Below, piece after piece: positions 1 to 64,000 of a stretch of 64,000 nucleotides of DNA. Under the pieces are notes generated by a model, which saw nothing but the letters and a program-made list of their open reading frames with translations, was not told where the DNA came from and searched no databases. Both the position numbers and the translations under genes were made by a program. Where the stretch lies: NCBI GenBank assembly GCA_027922465.2, contig BQMF02000033.1, positions 744,001 through 808,000 of the forward strand. The letters run 5' to 3'. Source of the stretch: Turritopsis dohrnii (lineage: Eukaryota; Cnidaria; Hydrozoa; Anthoathecata; Oceaniidae). Numbering within the stretch: the first letter of the stretch is position 1; each line of letters opens with the position of its first letter.

Positions 1-766
1 ACTAATCCTTTCGCATGGCAAGCAAAAATCATCCGGACAGCAGTTCCTTTAAATTGACCTGTTATGATTGACACTACACGATTAAACGTTAGAGAAAATT
101 GCTAAATTTTAATACTGCGAATTACATTATCTTATGCTGACAGTTAACAGTGAAAACAAGCTTGCAAAACAAATGCAATTTTGAGATTTTAACATGCTGT
201 TAAAAGTTATGTTATCATTCCTTACGAGAAAAATTGGAAGGCGGTAAAGTTTTCTGTTTTGTGCTCATACGACGGAATTCTATTTTGTGCGGATACGATG
301 AAATTAATTATCAATAGAGTTATCAATGGAGATTTCTATAAATGACAATGTTTATTTAGAAAAAAAAAATTAAATCAAATCAAATTCAAAGTATTGTTCG
401 TTTATACAAAAGAAAATGATGACTATAGGAAAGAACGTTTCAAAACAAAATACGCTGGAAAATTTAATAATGACAAGTAAAGCGATTTAATTACACAGCA
501 TTGAAGAAGAACGTTTAAAAAAATATCATCAATTTCACTTATTAATGTTTAAATAGTTTCGAACTCCATGGATAGAGTAAATACGTGACGTCACAATAAA
601 CATTATCATTTCATCTCAATGAGTTAGTTCGATTCTATCTCATCGATTTATTAAGTTTCTTCATTTAAATATATATTTTCATATATGCATGTAAAATCAT
701 ATGGTGCAATGGAGTTTCACTTTGCTTTTAGGGGAAAATAAAAGAATATCGAAGATTCGATAGCAC
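1..766. other. Upstream intergenic DNA, no gene seen
   Basis: AT-rich sequence before the first coding exon of the CRTAC1-like gene. No convincing reading frame, RNA gene or repeat was recognised. It presumably holds the 5' UTR and promoter of that gene, but no specific site can be supported. Confidence 0.4.
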
Positions 767-2504
767 ATGAAGAATATGAAAAGAGGAATTCTTGTTTTAT
801 TTATCAGTTTTGGAATTTATCAAATAAGTTCTGTACATGGCGAACTGAAAGTGAAGGATGATACTTTCGTGGGTTTTTTCAACAATTTTTACCAGCGGAT
901 GGTTGATGATAGCCAACGAGTTTGGAACCGACATTCATCACCAAATAAGCTGGAACTACTCAGTAATGACGACTTTTATCCCGATACTTTGACGACATGT
1001 AAAAATGAAGTCGGTACGACAACTAAGAGGAATATGAACGTGACATTCAAAGAAATTGCAAAGGTGATTTTTTATTATTACTTTTTTTATCCTTGTTCTT
1101 CATCACTGATACAAAACAGGAAAGAAGTAATTCTATTCCTGTCCGAAAAGTTCCTTTTATGTATTTCTTTCAATTTTTCTTTGGAGTTGTCAATCAAAGC
1201 ATCAGAACCTACCCAAAAAGGCAAACGTGGGCAATTTAATAATTATTTATAAGGATTTTCTTCGTTCACACTGCTCATACAAAAATATTTCGATCAGCAC
1301 AAATTCAACACAGTTGCAAGCTTCATATGAAATTTCATTAGATGCATTAGTTTATAAACAACATTGTCTTCATGCCTCAAACACAACCATAATAGCTATC
1401 AGCAATGGGCTGCTTACGCAAACTTACAGTCAGCAGTTTTAAAGATTAAACTTTTATTTCGATCTTTCGTCATCTTCTAGCATTCCATTATTATCTTGGG
1501 GGGGGGGGGGGGGGGGGAGGGGGTGTTTATATGAGAAAAATCAGCCCGGTTTCAGCCTGCTTAACCTCGGTTTACTGAGATCTCGACTGACTCGTGACTC
1601 GTGACTTAGAAATAAAAGTGCGTTTATATGAGAAAAATTCAGCCGAGATCTCGGTTTGCCGGGATGAGATTGGCCATGAACACATGCTTTGATTAAGCCC
1701 GGCAAAACGGGCTGAATTTAACATAGTATGCGCATATAACACTTTTTGGTTTTCTTGATTTTCAAGACTTAATGACAATAACATAAGATAATGTTTCTAC
1801 GTTTGCCATTTTGAATTTCTACCCGCTTAGAAAATCAAAATGAAACCACGTGATCACATCAGGCCCGGTTTGAAAGAAAAGAAAGAAAAAGCTGTCTCGA
1901 CAAAGCAAGACTGTAACCGGGGCTGACACCGGGCTGGTTTTTCTCATATAAACACCCCCTTAAAGCAATTGTTTTATTCTTTATTTGTTTATGTTTGGGA
2001 GCTCATAACAACTTATCGATGATTTAAAAAGCATGTATGTAAACTCCATGGCAATTATGAGTAATTTCATATGTTAATTCTATAGGTATGTCCAAAAGAC
2101 TTCCGTAAGCTTTTCTAATTTGATTTTTCATCGCTCTTTGAGCTTTTGATTTTTAGAAGGAATTCATTATGTAATGACTAATCTGCTCTAATGCACTTAT
2201 AAAGACGTTTGTAAAAAAAGCCAGATTCCTCCGGGAATTGCTGTACATGGATAATTACAGAGGAATTCCTCAGACGATCACTGAAGTACCGCCGGGTCGG
2301 CCCATGCCATATGAGGGAAATTGGGTTGATGATACATCGGGTGCTGCAGGAAGGTCATCCAGAAGAGCACAGGCCCTTAATTGAGTTTGTGTCACTCATG
2401 AGAGTGTCAAATACTTCGGAGCCTCCACCCTAAGCCGTGGCCCCTCCGGGAATGCAGATGCAATAGCAACTGGAGTGAGGCTAACCACGAAAAACAGTAA
2501 CAAA

Positions 2505-2536
<32 letters not shown>

Positions 2537-5500
2537 CTAATGATCGAATGGAATTTGCTTCAGCAATATCATTGGACAATCATACAATCACACCGCAGCT
2601 TCCCCATAAAAATACCAACTGTTTAAAAGCAAAGAGATGACTTCATTATTGGCCACTTCATGATATTGATTCCGGACAGATCTTACCCATACATGAGAAT
2701 TTTGAATAAAAAAAGATCCCAAACTCTACCCTTTCATTTTCTAATACCAAAAAAAACAATCTGCACAACGGAAGGCCGGAAAACAAATAAAATGGTAATT
2801 GAGCGGACAAGGGCGGTCTCTTTACAGAGATCAATATCTCTTTATTTCGTTACATCAGCATGTTTTTTTGCGCTGATTCACCAAAGCTCAATATCATGTT
2901 AGTTCATAATTTTTGAACTGTGCCCTCCTAACCTTCGTGCGCGAATTCAAACCGCAGTCGATCGCGTGGGCTATTGTGATATTTCTTTATATTTTCATCG
3001 GGTCAATAAGTGAAAGTGGCAACCGAAACCAAGATAGATTTCTGCACGAACAAGTTGTTACGAAATAAATTCCATACAAAAAATATCTTTGCGGGCACAC
3101 CTGGCGAATATTTCGCGATCTTTATCATGTATAATTAACTTATCGACCCTGGCGGTCCCTCGTGGCGTTACTTTCTATGACATGGCGCTAAAAAGGTTGA
3201 CGATTGTATGGTCTGTGGGAGCTTTATGGTGTAGTTTGTTTTGTTTTTTGTTTTTTGAAAAAATAAGGCAACATGAATTTGATAAGTTAACTAAGAAGTC
3301 GTTTTATATTTTGTAAAACATTCTTCATGTTCTTTCATAGTTCTTCCCTTCTCTCTTTCATTTATCCATTCATTCTGGAAAGTTCTTCATATTTCAGGCT
3401 GCCGGTTTCAACCATGTGTATCGAGAAAGCGTTCCAGCTAGACCTCATTGTCAATTTGATTTCGTCATTCTGGGCAACGGCAACGTCACGGATTCATTTA
3501 GTAACGAAAATTGCGTCATGGAAATGCTGACAGGTGGGAGTGCGGCCGGCGATTTTGACAACGACGGTCATCTGGATATATTCTTTACAGTTTACAACGG
3601 AAGAAGTTTGTTGTATCGTAGCAACGGTCAGTGTTTTATCATTTGTTGGCGTTTCTTTTATTTTTACGAAAATTTAGTATTTTTAGTTAGAAAGACACTG
3701 AATTATCTTCTCTATCTAAGAAAAGAATCTGCTGCAAGGTTTCCGGAAAAGGGGTACCATTTAAACTGTGTACTGAAATATCGACGGAATAAAAAAAAGT
3801 GTTTGAGTTGGAAGGCCATCAAGTGTTTTCAATACTTCCATATGTCCCCACCATAGGTGACGGAACATTCACCGACGTGACAACGTCAGCTAATGTCGGA
3901 CCTGAAAGATTTGGAAACGGCGCCGGATGGATTGACGTTGATTCTGACGGAGATTTGGATCTGTATGTCACGACAGTAGGCGATTCCAGACATTACCTGT
4001 ATATAAATTACGGTGGACACTTCAAGGAGGAAGCCTTTGAACGGGGCGTGGCATTACAATTCGAAAACGGCCGTAAATTAGCCGGATTTACTCCGAATTT
4101 TGGGGATTTTGATTTGGATGGTTACTTGGATATGTATGTTTCAGAATGGATGTATCATTCAACCTCCGGGAAGGCGAGTGTTAGAATCATACCATTAATT
4201 GTGCCAACAATTAAGTTGACAATGTTGAGTCATGACAGGCAGGATGACCATCATCAGTTTTAAATAGTTCAATTATTATTCTATTTTGCGGCTTTTCGGT
4301 TTTCCAGCAAATCTGCATTACACGATGACTCTCTGTTAAACAAATAAGTGTTTATGAAGATACAGTAAGGGTTTTGAACTAAGAAGTCCGTTAATTTCTT
4401 ATTTGTGTCATAGAAGTTCTGGTGTCCTTCTCCAAAAGTTTATGGTATCATCCTAACACAAATGGCTAAAACACGTTTTTTTATGGAAAACTTTCAAGAA
4501 CCTATAATCAGAAAAAAACACTAAGTTCCAATGTTATTCTGGAGGTGAAATGTGAACCCTTATCGCTTTCATTTTGGTCCAATAATTTCAGGTTCCTCGA
4601 CTTGAAAGAATACCAGGAGATAACATTTTTTACGAGACAAAAAAAAATAAATTTTGAATCAAAAAAATGTTGAGCTTCGAGCGATGATCTTTAGAGACAA
4701 CCTTTTTGAGTTTTGGTAAAAAAGCGATTTTATTGCATAGTGGAAAGAAAGCAAATAAAATGAAGCACATTTTTTGAATCCAATTTTTTCCCTCCAAAAT
4801 CAAAATAGTTATTCAACAAACTGATTAAAAACTTTAACATTTGTTAAAATCCTCTGCGAAGGAGGGCATTTCTATAGAAATATACACACAATTTCAATAA
4901 AAATGCTCTTCGTCGCAGTGATATTTACCATTTTGCTCACTATTCATTACATCCAGTAAAAAAGATAAAGATATAATGTTTATTTACAAGACCTGAAAAA
5001 TAAGAAAAATAAATTAAATAAAATTATTATTGTTGTTATTATTTTACAGGTATCTGCTAACAGGCTTTTCAAAAACATGGGTCACACAAAGCCAGGGTAC
5101 GAATAATTTTAAAAATCTTTTTCAAGAAACTGCCATTGTTTGTCCACACTTGAAATTTCACCCTTTATCTCCTTGACATTACCAGATACTTTGTTGACGT
5201 AACAGATAGCGCTGGTGTGAACATGGATAGCATGTGGCTACACTTTCGAAACAAACACGGATCAGGGACGCATGTATTCGGTTCTTCGTTCACAGTGAGT
5301 ATTCAAAAGATTTTGCTAATTACCAATATCTGACAATCCCACACCGACAAACCTTGTTACCGGTGTAAACCTTGTAAAATTTGTTTGGTAAAGCGAGCAT
5401 TTGGTCATGTCTCGTTCTATCAAACTCAGTAATAAGAGTTTTCTCACCGGAAAGTGGAATTTCTAGATAAACACAGTCTATATACGACTTGGTAGCGGTC

Positions 5501-8190
5501 AAAACTTTGATATTCTTTGAGTTAAACGAGCAAAGAAATGTATAATGTCTCGTTCATTCAACAATAAAGTGAGCATGATCACATGCCGTCAAATGCATTC
5601 TTATAACCAAGGATAATTCTTGTTCTTATTTCTCTCTTCATTGGAACGCAGATCAGTTGTTTGTACTAAACCACTACCCCAGTGGGCAAATTTGTTGAAA
5701 AATCTCCGCGAAGGAGTGCATTTGGATGGAAATATATGCATTATTTCAATGAAAATGCTCTTCATCGCAGTGGTTTTTGATGATTTTGCCCACTTTGTTT
5801 TTTTATCCAACATACTTGTTGTTCATAGGATTATGACAATGACGGATGGCCGGATTTGTTGGTGACCGGGGATTTCGGCCAAAGTAAACTTTTTTGGAAT
5901 AACCGAAATGGGACGTTCAGTCTTTGCGAGAAAAATTGCGCAGCAGCAGGAAAAGTAACTGTTTATAATTCTATTGATTTATTTACCCATCTCTTGATTT
6001 GATTGGTTGATTTTGATAAATCTATCTCGTATCAAGGATGCAATGGGATATGCAGTCGGCGATCTCAACAACGACGAATATTTAGACACGTTCATAACGG
6101 GCGTCTATTACTCCGACAAAAGTTGCCGTCTTTTTACTTGCGCAGCCGGACCAAACGGAAATGGTTTGTTTCAGAACAATCAAAACAGGTCCTTTTCTGA
6201 CGTTACTGATCAAGTAAGAACCCATCTTATGTTTGATTTTTTTTTTTTTTTTTTTCGTTTGGTGATTGGAATGTCACAGCAAATAAAATACAAATTTACA
6301 TTCCCTGCCGTAATAACACTGATTTTGAAACTGTCCTTTTAACTCTAATGTGACATATTCTACTTGCTTGACGTGTCTGGGTTATGAGTTGCAGGACAAG
6401 TTCTGCCTGGTTTTCGTGAGACACTTAACCAGGTTTTAAAAATCGACAAAATTGTTGCAGCAACTGTATGTTCATGTAATGTTTAACGTCAAAGATGACG
6501 TTTGGTGAATGATGTGTTACGGAATAGCCGACAAGTACCGATAATATTTCCCAAATATACAAACGACGATTGATTTTTTTTGTTTGCAGGTAAGTGTACG
6601 AGACGGCCACTGGGGATGGGGTACAGCGTTTCTTGATTTCGATAACGATGGATATCTCGATATCACAGCAACAAATGGTTTTGACGCTCCCTCCACCACG
6701 CTAGATGACGAATACGGGAAAGATAACATGCAGTTGTTTCACAACAAAGGAGAAGGGTACAATAACAAGATGGTGGATGTAGCTATGGAGAAAGGGATGA
6801 AGTTCTTCGGTTTAGGGCGTGGCTTATTGATTTGGGATTACGACCAAGATGGAGACGAAGATGTTGTGGTGGCTGCTCATGTTGGACCGCCCATGCTGTT
6901 TGAAAATCAGGGCGGAAACAACAATAACTTTCTTCGAATAAATGTTTATCACAGGTAAACCTAAAGGCAGCAAATGTTTTTGAAGAAGTCGTTTGATCTT
7001 CAAAGCATTTAATTCCGTAAATCTATTCATAGATGTCTTGAGAACACCAAAAGGCTGTGCGATAGCTATGGTGCACGGGTGAGAGTGACTTCCAAATCTG
7101 GCAGAGTACAGGTAAAATGATCGCCGTTGTGTGGCTTTTAGCTCCGTTGCTATTTGAAGAATCCATGCATGTCGATGCTTTTATAGAGTGCTAATTGACT
7201 CCGTCTTGTTTAACAAAATCATTCATGACATCCACCTTTTTAAGCATGATTTCTTTAGTGACTTATTTTAATGCTTTTCCAGTGGGCAAATTGATTGAAA
7301 AATCACGGCGGAGGAGTACATTTCTCAAACAGTATATGCTCTATTTCAATGAAAATATTCTTCGTCGCAGTGACTGATGATTTTACCCACTGGGATTCTC
7401 TTTGAACTAGGAAAATACACATTTTTAAATGACCAAAACTGTATAAATATAAGGGTTAGCCGTATTTTTTATCACCTCAGACATCACATGTTGGCTCCAA
7501 AACACACTTTCTTGGTCAAAGTGAGTTGACGGCACATTTTGGTCTTGGAAAAACCGATGCGGTCGTTAACGTCTACGTCTATTGGCCACGGACAAAAAAG
7601 TCAGTCACTATACACGACACTGCCGCTAACCAACATCTAAAAATCGTCGAACCAACCGAGTAAGTTTATTGGTCGTTTTAAAATATCTCATTTTAAACGA
7701 TTCAAAAGTTTTTTTTTAATGTCTTTTTATCTTACATGTTGACTGCTTTTTAGTGTGCAACAACTTAACTTACGGAATAATGATCTGACCAAATGCCCCT
7801 TCATCAAGATTAAAGAAATCATCAACCAGGTACCAAAAACCGAAAATCCGATAACCTTACTCGTGACATAGGGCTTACTTAGAGTTTCTTAGAGTTTAAT
7901 TTTCCCGTTTATTTTCGTTTCAGCCTGAAAACGGAAAGATTGAAATTAGTGAGGATCGAAAATCGGTATTATTCAATCCCGGTGATCAATCCCTTTTTGG
8001 AATCGGGATACAACATTTTCGATATTCGGTTGAATCTTTCCCGCTTCAATCCAACGGCACGTTTGAAGCGACAGTCTCTTTGGATTTCCGTGTTAATCTT
8101 CCTGATGGATTTTATCCGAAATGCACAAACGGACGACCAGATATCAAAGTCAATATGCCCATGGAACCAACGAATGAGAGGTTCGCCTAA
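767..8190 (+). CDS. Secreted FG-GAP / UnbV-ASPIC repeat protein (CRTAC1-like), 12 exons, 755 aa
   Basis: Hand-built exons: 767-1063, 3398-3626, 3857-4173, 5050-5096, 5186-5294, 5829-5954, 6037-6213, 6590-6954, 7033-7111, 7481-7659, 7754-7829, 7924-8190. All phases join and give 755 residues. The start follows from a clear signal peptide (about residues 1-25). The body carries about seven FG-GAP calcium-loop repeats of the DxDxDGxxD type, such as DFDNDGHLDIFF, DVDSDGDLDLYV, DFDLDGYLDMYV and DYDQDGDEDVVV. These are followed by an UnbV/ASPIC module (SYGARVRVTSKSGRVQ, then a stretch with HFGLG and VYVYWP), as in vertebrate CRTAC1. The family forms seven-bladed beta-propellers and is extracellular. 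Intron 3 uses a GC donor (AAG|GCGAGT). Its introns hold several MITEs. The family is clear; one-to-one orthology with CRTAC1 is not shown. Confidence 0.87.
1510..1962. mobile_element. Non-autonomous DNA transposon with about 30-bp terminal inverted repeats
   Basis: It lies in intron 1 of the CRTAC1-like gene. The left end reads GGGGGTGTTTATATGAGAAA and continues into a CAGCCCGG motif. The right end, just before 1962, is its inverse (CCGGGCTGG then TTTCTCATATAAACACCCCC). A third internal copy of GTTTATATGAGAAA lies near 1622. A run of about 18 G abuts the left end and obscures the boundary and any target duplication. No coding potential was seen, and no superfamily is assigned. Confidence 0.7.
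2212..2535 (+). repeat. 3' tail of a non-LTR retroposon or SINE, ending in (AAAT)n
   Basis: A relatively GC-rich block with the phrase GGCCCCTCCGGGAATGCAGA ends in a run of about nine AAAT units at 2502-2535. That structure is typical of the 3' end of a retroposed element. No reading frame or RNA polymerase III boxes were recognised. It lies in intron 1 of the CRTAC1-like gene. Confidence 0.5.
4839..4942. mobile_element. MITE of the CCCAGTGGGCAAA family, copy 1 (degenerate)
   Basis: This is a diverged copy in CRTAC1-like intron 3. It shares the core 'CTCTGCGAAGGAGGGCATTT', then 'ATATACACACAATTTCAATA' and 'ATGCTCTTCGTCGCAGTG', with the better copies at 5678 and 7279. The terminal repeats are eroded. 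Confidence 0.65.
5678..5794. mobile_element. MITE of the CCCAGTGGGCAAA family, copy 2
   Basis: About 117 bp in intron 5 of the CRTAC1-like gene. It begins CCCAGTGGGCAAA and ends TTTTGCCCACT. The two halves are imperfectly complementary throughout, so the whole element can fold back. The centre holds ATATATGCATTATTTCAATG. Confidence 0.8.
7279..7394. mobile_element. MITE of the CCCAGTGGGCAAA family, copy 3
   Basis: About 116 bp in intron 9 of the CRTAC1-like gene. It begins CCAGTGGGCAAA and ends TTTTACCCACTGGG, with the same internal order as copies 2 and 5. Confidence 0.8.
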
Positions 8191-8268
8191 AAGTTTCATG
8201 TTCTATTTATTCTTGTACACTCCATCTTAGGTGCTTCAAAGCATACGTACTTATGTGTTGTACCAGTT

Positions 8269-9129
8269 ATAGACTTTTTCATAAATTACGTCATTACATG
8301 GACGTATAAAAAGAGAAGGACTCACAACTCATTTCAATAGCTATTCAATTCTATTGTTAAAATCCATTGTGTCGGCATCCCTTTCATACCAAAGCGCGTC
8401 TCGCATTTCACTGGATTTTTGTTGAGACGAACGATTACTTACGTGCCAATCCAACGCGGAAAACTGAAATATCAGAGGAATTAAGACTCATTAGCTTTCA
8501 AAACACTTTTATTCATTGTTCAAAGCCACAGACGACGATATTTAATCGTTTTTAAAATGTCTGTGAGTTTGCTAGAAGATGTTACAAGTGAAAATAGAAG
8601 AAAATCATGGCACAGCGTCTCTGCATGTTATGAAGTTAATATTTGCGCCTCAAAAATGCCTAAGCTACACAAAACAGAGAGATAGTTTATCTATCTTTTC
8701 TGAAAGTTTCAAGTCTGAAGCTTTAGGAACTCCTAAGGAATCATACTTTTAGTTTTGGTGTTTTTCAGCAGTTTTCGTGTTTATAACAAAAGGCTGCTAG
8801 TGTGGAAGCCAATGGAAACATGTATTTTTAACAGCACTTTAGGGAGTTTCAAAACTGCTTTTGTCAAAATTTCAATAAAGCGAGGCGAGCTTGTTTGAAT
8901 AGATTTATAAAAGTTGTAAGTCCTTCTCTTTTTATACGTCCATGGTCATTACAAACAACGCCTCGTTTCCAAGTGTATGGATTATTGCGTCCCTAATCTT
9001 AATAAAAGAATTTCACGAAAAATGTTTCCATGAGGTGTCGTTTCTCTTTGTTAACGGCGCAGACGTCATTAACATTCAGTTTGAAAACGAGACATTGTTT
9101 GTAGTGACGTAATTCATGAAAAGGTCTAT
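8269..9129. mobile_element. MITE with ATAGAC-TTTTCAT-AATTACGTCA ends, split by a nested insertion
   Basis: The outer ends ATAGACTTTTTCATAAATTA (8269) and TGACGTAATTCATGAAAAGG followed by TCTAT (to 9129) are inverse. They match the uninterrupted copy at 15457-15632. The middle of the element resumes after 8945 with ACAAACAACGCCTCGTTTCC. It lies between the CRTAC1-like gene and the peroxidase. Confidence 0.75.
8297..8944. mobile_element. About 650-bp non-autonomous DNA transposon nested in the MITE
   Basis: The ends CATGGACGTATAAAAAGAGA and its inverse TCTCTTTTTATACGTCCATG form inverted repeats of at least 24 bp. The flanks repeat GTCATTA (8290-8296 and 8945-8951), a 7-bp duplication. Shifting the register gives 8 bp (TCATTACA) with a looser terminus. 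An 8-bp duplication would suit the hAT superfamily. No transposase is present. Confidence 0.72.
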
Positions 9130-9248
9130 CGCTTGGCGATGAACATAAGATTGTTGAAGGAAAACAAAAGCGATCAGAATATCTCACAGTCGGAACGAAG
9201 TATAAACCTTAACAGTAACCACACTTTTGCCATGCACTCCTACTGCTT

Positions 9249-12200
9249 TTGATTCTGATGACGTTTTACTCTCTCCTCCTTTGTGCTTTATTTAGACGAC
9301 TAGACGGGTTTTCAAACAATGTTGACAATGTACATTGGGGTTCGACAGTTGAAGATTTGATACGATTAGCTCCTCAATCGTATACTGACAATATATCTGA
9401 ACCTGCTGGTGCGTGTAGCGGACACCAAAAAGCCACCAACACTTGCCCTTATCCAGATGAGTTAAGCGGGATTGGTTCAAACAGACCGTCTGCGCGTTTG
9501 ATTAGCAACGTTTTAATGAGACAGGTACATGAATACATTATACTTTCTATATATCTCCACATCTGGTTCAATATTTCCAATCAATAATGTATTCCATCTT
9601 CATACCCAAGATACCCAAGTGACCCTGGGTTGGTGATCTTGATCTATTCAAATTATTTTTTAGACTCAAGATCGTATCAGTAGAAGAAACCTGAGTGATT
9701 TTACCATGCATTTTGGGCAGGTGAGTGAACTAGTTCTTCATGACAAAATACACCAAACCAGCATCCGCCATTGTGATTTAATAACTTGATTCTCGTCAAA
9801 TACGTCATACACATCACATACGTCATCCGCCGTGATGATTTACTAAACTGATTCCTAAAATCACAAGACGTTGGTCTGAGTTCAAACTTATGAAAACTAA
9901 ATTACATTTCTTCGTGATTTCCCGCAAGAGGGTATTTAGTCTAAGATCAAAAGCATCTACTAACGCAGGCTCAAGTTGAGAATGACGTACTTTTGTTACC
10001 TTTATAGTTCTTAGCACACGACACAGATCATTCCAGTCCGTTGCCAAGATACGAGTTTCAATACCACACCAATCATGTATGGATGCCGATCACAATCCCA
10101 AAGGTATGACATATTTTTTATTTATTTGTTTGTTTGTTTGTTTATTTAGACAAAATTATCAAAATTCAATGCATTTAAAACCGATTGTGGTCCGAAATGT
10201 CAACATAATGACTCTCATCGAAATAGTGCCGAATGTATGGCATATCATTTCGCATATATTATCGGAATAATGACGCGTCTATAAAACGTCGTCAAAAGAG
10301 TAGTAAGAAAAGAAAAATTACTGTACATTCAAGAAATCAAGTCTTTTAAGTATTCTATTGCCTCCATCAAATATTATAAGTGCTTTGACGGCCTTCAGTA
10401 GAAATAGATTTCAAAGGAAATCTTTGCCTTTTTTAGGGTGATTCGCATTTCGATCCATACAGCACTGGAAAGGAAACCATGAGCTTCATCCGTTCCGCAT
10501 TTAATCGATGCACCGGTCATTATCCTGGCAAACCGGCTCGACAACAGTTCAATCAACTCAGTGCGTTTTTAGACGCAAACAATGTGTATGGAAACGACCT
10601 GAAAAGATGTAGCCATCTTAGAGAGTATAAAAATGGTAGACTAAGACTTGGAGAGAACATGTTGTTGCCGGTATGAAAATTTGATAATTAGTCTGGACAT
10701 GAAGTGAATACAGTGGCAATGATATGAATACAGTGAACTGTCGATATGGCAAAACCTCTGAAAGGACACGAACGGAAGTTCGTAAAAGGTTTTCTTAAGA
10801 GAGTTGCAAGTGAACTTGCATTAAGTCAAGTTTGAGTACGTTTATCTAGCGAAATACTTGACACATGGAACATGACTTCATGAGGAAAGTGGTCAGTTCT
10901 TGGCTTTTAGTAGCATTCGTGGTACATAACCATTTCATTCTTCCTTCAGAAAAATACAGCTTATCTTGCCAACGAAAATCCTACTGGAAGACCAGGACAA
11001 GAATTGTATTTGGCTGGCGATGTTCGCGCAAACGTCCAACCTGGTTTGATGGCCGTTCATGCACTCTTCGTACGGGAACATAATCGGTTGGCACATGAGT
11101 ACAAATTGAAGCACCCTTTGGTAAGAACGAAAGTCTTTTGTTTGATTCACGGTCAGGATGTTTCAGCTTTTTTAACAACTCGAATTAAAAATCAGAAAAT
11201 GATGAAATTTTTCCCTATTTCAAATTACAGGCATCAGATGAACAGACATTCCAAAAAGCTCGTCGTTTGCTCATCGCCGAAATACAGAGCATAACATACA
11301 ACGAATATCTTCCGGCAATACTTGGAGGCAAACATTATATTCCGAAATATTCCGGTTACAAGAAAAACGTTGACGTCAGCATTTCAAATGAATTCGCTAC
11401 TGCAGCTTTCAGGTAACGTTTCTCTGTTGTAATCATAACAATAATTTTTTTGCCGACACCATCAAATAAACTAATGAAATCATAAGTAATGCAGAAGTGT
11501 CATGGCCGAACTCACCTTGAAAATATTGTGGGTTTAAATCATCCTCAACGACCATGTTAGTGAAATATATGCTGTCAATATGAATCGTCATTAACGTTAT
11601 ACTGCTTACATGGTAAGAAGTCGTTAACAATGGAAACCGCGAAACGATCAATTGAAAGAAGTCAACAAACATTGAAACAGAGTTCTTCCGAATCTGTCCT
11701 GCATAAAATGCTCTTTCTGTTCTCGTCAAAAATATGAACAAGTTGATAAAGAATGGTGATTTCTTGGTGATTCTTAAAGGGTTGGGAACGAAAGACATAT
11801 TTTTCTTGCTTAGTGAACTAAACCTTATATTTTATTTTTTTTTTAGGTTTGGTCACAGTCAAGTAAACTCTCACATATTCCGACTCAAAAAAGACAACAC
11901 ACCAATCAAAGAAGGTCACGCTTTGCTGCGTGAAATGTACTTTAAACCTAATAGGTTGGAAAATGAGGGCGGAGTAGATCCGATATTTCGTGGCGCAATA
12001 CATTTTCCGGCGCAAGAAATTGACTTAAAAATGGTTGATGAGATGCGTAACACCCTGTTTCCGACTTCCGCAGCTGCACCCGGTAAAGCAACCGGGTTTG
12101 ATTTGGCGTCGTTGAACATACAACGTGGTAGAGATCACGGTTTACCGGATTTCAACACAGTGAGAAAAAGCATTGGATTGAAAAGCAAGTTATTTTTTTT

Positions 12201-13501
12201 AACACGAATTAAAACGCGAAAATCACAATTCAATTCAAAATGATTTTCAATTTTTTTCTTCTTTAGAGTACAAATCTTTTGAGGAAATAACAAAGGACAC
12301 AGAAGTAGCTGGCCTGCTCAAGAGTCTCTACAAAGATATAAATAACATTGATTTGTGGGTAGGAGGATTGGCAGAAGACCACGTGAAAAACTCTGAGCTG
12401 GGCGAAACATTTCACGCCATCATGGTGGAGCAATTCACCAGATTAAGAGACGGCGATCGTTTTTGGTATCAAACAAATCTAACAGCAGAGGTGAGTGAAA
12501 AAGAATGGCACTTCTTCTGAAATAGATGAATTTGAAAAAGAAGATTAATAAGCGAAAATTTCTGTTCGAGCAAATAATTTGATGGTAAACAAAATAACCA
12601 GAAGCTTAAACATTTTAAGTATTAGAAACAGAGTCGAAAAAGTTTCTATATATAAACATTTCGACCTTACTTTCAAAAGGTCATCATCAGTATGATGATC
12701 ATCTGTTTCTAATACTGAAAATGTTTAAGCTTCTGGTTATTTTGTTTACCATCAAGATTAATAAGACAATAGTATACATAGAAACGAGATGGCACTTGCT
12801 AACTAGCAGCCTCGTTCCCAAACCTTTTGATAGGGAATGACTTTGGACTTATTATTCTGATTTCATTGAGGAATAAGCAAAAACACGACGGAGAGAGACA
12901 TCATCATTGCCTTGCCCCAGAGCTAAGATTATGTTTTAATAATAGTAAGTTCAATTTGCCCTTTTTTCCCCCAGGAAATTCGACTTGTGGAAAACACAAC
13001 GATGGGTGAAATTATTCAACGGAACACTGGTTTTGATGATTGCCCGGCCAATGTCTTCTTTGCTAGCAAGAATTGTGTCGGTGTACGAAACCACCAATGC
13101 GTACCGCGACTAAAAAGGAACGAGGAATACGAGCTTCAACTTCAGAACGAAAAGCTGGAAAAAGACAAGCTGGAAGCAGATGACAAGATCATGTTGTTGA
13201 TCATCGTCTTGTGTGTTTTGTGTGCTCTATTCCTCCTCTCCACGTGTGTCATTCTCCGAATTTGCATACGAAGACACAGAAATGAAAACGCACTAGGTGA
13301 GTCAATTACAGCTTTATTCCCGATAGTTTTCGGATTGCAACATCTGTACGATCGTTCCAAAGATTGAAGTATTATAAAAAATGAAATTAACATTTATTTT
13401 TTTTGTTTTCGTTTCTAGATACCGCTAAATACAGCCAAAACCACGAGTCGAAAAAACCAGGTGTTGATTTAGGTATCTACAACAGCTCTGTGGAAACTTG
13501 A
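9249..13501 (+). CDS. Animal heme peroxidase (peroxidasin/peroxinectin type) with C-terminal membrane anchor, 10 exons, 660 aa
   Basis: Exons: 9249-9524, 9664-9720, 10008-10103, 10437-10670, 10950-11120, 11231-11412, 11847-12184, 12267-12490, 12975-13296, 13419-13501; all phases agree. A signal peptide opens the protein; Met4 is an alternative start. The peroxidase-family core is clear: GQF then distal His115 (FLAHD), catalytic Arg247 in GDVRANVQPGL, the VREHNRLAHE helix, proximal His342 (RFGHSQVNSH), and ASLNIQRGRDHGLP. A coiled-coil-like stretch (about 575-597) precedes a transmembrane segment (about 598-622) and a short basic, cytosolic tail. The acids that ester-link heme in myeloperoxidase (Asp94, Glu242) appear to be Ala114 and Val250 here. 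Intron 7 has a GC donor (A|GCAAGT). The protein presumably uses hydrogen peroxide outside the cell; its substrate is unknown. Confidence 0.9.
12581..12755. mobile_element. Fold-back element (about 50-bp inverted arms) in a peroxidase intron
   Basis: The left arm (12581-12630, starting GATGGTAAACAAAATAACCA) and the right arm (12704-12755, ending TGGTTATTTTGTTTACCATC) are near-perfect inverses around a spacer of about 73 bp. The spacer itself contains small palindromes. It lies wholly within intron 8 of the peroxidase gene. Confidence 0.75.
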
Positions 13502-14114
13502 TCGAAGAAGAGTGCGTGCGACCAAAGTTACACACTTCATTTGCGAACTGCTTTAGTATTTTTCATAACTATCTTTAAAAAAATGGAATTTATTGCATTT
13601 TTTAAACCAGAGTTAACTTTTCTAGATGCTTTATGGCATTAAACACGCGGTTTTATGGCATTAAACACGCGGTTTTAAACGATTTTGTAACTTTTGATAA
13701 CGAGATGGAAAAACGGAGCAATCAAATTTTCTGGCACCTTCCGACCTGCTGTGCTCGTTGAGACAAGAAGCCCAGGGAGAAGGATGTTTACATTTGTAAA
13801 AACAAACAGCCAGTTAGTAGGTCTCCCATGTATCCATGAGCTTCTTTTTTTATTGAATTGTGTTGTATTTTATTTCGTAGTTTATCGTTCAAGTTGTACA
13901 TTTTATTAGGCATCCAAGTCATCCCGAACACTTTGTGTGTGAGATGATTAAAATTCGCAAGATATTTTTTATTTGTTGAGGAGAAGTGTCTTATTTTATA
14001 TTTCATATTTTTCCACATAATCTATTTACAAAATTTCCGCGCTCGAAAAAAAACAACAACAACAACAAAAATAAAACAAAAAGAAAAGAAACATCACAGG
14101 TCAACTCATAGCAT
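13502..14114. other. Convergent 3' ends of peroxidase and YJU2
   Basis: This region holds the 3' UTRs of both genes. A 22-bp direct duplication (TTATGGCATTAAACACGCGG unit) occurs at about 13631-13675. An A-rich (AAC)n stretch lies at about 14047-14075. No gene was seen. Confidence 0.55.
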
Positions 14115-17100
14115 TCAAGTGTCCGGATCACTCGACCCAGATCCCGAGTCGTATCCACCCAACAGGTTCAAGGATGTTCCTTTCATCGTGACGTCATCTT
14201 GTGACGTTTTTTTCAAGTTGATCTTGTAAGCAGGTAGTGCGACGACGGCCGGCTCTTCGACGTTTTTTTCATCGCCACCCTTCTTCACGGTTACTTTCGA
14301 ATCAACGCTCTCCTCCTTCTTCTTTTCAATATCTTTCCTTTCATTTGTTGGCTTGTCTCGCTTTTTCTTTTTCAAACGTACCATAGACGACAAATCGTTG
14401 AACGGTGTCGTTCGCAATTTCGTTTTAGCAGCAGGTTTGAAGGAAGGGCCGGCAACTTCGCCCGATGGTGCTTCCTTAATGAAAAAAAAGAAAAAAACAT
14501 TACGCAAGATCCACAGAAGAAACCTTAACTCAACACAAACAGACAGAGCATGTAATATTATGCGTTTCGTTTCCAATAAAATATATAAACCGAAACGTGG
14601 AATAGATCAATCTTAACCGACAAAATCACTCAAATATAATTACGATGAAGTGCATTTCCATTAAAATGAAGTCTCTGTTTGCGTGCCTTTCTATAAAAAT
14701 GTACTCCTCCATGGTGATTTGTAACAAATTTTTCCGGTGGGATGCGTTGAAGGTTTCAAATAGAAGCAAAATAAACCTCCTCTTACGTCATAAAAGGGCA
14801 GATAGAAATTACCTCCGTAAGAATATCTGTTACTTCTTCCATCTTCTTCCTCTTCTTCTTCTTGGAAGATTTTTTACGCTTCGAATCGTCGTCGTCGTCA
14901 TCAGCATCATCACTGTCATCATCGAGAATCCTTTTCACATAATTCCCGTCGCCACCACCCCCAAATAATTGCCTTAACGAGAAATATACACGGCTTTAGT
15001 AACCAAACACTTCAAAAGCAGTGTAGTACCTATACAGCAACAGTCCAGCCTAAGGCGAGTCTGTAGTATACATGAATCAAAGATACTGAAAATATGATTT
15101 TTATATGGAAATGTGCATGACATATTAAACATCCTATAGAAAATGTGTCTCATATTTAAAGCGTTAAAGTCATTTTTTATCTTTAACATACTCCCTTACA
15201 CATACAACAAGAAAAGTCAAATCCTAGCTAAGCTTATAAAAAAGAGTTGCTTCCACTTTCCTCCTCACCTGACAAGTTTTTCGTCTTCTTCTTCTTGTTG
15301 CTTTAAAAGCCTCTCCTCCACTCTCAGGTGGTCCTCGATCAATTTCTCTGGATCAACTAAAACCGAGAACTTAGGCGTAGTGAGAAAGCCTTTATGAAAA
15401 GCCAGGCATTCGTATCTCTCGTAAACTTCCCATAATGGAACAGTTGCAAAAATCTAATAGACCTTTTCATTAATTACGTCATTACAAACATCGCCTCGTT
15501 TCTAAGTTTATGGTGAACTACACATGCTTTACCTTAATAAAAGAATTTTTTCCCTGAGGTGTGAAACGTCATTACTATTCAGTTTGAAAACGAGACGTTG
15601 CTTGTTGTGACGTAATTAACGAAAAGATCTATCAGAGGTCCATAAAATTCAATTAGACAACATGCAACAGATCGACACGATAGTTTTTAACAACGAAAAC
15701 AATATAACCATCAAAAGCATGAGCTTCGAACAACTTCGAACAAATACCTCCAACATTTTATACTTAAACAAAACATCTTTCGTCCTAGCCTTCTCAGTAC
15801 TGCTAGACAGCCGATGTTGGTTGTAATCGGCCTTACAACAGTGGAAATTAAGTGACAGTGAAAATTGCCTTAAACAAAAATACAGAATTTAAAGGTTCGG
15901 TTAACCTTACACTAAGAAAACAACCAAACAACTCACTCCCTGCAGCTCGTTGGTTTAAATCTTTCAACTCCTCCAATTTTTCCAACGACTCCATTTCACG
16001 TTTCGAATCTCTTGTTCGATTTTCCAAAGCCTAATAGAAAAATATCAACCAAATTCTCACACATCAACTAAAATACACATAAAAACATACCCCAAAATCA
16101 TGAATTCCCCAGTGGGCAAATTTGCTGAAAAATCACTGCAAGGGAGTGCATTACTATAGATATATACACATTATTTCAATGTAATGTGGGTTTTTGAAGA
16201 CTTTGCCCACTGGGTCAGCACTTGCGAAACTGACAAACCTTCATTGGGTTATTCGCCTCCTCCTCCTCACGAGCTTCCTTCTCCATCTCCAACATCTGTC
16301 CTAAACGTCGAACTGCTTCGAAGTTCCGAGTAGCTCCTTGCTCCATAATGTAGTCTGAGTTCTCAGGATCAGTCTAAATGTAAATGTAATTGGGAGGATA
16401 GAGTGAGATTTAGTTGTGGTGTCACTATTATGACGAAGACTAGATTTCAAACCAACCAACCAAACGTTTTAAACCAACCGCACCTTGAACGTGATTTCAG
16501 AAATACACTTTGTACACCTGATGTAGAATCGATAGATTCGCAAACCAAGATATGTTTCATTTTGAACTGTTTCCTAGAATTACAAGGAAATTATGTTATC
16601 CTGTTATTTTTCCTCTATGCTGTGTATCTACATGCAAGTGAAAACAGAATGCAATGATGAGTTGCAAATGAGAGAAAATTGCATTTCGAGTTCATTACTA
16701 AAGATAATGAACTATTATATGTAGAGGTGAGGGTTGCACTATGCTGATGTCAGTAAACATAGAACAATTGGGAACGAGTAGTTGTTTATAATTAACAAAG
16801 CTCAACCAAATGATTGGACTCAAAAAATGATTGGCTCTCTCATGGAGATTATCACACAAGAAAAGTGTGTCGTCAGTTATGATAGTTGTCAACTCTTATG
16901 TTAGTTCACTATCTTTAACATGACATTTTAAAGTTCATTGCATACAAACCATTCTGGAGTTAAACTTCCGCCCTTTGTAGATATATTCACCACATGTTTT
17001 ACATCTACGAAAAAGTTCACAACATTTTTGGATTGCCTATTTCTGCTTCAGGAATGTATATCTTACAACATGATTTATCGAACACCAAAGAGCATAGTAT

Positions 17101-17370
17101 ACAATATATGATAATAGATTTCACGCATAGATTTAAGCATGACATCAAAAACAAAACAAGCCACCTCATACTGAATGGTGCCATTATTCGAATAACAAAC
17201 TGTCGATTTTTATCCCTTTTAAGTTTGGGTAGCTTTGTTGGATCGAAATCTGGTGGGTAGTATTTCTAAAGGGCAGCAAAAACAATAACAATACTATGAA
17301 ATCATACCGATGTAGATAGCACAGGTATAAAGTTAACTGCACTCACGTTAAGAACTTTTCTTTCAGACAT
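14115..17370 (-). CDS. YJU2: Pre-mRNA splicing factor YJU2 (CCDC94), 9 exons, 368 aa
   Basis: Exons in transcript order: 17347-17370, 17165-17265, 16950-17004, 16484-16573, 16239-16373, 15937-16030, 15269-15356, 14813-14972, 14115-14474. Phases agree throughout. The N-terminus [23 protein letters not shown] and the zinc-binding [15 protein letters not shown] ... CTKC pairs are diagnostic of YJU2/CCDC94. They are followed by the conserved [20 protein letters not shown] block and a long coiled coil. The C-terminal part is acidic and lysine-rich and ends in an [12 protein letters not shown] tail like that of animal orthologues. YJU2 is a nuclear, NineTeen-associated step-one factor that docks the branch helix in the spliceosome. 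It is convergent with the peroxidase gene. Confidence 0.95.
15457..15632. mobile_element. Intact MITE with ATAGACCTTTTCATTAATTACGTCA ends (176 bp)
   Basis: The left end ATAGACCTTTTCATTAATTA and the right end TGACGTAATTAACGAAAAGA plus TCTAT are inverse. Internal homologous blocks (CTCGTTT... and ...AAACGAGACG) make the whole unit an imperfect palindrome. It is the uninterrupted relative of the copy at 8269 and lies in YJU2 intron 6. Confidence 0.78.
16108..16214. mobile_element. MITE of the CCCAGTGGGCAAA family, copy 4
   Basis: It begins CCCCAGTGGGCAAA and ends CTTTGCCCACTGGG, with an internal deletion relative to copies 2 and 3. It lies in the YJU2 intron between exons 5 and 6. Confidence 0.8.
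16697..16919. mobile_element. Short inverted-repeat element (about 220 bp) in a YJU2 intron
   Basis: The left end ACTAAAGATAATGAACT and the right end AGTTCACTATCTTTAAC are inverse over about 17 bp with two mismatches. The interior shows no coding capacity. The flanks do not give a clear target duplication. Confidence 0.5.
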
Positions 17371-17556
17371 ATTGTTATTCTTGTAACAACTTCGTCACTT
17401 ATATATTGCCTGAAAACCTGTAGAATTAGCTCAATGCTTTTGATGGTATTATTAAAATGAAACAAAAAGAAAAACAGAAATCAAATGTTTACATGAGTAT
17501 ATTTATCTAGTAGAATGAAAAATTTCTGATGAGTCACCAATTCAACATCCTATATA

Positions 17557-17744
17557 CAGTCAACTCTCGAAAACTCAAACTCTCAAGGGACCATGAAAAT
17601 AGTTTGAGTTATCGAGAATTTGAGTTTTTGAGAGTTGAAATTGTTAGAAATTACACTAAATTATTATGTCAAAGGGCGAACAGAAAAGTTTGAGTTATCC
17701 AGGAGTTCAAGAAATTGAGTGTTCCAGTTTACGAGAATCAACTG
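17557..17744. mobile_element. Tc1/mariner-pogo (Tigger-like) MITE
   Basis: The ends CAGTCAACTCTCG and CGAGAATCAACTG are inverse and flanked by TA on both sides (17555-17556 and 17745-17746). The interior repeats 'GAGTTATCGAGAATTTGAG'-type words. Such termini with a TA duplication are typical of pogo/Tigger-derived MITEs. It lies just 3' of AK6. Confidence 0.72.
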
Positions 17745-17850
17745 TATACATAAGATGATACCTAATACCATATATACCATAAAATACCAATTCAAGAACA
17801 TAGACGCAATTTGTTTTTTCATGAAAAAGAAAGCTTGTACAACAGAGAAC

Positions 17851-19092
<1,242 letters not shown>

Positions 19093-19096
19093 TTAA

Positions 19097-20426
19097 AGGA
19101 GAACGAACGTCAGAAAAAATTTTTTCGTAATATCTGTTGATATGACATCAGTAGAGCCTATTCAATATAGAAATGATTTTTATTTTTTTATCTTTTTATT
19201 CTAAGGGGTCAAATTCCTTGTTTTTGCAAAGTGAAAGTGAAACTAATCAACAAGGTTTATTTTGAAAACATGTTGCATAATGACGTCAATGTTGCGGCAC
19301 GACAGAAGGAGAGCAGATGGCAACGAAGGAAGAGCAAGAAGCGGTGTGTACTGAAGAGTGTTTGGGTGGCGATGAAAATTTTGAATATAGCTCTGATGAA
19401 GAAGATGATTGCCAATACTTTCAAAGTTATTCATGTGAACTGGAGTATTCGAACGAAGAGCTGCAAAAAATGGGGACTCTGTGTAGTGGTGGAGATTCAG
19501 AGGGCGATTCTTCTGACGGTAGCGGAAGCAAAGATGAGGATGGGAATTCTAGCCGATCAGAAAATGTTGGTGTTCTGGTACACACTGCTGTCACTGTACC
19601 ATGCCGTTATTAGTAGAGTGCAATATTGCAAGGAGTGTCCCAAAACCTACTGCATTTCTTTTTTTCACAAATATTCTGAAAGCTGTTACTTCGTTTCTCA
19701 TATTCTACATGCGAAAAGGTAGTTTATCTCATTAATTATTCATAGTAAATCACTCTTTCACCCTCCTGCGCCAACCAAGACGGCATCTGAAAAGGAAGTA
19801 TTCTGAATGATAAAAACGCCTGCGATGAAGCACCAAAAAGAAAAAATGAAAAATGTTAGTTACAATATTTAAAATGTTTGTTTCGAGAACAATAAACTTA
19901 TAACATGGAACTTGTGTTTTAATCTATCGACGATTAAAACTAAATTCAGATTTTTTCCGAAAGCTGTGAAAAAAGTGCTAAAAAATGTTAATAAACAAAC
20001 TTACTGTTCTTGAATTTGAATTTCCTCGTCACATATATATAAACACAAATATGAAAAAATGTTTGAGAAAAAATCAACTAAAATGAACCAGTGTTGACAA
20101 TAACACATGCAATATGCGATATTCTTCATCAGAAACTGTTATTAGCTTTTCGAATTCATAAATAAGCAGGCACCATGCAAAGGGACAAATGAGTTAGTTA
20201 ATACACCTCCATGGTTTATATCACTGATAATATTGCATATAACATTCAGAATGATTTCACGAGCATCCGCAACATTGACGTCACATCACCGAAAGTTACT
20301 GCAAAGTTGTTTAGTGATAGTTCGGGACCAAATTGATTGAATTTTTCAAAAAAAAACTTTGTAGGCTGTTACTGATGTTTAAGACTGAGCGTTAAGATGA
20401 AAAAAATATCTAATGTTCATTCTCCT
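19097..20426. mobile_element. TTAA-flanked inverted-repeat DNA transposon, about 1.33 kb
   Basis: The left end AGGAGAACGAACGT and the right end ATGTTCATTCTCCT are inverse with few mismatches. Each is flanked by TTAA (19093-19096 and 20427-20430). A TTAA duplication is typical of piggyBac and Kolobok elements. The only notable coding content is the small acidic frame at 19317-19613, so this is a non-autonomous or decayed copy. Confidence 0.62.
19317..19613 (+). CDS. Small acidic protein inside the TTAA element, 98 aa
   Basis: It begins MATKEEQEAVC and is rich in Glu, Asp and Ser (for example YSSDEEDDCQ and GGDSEGDSSDGSGSKDEDG). It is not recognised as a known enzyme. Acidic N-termini like this occur in genes of transposon-derived families in invertebrates, and the frame lies within an inverted-repeat element. 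It may be a first exon or a remnant of such a gene. No downstream partner exon was found. Confidence 0.35.
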   Translation: MATKEEQEAVCTEECLGGDENFEYSSDEEDDCQYFQSYSCELEYSNEELQKMGTLCSGGDSEGDSSDGSGSKDEDGNSSRSENVGVLVHTAVTVPCRY

Positions 20427-20430
20427 TTAA

Positions 20431-23424
20431 CTGACAATGAATGATTGAGTTTCAAAACTCAATTCAAGATTGAGTTTCAACTACCGGTAACCGGTAGTTG
20501 GAAAGTGCTTGGAAAAATCACTGTCCAGATAGCTGAGCTCACCATCAATGCAGATCAAACACCATTAAAATTTGTTGCTATTGATAAGGTAACAAAGTTC
20601 GCACTGGGGCAAAAGATGAAAGAGCCATAACTGTTACACTCTGTGTGTCTCTACCTTTCCACCTGATTTATATAACCCTGTGAAAACACCAAGATCCTTA
20701 CCAAACCTCAAATTCATCCATGGTTTTTGCCTTGCTTACAACAAGAAATGGCACTATTGCACTTTAAAGATCTCTAAAAATCTGTGTTTGCATTTCAATC
20801 ACATTTGCAGCTCAATGTCATTTTCCATCTGGCTTTTAAAACCTGGTTTCTTAACATCATTTATTATTGTTTCATCTTCATTGTAGATACTGTACAGGTC
20901 AACTGTATGTAATATATTTACATCTTAAAGATAAAAACTTCTACCAAAATGAGTTGCATCCATTATGAAACCAAAAATGAATTTTCCATATACTTTTAAT
21001 ATTTGTCGCTATGGAGTTTTCTTGAAACACCAAAATACATTTCTAGTACATGCACAACATTAACTAGTTGTGTCAATTTCTATGCAAGTGTTTTCTATAT
21101 GTCTGTTTCTGACATGTGTTTCAATTTTGGGTGAAAACAAAATTTTCATTTGGTCATTTTTCATTACATTTCTTTATTATATACTTTGTGCGGTTTTTTT
21201 GTTGCCAGCAAGGCTTAGTTACCACACAAAGGAGATTAAGTGTAAAAATGATGTTTGTGATACCAACAAAGACGAAAGAATCAATTCTTCCATTGTTGTT
21301 TTCTATACTTGTTTGAAAGAAAGATGAATCCACATTATATATAAAAAGGGCTTCTTTAAATACATAGATATTAAAAACCTATTTTGGAAGACTTTATAAT
21401 TATATATTATATATAATGTTATTTTCCATTCTATCCATCATGATCTCAGACTTCCTCCCCTTATCCTCAATAACGTTACCTTTTAGAGAGTATCACCATC
21501 AACATTACGAAAGTGCAATAGCACCCAAAAAACAATGCAGCATTGAAGCCGAAAGATAAAATACGTATATATGATGTCCTTTTTCATTATATATATAATT
21601 TCTTTTTTCTTCTCTCATTTGAACCTACAAAAAAGTGTCTAACTGCCTGCTTGCTATAAGATTTCGTGTTAATTATATACCATCTGAAAGTTTGAAATTC
21701 GCTGATTCCCGTTAATTACCACAGACTTTGACATCCAAATTCGAAATTCGCGTTAATTTTTGATCGCATTCTTCTTTAAAAAAAAACGGGTGTCACAAAA
21801 TGTCAAAAACAAAAATACACCCTTGTGGTCTGCCTTAACAATAATCATTTCACATGGGATTAATAATTTATAGTACCTTCCAACTTCTGATCAACTTTGG
21901 GATTAATTACATTCACATTTTGGGTACATGTTGTGCAATGTTTTTATTATCAATATGACCACACACACGCTGTCGATCATAACTATGTCTGCCATGTTAG
22001 CAAATAAGGTTGCAGTGTGGCGTCTCATTTTGCGCCACGCGGGCGCGGGGAATGATGACTGTACATCTCACAAAGAAAAAATTACTGCCCTTGCAAAATC
22101 GTAAAAGTTTTTTCCTAATTATTGTAAAGAACATGTTGTGCTATCGTTACAAATGACATGTAAACGTATATAACTAGAAACCTAGCATTTTGAGAGGCGA
22201 CTCTGACTCTGCATATCCATCGTGTGTAAAGAATAACTTGCAAAGTTGTGCTGGCTTAGTGACAAAAAGATGGGCTAAACAAATTGATATAGATTTAAAA
22301 TTATTGTTCGTAAATTAGTTGAAGACAAATTTGATTTCTTACTTGATATGTATTGTTCTTTTTCGAGCAACAAAACGTCTTGTGAAAAAGTAACTGATAA
22401 GTAGGAGGCAGATATGGAGTTCTAATATTTGATGATGTTCGAATATTTTTGATGCTCTTTCCAATATGGCACCAAAAGATCTTCACAATTTGACCTGTTC
22501 TTTTTTTGACCTGGACCAAAACTGTGACGTCACAAGTCAAGTGACAACTAGGGTGTAATTAAAAAGGTATCAGGTGTGGAAATTGAAACTTGACCATTCA
22601 AAACCATGATGTGGTAAAAATAAAATAATAACCACTGTTAATGCTACATTTTCTTTACCTGTCACCCAAATTTAGTCGGGAAAAGTGACTAAATCTGAAA
22701 GTTGGTGACTAACACTTCCCCCGACTTTTTCGAAACCTGTTTTTAACACCGATAAGGTATTAGAGTAATTGTCAGCATTTGGTCACGTGATACCTGTTTT
22801 GAACTTCGTTCGGAACGCCGTTCCAATACTTTCGGTTCCGTTAAATTTTACAAAGCAGAAGCCAGAAGAAAACAGACGCAGTGGAAAACTGGAGTGACGA
22901 AGTGGCTGAAAAGTATGGACGTCTCTGCTAACTCTTAAGTTTCATTATGTTTGTAGTTATTTAACACTTAGTTATCATCTTTGTAGGTTATCGAACCCAT
23001 CTTATTTAAAAGAAAAAGAGATTCGTTCGATACAAGGCTACCCACACCATTTCCACTTACGACCATGTCCACGGGCAAAAAAACTTCATTGTCTACATAA
23101 AATAAACAAGAGGTCTTTCTAACCTGTGGACATGGTTGTAAACCATGCCCACGGCTGATGATCTTATGTCGCCGTTTTCATATCCATAGATGACAGTTTG
23201 GACATTTTACCAGTTTCTGTTGTTGGATAACTGATGGATTGTGATTTCAGACTTTAAAACCACCGTGGTAGATGTGACAGACCTACCAGTGAGTTAAAGA
23301 GAAAACGTCTGAGCTTTGATGACCAGCTTGTTGATTTAACGTTTTCTACGGTTGTTTCACTTATGACTTCACAAACAGTTTGCTCTTCAAGGGAAGCATT
23401 GATTTCTTGGTTTGCTTCAGATGC
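20431..23424. other. Gene-poor AT-rich DNA
   Basis: No convincing exon was found on either strand. Runs of TATATA occur near 21335-21420 and 21570-21600. At about 22675-22735 a segment with TTTAGTCGGGAAAAGTGACT resembles the repeats near 62.3 kb. A fold-back with ACCATGTCCACGGGC and GCCCGTGG-like words lies at about 23060-23160. Confidence 0.45.
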
Positions 23425-26400
23425 TTAAGAATTATCAACTAATGTAATTGGAATTTGGAAATTGGCACGCCTATCCTTTTCATCCCCATTCACTGCCCAT
23501 TCAGGTGGCATCGTGTCGTCTGACATTTGCTCTTCACAAATGACGTGATACATAGTATCGTTGGAATCAAATGGTGGACAACTTTCTGAGGGTGTAGTAT
23601 GTGGGATGTAGCAAGTAGTATCGGTCTAATGAAAAAGGATTATTATAGTTGTGGAAGGAGAAAAAAGGTTAAATGTCGAAAAGTATATGTTACGACAAAT
23701 AATTATCATTAATCAAAAGTCATCATTACCTCCTTAAACAACCGGTCCAAACAAAAGACACTCTCTGATGTCGAATTCTCCGATGATATGATATACGTAA
23801 CATTTTCGGCAGTGATTGGTGGAGCGGGCTAATGTTGTAAAATACAGGTATTATAACTTTCTGTTATTAATTCTGTAAGTATTGTGACCTAAGTTAAAGG
23901 CTCGATCTATGAATTGATTATAGGGAGTTTGTCTACATATACATTACTACCTTTTCAAAGATATTGTATTTTGCTTTGTCAAAATCATACGCGCCTATAT
24001 TATTTGCCCTGAAGCGTTGTCTGACATCTTGGCACATCATGCCGTCGAACAGATTTCGGATTTCTGAATAAAGCAAATGTTAAAGTCAGCTTTCCATGAA
24101 ATCTAAATCAATTAAATGCATTACCTTTTGTTTTTTCTCTTATTTATTATTTGAGATATTCAACAGTGTCTGTGCTTATTGTAATTAGTGGATAGCTTGC
24201 TAAGTCCGGTCTACTAACTGTGATGTGTCTTACGAGGAAATGTCCTCAAAATTAAATAAGATTTTTGACCTGGCACACAACCACATTCGGTTTTATAGAT
24301 TCACCGATTGTAACTACACGAAAAGGAACTTAATATTGAATAGCCATTTATGTACCTGTCTAAGAGAATCATCTCAGAAGACATGTAAGGGCTTGGTACC
24401 AACGCGATCAGTGAAGAAATCCCCTTCCCTTGTTGGTATCCACTGAAAGTCCAAAGTCAATTAACTGTAGCTGGAGATCTTTATTGATAATCACATTTTC
24501 TGGTTTGATGTCCAGATGGGCGATGTTCCTTGAGTGGATGTGATATAACGTGGAAGCTAACTAAACAAGAAGACATGGAAAATGTGTGAACGTGTGAATG
24601 ACGTTTCAAGCTGTTTCTACTAATAGGAAACTAATATTGACTTCTTATAAACACGAAATAAGTGCTTTCAATCTCAATATCGTTGCTTATTTCTTATTCT
24701 TAGTCCTAGTTTTTATTAGATCTTAGTCCTTCTTTTTTAATTTTCACCTATAATGTCATGTATGCGGTTAGTAACTGCTGACGTCAAAAGTACCTTTGCC
24801 AGGTCAGTGTAGTGGAAAGCCGTTGGACTAACCTTTACAATGTCAGATAAGAATGTTGAGCTAATTTAAATACTTCACTGTCCACACCGGATATATCGCT
24901 ATTTGATATTGTCCTTGACCACCTCGATAGCTATTTTAAGCTTCTGCGCTTCGACGCGATACACTCTATTAATTCTTTCCTCTTTTTATTCGGAGACTAT
25001 GCTTGTTTACTTATTTGCGACTTGTTATCATTACTTAAGTCATTTTAAAAAAGAAGAAAAATGTCAAATGTTTTCAAAAAATTTGACTGTTTACCTGTTT
25101 GAAGAAGAAGCGGGCGCAGTTTTCACTAAACCATGGCGTGGAATAGATGGAAATCAACTGTTTCATTCCCGTGTGGGCGCATCAAAATTTGAACGTACAT
25201 GTTATTTTCAAAGACACGCACACACTAAAATAAAAGTTAAGTAACATAGCAAAGAAGGTAGGAGAGGAGATAGGGCGTATGTCAAGTCATGACATGAATG
25301 TTTGTGGCAGGAGGCGATGTAAGATGAGGTAAGATAATTATGTTATTTTTATTGAATTGTATGTACCTCAACAACGTTTGGGTGATATTGAACTTTGTAT
25401 AATATGTCGATTTCATGGCGAAACCTTCCTTGTTTCTTGATGAACTTTACAATGACGTCCTAATGTAACATAACAACATAGAGAATGGAAATAATTTGAC
25501 CGATACAGATTTTACTATTTCTATTACGACCAAATCATGACGTGAACATTACCAGTTTGTTGTTTCTTATCAAATTTCCAAAGGCCCCTCCACCAAGAAA
25601 CATGGTTAATGTGATCAGGTTGCAAAACACACCAGCGGTCATTTGACTTTCGTCCTGAAAAAACACAACTCAAGAATCAGCCAATGTAAAGTTAAAAAGA
25701 AATGGAATAGTATTGTATTATTTTTTGAAAATATGGAAAGATTACTTCATTAGGCAACAGTAACGATAATGGTGGTGGGTTTTGCAATCTCTACTTGATT
25801 AAATGGAAACTTTGAAAGGAAAGTCAGTTTTAAAATTAACAGGATGGTCTATTTTACAAGGCAGGTCCATTTCGACGTCATCGATTATAGAAACTGATTT
25901 TTACTGTTGCTGTGAGAAGGTATTGAAGGTTTGTTGTAACAGACATAGAAGAGAAATGAAAATTATTACATAATGCAATGGTGATACCTCAACAGAACTT
26001 GCTTCTGATGTTGCAGACGACATTGCAGATGAATCTGATAAAGAATGGAAAAATTCTCTCGGTATAACAGAGGATGATGGAGCGGAACTGGAACAAATCT
26101 AGAAGAAAACAATTGAATATCTTATGTTTTTGCATCGTTTACGTTTCATGGACCATTTATGGCAGTAAACATACTTTAATAGAAAATTCTTCTGATGGTG
26201 AAGATGAAACTGCAGATGATAACGATGATAAATTGAAATCATCCTTTTCAGTATAAACAGATGGAGCAACACTGGAACATGTCTACAACAAAAATCGTTT
26301 TACATCTTGTATTTCTATAGAAACTTAAAACGCTACAACATAATGCAAAAGCTATTAACGTTCCCACAGGTGAATGAATGTACAAGTATGAAGGTAAGAA

Positions 26401-27086
26401 TTCTTACGTTTCCAGATTGTTCCGCGTAGAGTGTAAGTAGGCCTTATACTCTGCGCGGAAGCGTGTAGCTCTCCATCGAGACGTTGTTCTATATTGCCCG
26501 TGCAATTGTTTATTGTTCGTAATGTTCTCGTCTTGTGTTTCTATGTTGTTATATGTCCCATGTGTAATGTATTATAATTGAGTTCGTAAGCGTATAAGTT
26601 TCTTGTGTTTGTAGCCGTTTTGTTGTACATCTGGCGTATGCGTGAACATGTGAGGTGAAGTGTAGTCATTTGTATGTTTTAGTAAGTATATTTTTTGTTA
26701 AGTTATGTTTTTCTTTCTCGTTTGTTATAATAGTATTTCTGTTTTTCCTTCGTTATATTTATACGTAGTTTTGTATGTTTGTTTTTAGCGTCCCTGAAAT
26801 AAATGTGTCGGTGTACTCGGGGTCAGTAAAATTCCCTTACTGCAAGTGCATTAATACAGATATTATGTCGGAGTTGTCAGACGAGATTGATAACAGTGAT
26901 GTTGATGTGAAGTCACTCTAAATAAGAATTATAACAAATTTATATTGATTGGTGATATTTCTTCTTCGTTTTAATGCAGGGATATAGAAGGAACTGGTAA
27001 AGATTACTACTACAGACCTTTAAACTAAAATATCTTACCCAATCTGTTGCAATGGTGCTTGGGTATCCACAGGATCCGCTAATCAT
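23425..27086 (-). pseudogene. Protein-kinase-like gene with reading-frame breaks, about 10 exons
   Basis: Exons in transcript order: 27039-27086 (ATG), 26175-26282, 25988-26098, 25553-25654, 25367-25459, 25095-25224, 24356-24560, 23951-24063, 23730-23828, 23425-23625 (stop). The first five join in phase. Kinase motifs: glycine loop LGGGAFGNLIR, VKFIKK lysine, alpha-C EIDILYKV, catalytic HLDIKPENV (Arg of HRD replaced by Leu), DFGLS, and a C-lobe block LFDGMMCQDVRQRF. Exons 2 and 3 (TCSSVAPS / ICSSSAPS) look duplicated. Exon 6 needs one frame change and exon 7 two, the latter next to short G and C runs, to keep kinase homology. The D-x-W-x-x-G region was not found. Neighbouring genes are intact, so decay is likelier than assembly error, but both remain possible. 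Confidence 0.6.
26418..26849 (-). repeat. Possible solo LTR or other repeat in the kinase intron
   Basis: The block starts TGTTCCGCG and ends near TTACTGCA, with an AATAAA near 26798. It opens with a strong hairpin (CCGCGTAGAGTGTAAG ... CTTATACTCTGCGCGG). Its T/G-rich interior differs from the surroundings. No target duplication or partner LTR was found. The strand is arbitrary. Confidence 0.25.
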
Positions 27087-28211
27087 GGCGTTATCTAAAA
27101 GGAAAATAGCGTAAGGACTGTTTGGTTAACTTCAGCTCAGAGAATGTTGATTTGAGTGCGAACGATAGGTTATACTTACTTAAGATAATGCAAGAACCAA
27201 TACAAAACGAACTATAACAGAAGAACGATAAAAGAATACATCGCAACTTTTAAGCACTCAAAAACGTGACCGCCTATGCAAGTTCCCAAAACAGAACAAC
27301 GCAAAATCAATTTGACGTCAAACTAACGCTTTTAACTGTAGAAGCACTTTTTATTTATCGGGTTGCATAGCATGTGATAATGTCAAAAAATGTCACAGGT
27401 GTCATTGCGCAAAAATCTCCTCAAGGACAGATGTTCCATTTCCATCGAGTCATTTTACTCTTCTTCTTCTCTTGTTTCCCCTCATTTTCAAAGTAATTCA
27501 CTTTTTGTTGCCACTTCCGTTTTCATTCTTTTTTTTTTACCAACGTCGAACTCAGGAAGGCTTCTTGCTTTTTCGATGCACGGATGGCAGCTGTCCTTAA
27601 GTAAAAAGTAGAAAGTTGGTCTTTTCACCTTTGCCGTCATGACTACGTTGTTCGACTTCAAGCTTTATTTGTCAACTGTCATATTTCCATCCACAATGAA
27701 GATACATGCAGGTAGATTCTTCTAACGTATGTATTGTTCATACTGTCTTCTAGGATAAAGCAGATGCAAGATGCAAGTTTGTTAAAGAAGTATATTCGAT
27801 TTAGTATGTCATGGTAACATGGCGATCAACAGTCCGTGTCATCTCCTAACAATGAAGCCACATCTTTGGTAGCCAGTGTGGTCCATTTGCACTGACCTAC
27901 TGTCAATACTACAGCAAAACGTTTACATCTTCTACATCCATAATGAAGATACATGCAGATAAATTCTTCTAACGTTCGTTCATACTGTCTTCTAGGATAA
28001 CGCTTCTTTATATAATTTTGAAATAACATGATATTAGATGATACAGGATGGTTTGTGATGATGTTAAAGAAGTAGTTGATGTAATACGTCATGTTGTCAT
28101 GGTGATTAACGGCCCAGATGTATGTCATCCTGTCGAAAATAAAACAGATGTCAACTCCAATCCATTGTTGCACTTTTTTGTTTATCTTTCTTAATTTTCA
28201 TCTGATTTTTT
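27087..28211. other. Intergenic DNA with a duplicated segment of about 75 bp
   Basis: The phrase ATGAAGATACATGCAG, followed by ATTCTTCTAACG, TTCATACTGTCTTCTAGGAT, occurs at about 27693-27760 and again at about 27942-28004. On the minus strand the second copy lies in an open frame of 115 codons (27826-28173) with YPRRQYERTLEEF. That frame is not recognised as any protein. Confidence 0.4.
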
Positions 28212-28326
28212 GTTGGCAAATTTGTTGAAAATCTCTGCGAAGAAGTGCATTTCTATAAGAATATACACACTATTTCAATAATAATGCTCTTCATTGCAGG
28301 GGCTTTTGATAATTTTGCACACTGGG
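28212..28326. mobile_element. MITE of the CCCAGTGGGCAAA family, copy 5
   Basis: It begins TTGGCAAATTTGTTGAAAAT and ends TTTTGCACACTGGG, with the standard internal order. It ends only about 50 bp before the left end of the Polinton. Confidence 0.75.
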
Positions 28327-28374
28327 CAGCGGTTTCACATCAGCTTCAAATTGAAATTGATTCTTCGATACATA

Positions 28375-28379
28375 AATAC
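28375..28379. other. Left target-site duplication of the Polinton (AATAC)
   Basis: AATAC directly precedes the AGAGATAGG terminus and recurs directly after the CCTATCTCT terminus at 44040-44044. Polintons usually duplicate 6 bp. Here only 5 bp match in register. Confidence 0.7.
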
Positions 28380-28611
28380 AGAGATAGGAAAGTGCCGATG
28401 ATAGGACAGAAATTGTGTCCCTCATAATCATATGATTTTCGGGAATTTCCCTACTATCATCTTTGTTTTCATAACTCGTATCGCGTTATGAAACGTGTTA
28501 TTATAACCACAAATTACTCATAATTGTAAACAATTAAATATCTCATTAAAAATGTAGTAAAAAGCAGTTTGTAGCAGTTTTAACTTTATAACATAAATGA
28601 GCTAATAATAC
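28380..28611 (+). repeat. Left terminal inverted repeat of the Polinton
   Basis: It is the inverse of 43781-44039. The outermost 96 bp (28380-28475) are identical to the other end. It lacks a 27-bp segment present in the right copy, and the 9-bp centre of its palindrome is flipped relative to the right copy. It ends near GAGCTAATAATAC. Confidence 0.92.
28467..28493. other. Palindromic motif with oriented 9-bp core, left copy
   Basis: TTTCATAAC / TCGTATCGC / GTTATGAAA: 9-bp perfect inverted arms around an asymmetric 9-bp centre. The same top-strand order appears at 43926-43952, although the rest of the terminal repeat is inverted there. It may be a hairpin that can flip, or a recombinase or replication-protein site. 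Confidence 0.75.
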
Positions 28612-28623
28612 ATATAACATACA

Positions 28624-29483
28624 GATCAGCGTAGTCTAGTGGATAAGAACGCTAACTTGTAACAACAAGGTCGTGTGTTCGATCCCCACTCGGTCTCTCA
28701 TGTCCTGGTTGAAAAACTTGCATGAGTGCGCACTTCCCCGCAGTTGCGTTGGATATATCGCGGTTTGGGTAGACTTCGGTCTGGGTGATTAATCACTGTC
28801 AGGTTTCACTGGTCCACAGAGACATTCAGGTTACCGTCAAATCGATCGAAATTCAACATAAACGTCAGGGCTTGAAGGTGTTAGCATGAACCTAAACTAC
28901 TATGACATGTGGCTGTCGGGATATAAACGTCAGGGCTTGAAGGTGTTAGGATGAAGCTAAACTACTATCACATGTGGCTGTCGGTACAAAAACCTAAGGG
29001 TTCTCTAAAATAGAGTTTTTTAAAATTATCGAATTTTTCCGAGAGACACCACAAGCAGACATTGAAGTCTAAATGAATGCTATAAAACTTAAGAGCGGAA
29101 TAATTTGAAATTGTGGTGAACAGGCGACAGAGTCTGCCGGAAAAGGAAGGTCTAGTGGAGCGGCTAGATTGGAACTGGATGGTGCCGTCCGCTCCCGGTA
29201 TTCACCACAAAATGTGCCAAAAGTTGTCGGGAAAAACAATGTGACTAGATGTAATATACTCGAACAGATCATGAACGGCCATCGCGTGCGTAGTAGTCGG
29301 AGTTCGTAAGTAGTCACACAAATAGTCTAAGATCTAGGGGTAGAGCTCAGAGCTGGTGGATTGGAGAAGCCAGGGTGGAGTGCTGGTTAGATCGAAGACA
29401 ATGAATTAAAAACCCTCTAGGGTATCACAACAACAACAACAACAACAAAAACCCTAGGGGGTTCTCCTAAGGGAGTTTTGTTT
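28624..29483 (+). mobile_element. tRNA-derived SINE-like sequence(s) inserted inside the left end of the Polinton
   Basis: Near 28630 the sequence AGCGTAGTCTAGTGGATAAG resembles a tRNA A box, and GTGTTCGATCCC at 28677-28688 resembles a B box. The downstream body includes a tandem duplication of about 65 bp (about 28859-28923 and 28924-28988). Two similar tail motifs, AACCTAAGGGTTCTC and AACCCTAGGGGGTTCTCC, lie near 28996 and 29450, the second after an (AAC)n run. This suggests two retroposed units or one with a duplicated tail. No Polinton gene is seen in this segment. Confidence 0.6.
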
Positions 29484-30641
29484 TCAATAATAATAATAAT
29501 ACCATATACTAAACATCGTGGTAATCGCTAAAACCAAAGCTATTTTCTCTTCTTCATGAGATGGGAGTGAATCTGTTTGACTCACTACTCTTTTATGAAC
29601 TTCCTTTTGTGAACTTTTATTTTGTGTTGGAGAGCTAGTCACGTTGGATGAAATATGATGCTCTTGCATAACATTAATCATTTTGTTTCTTCCGAGGCTC
29701 AAGTTGTCATTAGATATGAGAATTTTATTATTATAACCAGACACTCCCGACTTGATGTTTAGATTCATGTCACTAGGTAACATGTAAATACCTTGTCCAA
29801 CAGAATAATCAACTTTGCTTGAAGCGTAATTTAAAGTATCTTGATAACGTTTAATGTCATCTTGAATATCAACTCTGCGGTTAACAATGTCTTCAAAGTT
29901 ATTCATAAAAACTCTTTGAGCTGTCAAAGCACTTGAATTATTACCTAAAATAGAAGAACGAGCTGAGGCTTGCGAACTAAGAAGAAGATAAGCATATGCT
30001 CTAACACTCTCTGAAATTTTTACAAGACCTGTTTTTGTAAAGCCTTTAGATTTTTCTATAATCCACCGTGTCATGGAGTCGTCTGTGAAATAACTCAGAC
30101 CTGGCGTTGGATAGTCTCTACGTCTTTTTTGATACGAGCTATAAAAATATTGCCCTTTATATTTTTTAGGATCAGAATCGACACCATATTCACTACAGAT
30201 TTTTAAAAACTCTTCTTTGTTATAAGGATTATCGTATTGGTTGAAACTATCTTCAAAAGGTAGAGGTGTCTGCAGACGCTTAATGATTCGTCTAATGTGA
30301 TAATAGACGTGAAAACGATATACTGCTCGTATCATAGGAGTAGAGCGACCTTCTTTCAGGTGTTCAGAACTGACCCCACAAGCACTTGAAGCACACCAAG
30401 TGACAAAATTGAGTTGGGTTTGCCATAATTTAAATGGTTGTTCCTGCCAAATTTTCATACGTTGATCATTTTCATCCATTTCGTAATTAGTAAATATATT
30501 TGGAAAAGTTGCAGGGAAAGAACCGCTCTCAGAGACGATAATTGTTTGTTTGTATAAATCTTTAGCATTCAATATCTGAAGGTATTGCCCTCCATTTGGT
30601 TTATAAAGCGCGTTGGGAACATATTTAAAAATATTCTCCAT
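29484..30641 (-). CDS. Polinton accessory protein with C-terminal membrane segment, 385 aa
   Basis: Starts MENIFKYVPNALYKPNGG. No enzyme motif was recognised. The N-terminal two-thirds look globular, with aromatic and basic stretches such as YHIRRIIKRL and YQKRRRDYP. The C-terminal third is Ser/Asn-rich and ends in a hydrophobic segment (IALVLAITTMFSIW) followed by five Tyr from a TAT run and a TGA stop. The stop lies at the edge of the SINE-like insertion, so the original 3' end may have been altered. It is transcribed outward, away from the adjacent candidate minor capsid gene with only 39 bp between starts, implying a shared bidirectional promoter. It may be a virion or membrane protein; the function is not known. 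Confidence 0.75.
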   Translation of the reverse strand: MENIFKYVPNALYKPNGGQYLQILNAKDLYKQTIIVSESGSFPATFPNIFTNYEMDENDQRMKIWQEQPFKLWQTQLNFVTWCASSACGVSSEHLKEGRSTPMIRAVYRFHVYYHIRRIIKRLQTPLPFEDSFNQYDNPYNKEEFLKICSEYGVDSDPKKYKGQYFYSSYQKRRRDYPTPGLSYFTDDSMTRWIIEKSKGFTKTGLVKISESVRAYAYLLLSSQASARSSILGNNSSALTAQRVFMNNFEDIVNRRVDIQDDIKRYQDTLNYASSKVDYSVGQGIYMLPSDMNLNIKSGVSGYNNKILISNDNLSLGRNKMINVMQEHHISSNVTSSPTQNKSSQKEVHKRVVSQTDSLPSHEEEKIALVLAITTMFSIWYYYYY

Positions 30642-30680
30642 TATTATTTAATAATATTATCTTCTATTTAATACAAGAAA

Positions 30681-31241
30681 ATGTATATCACAGCAAATCT
30701 CGTAAGGGGTGAGAAGACCATATATCTACCTTACCCCATTCGAAATATGGACGGTTCGAAAGAGATCGCATTATGTGAGATATTTGGAGACACCTTCACC
30801 TATCAAATCACAACACCGATAACATTGAAAACGTCTGATGATGGGAAAGTTGAAAAGTCGATACCAAAACGAAAATTCACTGGCAGAGAATTGAACGCGT
30901 TTTTAGCAGGCACCTTTTTAGAAGGTGATATAGAACTTAAACCATTAGGCAAATACTCTCAAGTAATCAGAACAAATACGCTAGCTAAAATAACCAAAAT
31001 GAATTTACATCTCTCTGAACTCGACAACACTCAAAATCTTGAGGATGGAAAGCTAAGTGATATTCTACTAACTATTCCCATCGATAAATATAGTGACTTT
31101 ACACATACTGAGCCTAAAAATCTCCATTACAAAAAACTAAAAAACGGTGTATTCCAGTCTCTCACATTGAGACTGACAGATCAGCATGGTGGTATACTAA
31201 AAGAAGATCTGGGTACAACCGTTGTTTTGTACATCCGCTAA
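30681..31241 (+). CDS. Candidate minor capsid (penton-like, single jelly-roll) protein, 186 aa
   Basis: It lies directly upstream of the major capsid gene, where Polintons and adintoviruses usually encode the minor capsid/penton protein, and has the usual small size. The sequence is rich in short beta-like segments. It ends in a pattern typical of jelly-roll capsid proteins: a Y-x-x-L-x-x-G turn, then SLTLRLTDQHGGIL and GTTVVLYIR. The assignment rests on position, size and this pattern rather than on a unique motif. A structure prediction showing an eight-stranded single jelly roll would confirm it. The start ATG is the first in frame and leaves a short 5' gap to the divergent gene. Confidence 0.65.
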   Translation: MYITANLVRGEKTIYLPYPIRNMDGSKEIALCEIFGDTFTYQITTPITLKTSDDGKVEKSIPKRKFTGRELNAFLAGTFLEGDIELKPLGKYSQVIRTNTLAKITKMNLHLSELDNTQNLEDGKLSDILLTIPIDKYSDFTHTEPKNLHYKKLKNGVFQSLTLRLTDQHGGILKEDLGTTVVLYIR

Positions 31242-31285
31242 ACCGAGATAAAAAGTAAAAAATTAATTATATATCATAATTAATA

Positions 31286-32602
31286 ATGGAGTATGGAAAG
31301 AGGTTAAATCCAGAACGTTCACTTAGAACTGCTCGCGGTGTAAAAGGTTCTCGTCAAAAAGTAATTGTCACACACAATCCGAGTGAGATCGATCAAAATC
31401 AGCTATTATTGGTTAGGTTTCCAAATTTAGGAAGTGATGATGTCATTATCCCAGGAACAACGAATCTAAGTTTTGATATTGAACTCGAATCGAAAGCTGA
31501 CTCAAAAAGAACATTGGTCAGTAACATTGGGAGAGCTATCGTTAAAAAGTTGGCTGTCAAGTTCGAAGGTAACGAGATATTGAGTATCGATGACTTTGAT
31601 CTTTTTGGGTGTTACAGAGATTTATGGTTAACCAAGTTTGAAAAGAGAAACGCGATAAGACAGGGTATCATCATCGACGATGGGTGTACAGAGAATTGTA
31701 TGAAATTGAGGACTGGTGCTTCTGATAAAGACACCACTGATGCAGAAGACAAAGCCATTGCTGACACCTATAAAAACAAGTTTGTCATTCCACTCGACTT
31801 TGAGATGCTAGATAGTACTATCCCATATTATCAAGCGGGTTTAGGGAATAGGTTATGCTACGAGATCACATTTAACGACTATAACCGAGTTATTTATTCT
31901 GACCCTCTAGATACTGCTGCAGGTCAAAAACGTAACCCAGACGGTAAATACAAAATATCTAACATCTCACTTGAATATGAGCTTGTGACACAACCCAAGT
32001 TGGCTAGACAAATCGCTTCTGAATATCAAAACATGGCTTTGCTCTATGATAGGATTTTGCGGCACAGACAAATTAGAGTAAACAAGTCAGACACAACGTG
32101 GAATTGGTCATTCAACACACCAGCCAAATCTTTGAAGGGTATCTTAGTTCTGTTTGAAGAAGAAAAATCCTACAAACGAGAAACCTGCAAATTCTACAAT
32201 CCAAAGATCAAAAAGGTATCAGTCATCGTCGAGGGTAAGCCTAACCAACTTTTTGCTCAAGGGATGCAGCCGTTTGAACAATACAATGAGATTTGCAAGT
32301 ATTTTGCTGAAGGAAAACCAAAAGATAATAGCGTCGGTGAAAACCGAAAGCGCTTAGGATTACATGATGTAAAAGTCTCTGATTACTTAACAAACAAGTA
32401 TGCTCTATGGTTAGATTTCAGAACAATTGATGAGAATGCCTTGCATGGGACCGGTCGAAAGATTGAAAATGCGAGTGAAGGCATCACTTTACAGATTGAA
32501 AAGACCGCTGAAACTGCAGGAAACTTAAACGCATATATATATCTAATAATGGATGCTCAATTAAACATACAAAACGGTCAATTTATGTCTACATTATATT
32601 AG
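31286..32602 (+). CDS. Polinton major capsid protein (double jelly-roll, hexon-like), 438 aa
   Basis: Size and position match the Polinton/adintovirus MCP. Recognisable family stretches are IVKKLAVKFEGNEI, FDLFGCYRDLWLT, FVIPLDFEMLDSTIPYYQ and GNRLCYEITFND. A later block reads WNWSFNTPAKSLKGILVLFEE, and the C-terminus is YIYLIMDAQLNIQNGQF. Double-jelly-roll MCPs form pseudo-hexameric capsomers of icosahedral virions. The gene sits 4 bp from the packaging ATPase, as part of a plus-strand morphogenesis block (candidate minor capsid, MCP, ATPase). The frame is intact, so capsid production is plausible. The paralogous minor capsid gene lies just upstream. Confidence 0.85.
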   Translation: MEYGKRLNPERSLRTARGVKGSRQKVIVTHNPSEIDQNQLLLVRFPNLGSDDVIIPGTTNLSFDIELESKADSKRTLVSNIGRAIVKKLAVKFEGNEILSIDDFDLFGCYRDLWLTKFEKRNAIRQGIIIDDGCTENCMKLRTGASDKDTTDAEDKAIADTYKNKFVIPLDFEMLDSTIPYYQAGLGNRLCYEITFNDYNRVIYSDPLDTAAGQKRNPDGKYKISNISLEYELVTQPKLARQIASEYQNMALLYDRILRHRQIRVNKSDTTWNWSFNTPAKSLKGILVLFEEEKSYKRETCKFYNPKIKKVSVIVEGKPNQLFAQGMQPFEQYNEICKYFAEGKPKDNSVGENRKRLGLHDVKVSDYLTNKYALWLDFRTIDENALHGTGRKIENASEGITLQIEKTAETAGNLNAYIYLIMDAQLNIQNGQFMSTLY

Positions 32603-32606
32603 TAAA

Positions 32607-33212
32607 ATGGATACACTTTACATGAAAGAGCCTCACACAGCATTATTCATTGGACCAACATCGTGCGGTAAAACGGATCGTGTTGTAAAATTATTAGAAA
32701 ATGAATACTTTGATCACTTTGATTTCATCGTGATTATATGTCCCACCTTAAGGTGGAATCAGACTTACAGAGATCGAAAGTGGTTCTGGAATGACAGCTA
32801 TGTGATTTTAATTGAGCCGGAAGGATCTTTGTATGAATGGATTAAGAAAATGGACTTTTTCTGTGCTGGATACAAAACCTTATTTCTGATTGATGATATA
32901 ATAGCTGATGAAAAACTAGACAAAAAGAGACAGCCTTTGCTCGAGTTGGCAATTAGCGGTAGACATCGAAATCATTCGCTATGGTTACTTACACAATCAT
33001 ACACAGCTATACCTAAAAATTTACGACGGCAAGCTAAAATGTTATATGTGTGGTATCCAAAAGATAGGAATGATCTAACCACCATTCATGAAGAGAATGA
33101 TGTCATTGATTCGCGAGAAGAATTGAAAAATGTCAAGGAAAAACTGAAAGGAGGGAAACACACGTGCCTAGTCATGAGAATGGAACATCCGAGAACGTAT
33201 GCGATTTGTTAA
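32607..33212 (+). CDS. Genome-packaging ATPase (FtsK/HerA-type, Polinton A32-like), 201 aa
   Basis: Walker A IGPTSCGKT (about residues 15-23) and Walker B TLFLIDDII (about 91-99) are clear. A later segment, ELAISGRHRNHSLWLLTQSY, matches the sensor region of A32-like packaging ATPases (RHRN...TQ). The length matches compact Polinton ATPases. The enzyme would use ATP to translocate the element's DNA into the capsid. It begins 4 bp after the MCP stop and is probably co-transcribed with it. Downstream, a hairpin (33227-33251) separates it from a convergent minus-strand gene. Confidence 0.92.
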   Translation: MDTLYMKEPHTALFIGPTSCGKTDRVVKLLENEYFDHFDFIVIICPTLRWNQTYRDRKWFWNDSYVILIEPEGSLYEWIKKMDFFCAGYKTLFLIDDIIADEKLDKKRQPLLELAISGRHRNHSLWLLTQSYTAIPKNLRRQAKMLYVWYPKDRNDLTTIHEENDVIDSREELKNVKEKLKGGKHTCLVMRMEHPRTYAIC

Positions 33213-33226
33213 ACAGGTTGACGTTA

Positions 33227-33251
33227 TTTGTTACATGACTCTTGTAACAAA
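33227..33251. terminator. GTTACA hairpin after the ATPase gene
   Basis: TTTGTTACA / TGACTCT / TGTAACAAA: a 9-bp perfect stem with a 7-nt loop, 15 bp after the ATPase stop and 22 bp from the end of the convergent gene. Its stem shares GTTAC with hairpins at 35334 and 39191. A role as a bidirectional 3'-end signal is an inference. Confidence 0.5.
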
Positions 33252-33272
33252 AACTATAAGACTCCTATAAGA

Positions 33273-33521
33273 CTACTGTAAGACTGTTATAAGACTACTG
33301 TAAGAGATTAATTTACGTCTCAATACAGGTTCTAGAATTTTACCAATATGTTTAATCCTCGATTCAAAGCGTACTCTGTCAACAGCAGCCTCTATCCAGT
33401 TACTTCTACGAGATTCACAAGCATAGATATAATGGACCATTACTTTATCATTAAAAGTAACCCTTTTTGTATCTTGATGGGAAAATATAATATCATCATC
33501 TGAGGATTCATCATCGAACAT
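33273..33521 (-). CDS. PPP1R15 (GADD34/CReP)-like PP1-eIF2alpha adaptor, 82 aa
   Basis: An acidic N-terminus (MFDDESSDDD) leads into KRVTFNDKVMVHYI (residues 19-32). Its RVTF is the PP1-docking RVxF motif followed by the hydrophobic stretch of PPP1R15 proteins. About 19 residues on comes W42, then DRVRFESRI (48-56). This fits the W...DRxRFxxRI signature by which PPP1R15 proteins bind eIF2alpha. In that family the two modules bring protein phosphatase 1 to phosphorylated eIF2alpha and restore translation. Several large DNA viruses carry equally short homologues. It lies inside the Polinton, convergent with the ATPase gene. The assignment is by motif order and spacing. An 82-residue match could be chance, but both modules in the right order make that unlikely. 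Confidence 0.75.
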   Translation of the reverse strand: MFDDESSDDDIIFSHQDTKRVTFNDKVMVHYIYACESRRSNWIEAAVDRVRFESRIKHIGKILEPVLRRKLISYSSLITVLQ

Positions 33522-33586
33522 AATTGTTTAAGTAAACAATGTTTATTTATTTAACAATGTTAGAATATATTATTAAACATCATCAT

Positions 33587-33624
33587 CCTCTTATAATTAT
33601 TTTGTCTTACATAATTATAAGAGG
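33587..33624. promoter_or_regulatory. 14-bp perfect inverted repeat between divergent genes
   Basis: CCTCTTATAATTAT / TTTGTCTTAC / ATAATTATAAGAGG. It lies between the start of the minus-strand PPP1R15-like gene and the plus-strand gene at 33699. It is surrounded by many TTATAAGA and ACTCTTATA words (33250-33300, 33620-33680). Being in a divergent intergenic region, it may be a promoter, operator or replication element. No function is demonstrated. Confidence 0.45.
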
Positions 33625-33698
33625 ACAGCAAACTCTTATACAACAAATTTCAACAAAATTATAAGAGAGTATAAGAAAATTATAACAAACACAACAAA

Positions 33699-34343
33699 AT
33701 GATAGAATATGTCAACTTCGTGTTATTAAGCATACTGCTGATCTCGCTAGTTTACTTTTATTTTGTGTTAAAAAAATACCTCTCTCTAATAAAAATGGTG
33801 GAAACAGCGATCGATAATTTAATCAACCAGAGTTATGATGTTCCGGGTGAATTTCCACCTTCAGATGGTAAAAGACAAAAATTACTCGAGTGTGTCTTAA
33901 CTGGAAATAGCAAGCTATACTTAGGGAAAATGTACACGGAAGAGCAAATTAACAAACTCAAAGATGAAGAAGTAGAAAAACTTTTTAGTATCTACGAGGC
34001 TAAACTATCAGGTCAAATGGTAAAATCCTTGGGGAAATCACTGATACGTATTTATTCCATGGGGGCTTGTGCAACGTTAGGAATAAACAATCAAGATGCG
34101 TTGAGCAATGACCTGGAAACTGACCCCTTCTTAAACTCTGCCCTTCAAAGATTTACATGTGACTTATATTATAAATTCGGCTCATTATTAGCACCACTCA
34201 GTGTTGGACTTATTACCGGGAGGCATTATATCAATGAAAGGAATTTAAATAAATCCGATGATAATATAAATACAGCAGATAATAAAAATGTCAGAAGAAC
34301 AGACTCCCATTCAAGTGACAACGAAGAACCCAAAAAAGGTTGA
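33699..34343 (+). CDS. Polinton membrane-anchored protein, 214 aa
   Basis: An N-terminal hydrophobic segment (residues 5-25, FVLLSILLISLVYFYFVL) is a likely signal anchor. The rest is a globular domain with GKMYTEEQINKLKDEEVEKL, AKLSGQMVKSLGKSLIRIYS and FLNSALQRFTCDLYYKFGS. A polar C-terminal tail follows. No enzyme motif was recognised. Its position among small virion-type genes suggests a membrane or virion protein. Its last 56 bp overlap the start of the next gene in another frame, implying a single transcript. Confidence 0.72.
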   Translation: MIEYVNFVLLSILLISLVYFYFVLKKYLSLIKMVETAIDNLINQSYDVPGEFPPSDGKRQKLLECVLTGNSKLYLGKMYTEEQINKLKDEEVEKLFSIYEAKLSGQMVKSLGKSLIRIYSMGACATLGINNQDALSNDLETDPFLNSALQRFTCDLYYKFGSLLAPLSVGLITGRHYINERNLNKSDDNINTADNKNVRRTDSHSSDNEEPKKG

Positions 34344-34632
34344 AGCGGGTAAGAAGTTGGCGGAATACAACCGTAAAAAACGAGAACAATTAAAACAAGT
34401 GTCACCTCAAAAAGAAGTGAAGAAACCTGATGACTCTCTCACCAAACCAAATGAACAACCCATGAACTACACCTATGGTGTAGGTGGAATAATAGCTCTC
34501 GGTTTAGTTGGTGGATTTGCTTATTTTGTGTATAAAAAGAAAGATCAAATATTACCCCGTGGGTCACCATCCACCCCCCTTCCACAAAAATCTAAAATAC
34601 CAGTGAAAATCAATAAACATGAAATGGAATAA
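34288..34632 (+). CDS. Basic single-pass membrane protein of the Polinton, 114 aa
   Basis: A lysine-rich N-terminal half (KKVEAGKKLAEYNRKKREQL, then KKPDD) is followed by one transmembrane segment at about residues 65-85 (YGVGGIIALGLVGGFAYFVY) and a short basic/proline tail. The basic half could bind nucleic acid or be cytosolic. The gene starts inside the end of the preceding one. A virion or nucleoprotein role is an inference from composition and neighbours. Confidence 0.65.
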   Translation: MSEEQTPIQVTTKNPKKVEAGKKLAEYNRKKREQLKQVSPQKEVKKPDDSLTKPNEQPMNYTYGVGGIIALGLVGGFAYFVYKKKDQILPRGSPSTPLPQKSKIPVKINKHEME

Positions 34633-34660
34633 AAAGAAAAAAAATGTATATATAACAAAC

Positions 34661-34888
34661 ATGGACAAGAAAAGTATCATCAACGATTTATATCATGCAT
34701 CAGTCGTCTGCGTTTTCGCTATCGGCTACTCTATGCTAGGAAAAAAGGTGTTAAAAATGACACCTCCCTCTATTCAAAAGTTCGACTTGGAAGATACGGG
34801 AAAACTAGTTGCCATTATCGCCGCTAGTGAAGTGACAAAGGACTACTTAATCAAACAAAAGATTTTGCCTGAAAATATCAATATCTAA
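34661..34888 (+). CDS. Small hydrophobic Polinton protein, 75 aa
   Basis: The frame is open from 34619, overlapping the previous stop. MDKKSIINDLYHASV at 34661 is the more likely start because the upstream part is a lysine run. One hydrophobic segment (VVCVFAIGYSMLGKKVL) is followed by PPSIQKFDLEDTGKLVAIIAASEVTKDYLIKQ. No family was recognised. It ends 2 bp before the next start. Confidence 0.6.
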   Translation: MDKKSIINDLYHASVVCVFAIGYSMLGKKVLKMTPPSIQKFDLEDTGKLVAIIAASEVTKDYLIKQKILPENINI

Positions 34889-34890
34889 AT

Positions 34891-35313
34891 ATGGCTTCTA
34901 TCGCAATGATGTTGGGTGGAGCTTTGGCTAACGCTTTGGCTTTCACAGGATCAAGCTATCTGTTTTCAAGTTTATCCAAAGACAGAATCGATAAGGAAAG
35001 AAAACGTCATGATTTGGCCATAGAAAAATTACAAAAAGCACAGATTGAATGGCAGCAAAAACGACAGGAAAGGATCGATTTCATCAATAAGCAGCTCATG
35101 CTCGAAAAGAAGGCTGATTCAAAATTCATAGAGCTAAATGATGCAATGAGAGAGTACAATAGGGTGTTTAGTAATCATCTTGAACCGCTACCACGAGAGC
35201 CTGTATTGAGCGACTTTTATACACCGAGTCATGATCAACATGAAAGGGAATTGACTTTTATAGCTATGAGTATGCTCGGTATTGGTGGAATTGTGTGGTA
35301 TTTTGAAAGATGA
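34891..35313 (+). CDS. Coiled-coil protein with hydrophobic ends, 140 aa
   Basis: An N-terminal Gly/Ala-rich hydrophobic region (MLGGALANALAFTGSSYLF) is followed by a charged helix (about residues 30-85: DRIDKERKRHDLAIEKLQKA, then QKRQERIDFINKQLMLEKKA). A conserved-looking REPVLSDFYTPSHDQHERELTF comes next, then a C-terminal transmembrane segment (FIAMSMLGIGGIVWYF). This suggests a membrane-associated structural protein. No enzymatic motif was seen. It is the last plus-strand gene before a convergent pair and is followed by a hairpin. Confidence 0.68.
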   Translation: MASIAMMLGGALANALAFTGSSYLFSSLSKDRIDKERKRHDLAIEKLQKAQIEWQQKRQERIDFINKQLMLEKKADSKFIELNDAMREYNRVFSNHLEPLPREPVLSDFYTPSHDQHERELTFIAMSMLGIGGIVWYFER

Positions 35314-35333
35314 AGACCATCAACAAAAAAAAT

Positions 35334-35358
35334 TATGTTACACGATACGTGTAACATA
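35334..35358. terminator. GTTACACG hairpin between convergent genes
   Basis: TATGTTACACG / ATA / CGTGTAACATA: an 11-bp perfect stem with a 3-nt loop in the 60-bp gap between two gene ends. It shares the GTTAC core with hairpins at 33227 and 39191. The position suggests transcript termination or 3'-end formation for both strands; this is inferred. Confidence 0.55.
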
Positions 35359-35373
35359 TACACTTTCAGATGG

Positions 35374-36657
35374 TTACCGTCTAGTGACAAGGTATGTATA
35401 GATCATCCATCCAACCCCTACAATCAGAGCCCATAAATTTTGACTCAACCAACCTACAACTTCTTTTGCTCTGTTCAATATCCATGATACGATAGACCCA
35501 ATTATTCCTGGTAAAGCCTCTGCCGCTTTAGATGCTAATCTACCTAGAAGTGATGCTAACGCTTTTAGTTTATTTTTTATCCATTCCTTTGCATCGTCCT
35601 TTTTATCATCAGGATTTTGTGAGTGACTTACTGAGCTTCCACCTCCAGATGGTAACAAAGCTTCCACAAGAACACCTATAGCCATACCAAACGCCGTCAG
35701 AATGCTAACGATTGTTATACCTTGTTCACGGAATAGTGTTCGTATCCTTTCACCTAATGAGGTATCTTTGTCGAGGACTTTAGCAATGGTTTCTTTGATG
35801 CTCGTAACTTGACTGTTTAATTTACCTTTGAGAATATCAATGTTCTCTTTCCTAGCTTTCAACTCTTCACGTAATCCATCCATTCGATCTTCGACCTCTT
35901 TTCGTTGTTCGTCCGTGTATGTTGCATCATTTTCCATTTCTTCCAACTTGTTTTTCTCCTTATCGATATGCTGTTCTATTCGAACCTTTTTCGCAACCTC
36001 TTCCTGAAGACCTCCTCGTATGTTTCTCAGCGCTTTATCCAATCCTAACAGCTCACGTACAGGATATTCAAATAGATCGCCGGTCTGAGTCATTTCATGA
36101 TCGACCGATTGTTGTCTAAGCGTTGAAATTAAATCTTCCGTACTGTTCACCACATCACCGGACATATCTTCCAACTCTACATCGGTTGCTGTTGTGATTT
36201 TAGATGTCGAAGGAAGGTCTTCTGCTATTTTATTAAGCACAGCTGCCTGTCTGGCTGAAAATTTGCTCTTAGGTATATCATACCCTAAACTGCGTAACCT
36301 GTTCTTACCCAATATGTCAGCTATAGTACCGGTAGCCCTTAGTCTTCCATTGTTTGTCAATGGTTTGCTACCGTCTTTGTAGTATAATTCACCATCTCTA
36401 ATTTCAAACTGATCGGTATATAACGTCTCAGGTTTTGACCGGTATTTTTCGGATAATCTATCATACAGCCCTTCAACTAGTTCTTTCAAAACTCTAGTAT
36501 GCAGACTGTGACCTCCAAATGATGTTTCTCGGTCACCTGATGTATGTATCTGTGCACCCGTACGGTCACCGGTCGGTATGAGAGGAAACGTCTCATCGGT
36601 TGTTTCATCTGTCGTCATCCCATGTTCTCCAAAGGGGTCAATGTCAATGTCCGCCAT
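35374..36657 (-). CDS. Large Polinton structural-type protein: coiled coil plus C-terminal membrane segments, 427 aa
   Basis: It starts MADIDIDPFGEHGMTTDET. The N-terminal part is polar, with SFGGHSLHTRVLKELVEGLY. A central heptad-like coiled coil (about residues 215-295) is followed by hydrophobic stretches (ITIVSILTAFGMAIGVLVEA at about 320-340, then an amphipathic Ala/Leu region, and LWALIVGVGWMIYTYLV at the C-terminus). The general architecture of coiled coil plus membrane-active C-terminus resembles virion membrane or penetration proteins, but no family member was identified. It faces outward from the next plus-strand gene, with a divergent gap of 56 bp. Confidence 0.7.
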   Translation of the reverse strand: MADIDIDPFGEHGMTTDETTDETFPLIPTGDRTGAQIHTSGDRETSFGGHSLHTRVLKELVEGLYDRLSEKYRSKPETLYTDQFEIRDGELYYKDGSKPLTNNGRLRATGTIADILGKNRLRSLGYDIPKSKFSARQAAVLNKIAEDLPSTSKITTATDVELEDMSGDVVNSTEDLISTLRQQSVDHEMTQTGDLFEYPVRELLGLDKALRNIRGGLQEEVAKKVRIEQHIDKEKNKLEEMENDATYTDEQRKEVEDRMDGLREELKARKENIDILKGKLNSQVTSIKETIAKVLDKDTSLGERIRTLFREQGITIVSILTAFGMAIGVLVEALLPSGGGSSVSHSQNPDDKKDDAKEWIKNKLKALASLLGRLASKAAEALPGIIGSIVSWILNRAKEVVGWLSQNLWALIVGVGWMIYTYLVTRR

Positions 36658-36713
36658 TTTATTTATTTAGAGGATAATTTATTATTATATTATGTTATAA
36701 CATCCCTCTAAAT

Positions 36714-37310
36714 ATGAGTTTTAAAATTTATCCAAAACTACCCACTGCTCCTGAGGATTTGAATGAGCAGGAAAAGTTTAACGCAAGTGTAATAAATTCT
36801 GAGTTTGAAGAGTTGATAAAACTTAAGAACAAGTTTAGTATCAAGCTCAAGAGATACAACAAGGCGATAGAACGATCGATGCTAGTAAATGCTAGCTCAA
36901 GCGCTATAACCATTGGCTCTGGCATCGGTTCAATTGCAACAGGGGCTACTATTATCGGAATACCTATTTCTGCAGGATTAGGTGGTGTAGCCCTAGCCAG
37001 CTCTATCTGTACCGGACTTACCACAGCTGTCATCAAAAGATATCAAAAGAAAGTAGAAAAAGTGATAAAATTATATGATATTGTTACATCCTCAATTTCT
37101 GTCTTCGAAACAAGTATCTCACAGGCATTGAATGATGGGAGGATCAATTACAAAGAATTCCAGGTTTTGCAGGGAACATATTACAGCGCTTTACGAAATC
37201 TCAGTTCTATAGATAGAAAGATGGAGACTGAAACCCAAAACCAATTTCAAAAAAGTTTGATGGAAGAATTTCAAAACCTGAAGAAAAGCATAAACGAAAA
37301 TGTTTCATAG
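36714..37310 (+). CDS. Polinton protein with central glycine-rich hydrophobic region, 198 aa
   Basis: Charged helices at both ends flank a Gly/Ala/Ile-rich hydrophobic hairpin (about residues 60-110; TIGSGIGSIATGATIIGIPI and GLGGVALASSICTGLTTAVI). The C-terminal half has ETSISQALNDGRINYKEFQV and a heptad-like tail. The layout suggests a membrane-inserting protein. No enzymatic motif was recognised. It is divergent from the 427-residue protein. Confidence 0.68.
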   Translation: MSFKIYPKLPTAPEDLNEQEKFNASVINSEFEELIKLKNKFSIKLKRYNKAIERSMLVNASSSAITIGSGIGSIATGATIIGIPISAGLGGVALASSICTGLTTAVIKRYQKKVEKVIKLYDIVTSSISVFETSISQALNDGRINYKEFQVLQGTYYSALRNLSSIDRKMETETQNQFQKSLMEEFQNLKKSINENVS

Positions 37311-37402
37311 GATGTGTGGTCGTCATTTGAAAAAGTGATTAATGAAATGAAATGAAACTTATATAAAGACATATGATGATCATAAGTATATATATATAGA
37401 CA

Positions 37403-37741
37403 ATGGAATTCCCAACAGTTGCAACATTTGAACAAAACATGGAACAAATTACTCCAATCACAAAGTGGAGAGAGCTAACTGAAAACGTGATTTATCATGT
37501 TAAATCTGTGGTTGAGATAGACACACCCGCATCTGAATTTGGGTCTGGAAAAGCTATGTATGCAGAGGTCCAAGACAGAACAGGAAATTTATATAAGACA
37601 TGGTTGCCTGCAAGACTTTGCGTTGAGTTGAAGGATTATGGTTGGAATTCTAGAGAAGCCTTTGTCAGACCGAAGGGGCTCAAACAATCTGAAAAGAATC
37701 CTGAAAGACAATTCTTTGATTATGACATTATGTGGCACTAA
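37403..37741 (+). CDS. Small beta-rich protein, possibly OB-fold DNA-binding, 112 aa
   Basis: The core reads VIYHVKSVVEIDTPASEFGS, then MYAEVQDRTGNLYKTWLPARLC, then FVRPKGLKQSEKNPERQFFDYDI. The alternating beta pattern, and its place next to the integrase and polymerase side of the element, would fit an OB-fold single-strand DNA-binding protein. That is a guess from pattern, not a recognised motif. A TATATATATATA run lies 4-16 bp before the ATG. It is convergent with the integrase gene. Confidence 0.6.
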   Translation: MEFPTVATFEQNMEQITPITKWRELTENVIYHVKSVVEIDTPASEFGSGKAMYAEVQDRTGNLYKTWLPARLCVELKDYGWNSREAFVRPKGLKQSEKNPERQFFDYDIMWH

Positions 37742-37761
37742 ACCTCGTTGCTAGACGACTC

Positions 37762-37786
37762 ATCTTTACTTGTTTCTAGTAAAGAT
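37762..37786. terminator. Hairpin between convergent OB-like and integrase genes
   Basis: ATCTTTACT / TGTTTCT / AGTAAAGAT: a 9-bp perfect stem in the 61-bp gap between two gene ends. Its sequence differs from the GTTAC group, but its position is the same. Confidence 0.45.
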
Positions 37787-37802
37787 ACTTTGTATTTACA
37801 GT

Positions 37803-38786
37803 TCACCAACCTTGCACATAATCAGGAGGTAGCTCTGTATCCTCAGGTATCAGCATCAGCTCTTCTTTCACAAAAGCTCGTTCAGGTCCATCTTGAAGGT
37901 AATACATTACACGGTTACCAGGTTGATCTATTACCTCACTCAATCTATATGTCTTCTTTGACCATATGATATCTGTTGCTCTTTTTCGATGGTCATCGTG
38001 TTCTTCACCCGGTTGCAATAGATATCTATACAAACCATCTTGAGGTAATTTTTCTTCGGGTGGATAGCTCTCTCGTTTAGCGAGAATTACCTCTTTCAAT
38101 TTGATGGCATCTTTCGGTTTCATATTGATCATCCGAGTCTTCGTGTCGTTTAATCTATCCATAAGTTTATACAAATATTTGACCCACGTAGATGATACCT
38201 TTTCCGAATCGTTCAGTTCTTGAGCATCTTGTATTTTGAATAAATTTTCAGCAAGTATCTTGTTCAACGCCTCGACAAACGCTGTATGGGTATGTTTATA
38301 TTTAGTAGTTACTCTTTTAATTTCGACGTTATTCTTCTCCAACAGCTTTGATACATCCGCTTTGAATTCTGAACCGTTATCACATTGAAATACTTTTGGG
38401 TAGTTTAAGGGTCCAACCTTGTAGATGTCTTCAATCATAGCGGCAACCTCTTTCGCTCTCTTAGTATTCAAAGGTCGAGCCACCTTATAGCGTGAAGCAA
38501 CATCGATACCGGATAAGATGTACTTGTATTTATTACCATATAGCATATCACTAGGCATATACAATATATCAAATTGATGAATCTCATTCGGTTTAGTTAC
38601 CTCATAATGTGGACGTTCGATCCTTTTCGTTGTCGGTAGATGTACCTGCCACAAAGCTTGTTTTGATAGCCACTTCTTAATTTCCTTCGGTTTGAAACCA
38701 AATCCTCTTAGATTGCGAACAGCCTTTTGTCCTTTCCATAAGTTTTGAGGTTGATAATAAATCTCTTGAAGTTTAGTGTCTGACAT
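37803..38786 (-). CDS. Retroviral-type (DDE) integrase of the Polinton, 327 aa
   Basis: The catalytic core shows Asp73 (HQFDILYMP), Asp136 (FQCDNGSEF) and Glu172 (AFVEALNKILAENL), giving D-x62-D-x35-E. That is the spacing of retroviral and Polinton integrases. IDVASRYKVARPL is also typical. The C-terminus (TYRLSEVIDQPGNRVMYYL, AFVKEELMLIP) looks like the small beta-barrel/chromodomain-like region of such integrases. No N-terminal HHCC zinc site is evident. The enzyme would join the AG...CT ends to host DNA, creating the short target duplication. It is convergent with the 112-residue protein and divergent from the SAP gene. Confidence 0.95.
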   Translation of the reverse strand: MSDTKLQEIYYQPQNLWKGQKAVRNLRGFGFKPKEIKKWLSKQALWQVHLPTTKRIERPHYEVTKPNEIHQFDILYMPSDMLYGNKYKYILSGIDVASRYKVARPLNTKRAKEVAAMIEDIYKVGPLNYPKVFQCDNGSEFKADVSKLLEKNNVEIKRVTTKYKHTHTAFVEALNKILAENLFKIQDAQELNDSEKVSSTWVKYLYKLMDRLNDTKTRMINMKPKDAIKLKEVILAKRESYPPEEKLPQDGLYRYLLQPGEEHDDHRKRATDIIWSKKTYRLSEVIDQPGNRVMYYLQDGPERAFVKEELMLIPEDTELPPDYVQGW

Positions 38787-38889
38787 TTTTTATTTATAAA
38801 CAACGTTTTATTTTAGCTCATTTTATTAAAAAAATGACACGAGAAAAGTGACTTAAACGTTGTTTATTATCTTTATATAAAGAATAAAC

Positions 38890-39171
38890 ATGACCGACAA
38901 AACAGAATCAGATTACCAATCAATGACTCGTGACGCTTTACGAAAATTATGTGCGTCACGAAAAATAAAATATGTTTACCTAATGAACAAAGCTAAATTA
39001 CTCGATGTACTTGAGAAAAATGACGAGGATCCATCTTATATTCTCGATCCTGATACGAAACAAACGGTTAATAAATACTGTTTAAACTGGATAAAAAATA
39101 ACAGAGAAAAATATCTCAGCTCTCAAAAACGTTATAACGCTAAGAGAGAGAAGAGAGTTTACAAAAAATAA
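38890..39171 (+). CDS. SAP-motif protein, 93 aa
   Basis: Residues about 12-44 (MTRDALRKLCASRKIKYVYL then MNKAKLLDVLEKND) match the helix-turn-helix SAP motif that binds AT-rich DNA. The C-terminal part is basic (NKYCLNWIKNNREKYLSSQK and a KREKRVYKK tail). It may bind the element's termini or chromatin. A second SAP motif opens the adjacent polymerase. It is divergent from the integrase gene. Confidence 0.7.
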   Translation: MTDKTESDYQSMTRDALRKLCASRKIKYVYLMNKAKLLDVLEKNDEDPSYILDPDTKQTVNKYCLNWIKNNREKYLSSQKRYNAKREKRVYKK

Positions 39172-39190
39172 ATAAATAAATTGACCTCGC

Positions 39191-39219
39191 TTTTGTTACT
39201 TAATCAACGAGTAACAAAA
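39191..39219. terminator. GTTACT hairpin between the SAP and polymerase genes
   Basis: TTTTGTTACT / TAATCAACG / AGTAACAAAA: a 10-bp perfect stem with a 9-nt loop, 20 bp after the SAP gene stop and 70 bp before the polymerase start. It is the third member of the GTTAC-core hairpin group in the element. Confidence 0.5.
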
Positions 39220-39289
39220 ATGATAATGATAATTGAAAATTTTAAAAAGTGATTTAAAAAGATATAATCGTGGTATTATATATTACAAC

Positions 39290-42200
39290 ATGACTACTAG
39301 AAATACTGTTGTTGAATTAAAAGCTATCGCGAGAGAGCGTGGTATACCTGGCTACTCAAAACTCAGAAAAGCTGAGTTGATCGAATTATTAGCAACCCCA
39401 CCTGTCCGACCTGTTCCACTACCAAGACCTACTAGGTTTAACCGACCTGTTCCACCACCAAGACCTGTTCCAATTATTCCTACCCAACAAGATATGGATT
39501 TGTTTGAACAGCAAGAAATGGCAAAAAATAGACCTGTTGTGAAAAGCAAGTTGAATGAATGGAGAGGTTGGTTAATAAATCATGTACCTAAAGCTATTAA
39601 GGAGAAAGTGAGTGGCGCTTTCAGAGAGATGAAGAAGAAGATTCTCAATCTCTACAAGAGGAAGAATGGTGAAAAAGATGAAAAATTGGTGGAACCTGAA
39701 GCGTTTGTCCCCATTGAAATGGCGTTTGAGGGTTCTTACAAAAGGTTCAAGATAAACTCAGATGGAAAAAAGGATGTTGATTCGTTTCTCGAAAAGGTTC
39801 GACCCATTTTAAGCGATCTGATTATGAGAGAACTCAAAAACAAAAAATCAATAAAAATTCAAGCAACTGTGTGGATCAAATGGAGAAAAGAAGATCTATC
39901 CAATCCTGAAGCAACAATCTATGTTGATAAGGCGTTCAATAGCAATATGGAAACAATTCACAATGAAAGCGATATATCTGATGTTATTAATAAGATGTTC
40001 AATAAGATAATCGAACAGGTTGAAAACCCTGCATTACCTCAATCCGGCTTTGTTATCGATAAAATTTTAAATATTGATGTGGACTTTCACAAACTAAAAC
40101 TAACGAGAGGCAGCTCTTACTTACCGCTACCTAAGAATTTCAGCGGAAAACGATCTGTTATCAATCCACATAACGAAGATGATGAAGAATGCTTCAAATG
40201 GGCTGTTATCGCAGCTCTCAATCATGATAAGATCGATAATCATCCTGAACGAATCTCGGCTCTCAAAAAGTATGATAAATATAATTGGGAGGGTTTATCG
40301 TTTCCAATGGCGCTAAATAAAATAGATTTGTTTGAGAGGAGGAACTCTGATATCGCTGTGCATGTTTTGACAAAAGATGTGACAGAAGGTATCTATATGT
40401 GTCGCAAGTCGAAGCATCTTGATCGCAAAGAAACGGTTGTTTTGTTTTTATTATGTGAAGAGGAAAAGAGACATTATATAGCTGTAAAGAACTTGAGTGG
40501 TGTCTTGAGTAAGGTCAACTCGAATCATGAACATAAGGAGCATTATTGTTTGAATTGTCTCAATGGATTCTTAAGTGAGAAAACACGAGATGAACACTTT
40601 GAATATTGTAAAAATAATGATGTCGCTAAGATTGAGATGCCAAATGAGGGTAGCACCGTTAAGTTTCATGACGGTCAGTACCAGCTCAAAGCTCCTTTCA
40701 TAATGTATGCTGATTTCGAAGCTTTGTCAAAAGAGGTTTGTAAAGAACCGCGTAGCGTTATTGGATCATCCACTAAAAAGGTTGGTATACATATCCCCAC
40801 AGGCTTCTGTTGTTATAGCAAATTTGCTCATGGTGAAGTTTCAGACCCTCTAACGCTTTATCGAGGTGAAGACTGTGTTTTACGTTTCGTGGATCATGTG
40901 GTAGGTGAAGTGAAAAGGCTATACAACATGTTTCCTAAACAAAGAATGCGAAACCTCACATATGAAGAGGAACAAGGATTTATCGATTCAGATAAGTGCC
41001 ACATATGTATGAAAGAATTTGAAAAAGATAATATTAAGGTTAGGGATCACTGTCATTTTACTGGTAAATTTCGTGGAGCTGCACATCAGTCTTGTAATAT
41101 CCGTTACAAAGTGCCTAAATACATTCCGATCGTCTTTCACAATCTGAGCGGATATGATGCTCATCTATTTATCAAAGAACTAGCCAAACAGTATGGAGAT
41201 GAAGGGATTGCCGTCATCGCTGAAAACAAAGAAAAATATATCTCTTTCTCATTGGATGTTAAGGTTGGTGAATACATTGATAAAAATGGGGTGACTAGGG
41301 TTCAAAAGATACAGTTGAGATTCATCGATAGCGTGCGTTTCATGGCTAGTAGTCTGGATAACTTGGTAAACAATCTATCTGACGATCAGTGTAAAAACCT
41401 TCGAAAATTCTTCAAGGGTGATGAGCAGTTCAAACTATTGAGAAGAAAAGGAGTTTATCCTTATGAATACATTGATTCTTTTGATAAGTTTAACGAAACT
41501 AAGCTCCCACCAAAAGATGCTTTTTATAGCAAGTTGAACATGAAAGGTATCAGTGATGCTGATTATACGCATGCACAGAATGTGTGGAAACACATGAAAA
41601 ATAAAAATATGGGTGCGTATCATGATCTCTATCTCAAGACAGACGTTCTATTGCTTGCTGATGTTTTTGAGACTTTTAGGGAAACATGTATAACAAACTA
41701 TAAACTGGATCCTGCACATTTTTACACTGCTCCAGGATTAGCTTGGCAAGCCTGTTTGAAAAAGACAGAGGTTGAGCTGGATCTGTTGTCAGATATGGAT
41801 ATGTTTCTGTTCGTAGAGCAAGGTATTAGAGGAGGTCTCTGTCAGGCTGTTCATAGACATGCTAAAGCTAATAACAAGTATATGGATGCTAAATATAAGA
41901 AGACTGAAGAAAGTAGCTATCTCCAATATCTTGATGCAAATAATCTATATGGATGGGCTATGATTCAGAAGCTACCGACAGGGAATTTCAAGTGGGTAGA
42001 TGCTAATAAATTTACCACCGATTTCATTTCAAAGTTGGCTGAGAAAGACGGTAAATATGGTTATCTTCTTGAAGTTGATGTGAACTATCCTCAGGAGCTT
42101 CATGATTCACATAACGATCTTCCGTTTATGCCTGAGCGAAAGAAGATCAATGGTGTAGAAAAGCTAACTCCATGTCTTTCAGACAAGAAGAACTATATTA

Positions 42201-43144
42201 TTCATATCCGTGCACTTGATCAAGCGCTGAAGCATGGTCTTGTTCTTGAGAAGGTTCATAGAGTACTGAGATTTAGACAAAGTGCATGGTTGAAGCCGTA
42301 CATCGATTTCAACACCAATTTGCGTACCAAATCAAAGAATGACTTTGAAAAGGACTTTTTCAAGCTCATGAACAATTCAGTCTTTGGTAAAACTATGGAG
42401 AATCAACGTAAACATAAAGACATACGCTTGGCTACCAAGAAAGAACAATATGAGAAGCTGGTGATGAAACCTAATTTCAAGGGTAGTATCTGTTTCAGTG
42501 AATATTTGATGGCTGCTGAAATGCAAAAGATCAAACTCGTGTTGAACAAGCCGATCTATCTGGGACCTACAGTTCTTGATTTGTCAAAGACGATTATGTA
42601 CGCGTTTCACTATGATTACATGAGACCGAAATATGGTGACAATCTAAAGCTCTGCTATATGGATACAGACAGCTTTGTCTATCACATCAAAACCGACGAC
42701 TTCTACAAAGATATCGCTGATGATGTAGCTTTGAGATTCGACACTTCAGCGTATGATGAGAAAGATAATAGACCTTTACCTATAGGTTTGAATAAGAAAG
42801 TCATCGGTCTAATGAAAGATGAGTTGGGTGGTAAGATAATGACAGAGTTTGTTGCTCTAAGAGCGAAGACATATGCATATAAACAGCTAGATGGAAAAGA
42901 AGACAAGAAGTGCAAGGGAGTCAAGAAGTGTGTAGTAAAGAAGACGATGGGGTTTGATGATTACAAGAGATGCTTGTTTGATGGTAAGAATGTTTACAGA
43001 GAACAGATGACCTTTCAATCGATTAAGCATGATGTTCACACTATAAAAACAAACAAACTCGCTCTCAATGCGGATGATGACAAAAGAACTATTGTAAAAG
43101 ATGGTATTGCTACATATGCCAGAGGACATTATAGATATGTATAA
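39290..43144 (+). CDS. Protein-primed family-B DNA polymerase with N-terminal SAP motif, 1284 aa
   Basis: The first ATG is at 39290; the open frame upstream has none. In order: SAP motif (about 4-32), proline-rich linker, a domain with DDEECFKWAVIAALNH (Cys about 301), a zinc-finger-like HYCLNCLNGF...HFEYC (about 418-440), then polymerase. ExoI is YADFEAL (Asp about 475). An endonuclease VII-like zinc module (CHICMKEF, VRDHCHFTGKFRGAAHQSCN, from about 570) precedes ExoII NLSGYDAHLFI. ExoIII is YLKTDVLLLAD. Polymerase motifs are A DANNLYGWAM, B KLMNNSVFGKTMEN and C YMDTDSFVYHI (Asp about 1125 and 1127). It would replicate the element from a terminal-protein primer. The Cys-containing N-domain may be a cysteine-protease-like (OTU-type) fold; only a structure search would tell. 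Confidence 0.95.
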   Translation: MTTRNTVVELKAIARERGIPGYSKLRKAELIELLATPPVRPVPLPRPTRFNRPVPPPRPVPIIPTQQDMDLFEQQEMAKNRPVVKSKLNEWRGWLINHVPKAIKEKVSGAFREMKKKILNLYKRKNGEKDEKLVEPEAFVPIEMAFEGSYKRFKINSDGKKDVDSFLEKVRPILSDLIMRELKNKKSIKIQATVWIKWRKEDLSNPEATIYVDKAFNSNMETIHNESDISDVINKMFNKIIEQVENPALPQSGFVIDKILNIDVDFHKLKLTRGSSYLPLPKNFSGKRSVINPHNEDDEECFKWAVIAALNHDKIDNHPERISALKKYDKYNWEGLSFPMALNKIDLFERRNSDIAVHVLTKDVTEGIYMCRKSKHLDRKETVVLFLLCEEEKRHYIAVKNLSGVLSKVNSNHEHKEHYCLNCLNGFLSEKTRDEHFEYCKNNDVAKIEMPNEGSTVKFHDGQYQLKAPFIMYADFEALSKEVCKEPRSVIGSSTKKVGIHIPTGFCCYSKFAHGEVSDPLTLYRGEDCVLRFVDHVVGEVKRLYNMFPKQRMRNLTYEEEQGFIDSDKCHICMKEFEKDNIKVRDHCHFTGKFRGAAHQSCNIRYKVPKYIPIVFHNLSGYDAHLFIKELAKQYGDEGIAVIAENKEKYISFSLDVKVGEYIDKNGVTRVQKIQLRFIDSVRFMASSLDNLVNNLSDDQCKNLRKFFKGDEQFKLLRRKGVYPYEYIDSFDKFNETKLPPKDAFYSKLNMKGISDADYTHAQNVWKHMKNKNMGAYHDLYLKTDVLLLADVFETFRETCITNYKLDPAHFYTAPGLAWQACLKKTEVELDLLSDMDMFLFVEQGIRGGLCQAVHRHAKANNKYMDAKYKKTEESSYLQYLDANNLYGWAMIQKLPTGNFKWVDANKFTTDFISKLAEKDGKYGYLLEVDVNYPQELHDSHNDLPFMPERKKINGVEKLTPCLSDKKNYIIHIRALDQALKHGLVLEKVHRVLRFRQSAWLKPYIDFNTNLRTKSKNDFEKDFFKLMNNSVFGKTMENQRKHKDIRLATKKEQYEKLVMKPNFKGSICFSEYLMAAEMQKIKLVLNKPIYLGPTVLDLSKTIMYAFHYDYMRPKYGDNLKLCYMDTDSFVYHIKTDDFYKDIADDVALRFDTSAYDEKDNRPLPIGLNKKVIGLMKDELGGKIMTEFVALRAKTYAYKQLDGKEDKKCKGVKKCVVKKTMGFDDYKRCLFDGKNVYREQMTFQSIKHDVHTIKTNKLALNADDDKRTIVKDGIATYARGHYRYV

Positions 43145-43239
43145 GATAACAAAAGGTAAGAGGTAAAAAAAAACAAAACAAAACAAAAAAGTTGAATAAA
43201 ACATTATAAAGGAATTATACACAGTAATATATAATACCT

Positions 43240-43791
43240 ATGGATATTGACAGATTAAAACGTATTACAAATCATCAAAATAAAATGATAAGCATGTTAT
43301 TATTAACACAGTTAAAAGAAAAAAATTGTGTAACTAATTTTGAGAAAGTAATGTGCGATGCGTGTTATTACGGACACATCAATGTTTTAGAATGGTTGAA
43401 AAACAATGGAGTTACTGATTTTAGTAAAGGAGTAGAATTTGCATGTTTTAACGGTCACATCGACGTTTTAGAATGGTTGAAAAACAATGGAGTTACTGAT
43501 TTTAGTAAAGGAGTAGAATTAGCATGTTTTAACGGTCACATCGACGTTTTAGAATGGTTGAAAAACAATGGAGTTACTAATTTTAGTAAAGGAGTAGAAT
43601 TTGCATGTTATTACGGTCACATCGACGTTTTAGAATGGTTGAAAAACAATGGAGTTACTGATTTTAGTAAAGGAGTAGAATTAGCATGTTTTAACGGTCA
43701 CATCGACGTTTTAGAATGGTTGAAAAACAATGGAGTTACTGATTTTAGTAAAGGAGTAGAATTTGCATGTAAAGCTGGGAGTATTATCTAG
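43240..43791 (+). CDS. Ankyrin-like protein with near-identical 27-residue repeats, 183 aa
   Basis: After about 40 unique residues come five units of the type GHIDVLEWLKNNGVTDFSKG followed by VE(F/L)AC(F/Y)(N/Y), a 27-residue period (81 bp). The GHxxVLxWLKxNG core is the ankyrin-type repeat seen widely in large DNA viruses and protists. The DNA copies are almost identical, so the array expanded or was homogenised recently. The sixth unit breaks after VEFACK, and the frame stops at a TAG inside the right terminal repeat, so it may be truncated. Ankyrin arrays mediate protein contacts; the partner is unknown. Confidence 0.78.
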   Translation: MDIDRLKRITNHQNKMISMLLLTQLKEKNCVTNFEKVMCDACYYGHINVLEWLKNNGVTDFSKGVEFACFNGHIDVLEWLKNNGVTDFSKGVELACFNGHIDVLEWLKNNGVTNFSKGVEFACYYGHIDVLEWLKNNGVTDFSKGVELACFNGHIDVLEWLKNNGVTDFSKGVEFACKAGSII

Positions 43792-44039
43792 CTCATTTAT
43801 GTTATAAAAATGAAACTACTACAAACTGCTTTTTACTACATTTTTATGAGATATTTAATTGTTTACATTTATGAGTAATTTGTGGTTATAATAGAAACTG
43901 TTTGTTATGTAATCAAAATAATACGTTTCATAACTCGTATCGCGTTATGAAAACAAAGATGATAGTAGGGAAATTCCCGAAAATCATATGATTATGAGGG
44001 ACACAATTTCTGTCCTATCATCGGCACTTTCCTATCTCT
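43781..44039 (-). repeat. Right terminal inverted repeat of the Polinton
   Basis: It is the inverse of 28380-28611, ends CCTATCTCT and is followed by AATAC. Relative to the left copy it has about 27 extra bp (around 43895-43922, GAAACTGTTTGTTATGTAAT and adjacent bases) and the flipped 9-bp core at 43935-43943. The stop of the ankyrin-like gene lies in it. Confidence 0.92.
43926..43952. other. Palindromic motif with oriented 9-bp core, right copy
   Basis: TTTCATAAC / TCGTATCGC / GTTATGAAA on the top strand, identical in orientation to 28467-28493 although the flanking repeat is inverted. Confidence 0.75.
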
Positions 44040-44044
44040 AATAC
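44040..44044. other. Right target-site duplication of the Polinton (AATAC)
   Basis: It matches 28375-28379 directly outside the other terminus. Confidence 0.7.
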
Positions 44045-45743
44045 ATATTAAGAATTTCTGTTCTTCCCTGATATTCTGTAAAGATCGCATGTTAACCAGA
44101 GATATTTATGGATCAAAGTTTTTGCTGACATCAGCATTTCTCTCATCACCGTGACCAATCGGTGGACTCTAAAAATTCAGATAAAATGCCGCTTTGATGA
44201 TACCCACATTGGGGATTCTTTTATTTCATTAAACGAAAATAGCTTTATTTTATTACAACAGGATTTTAATTCTTCACTGCGTAAATCCATGATGATTTTC
44301 TGGCCTTTGCTCCCAAGCAGACGTCAAGCTTGCTCTGTGATATGTCTTTTTTTTTGCACGTTGTGTCGCATTGCTAGCGCGGCAGTTTTATCGTAGTCGG
44401 ATAGCGTCGTCCAAGAACTCACTATCTTATTTAAATAAGTCGAATTCTTTTTTTTCAAGTAGGTCAATCCTATCCACAATAATCCCATCGCATTATACGT
44501 TATCATCACTATTGCGCAAAAAAATGACATCCCACTCTCGATATATCACATCCCGCCCTCAAGACAAGACATTCCGTGTCATGTCATGATAATAACATAA
44601 AGCAGCATTAACTCTTTGCACCTCCATCCATGATAACAAAAGGACTATGCCCGGTACACCAAAATAAAAAAGTACTTGGATTTTAGGCTGATGAAATGCG
44701 ATGATAGTGAATTATCTATACTACAATATGTTTCACAAAAAATAAAGCTTCAAGCAATACAAATGAAATATCACGAAGTGAAGACAACGACACATATGAG
44801 TAGTGGCGTATTTCAAATTCAAGAGCATAGTTTTAAATCTATGCTTCTCAAACATAGGAATGGAGTCACTTAATAGGATCACCAAGTCAGCGTCGTTTTT
44901 AGTGTAGCACCTCCACCCACCTTTATTATGAAACACTTATAGTGTGGTCTCCAACAGAAAACTCACACAGAAAATAAAAATTCACCACGTCAGGTGGAAA
45001 ACATTTGTAAAGGCCGTTTCCAATTCAGATTTGTCATTCGCTCCAGTAGTTCAAATGATTTGAACTATCGGGCAAACACGATTGCGTCGGCCAATCAAAA
45101 ATCAGTTCGCCCCGACCACCCAATTCGCACGCGACCACTCGCATGGTGTTCGAAAAATGAACTGCAAAACCGGCCTTCTCAAGATTTTTTCGAATGTGTC
45201 ACTTTTTAAACGGGCTTCCCGATTTCGTCCGAGAGCTTTCCCATGATGGATCAAAATGGTAGCACTGTTTTGGATACAATTTGAGAAGTCGGTGATAGAC
45301 GGGTTTCGTGTGACGTATCATGTTGTCGTTCCCAGTCCCATGCGCGGTTTTGGAGGCAAAAAAACATAAACAAACACGGAAAATGTATGAGAAATATTGA
45401 ATAGACCTCTAAATATACACGTAAAACTTAGCCATCTTTGTTTATTGAAATTCTAAGAGCAACAAAGCCTTGTAAAATATTGTTTTCTTGCGCTCGATGA
45501 CTCTGCTTCGAAAAAAAATTGGCATTCATAAAATTATAGTTGATCAAGAAAAAATATCGTTTGATTGAAAATTTTGATTCTCCCTATCAGATTTAAGTAT
45601 TGCTTAACAAACACATAAAGCTTTTCAATCTTTTTTAATCATGTTTTGAAAGTGTGGTTACAAAAAATAAAAATCTTCCATTTCCAAACACGTGCGTTCG
45701 TTTTCAACACAAAATTGTGTGGCAAACATACTCTGGATATTAG
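44045..45743. other. Host DNA right of the Polinton, no gene seen
   Basis: No convincing exon or repeat family was recognised. The stretch around 45000-45350 is somewhat GC-richer. It could hold a promoter, but nothing specific supports that. Confidence 0.4.
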
Positions 45744-46115
45744 AAAAACTTAGAAAATGGTGATAAAGCACAGTATGTTAAAAAATTGACTCTCGGCAAT
45801 GGTGAACTACTTCAAGACCCATACAACATTTCACATGGTTGGGTTTCTGTTGATCAATTACCAGACGTTACTTGGGCAGACACATACAATTACCTTATCA
45901 AAACACCCAGTGAGTTTAGGATAGACAAATTGAATATGTCATTACAGGCTTATAATTTCTTTAATATCTACAAGATACAAGATATTTACATATATGATAT
46001 GAAAAGCCCAAGCAAATTCTACTGTGTTAAGACATCAGGTTTTACTAATGAAAAATCAATGCTTGTAGCTAAAAGATTGAATTGGAAATTCCGGTGCAGA
46101 AAGCAATTTTTTTGA
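45744..46115 (+). pseudogene. Fragment of a SWIM-type / transposon-associated invertebrate gene
   Basis: A frame with no ATG reads KAQYVKKLTLGNGELLQDPY, then GWVSVDQLPDVTWADTYNYL, IKTPSEF, and LQAYNFFNIYKIQDIYIYDM. This resembles the N-terminal region of a large invertebrate family of SWIM-zinc-finger/YqaJ-type proteins often linked to mobile DNA, recalled from general knowledge. The similarity ends after SPSKFYCVKTSGF and the frame stops at 46115, with no SWIM cysteines. It is therefore a remnant or an isolated exon. It is convergent with the THAP remnant just downstream. Confidence 0.45.
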
Positions 46116-46135
46116 TTCTTTGAAACATGTTTGTA

Positions 46136-47152
46136 TCAAAACACATTTTCATTCTTGATATTGATTATAGCTTTCTTCAATCTGTAATTTTCTTTAATGC
46201 TGCGTCGAAGATCAATTCTATATTTTGAAAGCATGGCATTACTACTATTCAAACCATGTTTGGTTGATTGTAGTTCTTCATTCGTAGCTGCAATCTTCAC
46301 TAAGGCTGTCCTTGTCTAAAAAAAATACAATGTTTGAAAAACTTTAGCAAGACCAACAAAAATTAGAATGAATGTACAAAAGAAATTTTCACCAGCTCTT
46401 CACTTAAAAAATAAGATATCATTGCTGATCACTGTGTACAAATCAGATGTTCTTTTTCAAGTTAGCAAAAAAAATACTATGACGAAGACATTAGCAAAAA
46501 TGGAACTTTCCCCCAAACACATTATTCATAATTAAATCTCTTCTGACCTTCTACGATATAGATTTTCATCATTGTCATCAAAAGTCTCCTCATCGTTATG
46601 ATCTTTGGGTACTGGTTATGGCTGAAGTCTTCTTTTGGTTATGTGTTCATACCTTTCAGTCTTTTGGTGGTCTGTATCAGAAGAGTTCTTGGAAAACACG
46701 AAGATGGATTACAGTTGTCATTAGACTTTTTGGCTATTAAAAAGAAAATATTAACACTTCATAGTTTGTTTCACACGATAATGGAAAATTGAAATCTTTA
46801 TTCATATGTCCATTGAACCTAAGCCAAATATATTTGTTGTGTTATGCAGTATTGACAGTGTGTTGAGGTACTACAAACTAGAATAGTTGAGAAAAAATTA
46901 AATTACAAAGCTGAATTTCCTTAAAAAGTTGAAAAAATAAGATTTAGATTACCTGATACGAAGTGAGCACTGCATAATCTAGCATTTTCAATGTCTGCAT
47001 CTGTTTAAGGCCACTCATTTCTCTTCAGTTTACTAACCCATTACCTTTCCTTTTGATCATCTCTTTTCTTTGGAGGAAAGCGATAGAAAATCAACTCAGA
47101 AGAGCTTGTTTTTCTGTCTGTACATCCATATGCACAGCACGAACTTCGAATA
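46136..47152 (-). pseudogene. THAP-domain gene remnant with two in-frame TAA stops
   Basis: On the minus strand 47152-46953 reads SCCAYGCTDRK, then SSELIFYRFPPKKRDDQKER, TAA, WVSKLKRNEWP, TAA, then DIENARLCSAHFVSG before a GT donor. This is nearly a whole THAP zinc-finger (C-x-x-C type start, FYRFP, conserved Trp, LCSAHF) in one frame broken only by the two TAA codons. No initiator ATG is in frame. A possible last exon, 46136-46315, starts after TTTTTTTAG and encodes 59 residues of coiled-coil type ending at TGA. A middle acidic exon near 46550-46600 (DHNDEETFDDNDENL) is uncertain. THAP domains bind DNA and are often transposon-derived. Confidence 0.6.
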
Positions 47153-48714
47153 ATGATATATTTTCATACACATATGAAAAAAAGTTGGAAATTACAAGTA
47201 AGTGAGCATTTATAACCTTCGCATGTACTGTTTCGCTGCAAAAATGGTGGAGGCAATCAATTTGTTTTGCCTCCACTTTTTTGCGCATGCGCGTTGCGCT
47301 TCGAAAAATGTAAACACAGAAACCCGTCTATGTCTTGCCTTGCAAACTACAGGGGAAAACGTTTATTGTTAATTAGATATTGTAGATATTGATAAAGTTA
47401 AGGTTATTCTTACTTGATTTAAACTATTATAACATTAAGAAAATATTTTGAGAAATATAAGAATTGAAAAAAAGAGGTTCCAGACAGACAGAGCTAGCAA
47501 AAAAAATTAAATGGGGTGAACAAACACAAGGTAAACAAAGACTGACTATTAGGTAGAGATTCCTTCAATGTAGACTAAATTTTCTCACAATCTTTTTTAT
47601 GTTGCCATTATTAAAAAGTCAAGCTTAATTTGATGCTATGGCTTATTGTGATAATCGTTATCATCATCTCGATTTCCTGGTGATCATGGCATGGATGTTG
47701 AAACCGTTTGTTGAGATTTAATCAACATGGTCAGGGGTTCTTGAATTAACTATACGAGTAGATTGACTTAGAACATTGTGTTTTATTTATGTATACATGT
47801 AAATGGGTTTCATTATTACATGCCTTCACTATACCAGTCTTCTCAATAAATCAGTAGCAGTATGATAGATCGCACTGCTTAACGATCCCAAGGTGCACAA
47901 TGTCATGCACCTACTTTTTTCAACGTTTTTTGAGGAAACATTCAGGTCTTGTCATGAGAGGTGTGCAATCAGTCAACTGTGTGCAACCAGTCAACAGAAT
48001 TGAATTGTTATTTTCAGGGATCCCAAGGTTGTAATAAAAATTACTATTTTAAAGAATGATAGCCAAAAATAACGTTATATAATTAAAATTTTTGCTCTTG
48101 TAATTTATCAGAAGTCCAGTATTATATACTGGACTCAAAACACATTTTTTTACGTGCTCTTCGTCCACCATTATTTTTAACTTGAACTCTATTTTCAACT
48201 CTATGCGCCAGTCCCCTTAGCCAAATTTGTAGTTGTGACGTATCATTTGAGTAACGACTCGCATGACAAGTAGGAAATGTCTGTGACATCATACCAAAAG
48301 AGCCAGTAAAACAACAAAATAAAAACGAGCAAATCAAATGATGAATGAGAAGATATTGGGAATGTAGAAGATGATTTTATCTACCAATTAAACGATTTAA
48401 ATATCCAACAAAATATCGCGTTTAAGTAGCGATGTGAATCTCTGCTGTCGAAGTTCCCATCATTGCCGTTTCCCATTGCATGTTTGCAAATTGGGCATTT
48501 CTATGTTGTACAAAGATTGATGAAATAAATTACAAAACTTTTTCTGAACATAAAAATTTATTTTTCTTCATCACAAAACATTACTTTTCTTCTTTGAAAT
48601 AAATCGAAATGTGAAATACTTTATTGATATGTCACCTGTTGTAATCTAAAAATCATCAAAGTATTTTGTGTATATTCTTTAATAAACTCTCCATCCTACT
48701 GTGATTTGATTCTT
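47153..48714. other. AT-rich DNA without a recognised gene
   Basis: A segment at about 47935-48015 resembles part of the dispersed repeat near 18.93 kb (GTCTTGTCATGAGAGGTGTG). No exon could be supported. Confidence 0.4.
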
Positions 48715-49358
48715 TCTTTTAAGGCGAATCTCCACTAGACAAAAAATGTCTTTGTAGACATTGTTTGTACTTTTTCTTCAATCTTCCCTGCGACATCATT
48801 CGAAGGAGGGGCGGAAACAATCACCCGCCGCAGCATTTTTGGCTACTTTTGCAGGCAGAAACTTTCGCCTGTCAAAAAAACCCGTGAAATTTCAGGAATA
48901 AACTTTCACGTTTCACAGATTTTGGAACTAATTTCGCGGAAAAAACTTTCACGAAACGAAGGAAAAGTTTATTTTCGCGTGAAAAAACTTTCGCGAATGA
49001 GCAAAAGAGAAACCAAATTTTTCTTTTCTAAAGGCCGTACGTATGTCCGCTCGGCGCCATGCGACCAATTAATTTGAATCTCCAGTTAATAAAGAAACAC
49101 CAGGTGTTGAGTGTTTCTTTTTTTCGCAATGTTTACAATTTTTTGCAAAGCTTGCATTTTTCTTGAAATTTGATTGACTCACACGCTAGATGGCCACGCG
49201 GCCGCCTGAAAAAGTAGAATCTAATCCTACTTTCAAGCGCACAAAATCTGACTGTCAACGGCTAACAAAGTTGAGCAATATTTGTCACTGAGCATGCGCA
49301 AAACTGGCCGCGTACATACGTACGGGCAAAATCGCACAAGTGGAGGTCGGCCTTAAAA
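48715..49358. mobile_element. About 640-bp inverted-repeat element with AAACTTTCGCG-type internal repeats
   Basis: The left end TTTTAAGGCGAATCTCCACT and the right end AGTGGAGGTCGGCCTTAAAA are inverse with a few mismatches. Inside are many AAAACTTTCGCG/AAACTTTCACG words (48860-49015). Similar words continue outside at 49430-49510. Inner palindromic ACGTACG/CATACGTACGG words suggest a composite. No transposase is present. Confidence 0.5.
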
Positions 49359-49783
49359 GTAATAAACTATATATAATTAATTTTCTTGAACTTCCCACTC
49401 AGAATTGGTTTTGTCATCTGTTTCTCCATCTTCACGAAAAAACTTTCGCGTTTTGCTGTTTTGAAATTCCAAACGCATAAACTTTCACGAAAAAGAGCCA
49501 AAAATGCAAAAAACGCGAATGATTTTCTGCTCTTAAGGTAGTTGAGATAATAAGGATGTTTTGTGCGGTATCATGGATGATATTCCATTATCGTTTCTAC
49601 GGCGCAGTTCTCTGCTTCAACAACACTTGTTTCGTTTAGTTCACATCAATGTTTCAAAACCTAATAGAAAGAAAGATAGAGTAAAAATAGTTAAAATTAC
49701 AAAATTACAAAATGAAAATTTAAACATGGAGGAGAGAGATAACCACACAGTGAGTATAAACACTTACTTCGGATTGTTGTGCT

Positions 49784-50101
49784 TTATACGATCGATCTAC
49801 TGACGTTCTTGTATTCACCATATTCTGACATGTTAATTAAGTTATTGATTAACTTATTTATTCGTTGCTTTGTTGATGGAAAATATTTCAACCGCATGTC
49901 TTGACTTTTATCGAAACAAATTTCTTCGAAATGGTTTGAAAGGAATATATTTATTTCGTTCGGCAGGTTACGACGTATTTTTTGAAGCCGAAGAAAAGCA
50001 TGAAAAGATATTTTACTATTATTACTCGATTGATTATTACAGTTATGAGCAACACAGTGAGGCGCATTTCCGACTATGATTTCTTCACGACTAATATTCA
50101 A
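49784..50101 (-). pseudogene. Degenerate THAP-domain fragment
   Basis: The frame contains HCVAHNCNNQSSNNSKISFH, then a shortened middle lacking the conserved Trp, then LSNHFEEICFDKSQDMRLKY with FPSTKQRI. The two outer parts match a THAP domain (C-x4-C, ISFH, SNHFEE.CF, LK..A/T region), but about 15-20 residues are missing between them. The frame does not begin with ATG. It is probably an old remnant of a THAP-bearing gene or transposon, 3 kb from the other THAP remnant. Confidence 0.45.
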
Positions 50102-50539
50102 TCTATTACATGGAATATTTATTTACTTTTTTAATAACAGGTTGCATCACCTTTTTTTATTATCTTTCACTTTTTGTACCTTGTGAAACTCTTGAATTTT
50201 ACGTATAAAAAACGAGTTATAAAGCGCTCACTTTTATTGTGAAAATTTCTTTACTGAAAGCAAGTGTTGTATTTACATTGATAAAAGACATATTTCAATG
50301 CTACTCAAATCATACGTCACAAAATTTTAAACAATGGAAAAAGTCTGGGCGCTAGAGATTAAAAATACTACGAAGAAGAAGGTTTTTAAAAAGTTTTAAA
50401 GCATGCAGAAAAAATATTTATAACGTGATTATCTCACGATCTAAAAAACGTTTGAAAAAACTGAAACAAGAGTTGCTACTTCATTTTTTAAGATAAACAG
50501 TATTATTTGAATAATCTATTAGACCTTGGGATCCCTTTA

Positions 50540-50760
50540 ACTGATGCAAGGGAGCTGGAAACTTAGATGCTGCTAGTACCACTTATGTTTTTATATTCTT
50601 TCATTAGGTGAAGAAATGAATTTGTATAACAAAGGAAATTTCAAAACTACCTTAGCAACGATGGTCATTCTCCCTAGCAACAGCAAATTGGTGAATAATC
50701 ACTAATCTTAAGTTATCCTTTGTTGTCAATTGTATTATAACTATAAGTAAGTAAGTAAGT
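50540..50760. repeat. Dispersed repeat copy followed by an (AAGT)n microsatellite
   Basis: GGGAGCTGGAAACTTAGATG ... TCTCCCTAGCAACAG ... GGTGAATAATC matches 18945-19030 with divergence. AAGTAAGTAAGTAAGTA lies at about 50744-50760. Confidence 0.55.
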
Positions 50761-52040
50761 ATGTAATCTATTTATTCAGAAACTATAGCACATTTACAAC
50801 AATTGCAGTATATATAATTAAGTTGAGCAAAGCATACCTACGTGCGCAATTAAAAGCGCATCTTGAGTAAATCTAGGAGCTTCTCATACATGCAAACATC
50901 GCTGACTATAAAACTGTGCGAAAATTAATACGCGTATAACAGGAAGATAAATAGCATCACTAGTGCCGCCCAAATTCAAATCTTGTATTACCCCTGCCCT
51001 GAGTGTGAATCAGATATATAATGTGTCTATTTTTTATTAACAGTGAGGCCAAGCTGGGTGGGTCATCACACAGTCTTTCTTTAACTTTTAAACAATCAGT
51101 ATGATCAGTTACATTGTTACATTACATTACTAATAATGAAATATGTGTGGTTTAAACCAGAAACTTGCTTTGCCCAAAATTATCCATTTGATGAAATCCT
51201 AAATGGAATGGAAAGCAACAGAAACAAGACATCAGAAAAGCCTGTTGTAAATATTCTGGATTGACCAAATGAACTCAGGAGCCCAAAACAGATAATATAT
51301 TATAATAATGTATAAATAGATAATGTATTAGACATTTCTGAAAGATATTTATATAGGGTGTTGAATCACATGAAGATGTTTGCACTATTTACCAAAAATT
51401 GTCATTAACATTCAAACATTCAATTGAAAAATGATTCATTCACATTCAACATATTGATATATTTAGTTGATACACAATGACATGCTCTTCAGTAAAAGGT
51501 CATTTAACAAAGAAGAGTACTGGTATGTTGTTATTTTCTTTTCTGGTTGTCGTTGTTAATATCATTCTTGTCATACATTATAATGTTATGTTTTTTCCTG
51601 ATTCTGCCCTCTAAAACTGGAAATTCAAAAGAATTGATCTGCTTTTTCCTTTCAGCTCTATTCCTTTGTTATTTTGTTTGTCACATTATCTTACTATAGA
51701 AATACATAACTAACAAAAATATTCTTACAACATGAAAAGGTGATCATCTCTGTTTGGCTGACCAGCTCACACAAAATAAAGATTCTATAATAAATAGGGA
51801 TCTGCAACTTTTTGTAGGAATGTCTTATTTTAGTCTCTGTTTCACTACAGTAAGTAATCATTACTTACTTGATATAAAATATAAAATATTTGCCTCAGAA
51901 AATGGATATTTTTTTATTATAGTGTCACGGCTTGCAAAGTTGCAAACAGCCGCTGCCACTAATAGATATTAATCCGTTAGATGAAAAGGGGTCAGTAATG
52001 ACTCACAAAGTAGAAACTGAAATTCTGTGGGTTTTTTTAG
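50761..52040. other. Upstream part of the SPATA7-like locus, exons not resolved
   Basis: The 5' coding exons of the SPATA7-like gene should lie here, but none could be identified with confidence. The sequence is AT-rich with no recognised repeat family. Confidence 0.35.
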
Positions 52041-53572
52041 TTTTCTCACCCTCTGGTAATAAGTATGGAACTCAATCACTTCTGCATGATCACATGATGT
52101 CTCATTACGGAAGAGTAGAGCAAGCAAAATGTTTGTGCCATTTATTTAGTATCAATTTGTTGTTAATAGCATTGTTTATTTAAATCGAAACATTTTCAAT
52201 CTTTGCTTTTTCTCTTTTGTGTTCAGCGATAATTGACAACAAGCCACCTAAATCAACAAAAACATTCATCAAAGGTAAAATGTGTAATAACTTTTATCAT
52301 GACCCTGTGAAAACTCATAGTGACATAATGGAAGTTCTTTTTTGTCAGCTCATGCAAAGAGGGTACAATTGCAGAAGCAAAAACAGCTGGAATATGATAT
52401 GGAATCAAGAATTCATTCTGCTAGTCTTCAGGTAAAAAATAGTCTCTTCTAATGACATCCTTGAAGTTTCTTTTTGAAAGACATTCATTTGTTCAAGGGA
52501 TGATACCTTGATTTTTTAGTCTGACGAAAGTATTGTTGACTATTTACGAAGACCTGCATCAGCTGGTTTTCCTGAGCGTCGTGTCTCTTCCGCTTATGAT
52601 TTCAAACAAGCTATCAGAAGAAACTCCACTCCTAATGCTTTCCACTCAGCTAGAATGGAATCTCTTGATTTTTCCAGTCTGAATTTAGATGATAACCTAA
52701 ACCAGTCTTTCGTATTAAGAAGATCTTCCACGCCAATTTCTTACAGACAACCATCTAAAACTGGTGTTCATTCTATAACAACGCCAAGGTATAAAGTGGA
52801 GATGTACTCTCCAGATCCAGAAAAACCTGTTCTAAAAGGTTCTATGTACAATATTAGTAGTTCAATTATTTCTGCTTCAAGATGGAAGTCTGTAAGTCCT
52901 AATCACTCATCCAGAACAGATAAACTAAATTTCAAAGATGGTAATAATAAAGACGATGTGCTACCCACTGATATTTTCACTGCAGATTTTCAAAAAGACA
53001 AACCCCTTAACACGTTTCATCCTGACTACAAAAGGCTGTGCAGACAAGATAATTTGATGTAAATGTTAATTATTTTTATTGGGACCTGTTTGATTTCCTT
53101 ATGTCATTTTGTTTTTACTTGTCAATAATTTGATTTTATTCCTAGAGTCGAAGAGCAGGCTTACCTGAAGTTTGTTGAAGATATCACCAATGATGTCTTG
53201 ACAAGAGGTATATACAGTGACAGGTATGTGTATTTTCTATGTTGACAGTTCAGACAAAATAGTACCAGTATTTAAAGTGTTTATTTCGTATGGCATCTTT
53301 TTTTAGGGTCCTTAACCAGGTCTTTGAAAGTCATATAGAAAGACGGAAAAACCAGCTGAATGAGGTATTGTAACTTAATTGTATTGCTCTCCGAAGCACT
53401 GCAACACCACTTTCACTAATGATAGTTCTCTTGCGTAAGGTGAATGTAAGTATCCTTGTGAGCAGCAACCAGTACTTTCATATTTGTTTGTCTTTTGTAG
53501 GAATATATGAGAGAGCTTATTGAAGAACTAAAGGCTGATTTGAATGTTGCTGATATCACTGTTGAACATTGA
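52041..53572 (+). CDS. SPATA7: SPATA7-like ciliary protein, 3' seven exons (5' end not resolved)
   Basis: Exons that join in phase: 52041-52130, 52227-52274, 52349-52431, 52520-53058, 53146-53223, 53307-53364, 53501-53572 (TGA). They encode about 322 residues. The C-terminal block EEQAYLKFVEDITNDVLTRG, IYSDRVLNQVFESHIERRK and MRELIEELKADLNVADI matches the conserved C-terminal domain of SPATA7 in content and order. The N-terminal exon has LLHDHMMSHYGRVEQAK, corresponding to the family's N-terminal helix. The long middle exon is Ser-rich and disordered. In vertebrates SPATA7 acts at the photoreceptor connecting cilium with the RPGRIP1 complex. The family assignment is good, but the start codon exon was not found. 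Confidence 0.78.
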
Positions 53573-53673
53573 AGATCATTGCTGTTACAAGCGATACAAA
53601 GTGGATATAAGTGGTGCATGATGTAGATAGTGTGGTTTGTTTCATATTGCAAAATGTCAAAAAGTACTATTTT

Positions 53674-54313
53674 CCAGTGAACAAATTTGCTGAAAATCAC
53701 TGCAAAGGAGTGAATTTCCAGAGAAATACCTAAAGGGAGGAAATTGTTTGTAGAGAAACATTTGTGGAATTAATTATTATGGATAAGGGGTCCAAAAATG
53801 GTTTAATTCGCGAAATTTATGTTTGCAGATGATTGATTTTTTTAAAAATTTGCAGATATTTTTGCGGATATAAAAAATTGGAGGAAAATAAAGATTCAGG
53901 CACAAAGGGTATCAGATTGAAAAAAAAATAGTTTCATGAAACAACCGGCTCTTCTAATGCAAACAAAAAAGCGTATTCTCATGCTCCTTTACCACCTTTT
54001 CCAAGTCAATTCAAGACTTACAAAATGATAAGAAAAACAACTTTTACTCGAATTACTTTGCAGAATAAATTTCTGTGGATATGAAAAACAAAGAAGTTTG
54101 CTGAATAAATTTTTGCAAAAGAACCATTTTTCAATTATTTGTGGAATTAATCTTTGCAAATTTAGCCCAAATTCCTCAAAAATAAATTCTGCAAAAATTT
54201 GTTCCGCACATATTTCTTTCGCAAATAGTTTCTTCCCATATTAATGTATACACACTATTTCAATAAAGATGCTATTCATTGCAGTGTTTCTTTTGACGAT
54301 TTTTCCTACTGGG
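53674..54313. mobile_element. MITE of the CCCAGTGGGCAAA family, copy 6, split by an insertion of about 510 bp
   Basis: The left half (CCAGTGAACAAATTTGCTGA to about 53730) and the right half (from about 54243, ATGTATACACACTATTTCAA to CCTACTGGG) are standard. Between them, 53731-54242 begins AGGGAGGAAATTGTTTG and ends AAATAGTTTCTTCCC, which are inverse, so the insert is itself an inverted-repeat element. It carries many TTTGCAAA/AATTTTTGC words. Confidence 0.65.
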
Positions 54314-54865
54314 TTTGTGATTCAGTTTTTGAGTTCTCCAGTAACCTATGTTCAATCCTGCATCTGTTTTATTTGACCTACCATGGAATTGCAATATTGT
54401 CATAGGTTTTGTTTTAGAACTCATACAAAAGTAGCATATTATATAGACGTAATTTTTTTAGTGATTGAGTTTGGATTTTTAAACTATTTATAAAAGATCA
54501 TGAATATGTTCATATTTCGTTATGGTTTTGGAATTTGAAATTTTTAAAAATTTTTTTAAAATGTTCTGTAAGAAATGTATATATATAGATAAGTTCATGT
54601 TTTTGTTATTGACAGGATTTTTTTAATTTATTGAATATTTTAAGTTATTAATAAATGTTTTCCAAAAATATTTGTCAGTTTTCTGTTAGTAAATAAATGA
54701 TTTTCATAATGGCAATGATTTTTGATGTGTATGGGATGTATTGTGTGTGTATTTTCTGCTGCTTGGCAAAAAGTTTGTGAAAGCTTTAAAATCAAGATCC
54801 CAAGTGCCAATAAGTCTTAGAGTTTCCAGAATTTTCAAATTTATCGGTTGTGGTTGGTTCTGCCT
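54314..54865. other. Intergenic AT-rich DNA, no feature seen
   Basis: T/A-rich stretches between two MITE copies, with no coding exon recognised. Confidence 0.4.
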
Positions 54866-54978
54866 CAGATTTGTTGAAAAATCACTGCAAAGGAGTGCAA
54901 TTCTACAGAAATATAAACACAATTTCAATGAAGGTGCTCTTCATCGTATTGGTTTTTTTGACGATTTTGCCCACTGGG
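54866..54978. mobile_element. MITE of the CCCAGTGGGCAAA family, copy 7
   Basis: The left terminus is eroded (TCAGATTTGTTGAAAAATC). The right end TTTTGCCCACTGGG and the interior AGTGCAATTCTACAGAAATA, TTTCAATGAAGGTGCTCTTC are standard. Confidence 0.7.
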
Positions 54979-55410
54979 TTGCATTATGGTAGTTGATGTA
55001 ATGCCAGAGATGTGCGCAACATTATTCTAACTTCTCTATGTTGTTGATAAAAAAGTAAATCATTTGAATGTGCCCTCAATTTTCTTCGTTGAATTGCAGA
55101 TTTCTGTTCAAATCATTTCCCCCTTTACCAAACAGCAATCATACAGTTTTATCTTGGTGAAGTATTAATGTCACACTTTCGAATTGTATTTTCAACTACA
55201 TCCTCATGTTTCACCTTGTAATTTATGATTTTTATTTATCACTTGCTAGTGGGTCATATTCTTAGAATCCCTAAAGGAATACATAAGGAACAAGACGAAT
55301 CAGGACAAGGCAAAACAACAAAACACGATACTGATCTTCACTGGTATTTACTTATTTTTTTGGAAGAGTTAATCTTCGTGTTGCGTTTTATTTTTTAGAA
55401 TAATGAAATA
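54979..55410. other. Upstream region of COA8
   Basis: No coding exon was recognised. It presumably contains the COA8 promoter and 5' UTR; an AG acceptor just before 55399 may end an intron in the UTR. Confidence 0.4.
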
Positions 55411-57767
55411 ATGCTGACACTGAAAACTGTTTCTCGATGTCCATATTGTTCCAACTATGTGCAAGCTGTACGGAGAGCATCCTCTGTGTTCAGTGTAAAA
55501 CAGGTATAAGGTATTCTTAAAGGATTGCATTTTCAAGACAATTCGCTTATGTTGTCAGAATTGTTTTGGGAAAGTGAAAGGGACAATAGAATTCTTAGCA
55601 CAGTTGAATAGCTGATATGCACGTTTACTTAGTTTAATGACAAAGAATTTGAAACTTCTCTAGGTACAAGTATCAACTCTTTTCAAACCATCACATAAGA
55701 ATACTATTTTAAGGTTGGGAGTTTCACCAAAAATCCTGAAGACAAGCGTACATCATCTGAAGTTGATTTAGTCAGCCCTCCTGACCCTATATCCAATATT
55801 CGTCAAATTGTCTACACTTATGCTGAACCGACTGCCTTTGAGAAGGAACTTCACAGCAAGCAACTGGACACATGCAAATGGAATGATAAGTTCTGGAAAG
55901 CTCACAACAACAACTTTTTTCAGGTAGGACTTTTTGGGGGAGTGTGGCCATTCTTGCTCTCAATTTAATAAAAAAACTTTGAAGGAACTATCCAACTTGA
56001 ATCTCACCTCGGTAACCCAGTCAAGATTAATAAGGTTTACACCGTAAAGGTTTCGGGCAAGTATTGAATATTGATTGATCTGACAAACCCAATCGGCAGC
56101 TTTGAAACTCCTGATTCCATTCTTGCTATTCCTGTTTCTTACTACGATTAGCGAAGACTGGAATTGTATTTTTATCCGATCTCAAGGAGTGCATTAATCG
56201 GAAGTTTTCATTCTAGGCAAGTTTTCTCTTCTTCCAGGAAAAGAAAAGATTCATAGAAAACACCGATGTGATTTCCGGATCAGGTAAAAGTCACGTTCAC
56301 TACATAAAGATACCTCCTTTATCTTCTACTGAGGTTTTTTACTTGAATTGTCGGACGTATATTCACGGTCAGTCGAGTCCCGCTATCTCAAACTCTCGCG
56401 ACTTCGAGATAACGAGATTTATAGCAGGCTGTAAATGCTGCTGGGATCAAGATTTTTGTTCGAGATAACGAGAGTCAACCGCACTATATTTTCAAGACCA
56501 CTTAAAGTACAAGTAAAGTCTGTATGATTAGAATAAGCGAAAACAACAAACATTTTTTACTCATCTCAGTAGTATAGCTTAGTAGTTTCTTATGTACTTC
56601 ATCGTTGGTCGTGTCCATAATTCAGTTATCTCCTGAATATTTGCTGCAACTACCACAATGCAATGCGATAATTACTTGCTTTGGGATTACTTCAAGCACT
56701 GTTCTAAGTCATTGCGAGAATATCAGTTTTGTTTGTGAAATTCTCTTGATTTTTATGATGGGATCATTTTTTATTATTTTGTCGCATAGAATTATGGAGG
56801 TTGTAGTTTATATTCGCGAGATAACAGTAATGATAATTAATTTTGTCGCATAGAATTATGGAGGTTGTGGTTTATATTCGCGAGATAACAGTACTGATAA
56901 TAAACTGTTTCTTAAAAAGTATTACCGTGAATGCAAACTTTTCATTTCGAAGTCATTTGCAATTATACTATATTGAGATATGAAATAAAAAAGTTTAAGT
57001 ATTAACAAATGAATTGTTTTCATCCTGGAGTAATAGAGTAGAGCTTGTTACTTCAATTCGACTCTTGTCAAAATCTTCGAATCAATTCTTCGCCATTTGT
57101 ATCTATTAGCATTACTCGTAATGACGTGATATTTCAACTGATATTTCGTTCGATCGACTATTATGATGAATGCTTTGTTTTTTGCCCCAGACCTGTTTGA
57201 TTTTTTTTTTTTTTTCTATATATCTTTTCAGGCAAGGAAGTGTCAGACAAGCTATCGATTTTCTACAAGGAATTTCTGGAGAAAAATAAAGATGTTTATT
57301 TACAGTATAACAAGTAAAACAGTTTTCCGTCAATTAATTTGTCACGTGATATTTCAGCGACGGCCGTTTTTTATGTTTTTTAATATATATCTTTATGCTG
57401 TGATAAAATTGTAGTAATAACGATTTTTTTGTCTTAAGCTGTTTCCACCAAACGGAATATTTCACTACATCCTGAATGGACCGTGTTTTGGACTAGCGCG
57501 CACAACTCATTTTTTTCTATATGTTTTTGTTTACTGAATGTGTGACTTGATTACTTCGGAATTTTAACCTTTTTACCGAAACTCCCATCACAAGAACTTC
57601 AGAGTTATTTTGACCGCCTGTAACTCTTAACTGTTTTCCCCCGGTGGAAAGCCTCCTTAACTCTTAACTTTTTTTCTTCTAGGGAATGGTATGAGAGAAA
57701 TTTCAAGCTACTCCTAATCAACCTTCGAGCTTCTATCTGGAAGATGTTTCACAAATCCAAGACTTAA
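55411..57767 (+). CDS. COA8: Cytochrome c oxidase assembly factor 8 (COA8/APOPT1), 5 exons, 171 aa
   Basis: Exons 55411-55503, 55714-55923, 56238-56283, 57232-57313 and 57683-57767 join in phase. The N-terminus (MLTLKTVSRCPYCSNYVQAV, then RRAS) is basic and amphipathic, fitting a mitochondrial targeting peptide. Conserved family blocks: PPDPISNIRQIVYTYAEP, CKWNDKFWKAHNNNFFQ, EKKRFIENTD, KLSIFYKEFLEKN and EWYERNFKLLLINLRASIWK. COA8 is a matrix protein needed for complex IV assembly and stability under oxidative stress in vertebrates. An upstream ATG at 55403 is followed at once by TAA, so 55411 is the start. Introns contain pogo-type repeat fragments and a 64-bp tandem duplication. Confidence 0.88.
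56369..56475. repeat. Pogo/Tigger-type repeat fragment in COA8 intron 3
   Basis: Words such as GTCAGTCGAGTCCCGCTATC, TCGAGATAACGAG and CGAGATAACGAGAGTCAACC resemble the termini of the TA-flanked MITE at 17557. Terminal inverse words are present, but no clean TA-flanked boundary is certain. Confidence 0.5.
56777..56907 (+). repeat. 64-bp tandem duplication in COA8 intron 3
   Basis: The unit TTTTGTCGCATAGAATTATG ... TATTCGCGAGATAACAGTA occurs twice with a 64-bp period and few differences. Confidence 0.75.
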
Positions 57768-59189
57768 GTTACAAAATAGTTTTTCTATAATTTTTAGATA
57801 TTATCGCCAGAATATGTATTTTATGAAAAGTGTGTTTGCGATCATTTCTTGTTCTTCATCTTTTTCTCCCTCTCCTATCTGTGTGTGCGACCATTCCTTT
57901 TCAATAGTGAAAATGCACATCCACCACTTGGTTTTCATCAACCAAATTCTGCGCTATTTCGAGTTGGTGATATAAATCGGGCTTCTAGTAAGCTCGCTTT
58001 ATATCGAGCCGTTTTTCTCCGCGTCATTTAACATTTTTAAAAATGACAGTTTTCAAAATATCCTAAATTTCCAACGTGTTCACAATCGAAAACCAAATCT
58101 ATCATTTGAAAGAACATGTCATCCTGAGTAATACTGATTACTTTCCAGCTTAGCAATGTTCGAGCCGAACTTTATCGCTCGTTTCGGAAGTTGGCTGCAG
58201 TATGGTAAATTTAAAAGCTGTGCTACCTCTCGCAACAGGATCTTTTCTCCTTCACCACGTGGAAGACGAGGATCACACTATAATTTAGTATTTAATGTTT
58301 AAAACACATATTATATCTTCCCGTATATCTACTACTCTTACATAAAAATTCTGAAAATCAAGAAAAAGCACTTTTGTATTTATCTTTATACATATGCACT
58401 TGCCCCTCGCTAACTCGACCTCTCGCTATCTCGACACCCATCTAACTCGACATAATTCCTTTGGTCCCGCCAAATTCGACGTTTTTGAATGGAAATTTCC
58501 CCCGCTATCTCGGCACATCTAACTCGACACGCTTATCACGACATAAAATATTTTGGTCCCTTTGACAAAAAACTCGACATTTTCAAAACTTTAATTGTTC
58601 TTACTTCCTTAATTATCGTCCTGAGCTCATGTTCTGTCACCGTCAATCAAAATCATATGAATATAGGAGATGGGGAAGGGATGCAGGTGGAATGTACACT
58701 TCACTTCGTTGACAAAGCAGGATATATAAATACTCTTACACAGCAGTATTATTAGGCAATCAACGAACTTTAATTTTTGGAAAGTTGTTATATATGATAA
58801 AAATATAATCCAAATTAAGAAATACATTAGTTTTTTCTTATCTAATTCTTTTAGGTACTGTCCGAACCTTAGAGAAGCAAAATCCCGCGCCTAGCTCGAC
58901 ATTTTTCCCAGGCAACTGCATTCTTTAAATCAAACATGGCTCTCTTTTCGAAATATCGAGAGAATTCATCTTGGATTTTAATTTCCAACAGATACAAGCA
59001 ATTTTATGCTCTTCTTTTTCTTTCAAAATTGCGGAGACCGATTTCCATCTTATAGACTTTGTTTAGTAATCTGACCATGTTACACGATGTGTAATCAGGC
59101 TAAACCACGAAAACACTCCGGCCCTATTTGAAACAGGATTTCTACTTTCTGACAATGGACTTACAAAAATCAATATGTCAAGCTTTACT
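57768..59189. repeat. Intergenic DNA with 'CTAACTCGACA' repeats (about 58400-58580)
   Basis: Between 58400 and 58580 the phrases CTAACTCGACC, CTATCTCGACACC, CTAACTCGACATAATTCC and TTTGGTCCC recur, and CTAGCTCGACA reappears near 58892. This pattern resembles decayed pogo/Tigger-type MITE copies. No gene was seen. Confidence 0.45.
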
Positions 59190-61230
59190 ACGTTTCAACT
59201 TTTTCTACAACCAGAACAAGGGGATTTAAAATTTGGAAAAAATGAGTAATATGCTCAGTGTTTTTATGCCATTGAAGTTTACTACTACGGTGACATGTCT
59301 TTTTACCCCATTCTGTGGCTTTTGTTTGTTCATACAGGTTTTTATTAGTAATTTTCTCTGGCTTTTTCACGTTGAGTGCGTACTTTCGAAGTATCTTTCG
59401 TTGGAATGCATTGATCGTATCTTCAGTTGACTTATTCAGAGTTCACGTTTCTGAGTTGTATAGGAAAATAGTACTGACGTACGTGCCAATGGCTTTCCGT
59501 TTCGTTGCCGTTGTGAGCTTCTTGTTGTCGAAAATGTATTTCAGTCTGTTGGCTGCGTTTATCGTCAGGATCTATCTTCTTTTGAGTTCATCATTAGTGT
59601 CGAGGATTGTTTCTAGGAGCTTGCAGGTTTTCCATTGGTTGTGTTATTAAGATTAATTCTGAATACTTCTGCTTTGCTGTTGATTTGAAGTCCACGCTTT
59701 CCTAGTCTCTTCGCTATTCCCTTTTTGTACTTATGCTGTCTGTTATAATCGCTGGTGATGTTGCTCGTGTCGTCTGCGTATATTCCTTGTCGATGTCGAT
59801 ATGTTGCATTTTGGTTGATGCTGTGTTTGGGCAGTTCATCAGGAATTTGATTGTCTAATATCTGTGTTTGACAGTAGTGGTGATCAAGTATGTTGGATCT
59901 AGGGAGTTTGCCAAGTACAAAAAGGTGAATTGGTTTGCGCTTGCACATTCTCCTTGCGGTGCTCCAGTGTCGGTGTCAAATAGTTCACTGTAGTTGTTGC
60001 CGCATCCGATCATAAGTCTTATTTCCAATATCGTCTTTTTACGATGTGTAGCTCATCTGGGTTGATGGTGTTTTGGAGATCATTTATGAGCTTGTCTTTG
60101 AATATTGTCAAATGCTTTGCCCAAGTCTAGTAGTGTCTCGTTTTTTGCCGTGATGGTTCTTTCAATCACAGCTTTAGTTGCGAACACATGTTCTGTTGTA
60201 AATTTTTTTTTTTTATGTATATGGCTTGTGTTTTCGGCGTTTTTTGATCGAGCCAATGAGCTATTATTTTTCTTAGGGTCGGCAATAGAATTGCGGGTCG
60301 TAGGTTTGCTTAGGGCCCTCTAGTTTTTCCTGGTTTTTGTAATGGTATTAGTATGCCTGTGTTGAACTCGTTCGGACAGTCTCCGATGACTTCTGGTGCG
60401 TATTTCATTAACCGGACAGGGATTTCATCACATCCTCGAGACTTGTTCATACCAAGTTTGCGTACTGCAGCTTCGATTTTTGTAAATTGATTTGTCACTG
60501 GAGTTGGTGTGAGTTCTGGCATGGGTACTACGTTTTTCTAGAAAATCTGTTTTTTCGTTTCCTCGCTCTGATCTGTTGTCAGTCCTCTTTAGATGTTATT
60601 AGAAGGGATTGTCTTGGTTTCATTTTGTTCAAGCTCTTGACTGCAGTATACTTGTGTTCGTTTTGGTTTTGGTTGTGTTCAAGGTTTTTTAGGATTGTTC
60701 TTATCTTCTTGTTCTCTTCGGACTTTTTGATGTTGTGTATCTCCGTCATGAATCCTGTTGTGTTGTCTTTTTTAGCCGAGTTTTAGCATCATCGTGTGGT
60801 GTTGCTTCGATCTGCTTCTGTATCTTTCTTTGTATATTGGACACTTGCCTCATATCTTGATTGTACGACTGTTTATTTCTTACTATATATCCTGTACTTG
60901 TTATTGTCAAATTCTTCAAGGTTTTGACGATACATAGAATGGACAGTCTGGGAATAGTTTATTCGTTTTTTCTTAGGCTTGTTGGTCATATATGGTTCTC
61001 TTATTGAAATGTTTGCTTCCATTAGTAATGGTTTATGGTTGGACATGGTAATTCTATTGGTTGTTGATTTCGAGTCCTTGATTCTTACATATCGATTATA
61101 GCATTCGATTGGGGATGCAAGTTTTTTTCCGTTTATATCTACATAATTTTTTTTCCTCGTCCGCCGCTCTTGAGAAGCCACAATGTAAATTTCCCGTATC
61201 ACAAGGTTCCGTCTAGATTATTTACTTTGA
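59190..61230 (-). mobile_element. Broken non-LTR retrotransposon (LINE) with reverse transcriptase remnants
   Basis: Read on the minus strand: an endonuclease-like end with TMSNHKPLLMEANIS (61202-60873), then AAVRKLGMNKSRGCDEIPVR and LIPLQKPGKTRGP, a stop, then NLRPAILLPTLRKIIAHWLD (60522-60225). The reverse-transcriptase core follows with TGAPQGECASA and a YADDTSNITSD catalytic box (59980-59620), then GKRGLQINSKAEV. Frameshifts and stops separate the pieces, so it is inactive. The clade was not determined. Confidence 0.8.
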
Positions 61231-62239
61231 CTCTTGGGGATGCAATGCAATGGCTCTCCCATGGATAGATTAGAAAACTGACGCCACGCTACGTGCTTTT
61301 ATACTAATCGTCAATGGTCACTAGTCTAACGAACCCTATATGACCATGATTAAGAAGATTTTCACCGTAAATTTAAAAGAAATCTAAAGTGAATGTGATG
61401 TACACGATTGCCAATTAGTATAATAAGATTAGTATCCTAGACAAACATTTTCACCACATCCAACTTCGAAAATAGGTGACGAAAAATTTTATCACAGAAT
61501 CACGAATGGAGAGTGTATTCATGTTGTAGAGCTCGAAATACTGATCAAAAAAGTGGATGAGATCGTTTCGCTTCGACCAACTGTTACTGAAACATCGTTC
61601 ATCAAAGATTTTGATGGCATCACGTACGCAGCCCTAACCGTAACCTCAGCGATTCACCATATCTTACTGAATGTATCACATCACCATGTGAGGGAGATTA
61701 CATGATTGCTGATCAGCATGTTCATCTTCAATCACAACCACCTCTAGACAGTCCAAATGGAGTTGGCCAGACTCTCTAAGACGTAGCTGCTACCGTTTGG
61801 TTAAGATTTGCGGAAGAGAGTTTAGTCATTTAAAGTAGAACAGATAACAAATTTACAAGCAACCAATCATAATCTTGGATACCTCCACTTTTTTTGTTTT
61901 CAACTGACTCTGATTAGGCCTATGACGAGGTGTTTACTACATACTTGTCAAATATTTTGCGGTGCCATCAGTTTCAAGATGTTTCAGTTGTTGACGAAAC
62001 AAATAGAAAGTAGGAGGTAAAGAGGAGATTCTAGTGCCAATTAAAAACCGAAACCCTATTTAAATTAAGAGCCGACAACACAAAAAATGGATTTCAAGTG
62101 CTAACATTCATCAATAAGTCTCATTTTATTGTCTTGATTGGAAAACTAACGAAGCTATACTATATAGCGTATAGCGTAGCGTAACTTGCCAAGCGCAAAT
62201 TTGTTTTAAACTGTTCGTAAGTCTCAACAACTACCCTGC
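61231..62239. other. Intergenic DNA with one possible coding remnant (about 61484-61790, +)
   Basis: From 61484 about 70 codons are open and read GDEKFYHRITNGECIHVVEL, then IKKVDEIVSLRPTVTETSFI, KDFDGITYAALTV. Near 61680 a one-base shift continues as SPCEGDYMIADQHVHLQSQP. It looks like decayed coding sequence, but no family is recognised and no splice sites frame it. Confidence 0.35.
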
Positions 62240-62870
62240 AAAATACCTTATCGGTAAAAAAAAAGTCGGCGAAAATGTTAGTCGGCAAAAATAAAAAGTC
62301 GGCAAAAAAATTAGTCACTTGGACAAAATTTAGTCACTTTTTGTCGAATAAATTTTCGAGTTTAGTCACTTTTTGCCGACCAATTTCCAAGACAAAAAAT
62401 GACGAAGAAAGTTTGGATAATTTGAAAGTTTTTTGAGAAATAAGATACAACACCAAAAAGAAAGGTTAGGTAAGTTAGGTTAATTAGTCAATTTCAATAA
62501 CAGTTTTTTTCTTCATTTGTGTACATTCGTTATTTTATTCTTCTTGACCCTTCTTTTGTTCTTGTTCAGTTTGTGTTTGTCCTGGCTGCATTGTTCTTCT
62601 TCATTCAATTTGATTTCAATTACATTTTCATACTATCGCCACAAGCACCTGATAAGAATTGGCAACGCAGAGAAGAAAACTCGGCAAAAAGTTTAAGTAG
62701 TTTTTGGAAAAAAAAAAATCGGCAAAAAAGTTAAGTCGGCAAAGCTAAGGTCGGTAAAAAAGTTTGGTCGGTAAAAAAAAAGTCGGCAAAAATTTTAGTC
62801 GGTAAAAAATATTAGTCGCTCACCTAGCCAAAATTTAGTCACTTTTTGCGCCCAGGCGGCCCAGGTGGCG
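62240..62870. repeat. Cluster of AAAGTCGGCAAAA / AAATTTAGTCACTTTTT repeats
   Basis: At 62240-62400 and 62690-62850 the words AAAAGTCGGCAAAA, TTAGTCGGTAAAAA and AAATTTAGTCACTTTTTG recur in many variants. Some are inverted relative to others (AGTCACTTTTTGCCGACC). Related words occur near 22680. They flank a plain stretch (62400-62690), as if two ends of one inverted-repeat element had expanded. Confidence 0.6.
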
Positions 62871-64000
62871 TCGTTCGCCACCCATGTTCAGTATGCGTTG
62901 TGTCGCAGAATTTAACTCGTGTAAAACTTTCTTACAGGCATTAATTTTTTAATTCATTTCTTACATTTAGAAGATTTAAGGCAGAAACAAATAGCAATAT
63001 GGCTCAGAATATATATCTATATGCAGAAGAGCAAATCGAAAAAATATAAGTTTGGAAAACTCATTAATTTCTTAACGATCAATCATTTGCTACAAAAAAT
63101 TCATTACGAGAAAGACAAAAGGATTCCATTGATATAGAATTTATAAGAATAAATTAGATATTTCCTTTTTGAAGCACACAGTATTTCATATAACTATCAT
63201 CATGTAAGCTATAATTAATTGCTGTGAGATTAGCATAACCGTTCTCTATCATGTCATTGAGAATCTCAGTTGTGTTCCTCAAGCGCCTTTTTTTGCATTG
63301 AAAGACGAGTGTGCTCTCAACAACGAAGTTGAAGAAAGACTATGTAGAACAAGAAAAATAACTCAAAACGTAAGAGAAATAACTCAAAACGTTGAAAGAT
63401 AAGACGTACGCGGTCGAAACAGTTTCGCTAACATTTCTAAGTAAAAGATTTGACAAGGAAATTAAATTTCTAATGATATAAAGACTTGGGCAGTCGCATA
63501 TGGAGATGTATCAACAACTGCAAAATTTGACTAAAACGAGAAATTCCACAACAAAAAGAAACGATGTGCAGATGTGTCGTTAGTATAATGAATGTACCGT
63601 GTTGTTTTATATAACCACATGATGTAATATTTTAAATATTATAACGTAAATTTATTTGCAGAATGTTGCATTTACTGTCGTTTAAAAAATTCAATTGTCG
63701 AGGAAAAAAAATGTTTTGGAAAAGCTTTCTTTGGACAACTACAATGCGAAAAATGCATAATGAGTTGGAAGAAGGTTCTGCAAACGATTTGAATGTATGA
63801 CATGAACAAAGTTAACCCGAACGCTTTGTTAAGTAAAAAAGACAACCGTCAATGGACAGTTAAAAATCCAACTCTCTACAACGTTATGACGGGCGAGAAA
63901 CCCGAATTCCAAAAGATTCCTACGATTATCTCGAGAGTTAATTAAGAGAACGACATAAGGAAGAAAAATATACTAGGACGGAAAAAGGTCCGTTAAAAAC
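62871..64000. other. AT-rich end of window, no feature seen
   Basis: No coding exon, RNA gene or recognised repeat could be supported. Confidence 0.4.

Follow-up and report, generated by a model that had tools for sequence, protein, structure and literature searches.

The PPP1R15 family and its presence in viruses are already known, one example being African swine fever virus, a large cytoplasmic DNA virus. Its DP71L protein (PDB 9nb9) consists of the family core only, as a 71-residue chain, and ICP34.5 of HSV-1 is presented in PMC8633803 as a viral PPP1R15 homologue which brings PP1 to eIF2alpha. According to PMC10998612, a core of approximately 70 residues is common to the viral and invertebrate homologues, and together with PP1 and G-actin it selectively dephosphorylates phosphorylated eIF2alpha, whereas PMC8633803 and PMC7615683, both from one group, report that the C-terminal core alone binds PP1 and does not select eIF2alpha. 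In PPP1R15A the active conformation is ascribed to Trp582, contact with the eIF2alpha beta-barrel to R591 and R594 and contact with G-actin to F592 and R595 (PMC8500838), the RVxF being the part that engages PP1. Activity is lost in the R591, W582 and F592/R595 mutants, and R594 is not one of the two with the greatest effect among three substrate mutants (PMC8500838). The R658C change in PPP1R15B lowers PP1 binding (PMC7615683).

Polinton/Maverick elements are characterised by inverted repeats, an integrase, an A32-like ATPase and a capsid protein; the first three are also found in the element described here, together with a probable capsid protein. Whether animal Polintons have an infection-like stage is still an open question in the field. 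What sets this element apart is a PPP1R15 cassette: we found no description of a PPP1R15 homologue in a Polinton in the open-licence literature searched, and the available part of a review of giant transposons (PMC6431247) describes no PPP1R15-bearing Polinton. The Polinton as a vehicle for PPP1R15, with polymorphism of the cassette, appears to be new. Here we show the homology of the gene, the conservation of its functional residues, its element context, its copy number, and its presence or absence in sister elements.

Gene order and boundaries of the Polinton

The window, i.e. the complete stretch of 64,000 nucleotides that was analysed and to whose positions all coordinates refer, contains a Polinton with the following features:

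28380..44039, no strand: whole Polinton, approximately 15.7 kb (inverted repeats and flanking direct repeat)
28380..28511, plus strand: left terminal inverted repeat, outer part (92% complementary to 43908-44039)
31286..32602, plus strand: probable major capsid protein (Capsid_N, E 0.066, under cut-off; wide conservation)
32607..33212, plus strand: A32-like packaging ATPase (PF04665, E 1.2e-7, above cut-off)
33273..33521, minus strand: predicted core-only PPP1R15-like gene, 82 aa (open frame; PF10488; R15 profile)
37803..38786, minus strand: retroviral-type (rve) integrase (PF00665, E 1.8e-10)
39290..43144, plus strand: probable protein-primed DNA polymerase B with endonuclease VII-like domain, 1284 aa (PF02945, E 7.6e-6)
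43908..44039, minus strand: right terminal inverted repeat, outer part (pairs with the left repeat)

The placement of the gene in a Polinton, proposed in the preliminary description, is supported by the terminal inverted repeats (132 nt, 92%, with two additional inner arm pairs), the integrase, the A32-like ATPase and the widely conserved probable capsid protein. On its outer sides, at 28375-28379 and 44040-44044, the element is flanked by identical 5-bp copies of AATAC in direct orientation; the target-site duplication expected for Polinton/Maverick elements is 6 bp. The probable capsid protein has 3444 homologues at E <= 0.001, with a single named protein ('hypothetical protein') among the 120 matches listed, and its position matches what we take to be the usual Polinton gene order. 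The 1284-aa protein is presumably a protein-primed polymerase B, based on motifs recognised by eye and on 40% identity to a viral contig from IMG/VR (L001), with no Pfam polymerase family and no PDB chain matching it. No adenovirus-type protease family was detected among the 10 proteins scanned with Pfam, and there were no tRNA or Rfam matches within the window. The PPP1R15-like gene lies between the end of the packaging ATPase gene (33212) and the start of the next plus-strand gene (33699).

Two other genes of the element were noted in passing. An ankyrin-repeat gene (43240-43791, plus strand), which adjoins the right inverted repeat, is a second host-like cargo gene, and consists of similar 81-bp (27-aa) repeats that are 88-90% identical except for the last copy. 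The minus-strand gene at 35374-36657 encodes a 427-aa protein with a hydrophobic C-terminal part and weak matches to coiled-coil-type Pfam families, all below cut-off.

Identity and functional residues of the 82-aa protein

The minus-strand frame at 33273-33521 is ATG-initiated and uninterrupted over 82 codons, and its product is labelled P0001. Judged by its sequence, this is a core-only protein of the PPP1R15 (GADD34/CReP) family. The only Pfam family matched is PF10488 (PP1c_bdg), with an E-value of 5.1e-6 and 26.8 bits versus a curated cut-off of 26.1, and a sister copy from the same genome reaches 33.7 bits (E 4e-8). In phmmer searches of PDB chains the top match was PPP1R15B (E 5.7e-5, ungapped across residues 14-58 of P0001), and African swine fever virus DP71L was matched over residues 17-70 (E 2.8e-4). 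We also used a profile, referred to as the R15 profile, made from 33 PF10488 proteins (P0122-P0154), of which three are named, all mammalian PPP1R15; these were retrieved with an alignment containing P0001, one sister copy and the two human cores, but P0001 itself is not in the profile. When the window was read from stop to stop in all six frames and the resulting 1194 frames with a minimum length of 30 aa were scored, P0001 obtained 33.5 bits (E 2.4e-9) and the runner-up 7.2 bits, while the highest score among 5000 shuffles of P0001 was 10.3 bits. The PF10488 match is significant, and together with the key residues kept in sister copies it supports the earlier suggestion of a PPP1R15/GADD34-like protein, which had also given the motif positions correctly (KRVTF at 19-23, W42 and DRVRFESRI at 48-56). 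The protein can be divided as follows:

33468..33521, minus strand: acidic N-terminus, residues 1-18 (DDESSDDDIIF...), from the translation; an acidic stretch is also present in P0155 and P0156
33453..33464, minus strand: predicted RVxF PP1-docking motif RVTF, residues 20-23, aligned to the PPP1R15A/B RVxF (KVTF/KVRF)
33408..33410, minus strand: R38, equivalent of PPP1R15B Arg658 (PP1 binding) by alignment
33396..33398, minus strand: W42, equivalent of PPP1R15A Trp582 and PPP1R15B Trp662 by alignment
33354..33380, minus strand: predicted helical substrate/actin segment DRVRFESRI, residues 48-56 (alignment; predicted helix)
33253..33305, no strand: minisatellite of 11/22 bp at the 3' edge of the gene, encoding the variable tail residues 73-82 (repeat analysis)

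With the C-terminal core of PPP1R15A/GADD34 and PPP1R15B/CReP the protein has in common the RVxF, the Arg658-type residue, the Trp and the A.D..RF..RI pattern, and the spacing from RVxF to Trp is that of PPP1R15B, in a gap-free alignment. P0001 and a sister copy agree with the two human proteins at eleven residues, namely V21, F23, V27, R38, W42, A46, D48, R51, F52, R55 and I56. In the alignment to PPP1R15A, R51 corresponds to R591, F52 to F592 and R55 to R595, whereas S54 stands at the place of R594; this Ser is present in 80/80 intact copies (defined below), and since human PPP1R15B has a Lys there, Arg is not a family feature at this position. Whereas the human proteins exceed 600 residues, the 82 aa leave no space for the membrane-binding N-terminus or the eIF2gamma-binding repeats, and no eIF2gamma-binding helix of the FLKAWVY type described in PMC10998612 was seen by eye in the 82 aa, such a helix belonging outside the core. 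DP71L is likewise core-only, but P0001 sits in an integrated Polinton and has the acidic N-terminus; ICP34.5 can be likened to it by description, as a viral PPP1R15 homologue. An AlphaFold2 model of P0001 contains a single helix (residues 37-81) with nothing structured before it, and has a mean pLDDT of 66, but is confident in the middle, with block means of 93 and 86 across residues 51-70, 93 being that of residues 51-60. As weak evidence, the model is compatible with a segment that would run along PP1 in extended form and become a helix where it faces actin and the substrate.

Used alone, P0001 had no homologue among 5.8 billion proteins in an exact shared-word search, which produced one candidate. 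The protein search with the alignment containing the human cores returned, next to the 33 PF10488 proteins, P0155 and P0156 (E 0.016 and 0.33), which are unannotated proteins of 111 and 96 aa from short assembled contigs. These resemble P0001 in having an acidic SSDDD near the N-terminus, KKVTFSD and RF.RRI.QI..IL.PVL, but differ in lacking the Trp and any Pfam match. While P0156 is 40% identical to P0001 over 52 residues (pairwise E 1e-7), both score just 10.2 bits against the R15 profile, which is not above the top shuffle of P0001; from their sequences, both could be additional short proteins of the P0001 lineage. When the genome was searched with P0156, the best 150 of 381 places gave a top E-value of 0.011 and frames of 74-110 aa, and many of these were PF10488 places. 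Pattern-based scans of IMG/VR with P0001, the core alignment, P0156 and capsid queries gave no confirmed relative, and there was no R15-like frame among the 198 frames of viral contig L001 (top score 5.3 bits). P0001 was without match in PHROGs. A second IMG/VR contig (L002) matched the DNA pattern for W...A.DR.RF..RI, but is phage-like and lacks a frame with RVxF plus W, and was rejected as a chance match, as were two INPHARED records of one phage at an E-value of 5.

Sister copies, cassette polymorphism and selection

The 435.9-Mb assembly (891 contigs) was searched with P0001, which gave 446 candidate places, the best 150 of which were all stop-free and 93-100% identical, and with PF10488, for which the best 150 of 413 candidates were all above cut-off. 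The host PPP1R15 was not found among these best 150 PF10488 places, which were filled by P0001-like ones; all 20 of the places picked for an odd frame length or odd match limits were also of the P0001 type. Because both lists are biased by similarity to the gene, sister elements were sampled via the ATPase instead. This search gave 942 candidates, of which the best 150 were scored, and from these we took rows 3, 6 ... 150 (50) and rows 4, 7 ... 148 (49) with the 900 or 700 bases downstream, so that the 99 sampled elements come from the 150 with the ATPase nearest to that of the window. A gene was called intact if a single match without interruption began no later than residue 6, reached at least residue 66 and included the RVxF, with an altered tail being accepted.

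Of these 99 sister elements, 80 have an intact gene, four have a broken one with split or interrupted frames, and 15 are without the cassette. As certain copies have identical or almost identical sequences, the two alleles of a single insertion may have been counted separately. Thus the frame is kept through the core in 80/84 gene-bearing copies. All 15 gene-less elements match the window on the left up to approximately 33260-33264 (three of them up to 33291-33294) and again from approximately 33609, with no match between, and are 84-97% identical to the window in the stretch downstream of approximately 33609. As these 15 elements are empty with both flanks matching, the gene is an accessory cassette, with limits as follows:

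33264..33608, no strand: accessory cassette, approximate limits (absent in 15/99 sister elements, both flanks matching)
33609..33667, no strand: stretch at the 5' cassette edge, repeated in 44-bp steps in sister copies

Similar elements seem to have acquired or shed the cassette, perhaps by way of the tandem repeats at its edges, and the empty state could be a loss or the older state. At the 5' edge the array is found in sister copies, while the window itself does not show 33609-33667 as an array; at the 3' edge, the minisatellite has extra units in sister copies, and residues 73-82 of the protein differ between copies. Several individual copies are unusual in other respects. In one (L054, G000:C333) the acidic unit DESSDDDIIF is present in three tandem copies. 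Another (L015) continues from the gene directly into the terminal region of the element (28.5-29.0 kb and the right end), and is thus internally deleted or rearranged with the cassette kept. On contig G000:C746 the PF10488 matches at 25894, 33396 and 40898 follow one another at an exact interval of 7,502 bases, which points to a partial element arrayed in tandem.

At the nucleotide level the 80 intact copies represent 60 different sequences, and at the protein level 58. Their residues V21, F23, W42, D48, F52, R55 and I56 are unchanged in 80/80, R38 and R51 are kept in 79/80, and V27 and A46 in 77/80; for V21 and F23 the RVxF was demanded by the filter for intact genes, but all 37 copies read without this filter have the RVxF as well. 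The W...DRxRFxxRI residues singled out in the preliminary description are thus conserved in sister elements. This is not accompanied by an overall purifying signal, which is absent for this gene: parsimony on the 80 intact copies gave 115 nonsynonymous and 37 synonymous changes (omega 1.03), and residues 19-67 gave 52 and 10 (omega 1.77; one-sided p for a value above 1, 0.059). Only 5/52 nonsynonymous changes in residues 19-67 affect the 11 family-invariant residues, versus 22% expected (one-sided p 0.014), and with the RVxF residues excluded this is 5/49 versus 20% expected (p 0.049). With contact residues fixed but overall dN/dS around 1, constraint is patchy.

In a biased set of 48 copies, which was picked by P0001/PF10488 score and from which L015 and L036 were dropped for rearranged or divergent flanks, pN/pS was 0.70 for the P0001 gene, 0.17 for the ATPase, 0.19 for part of the capsid gene, and 0.26 and 0.60 for the two next genes, whereas pS was 0.05 for the P0001 gene versus 0.14 for the ATPase and 0.10 for the capsid part. 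For the neighbouring gene, 43 codons at its 5' end compared in 61 copies give an omega of 0.97, and a value near 1 is therefore not peculiar to the P0001 gene. Decay after insertion presumably explains part of the missing purifying signal. A pattern of fixed contacts amid freely varying residues is one that a viral antagonist under pressure could show, but relaxed constraint accounts for it nearly as well. An estimate based on the lack of nonsense changes, given no weight here because of copy L147, put the expected number of stops at 3.1 for residues 1-67.

Proposed function and alternative explanations

We consider it probable that P0001 is a core-only PPP1R15 which, as an accessory cassette of a large Polinton family, recruits PP1 to phosphorylated eIF2alpha during replication of the element. 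By analogy with PPP1R15 biochemistry, residues 20-38 would lie along PP1 (through the RVxF and Arg38), the segment from Trp42 to Ile56 would hold the N-terminal domain of phosphorylated eIF2alpha, probably with G-actin, and PP1 would then strip the phosphate from Ser51 of eIF2alpha, so that translation might restart in a cell which had halted it on sensing the replicating element. Against this count the dN/dS of around 1 (in contrast to the low pN/pS of the ATPase), the 15/99 elements without the gene, the Ser at the R594 place, the lack of a FLKAWVY-type helix and one group's finding that the C-terminal core by itself fails to select eIF2alpha (PMC8633803, PMC7615683).

Alternatively, P0001 could derive from PPP1R15 and still bind PP1 but have lost its eIF2alpha targeting, so that it sequesters PP1 or directs it to a different substrate, for instance a protein of the virus or of chromatin. 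In the assays of one group, R15 fragments consisting of the core alone bound PP1 but did not select eIF2alpha (PMC8633803), the Ser replaces the substrate-contacting R594, and P0155 and P0156 retain RVxF and RF..RI yet lack the Trp. However, R51, F52, R55 and the hinge residue Trp42 are unneeded for mere RVxF docking and are kept in 79-80 of the 80 copies, and we regard such a loss of targeting as unlikely. The overall dN/dS and the gene-less elements would also suit a captured piece of the host PPP1R15 which travels as a passenger, copied along with the element while hardly benefiting it, if at all, and the lower synonymous divergence compared with the ATPase and capsid genes is what recent spread would give. 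Against this stand a frame kept through the core in 80/84 gene-bearing copies and changes that tend to avoid the family-invariant residues, also without those of the RVxF, and we regard a passenger as quite improbable. Finally, P0001 is short and by itself has no relative in 5.8 billion proteins, as might be the case for a random frame with a chance resemblance to a short motif, but with 33.5 bits versus 10.3 for the best of the shuffles and 7.2 for the rest of the window, and with the Pfam cut-off exceeded, chance is practically excluded.

If P0001 does act as a PPP1R15, viral acquisition of this family would be widened from large DNA viruses to the Polinton class. The family is known for defeating stress-induced translational arrest, something needed by a replicating virus but not by a silent transposon. 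More tentatively, and with rather less confidence than in the function of the gene itself, we suggest that animal Polintons may act as viruses which answer host shutdown by eIF2alpha kinases with the smallest self-contained PPP1R15 core, carried as a swappable cassette in which exposed residues diversify while the contacts with PP1, actin and substrate stay fixed. On this view P0155 and P0156 would also belong to such a lineage of short PPP1R15 proteins. As a compact natural core, P0001 is also relevant to the dispute on whether the core of approximately 70 residues alone selects eIF2alpha. Its natural copies are numerous, sister elements lacking the gene can serve as controls, and the proposed activity lends itself to a clear biochemical assay.

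Outside the element, the window also contains an open minus-strand frame of 187 aa (17851-18414) with a strong match to AAA_18 (PF13238, E 3e-39), which we take to be adenylate kinase 6-like.
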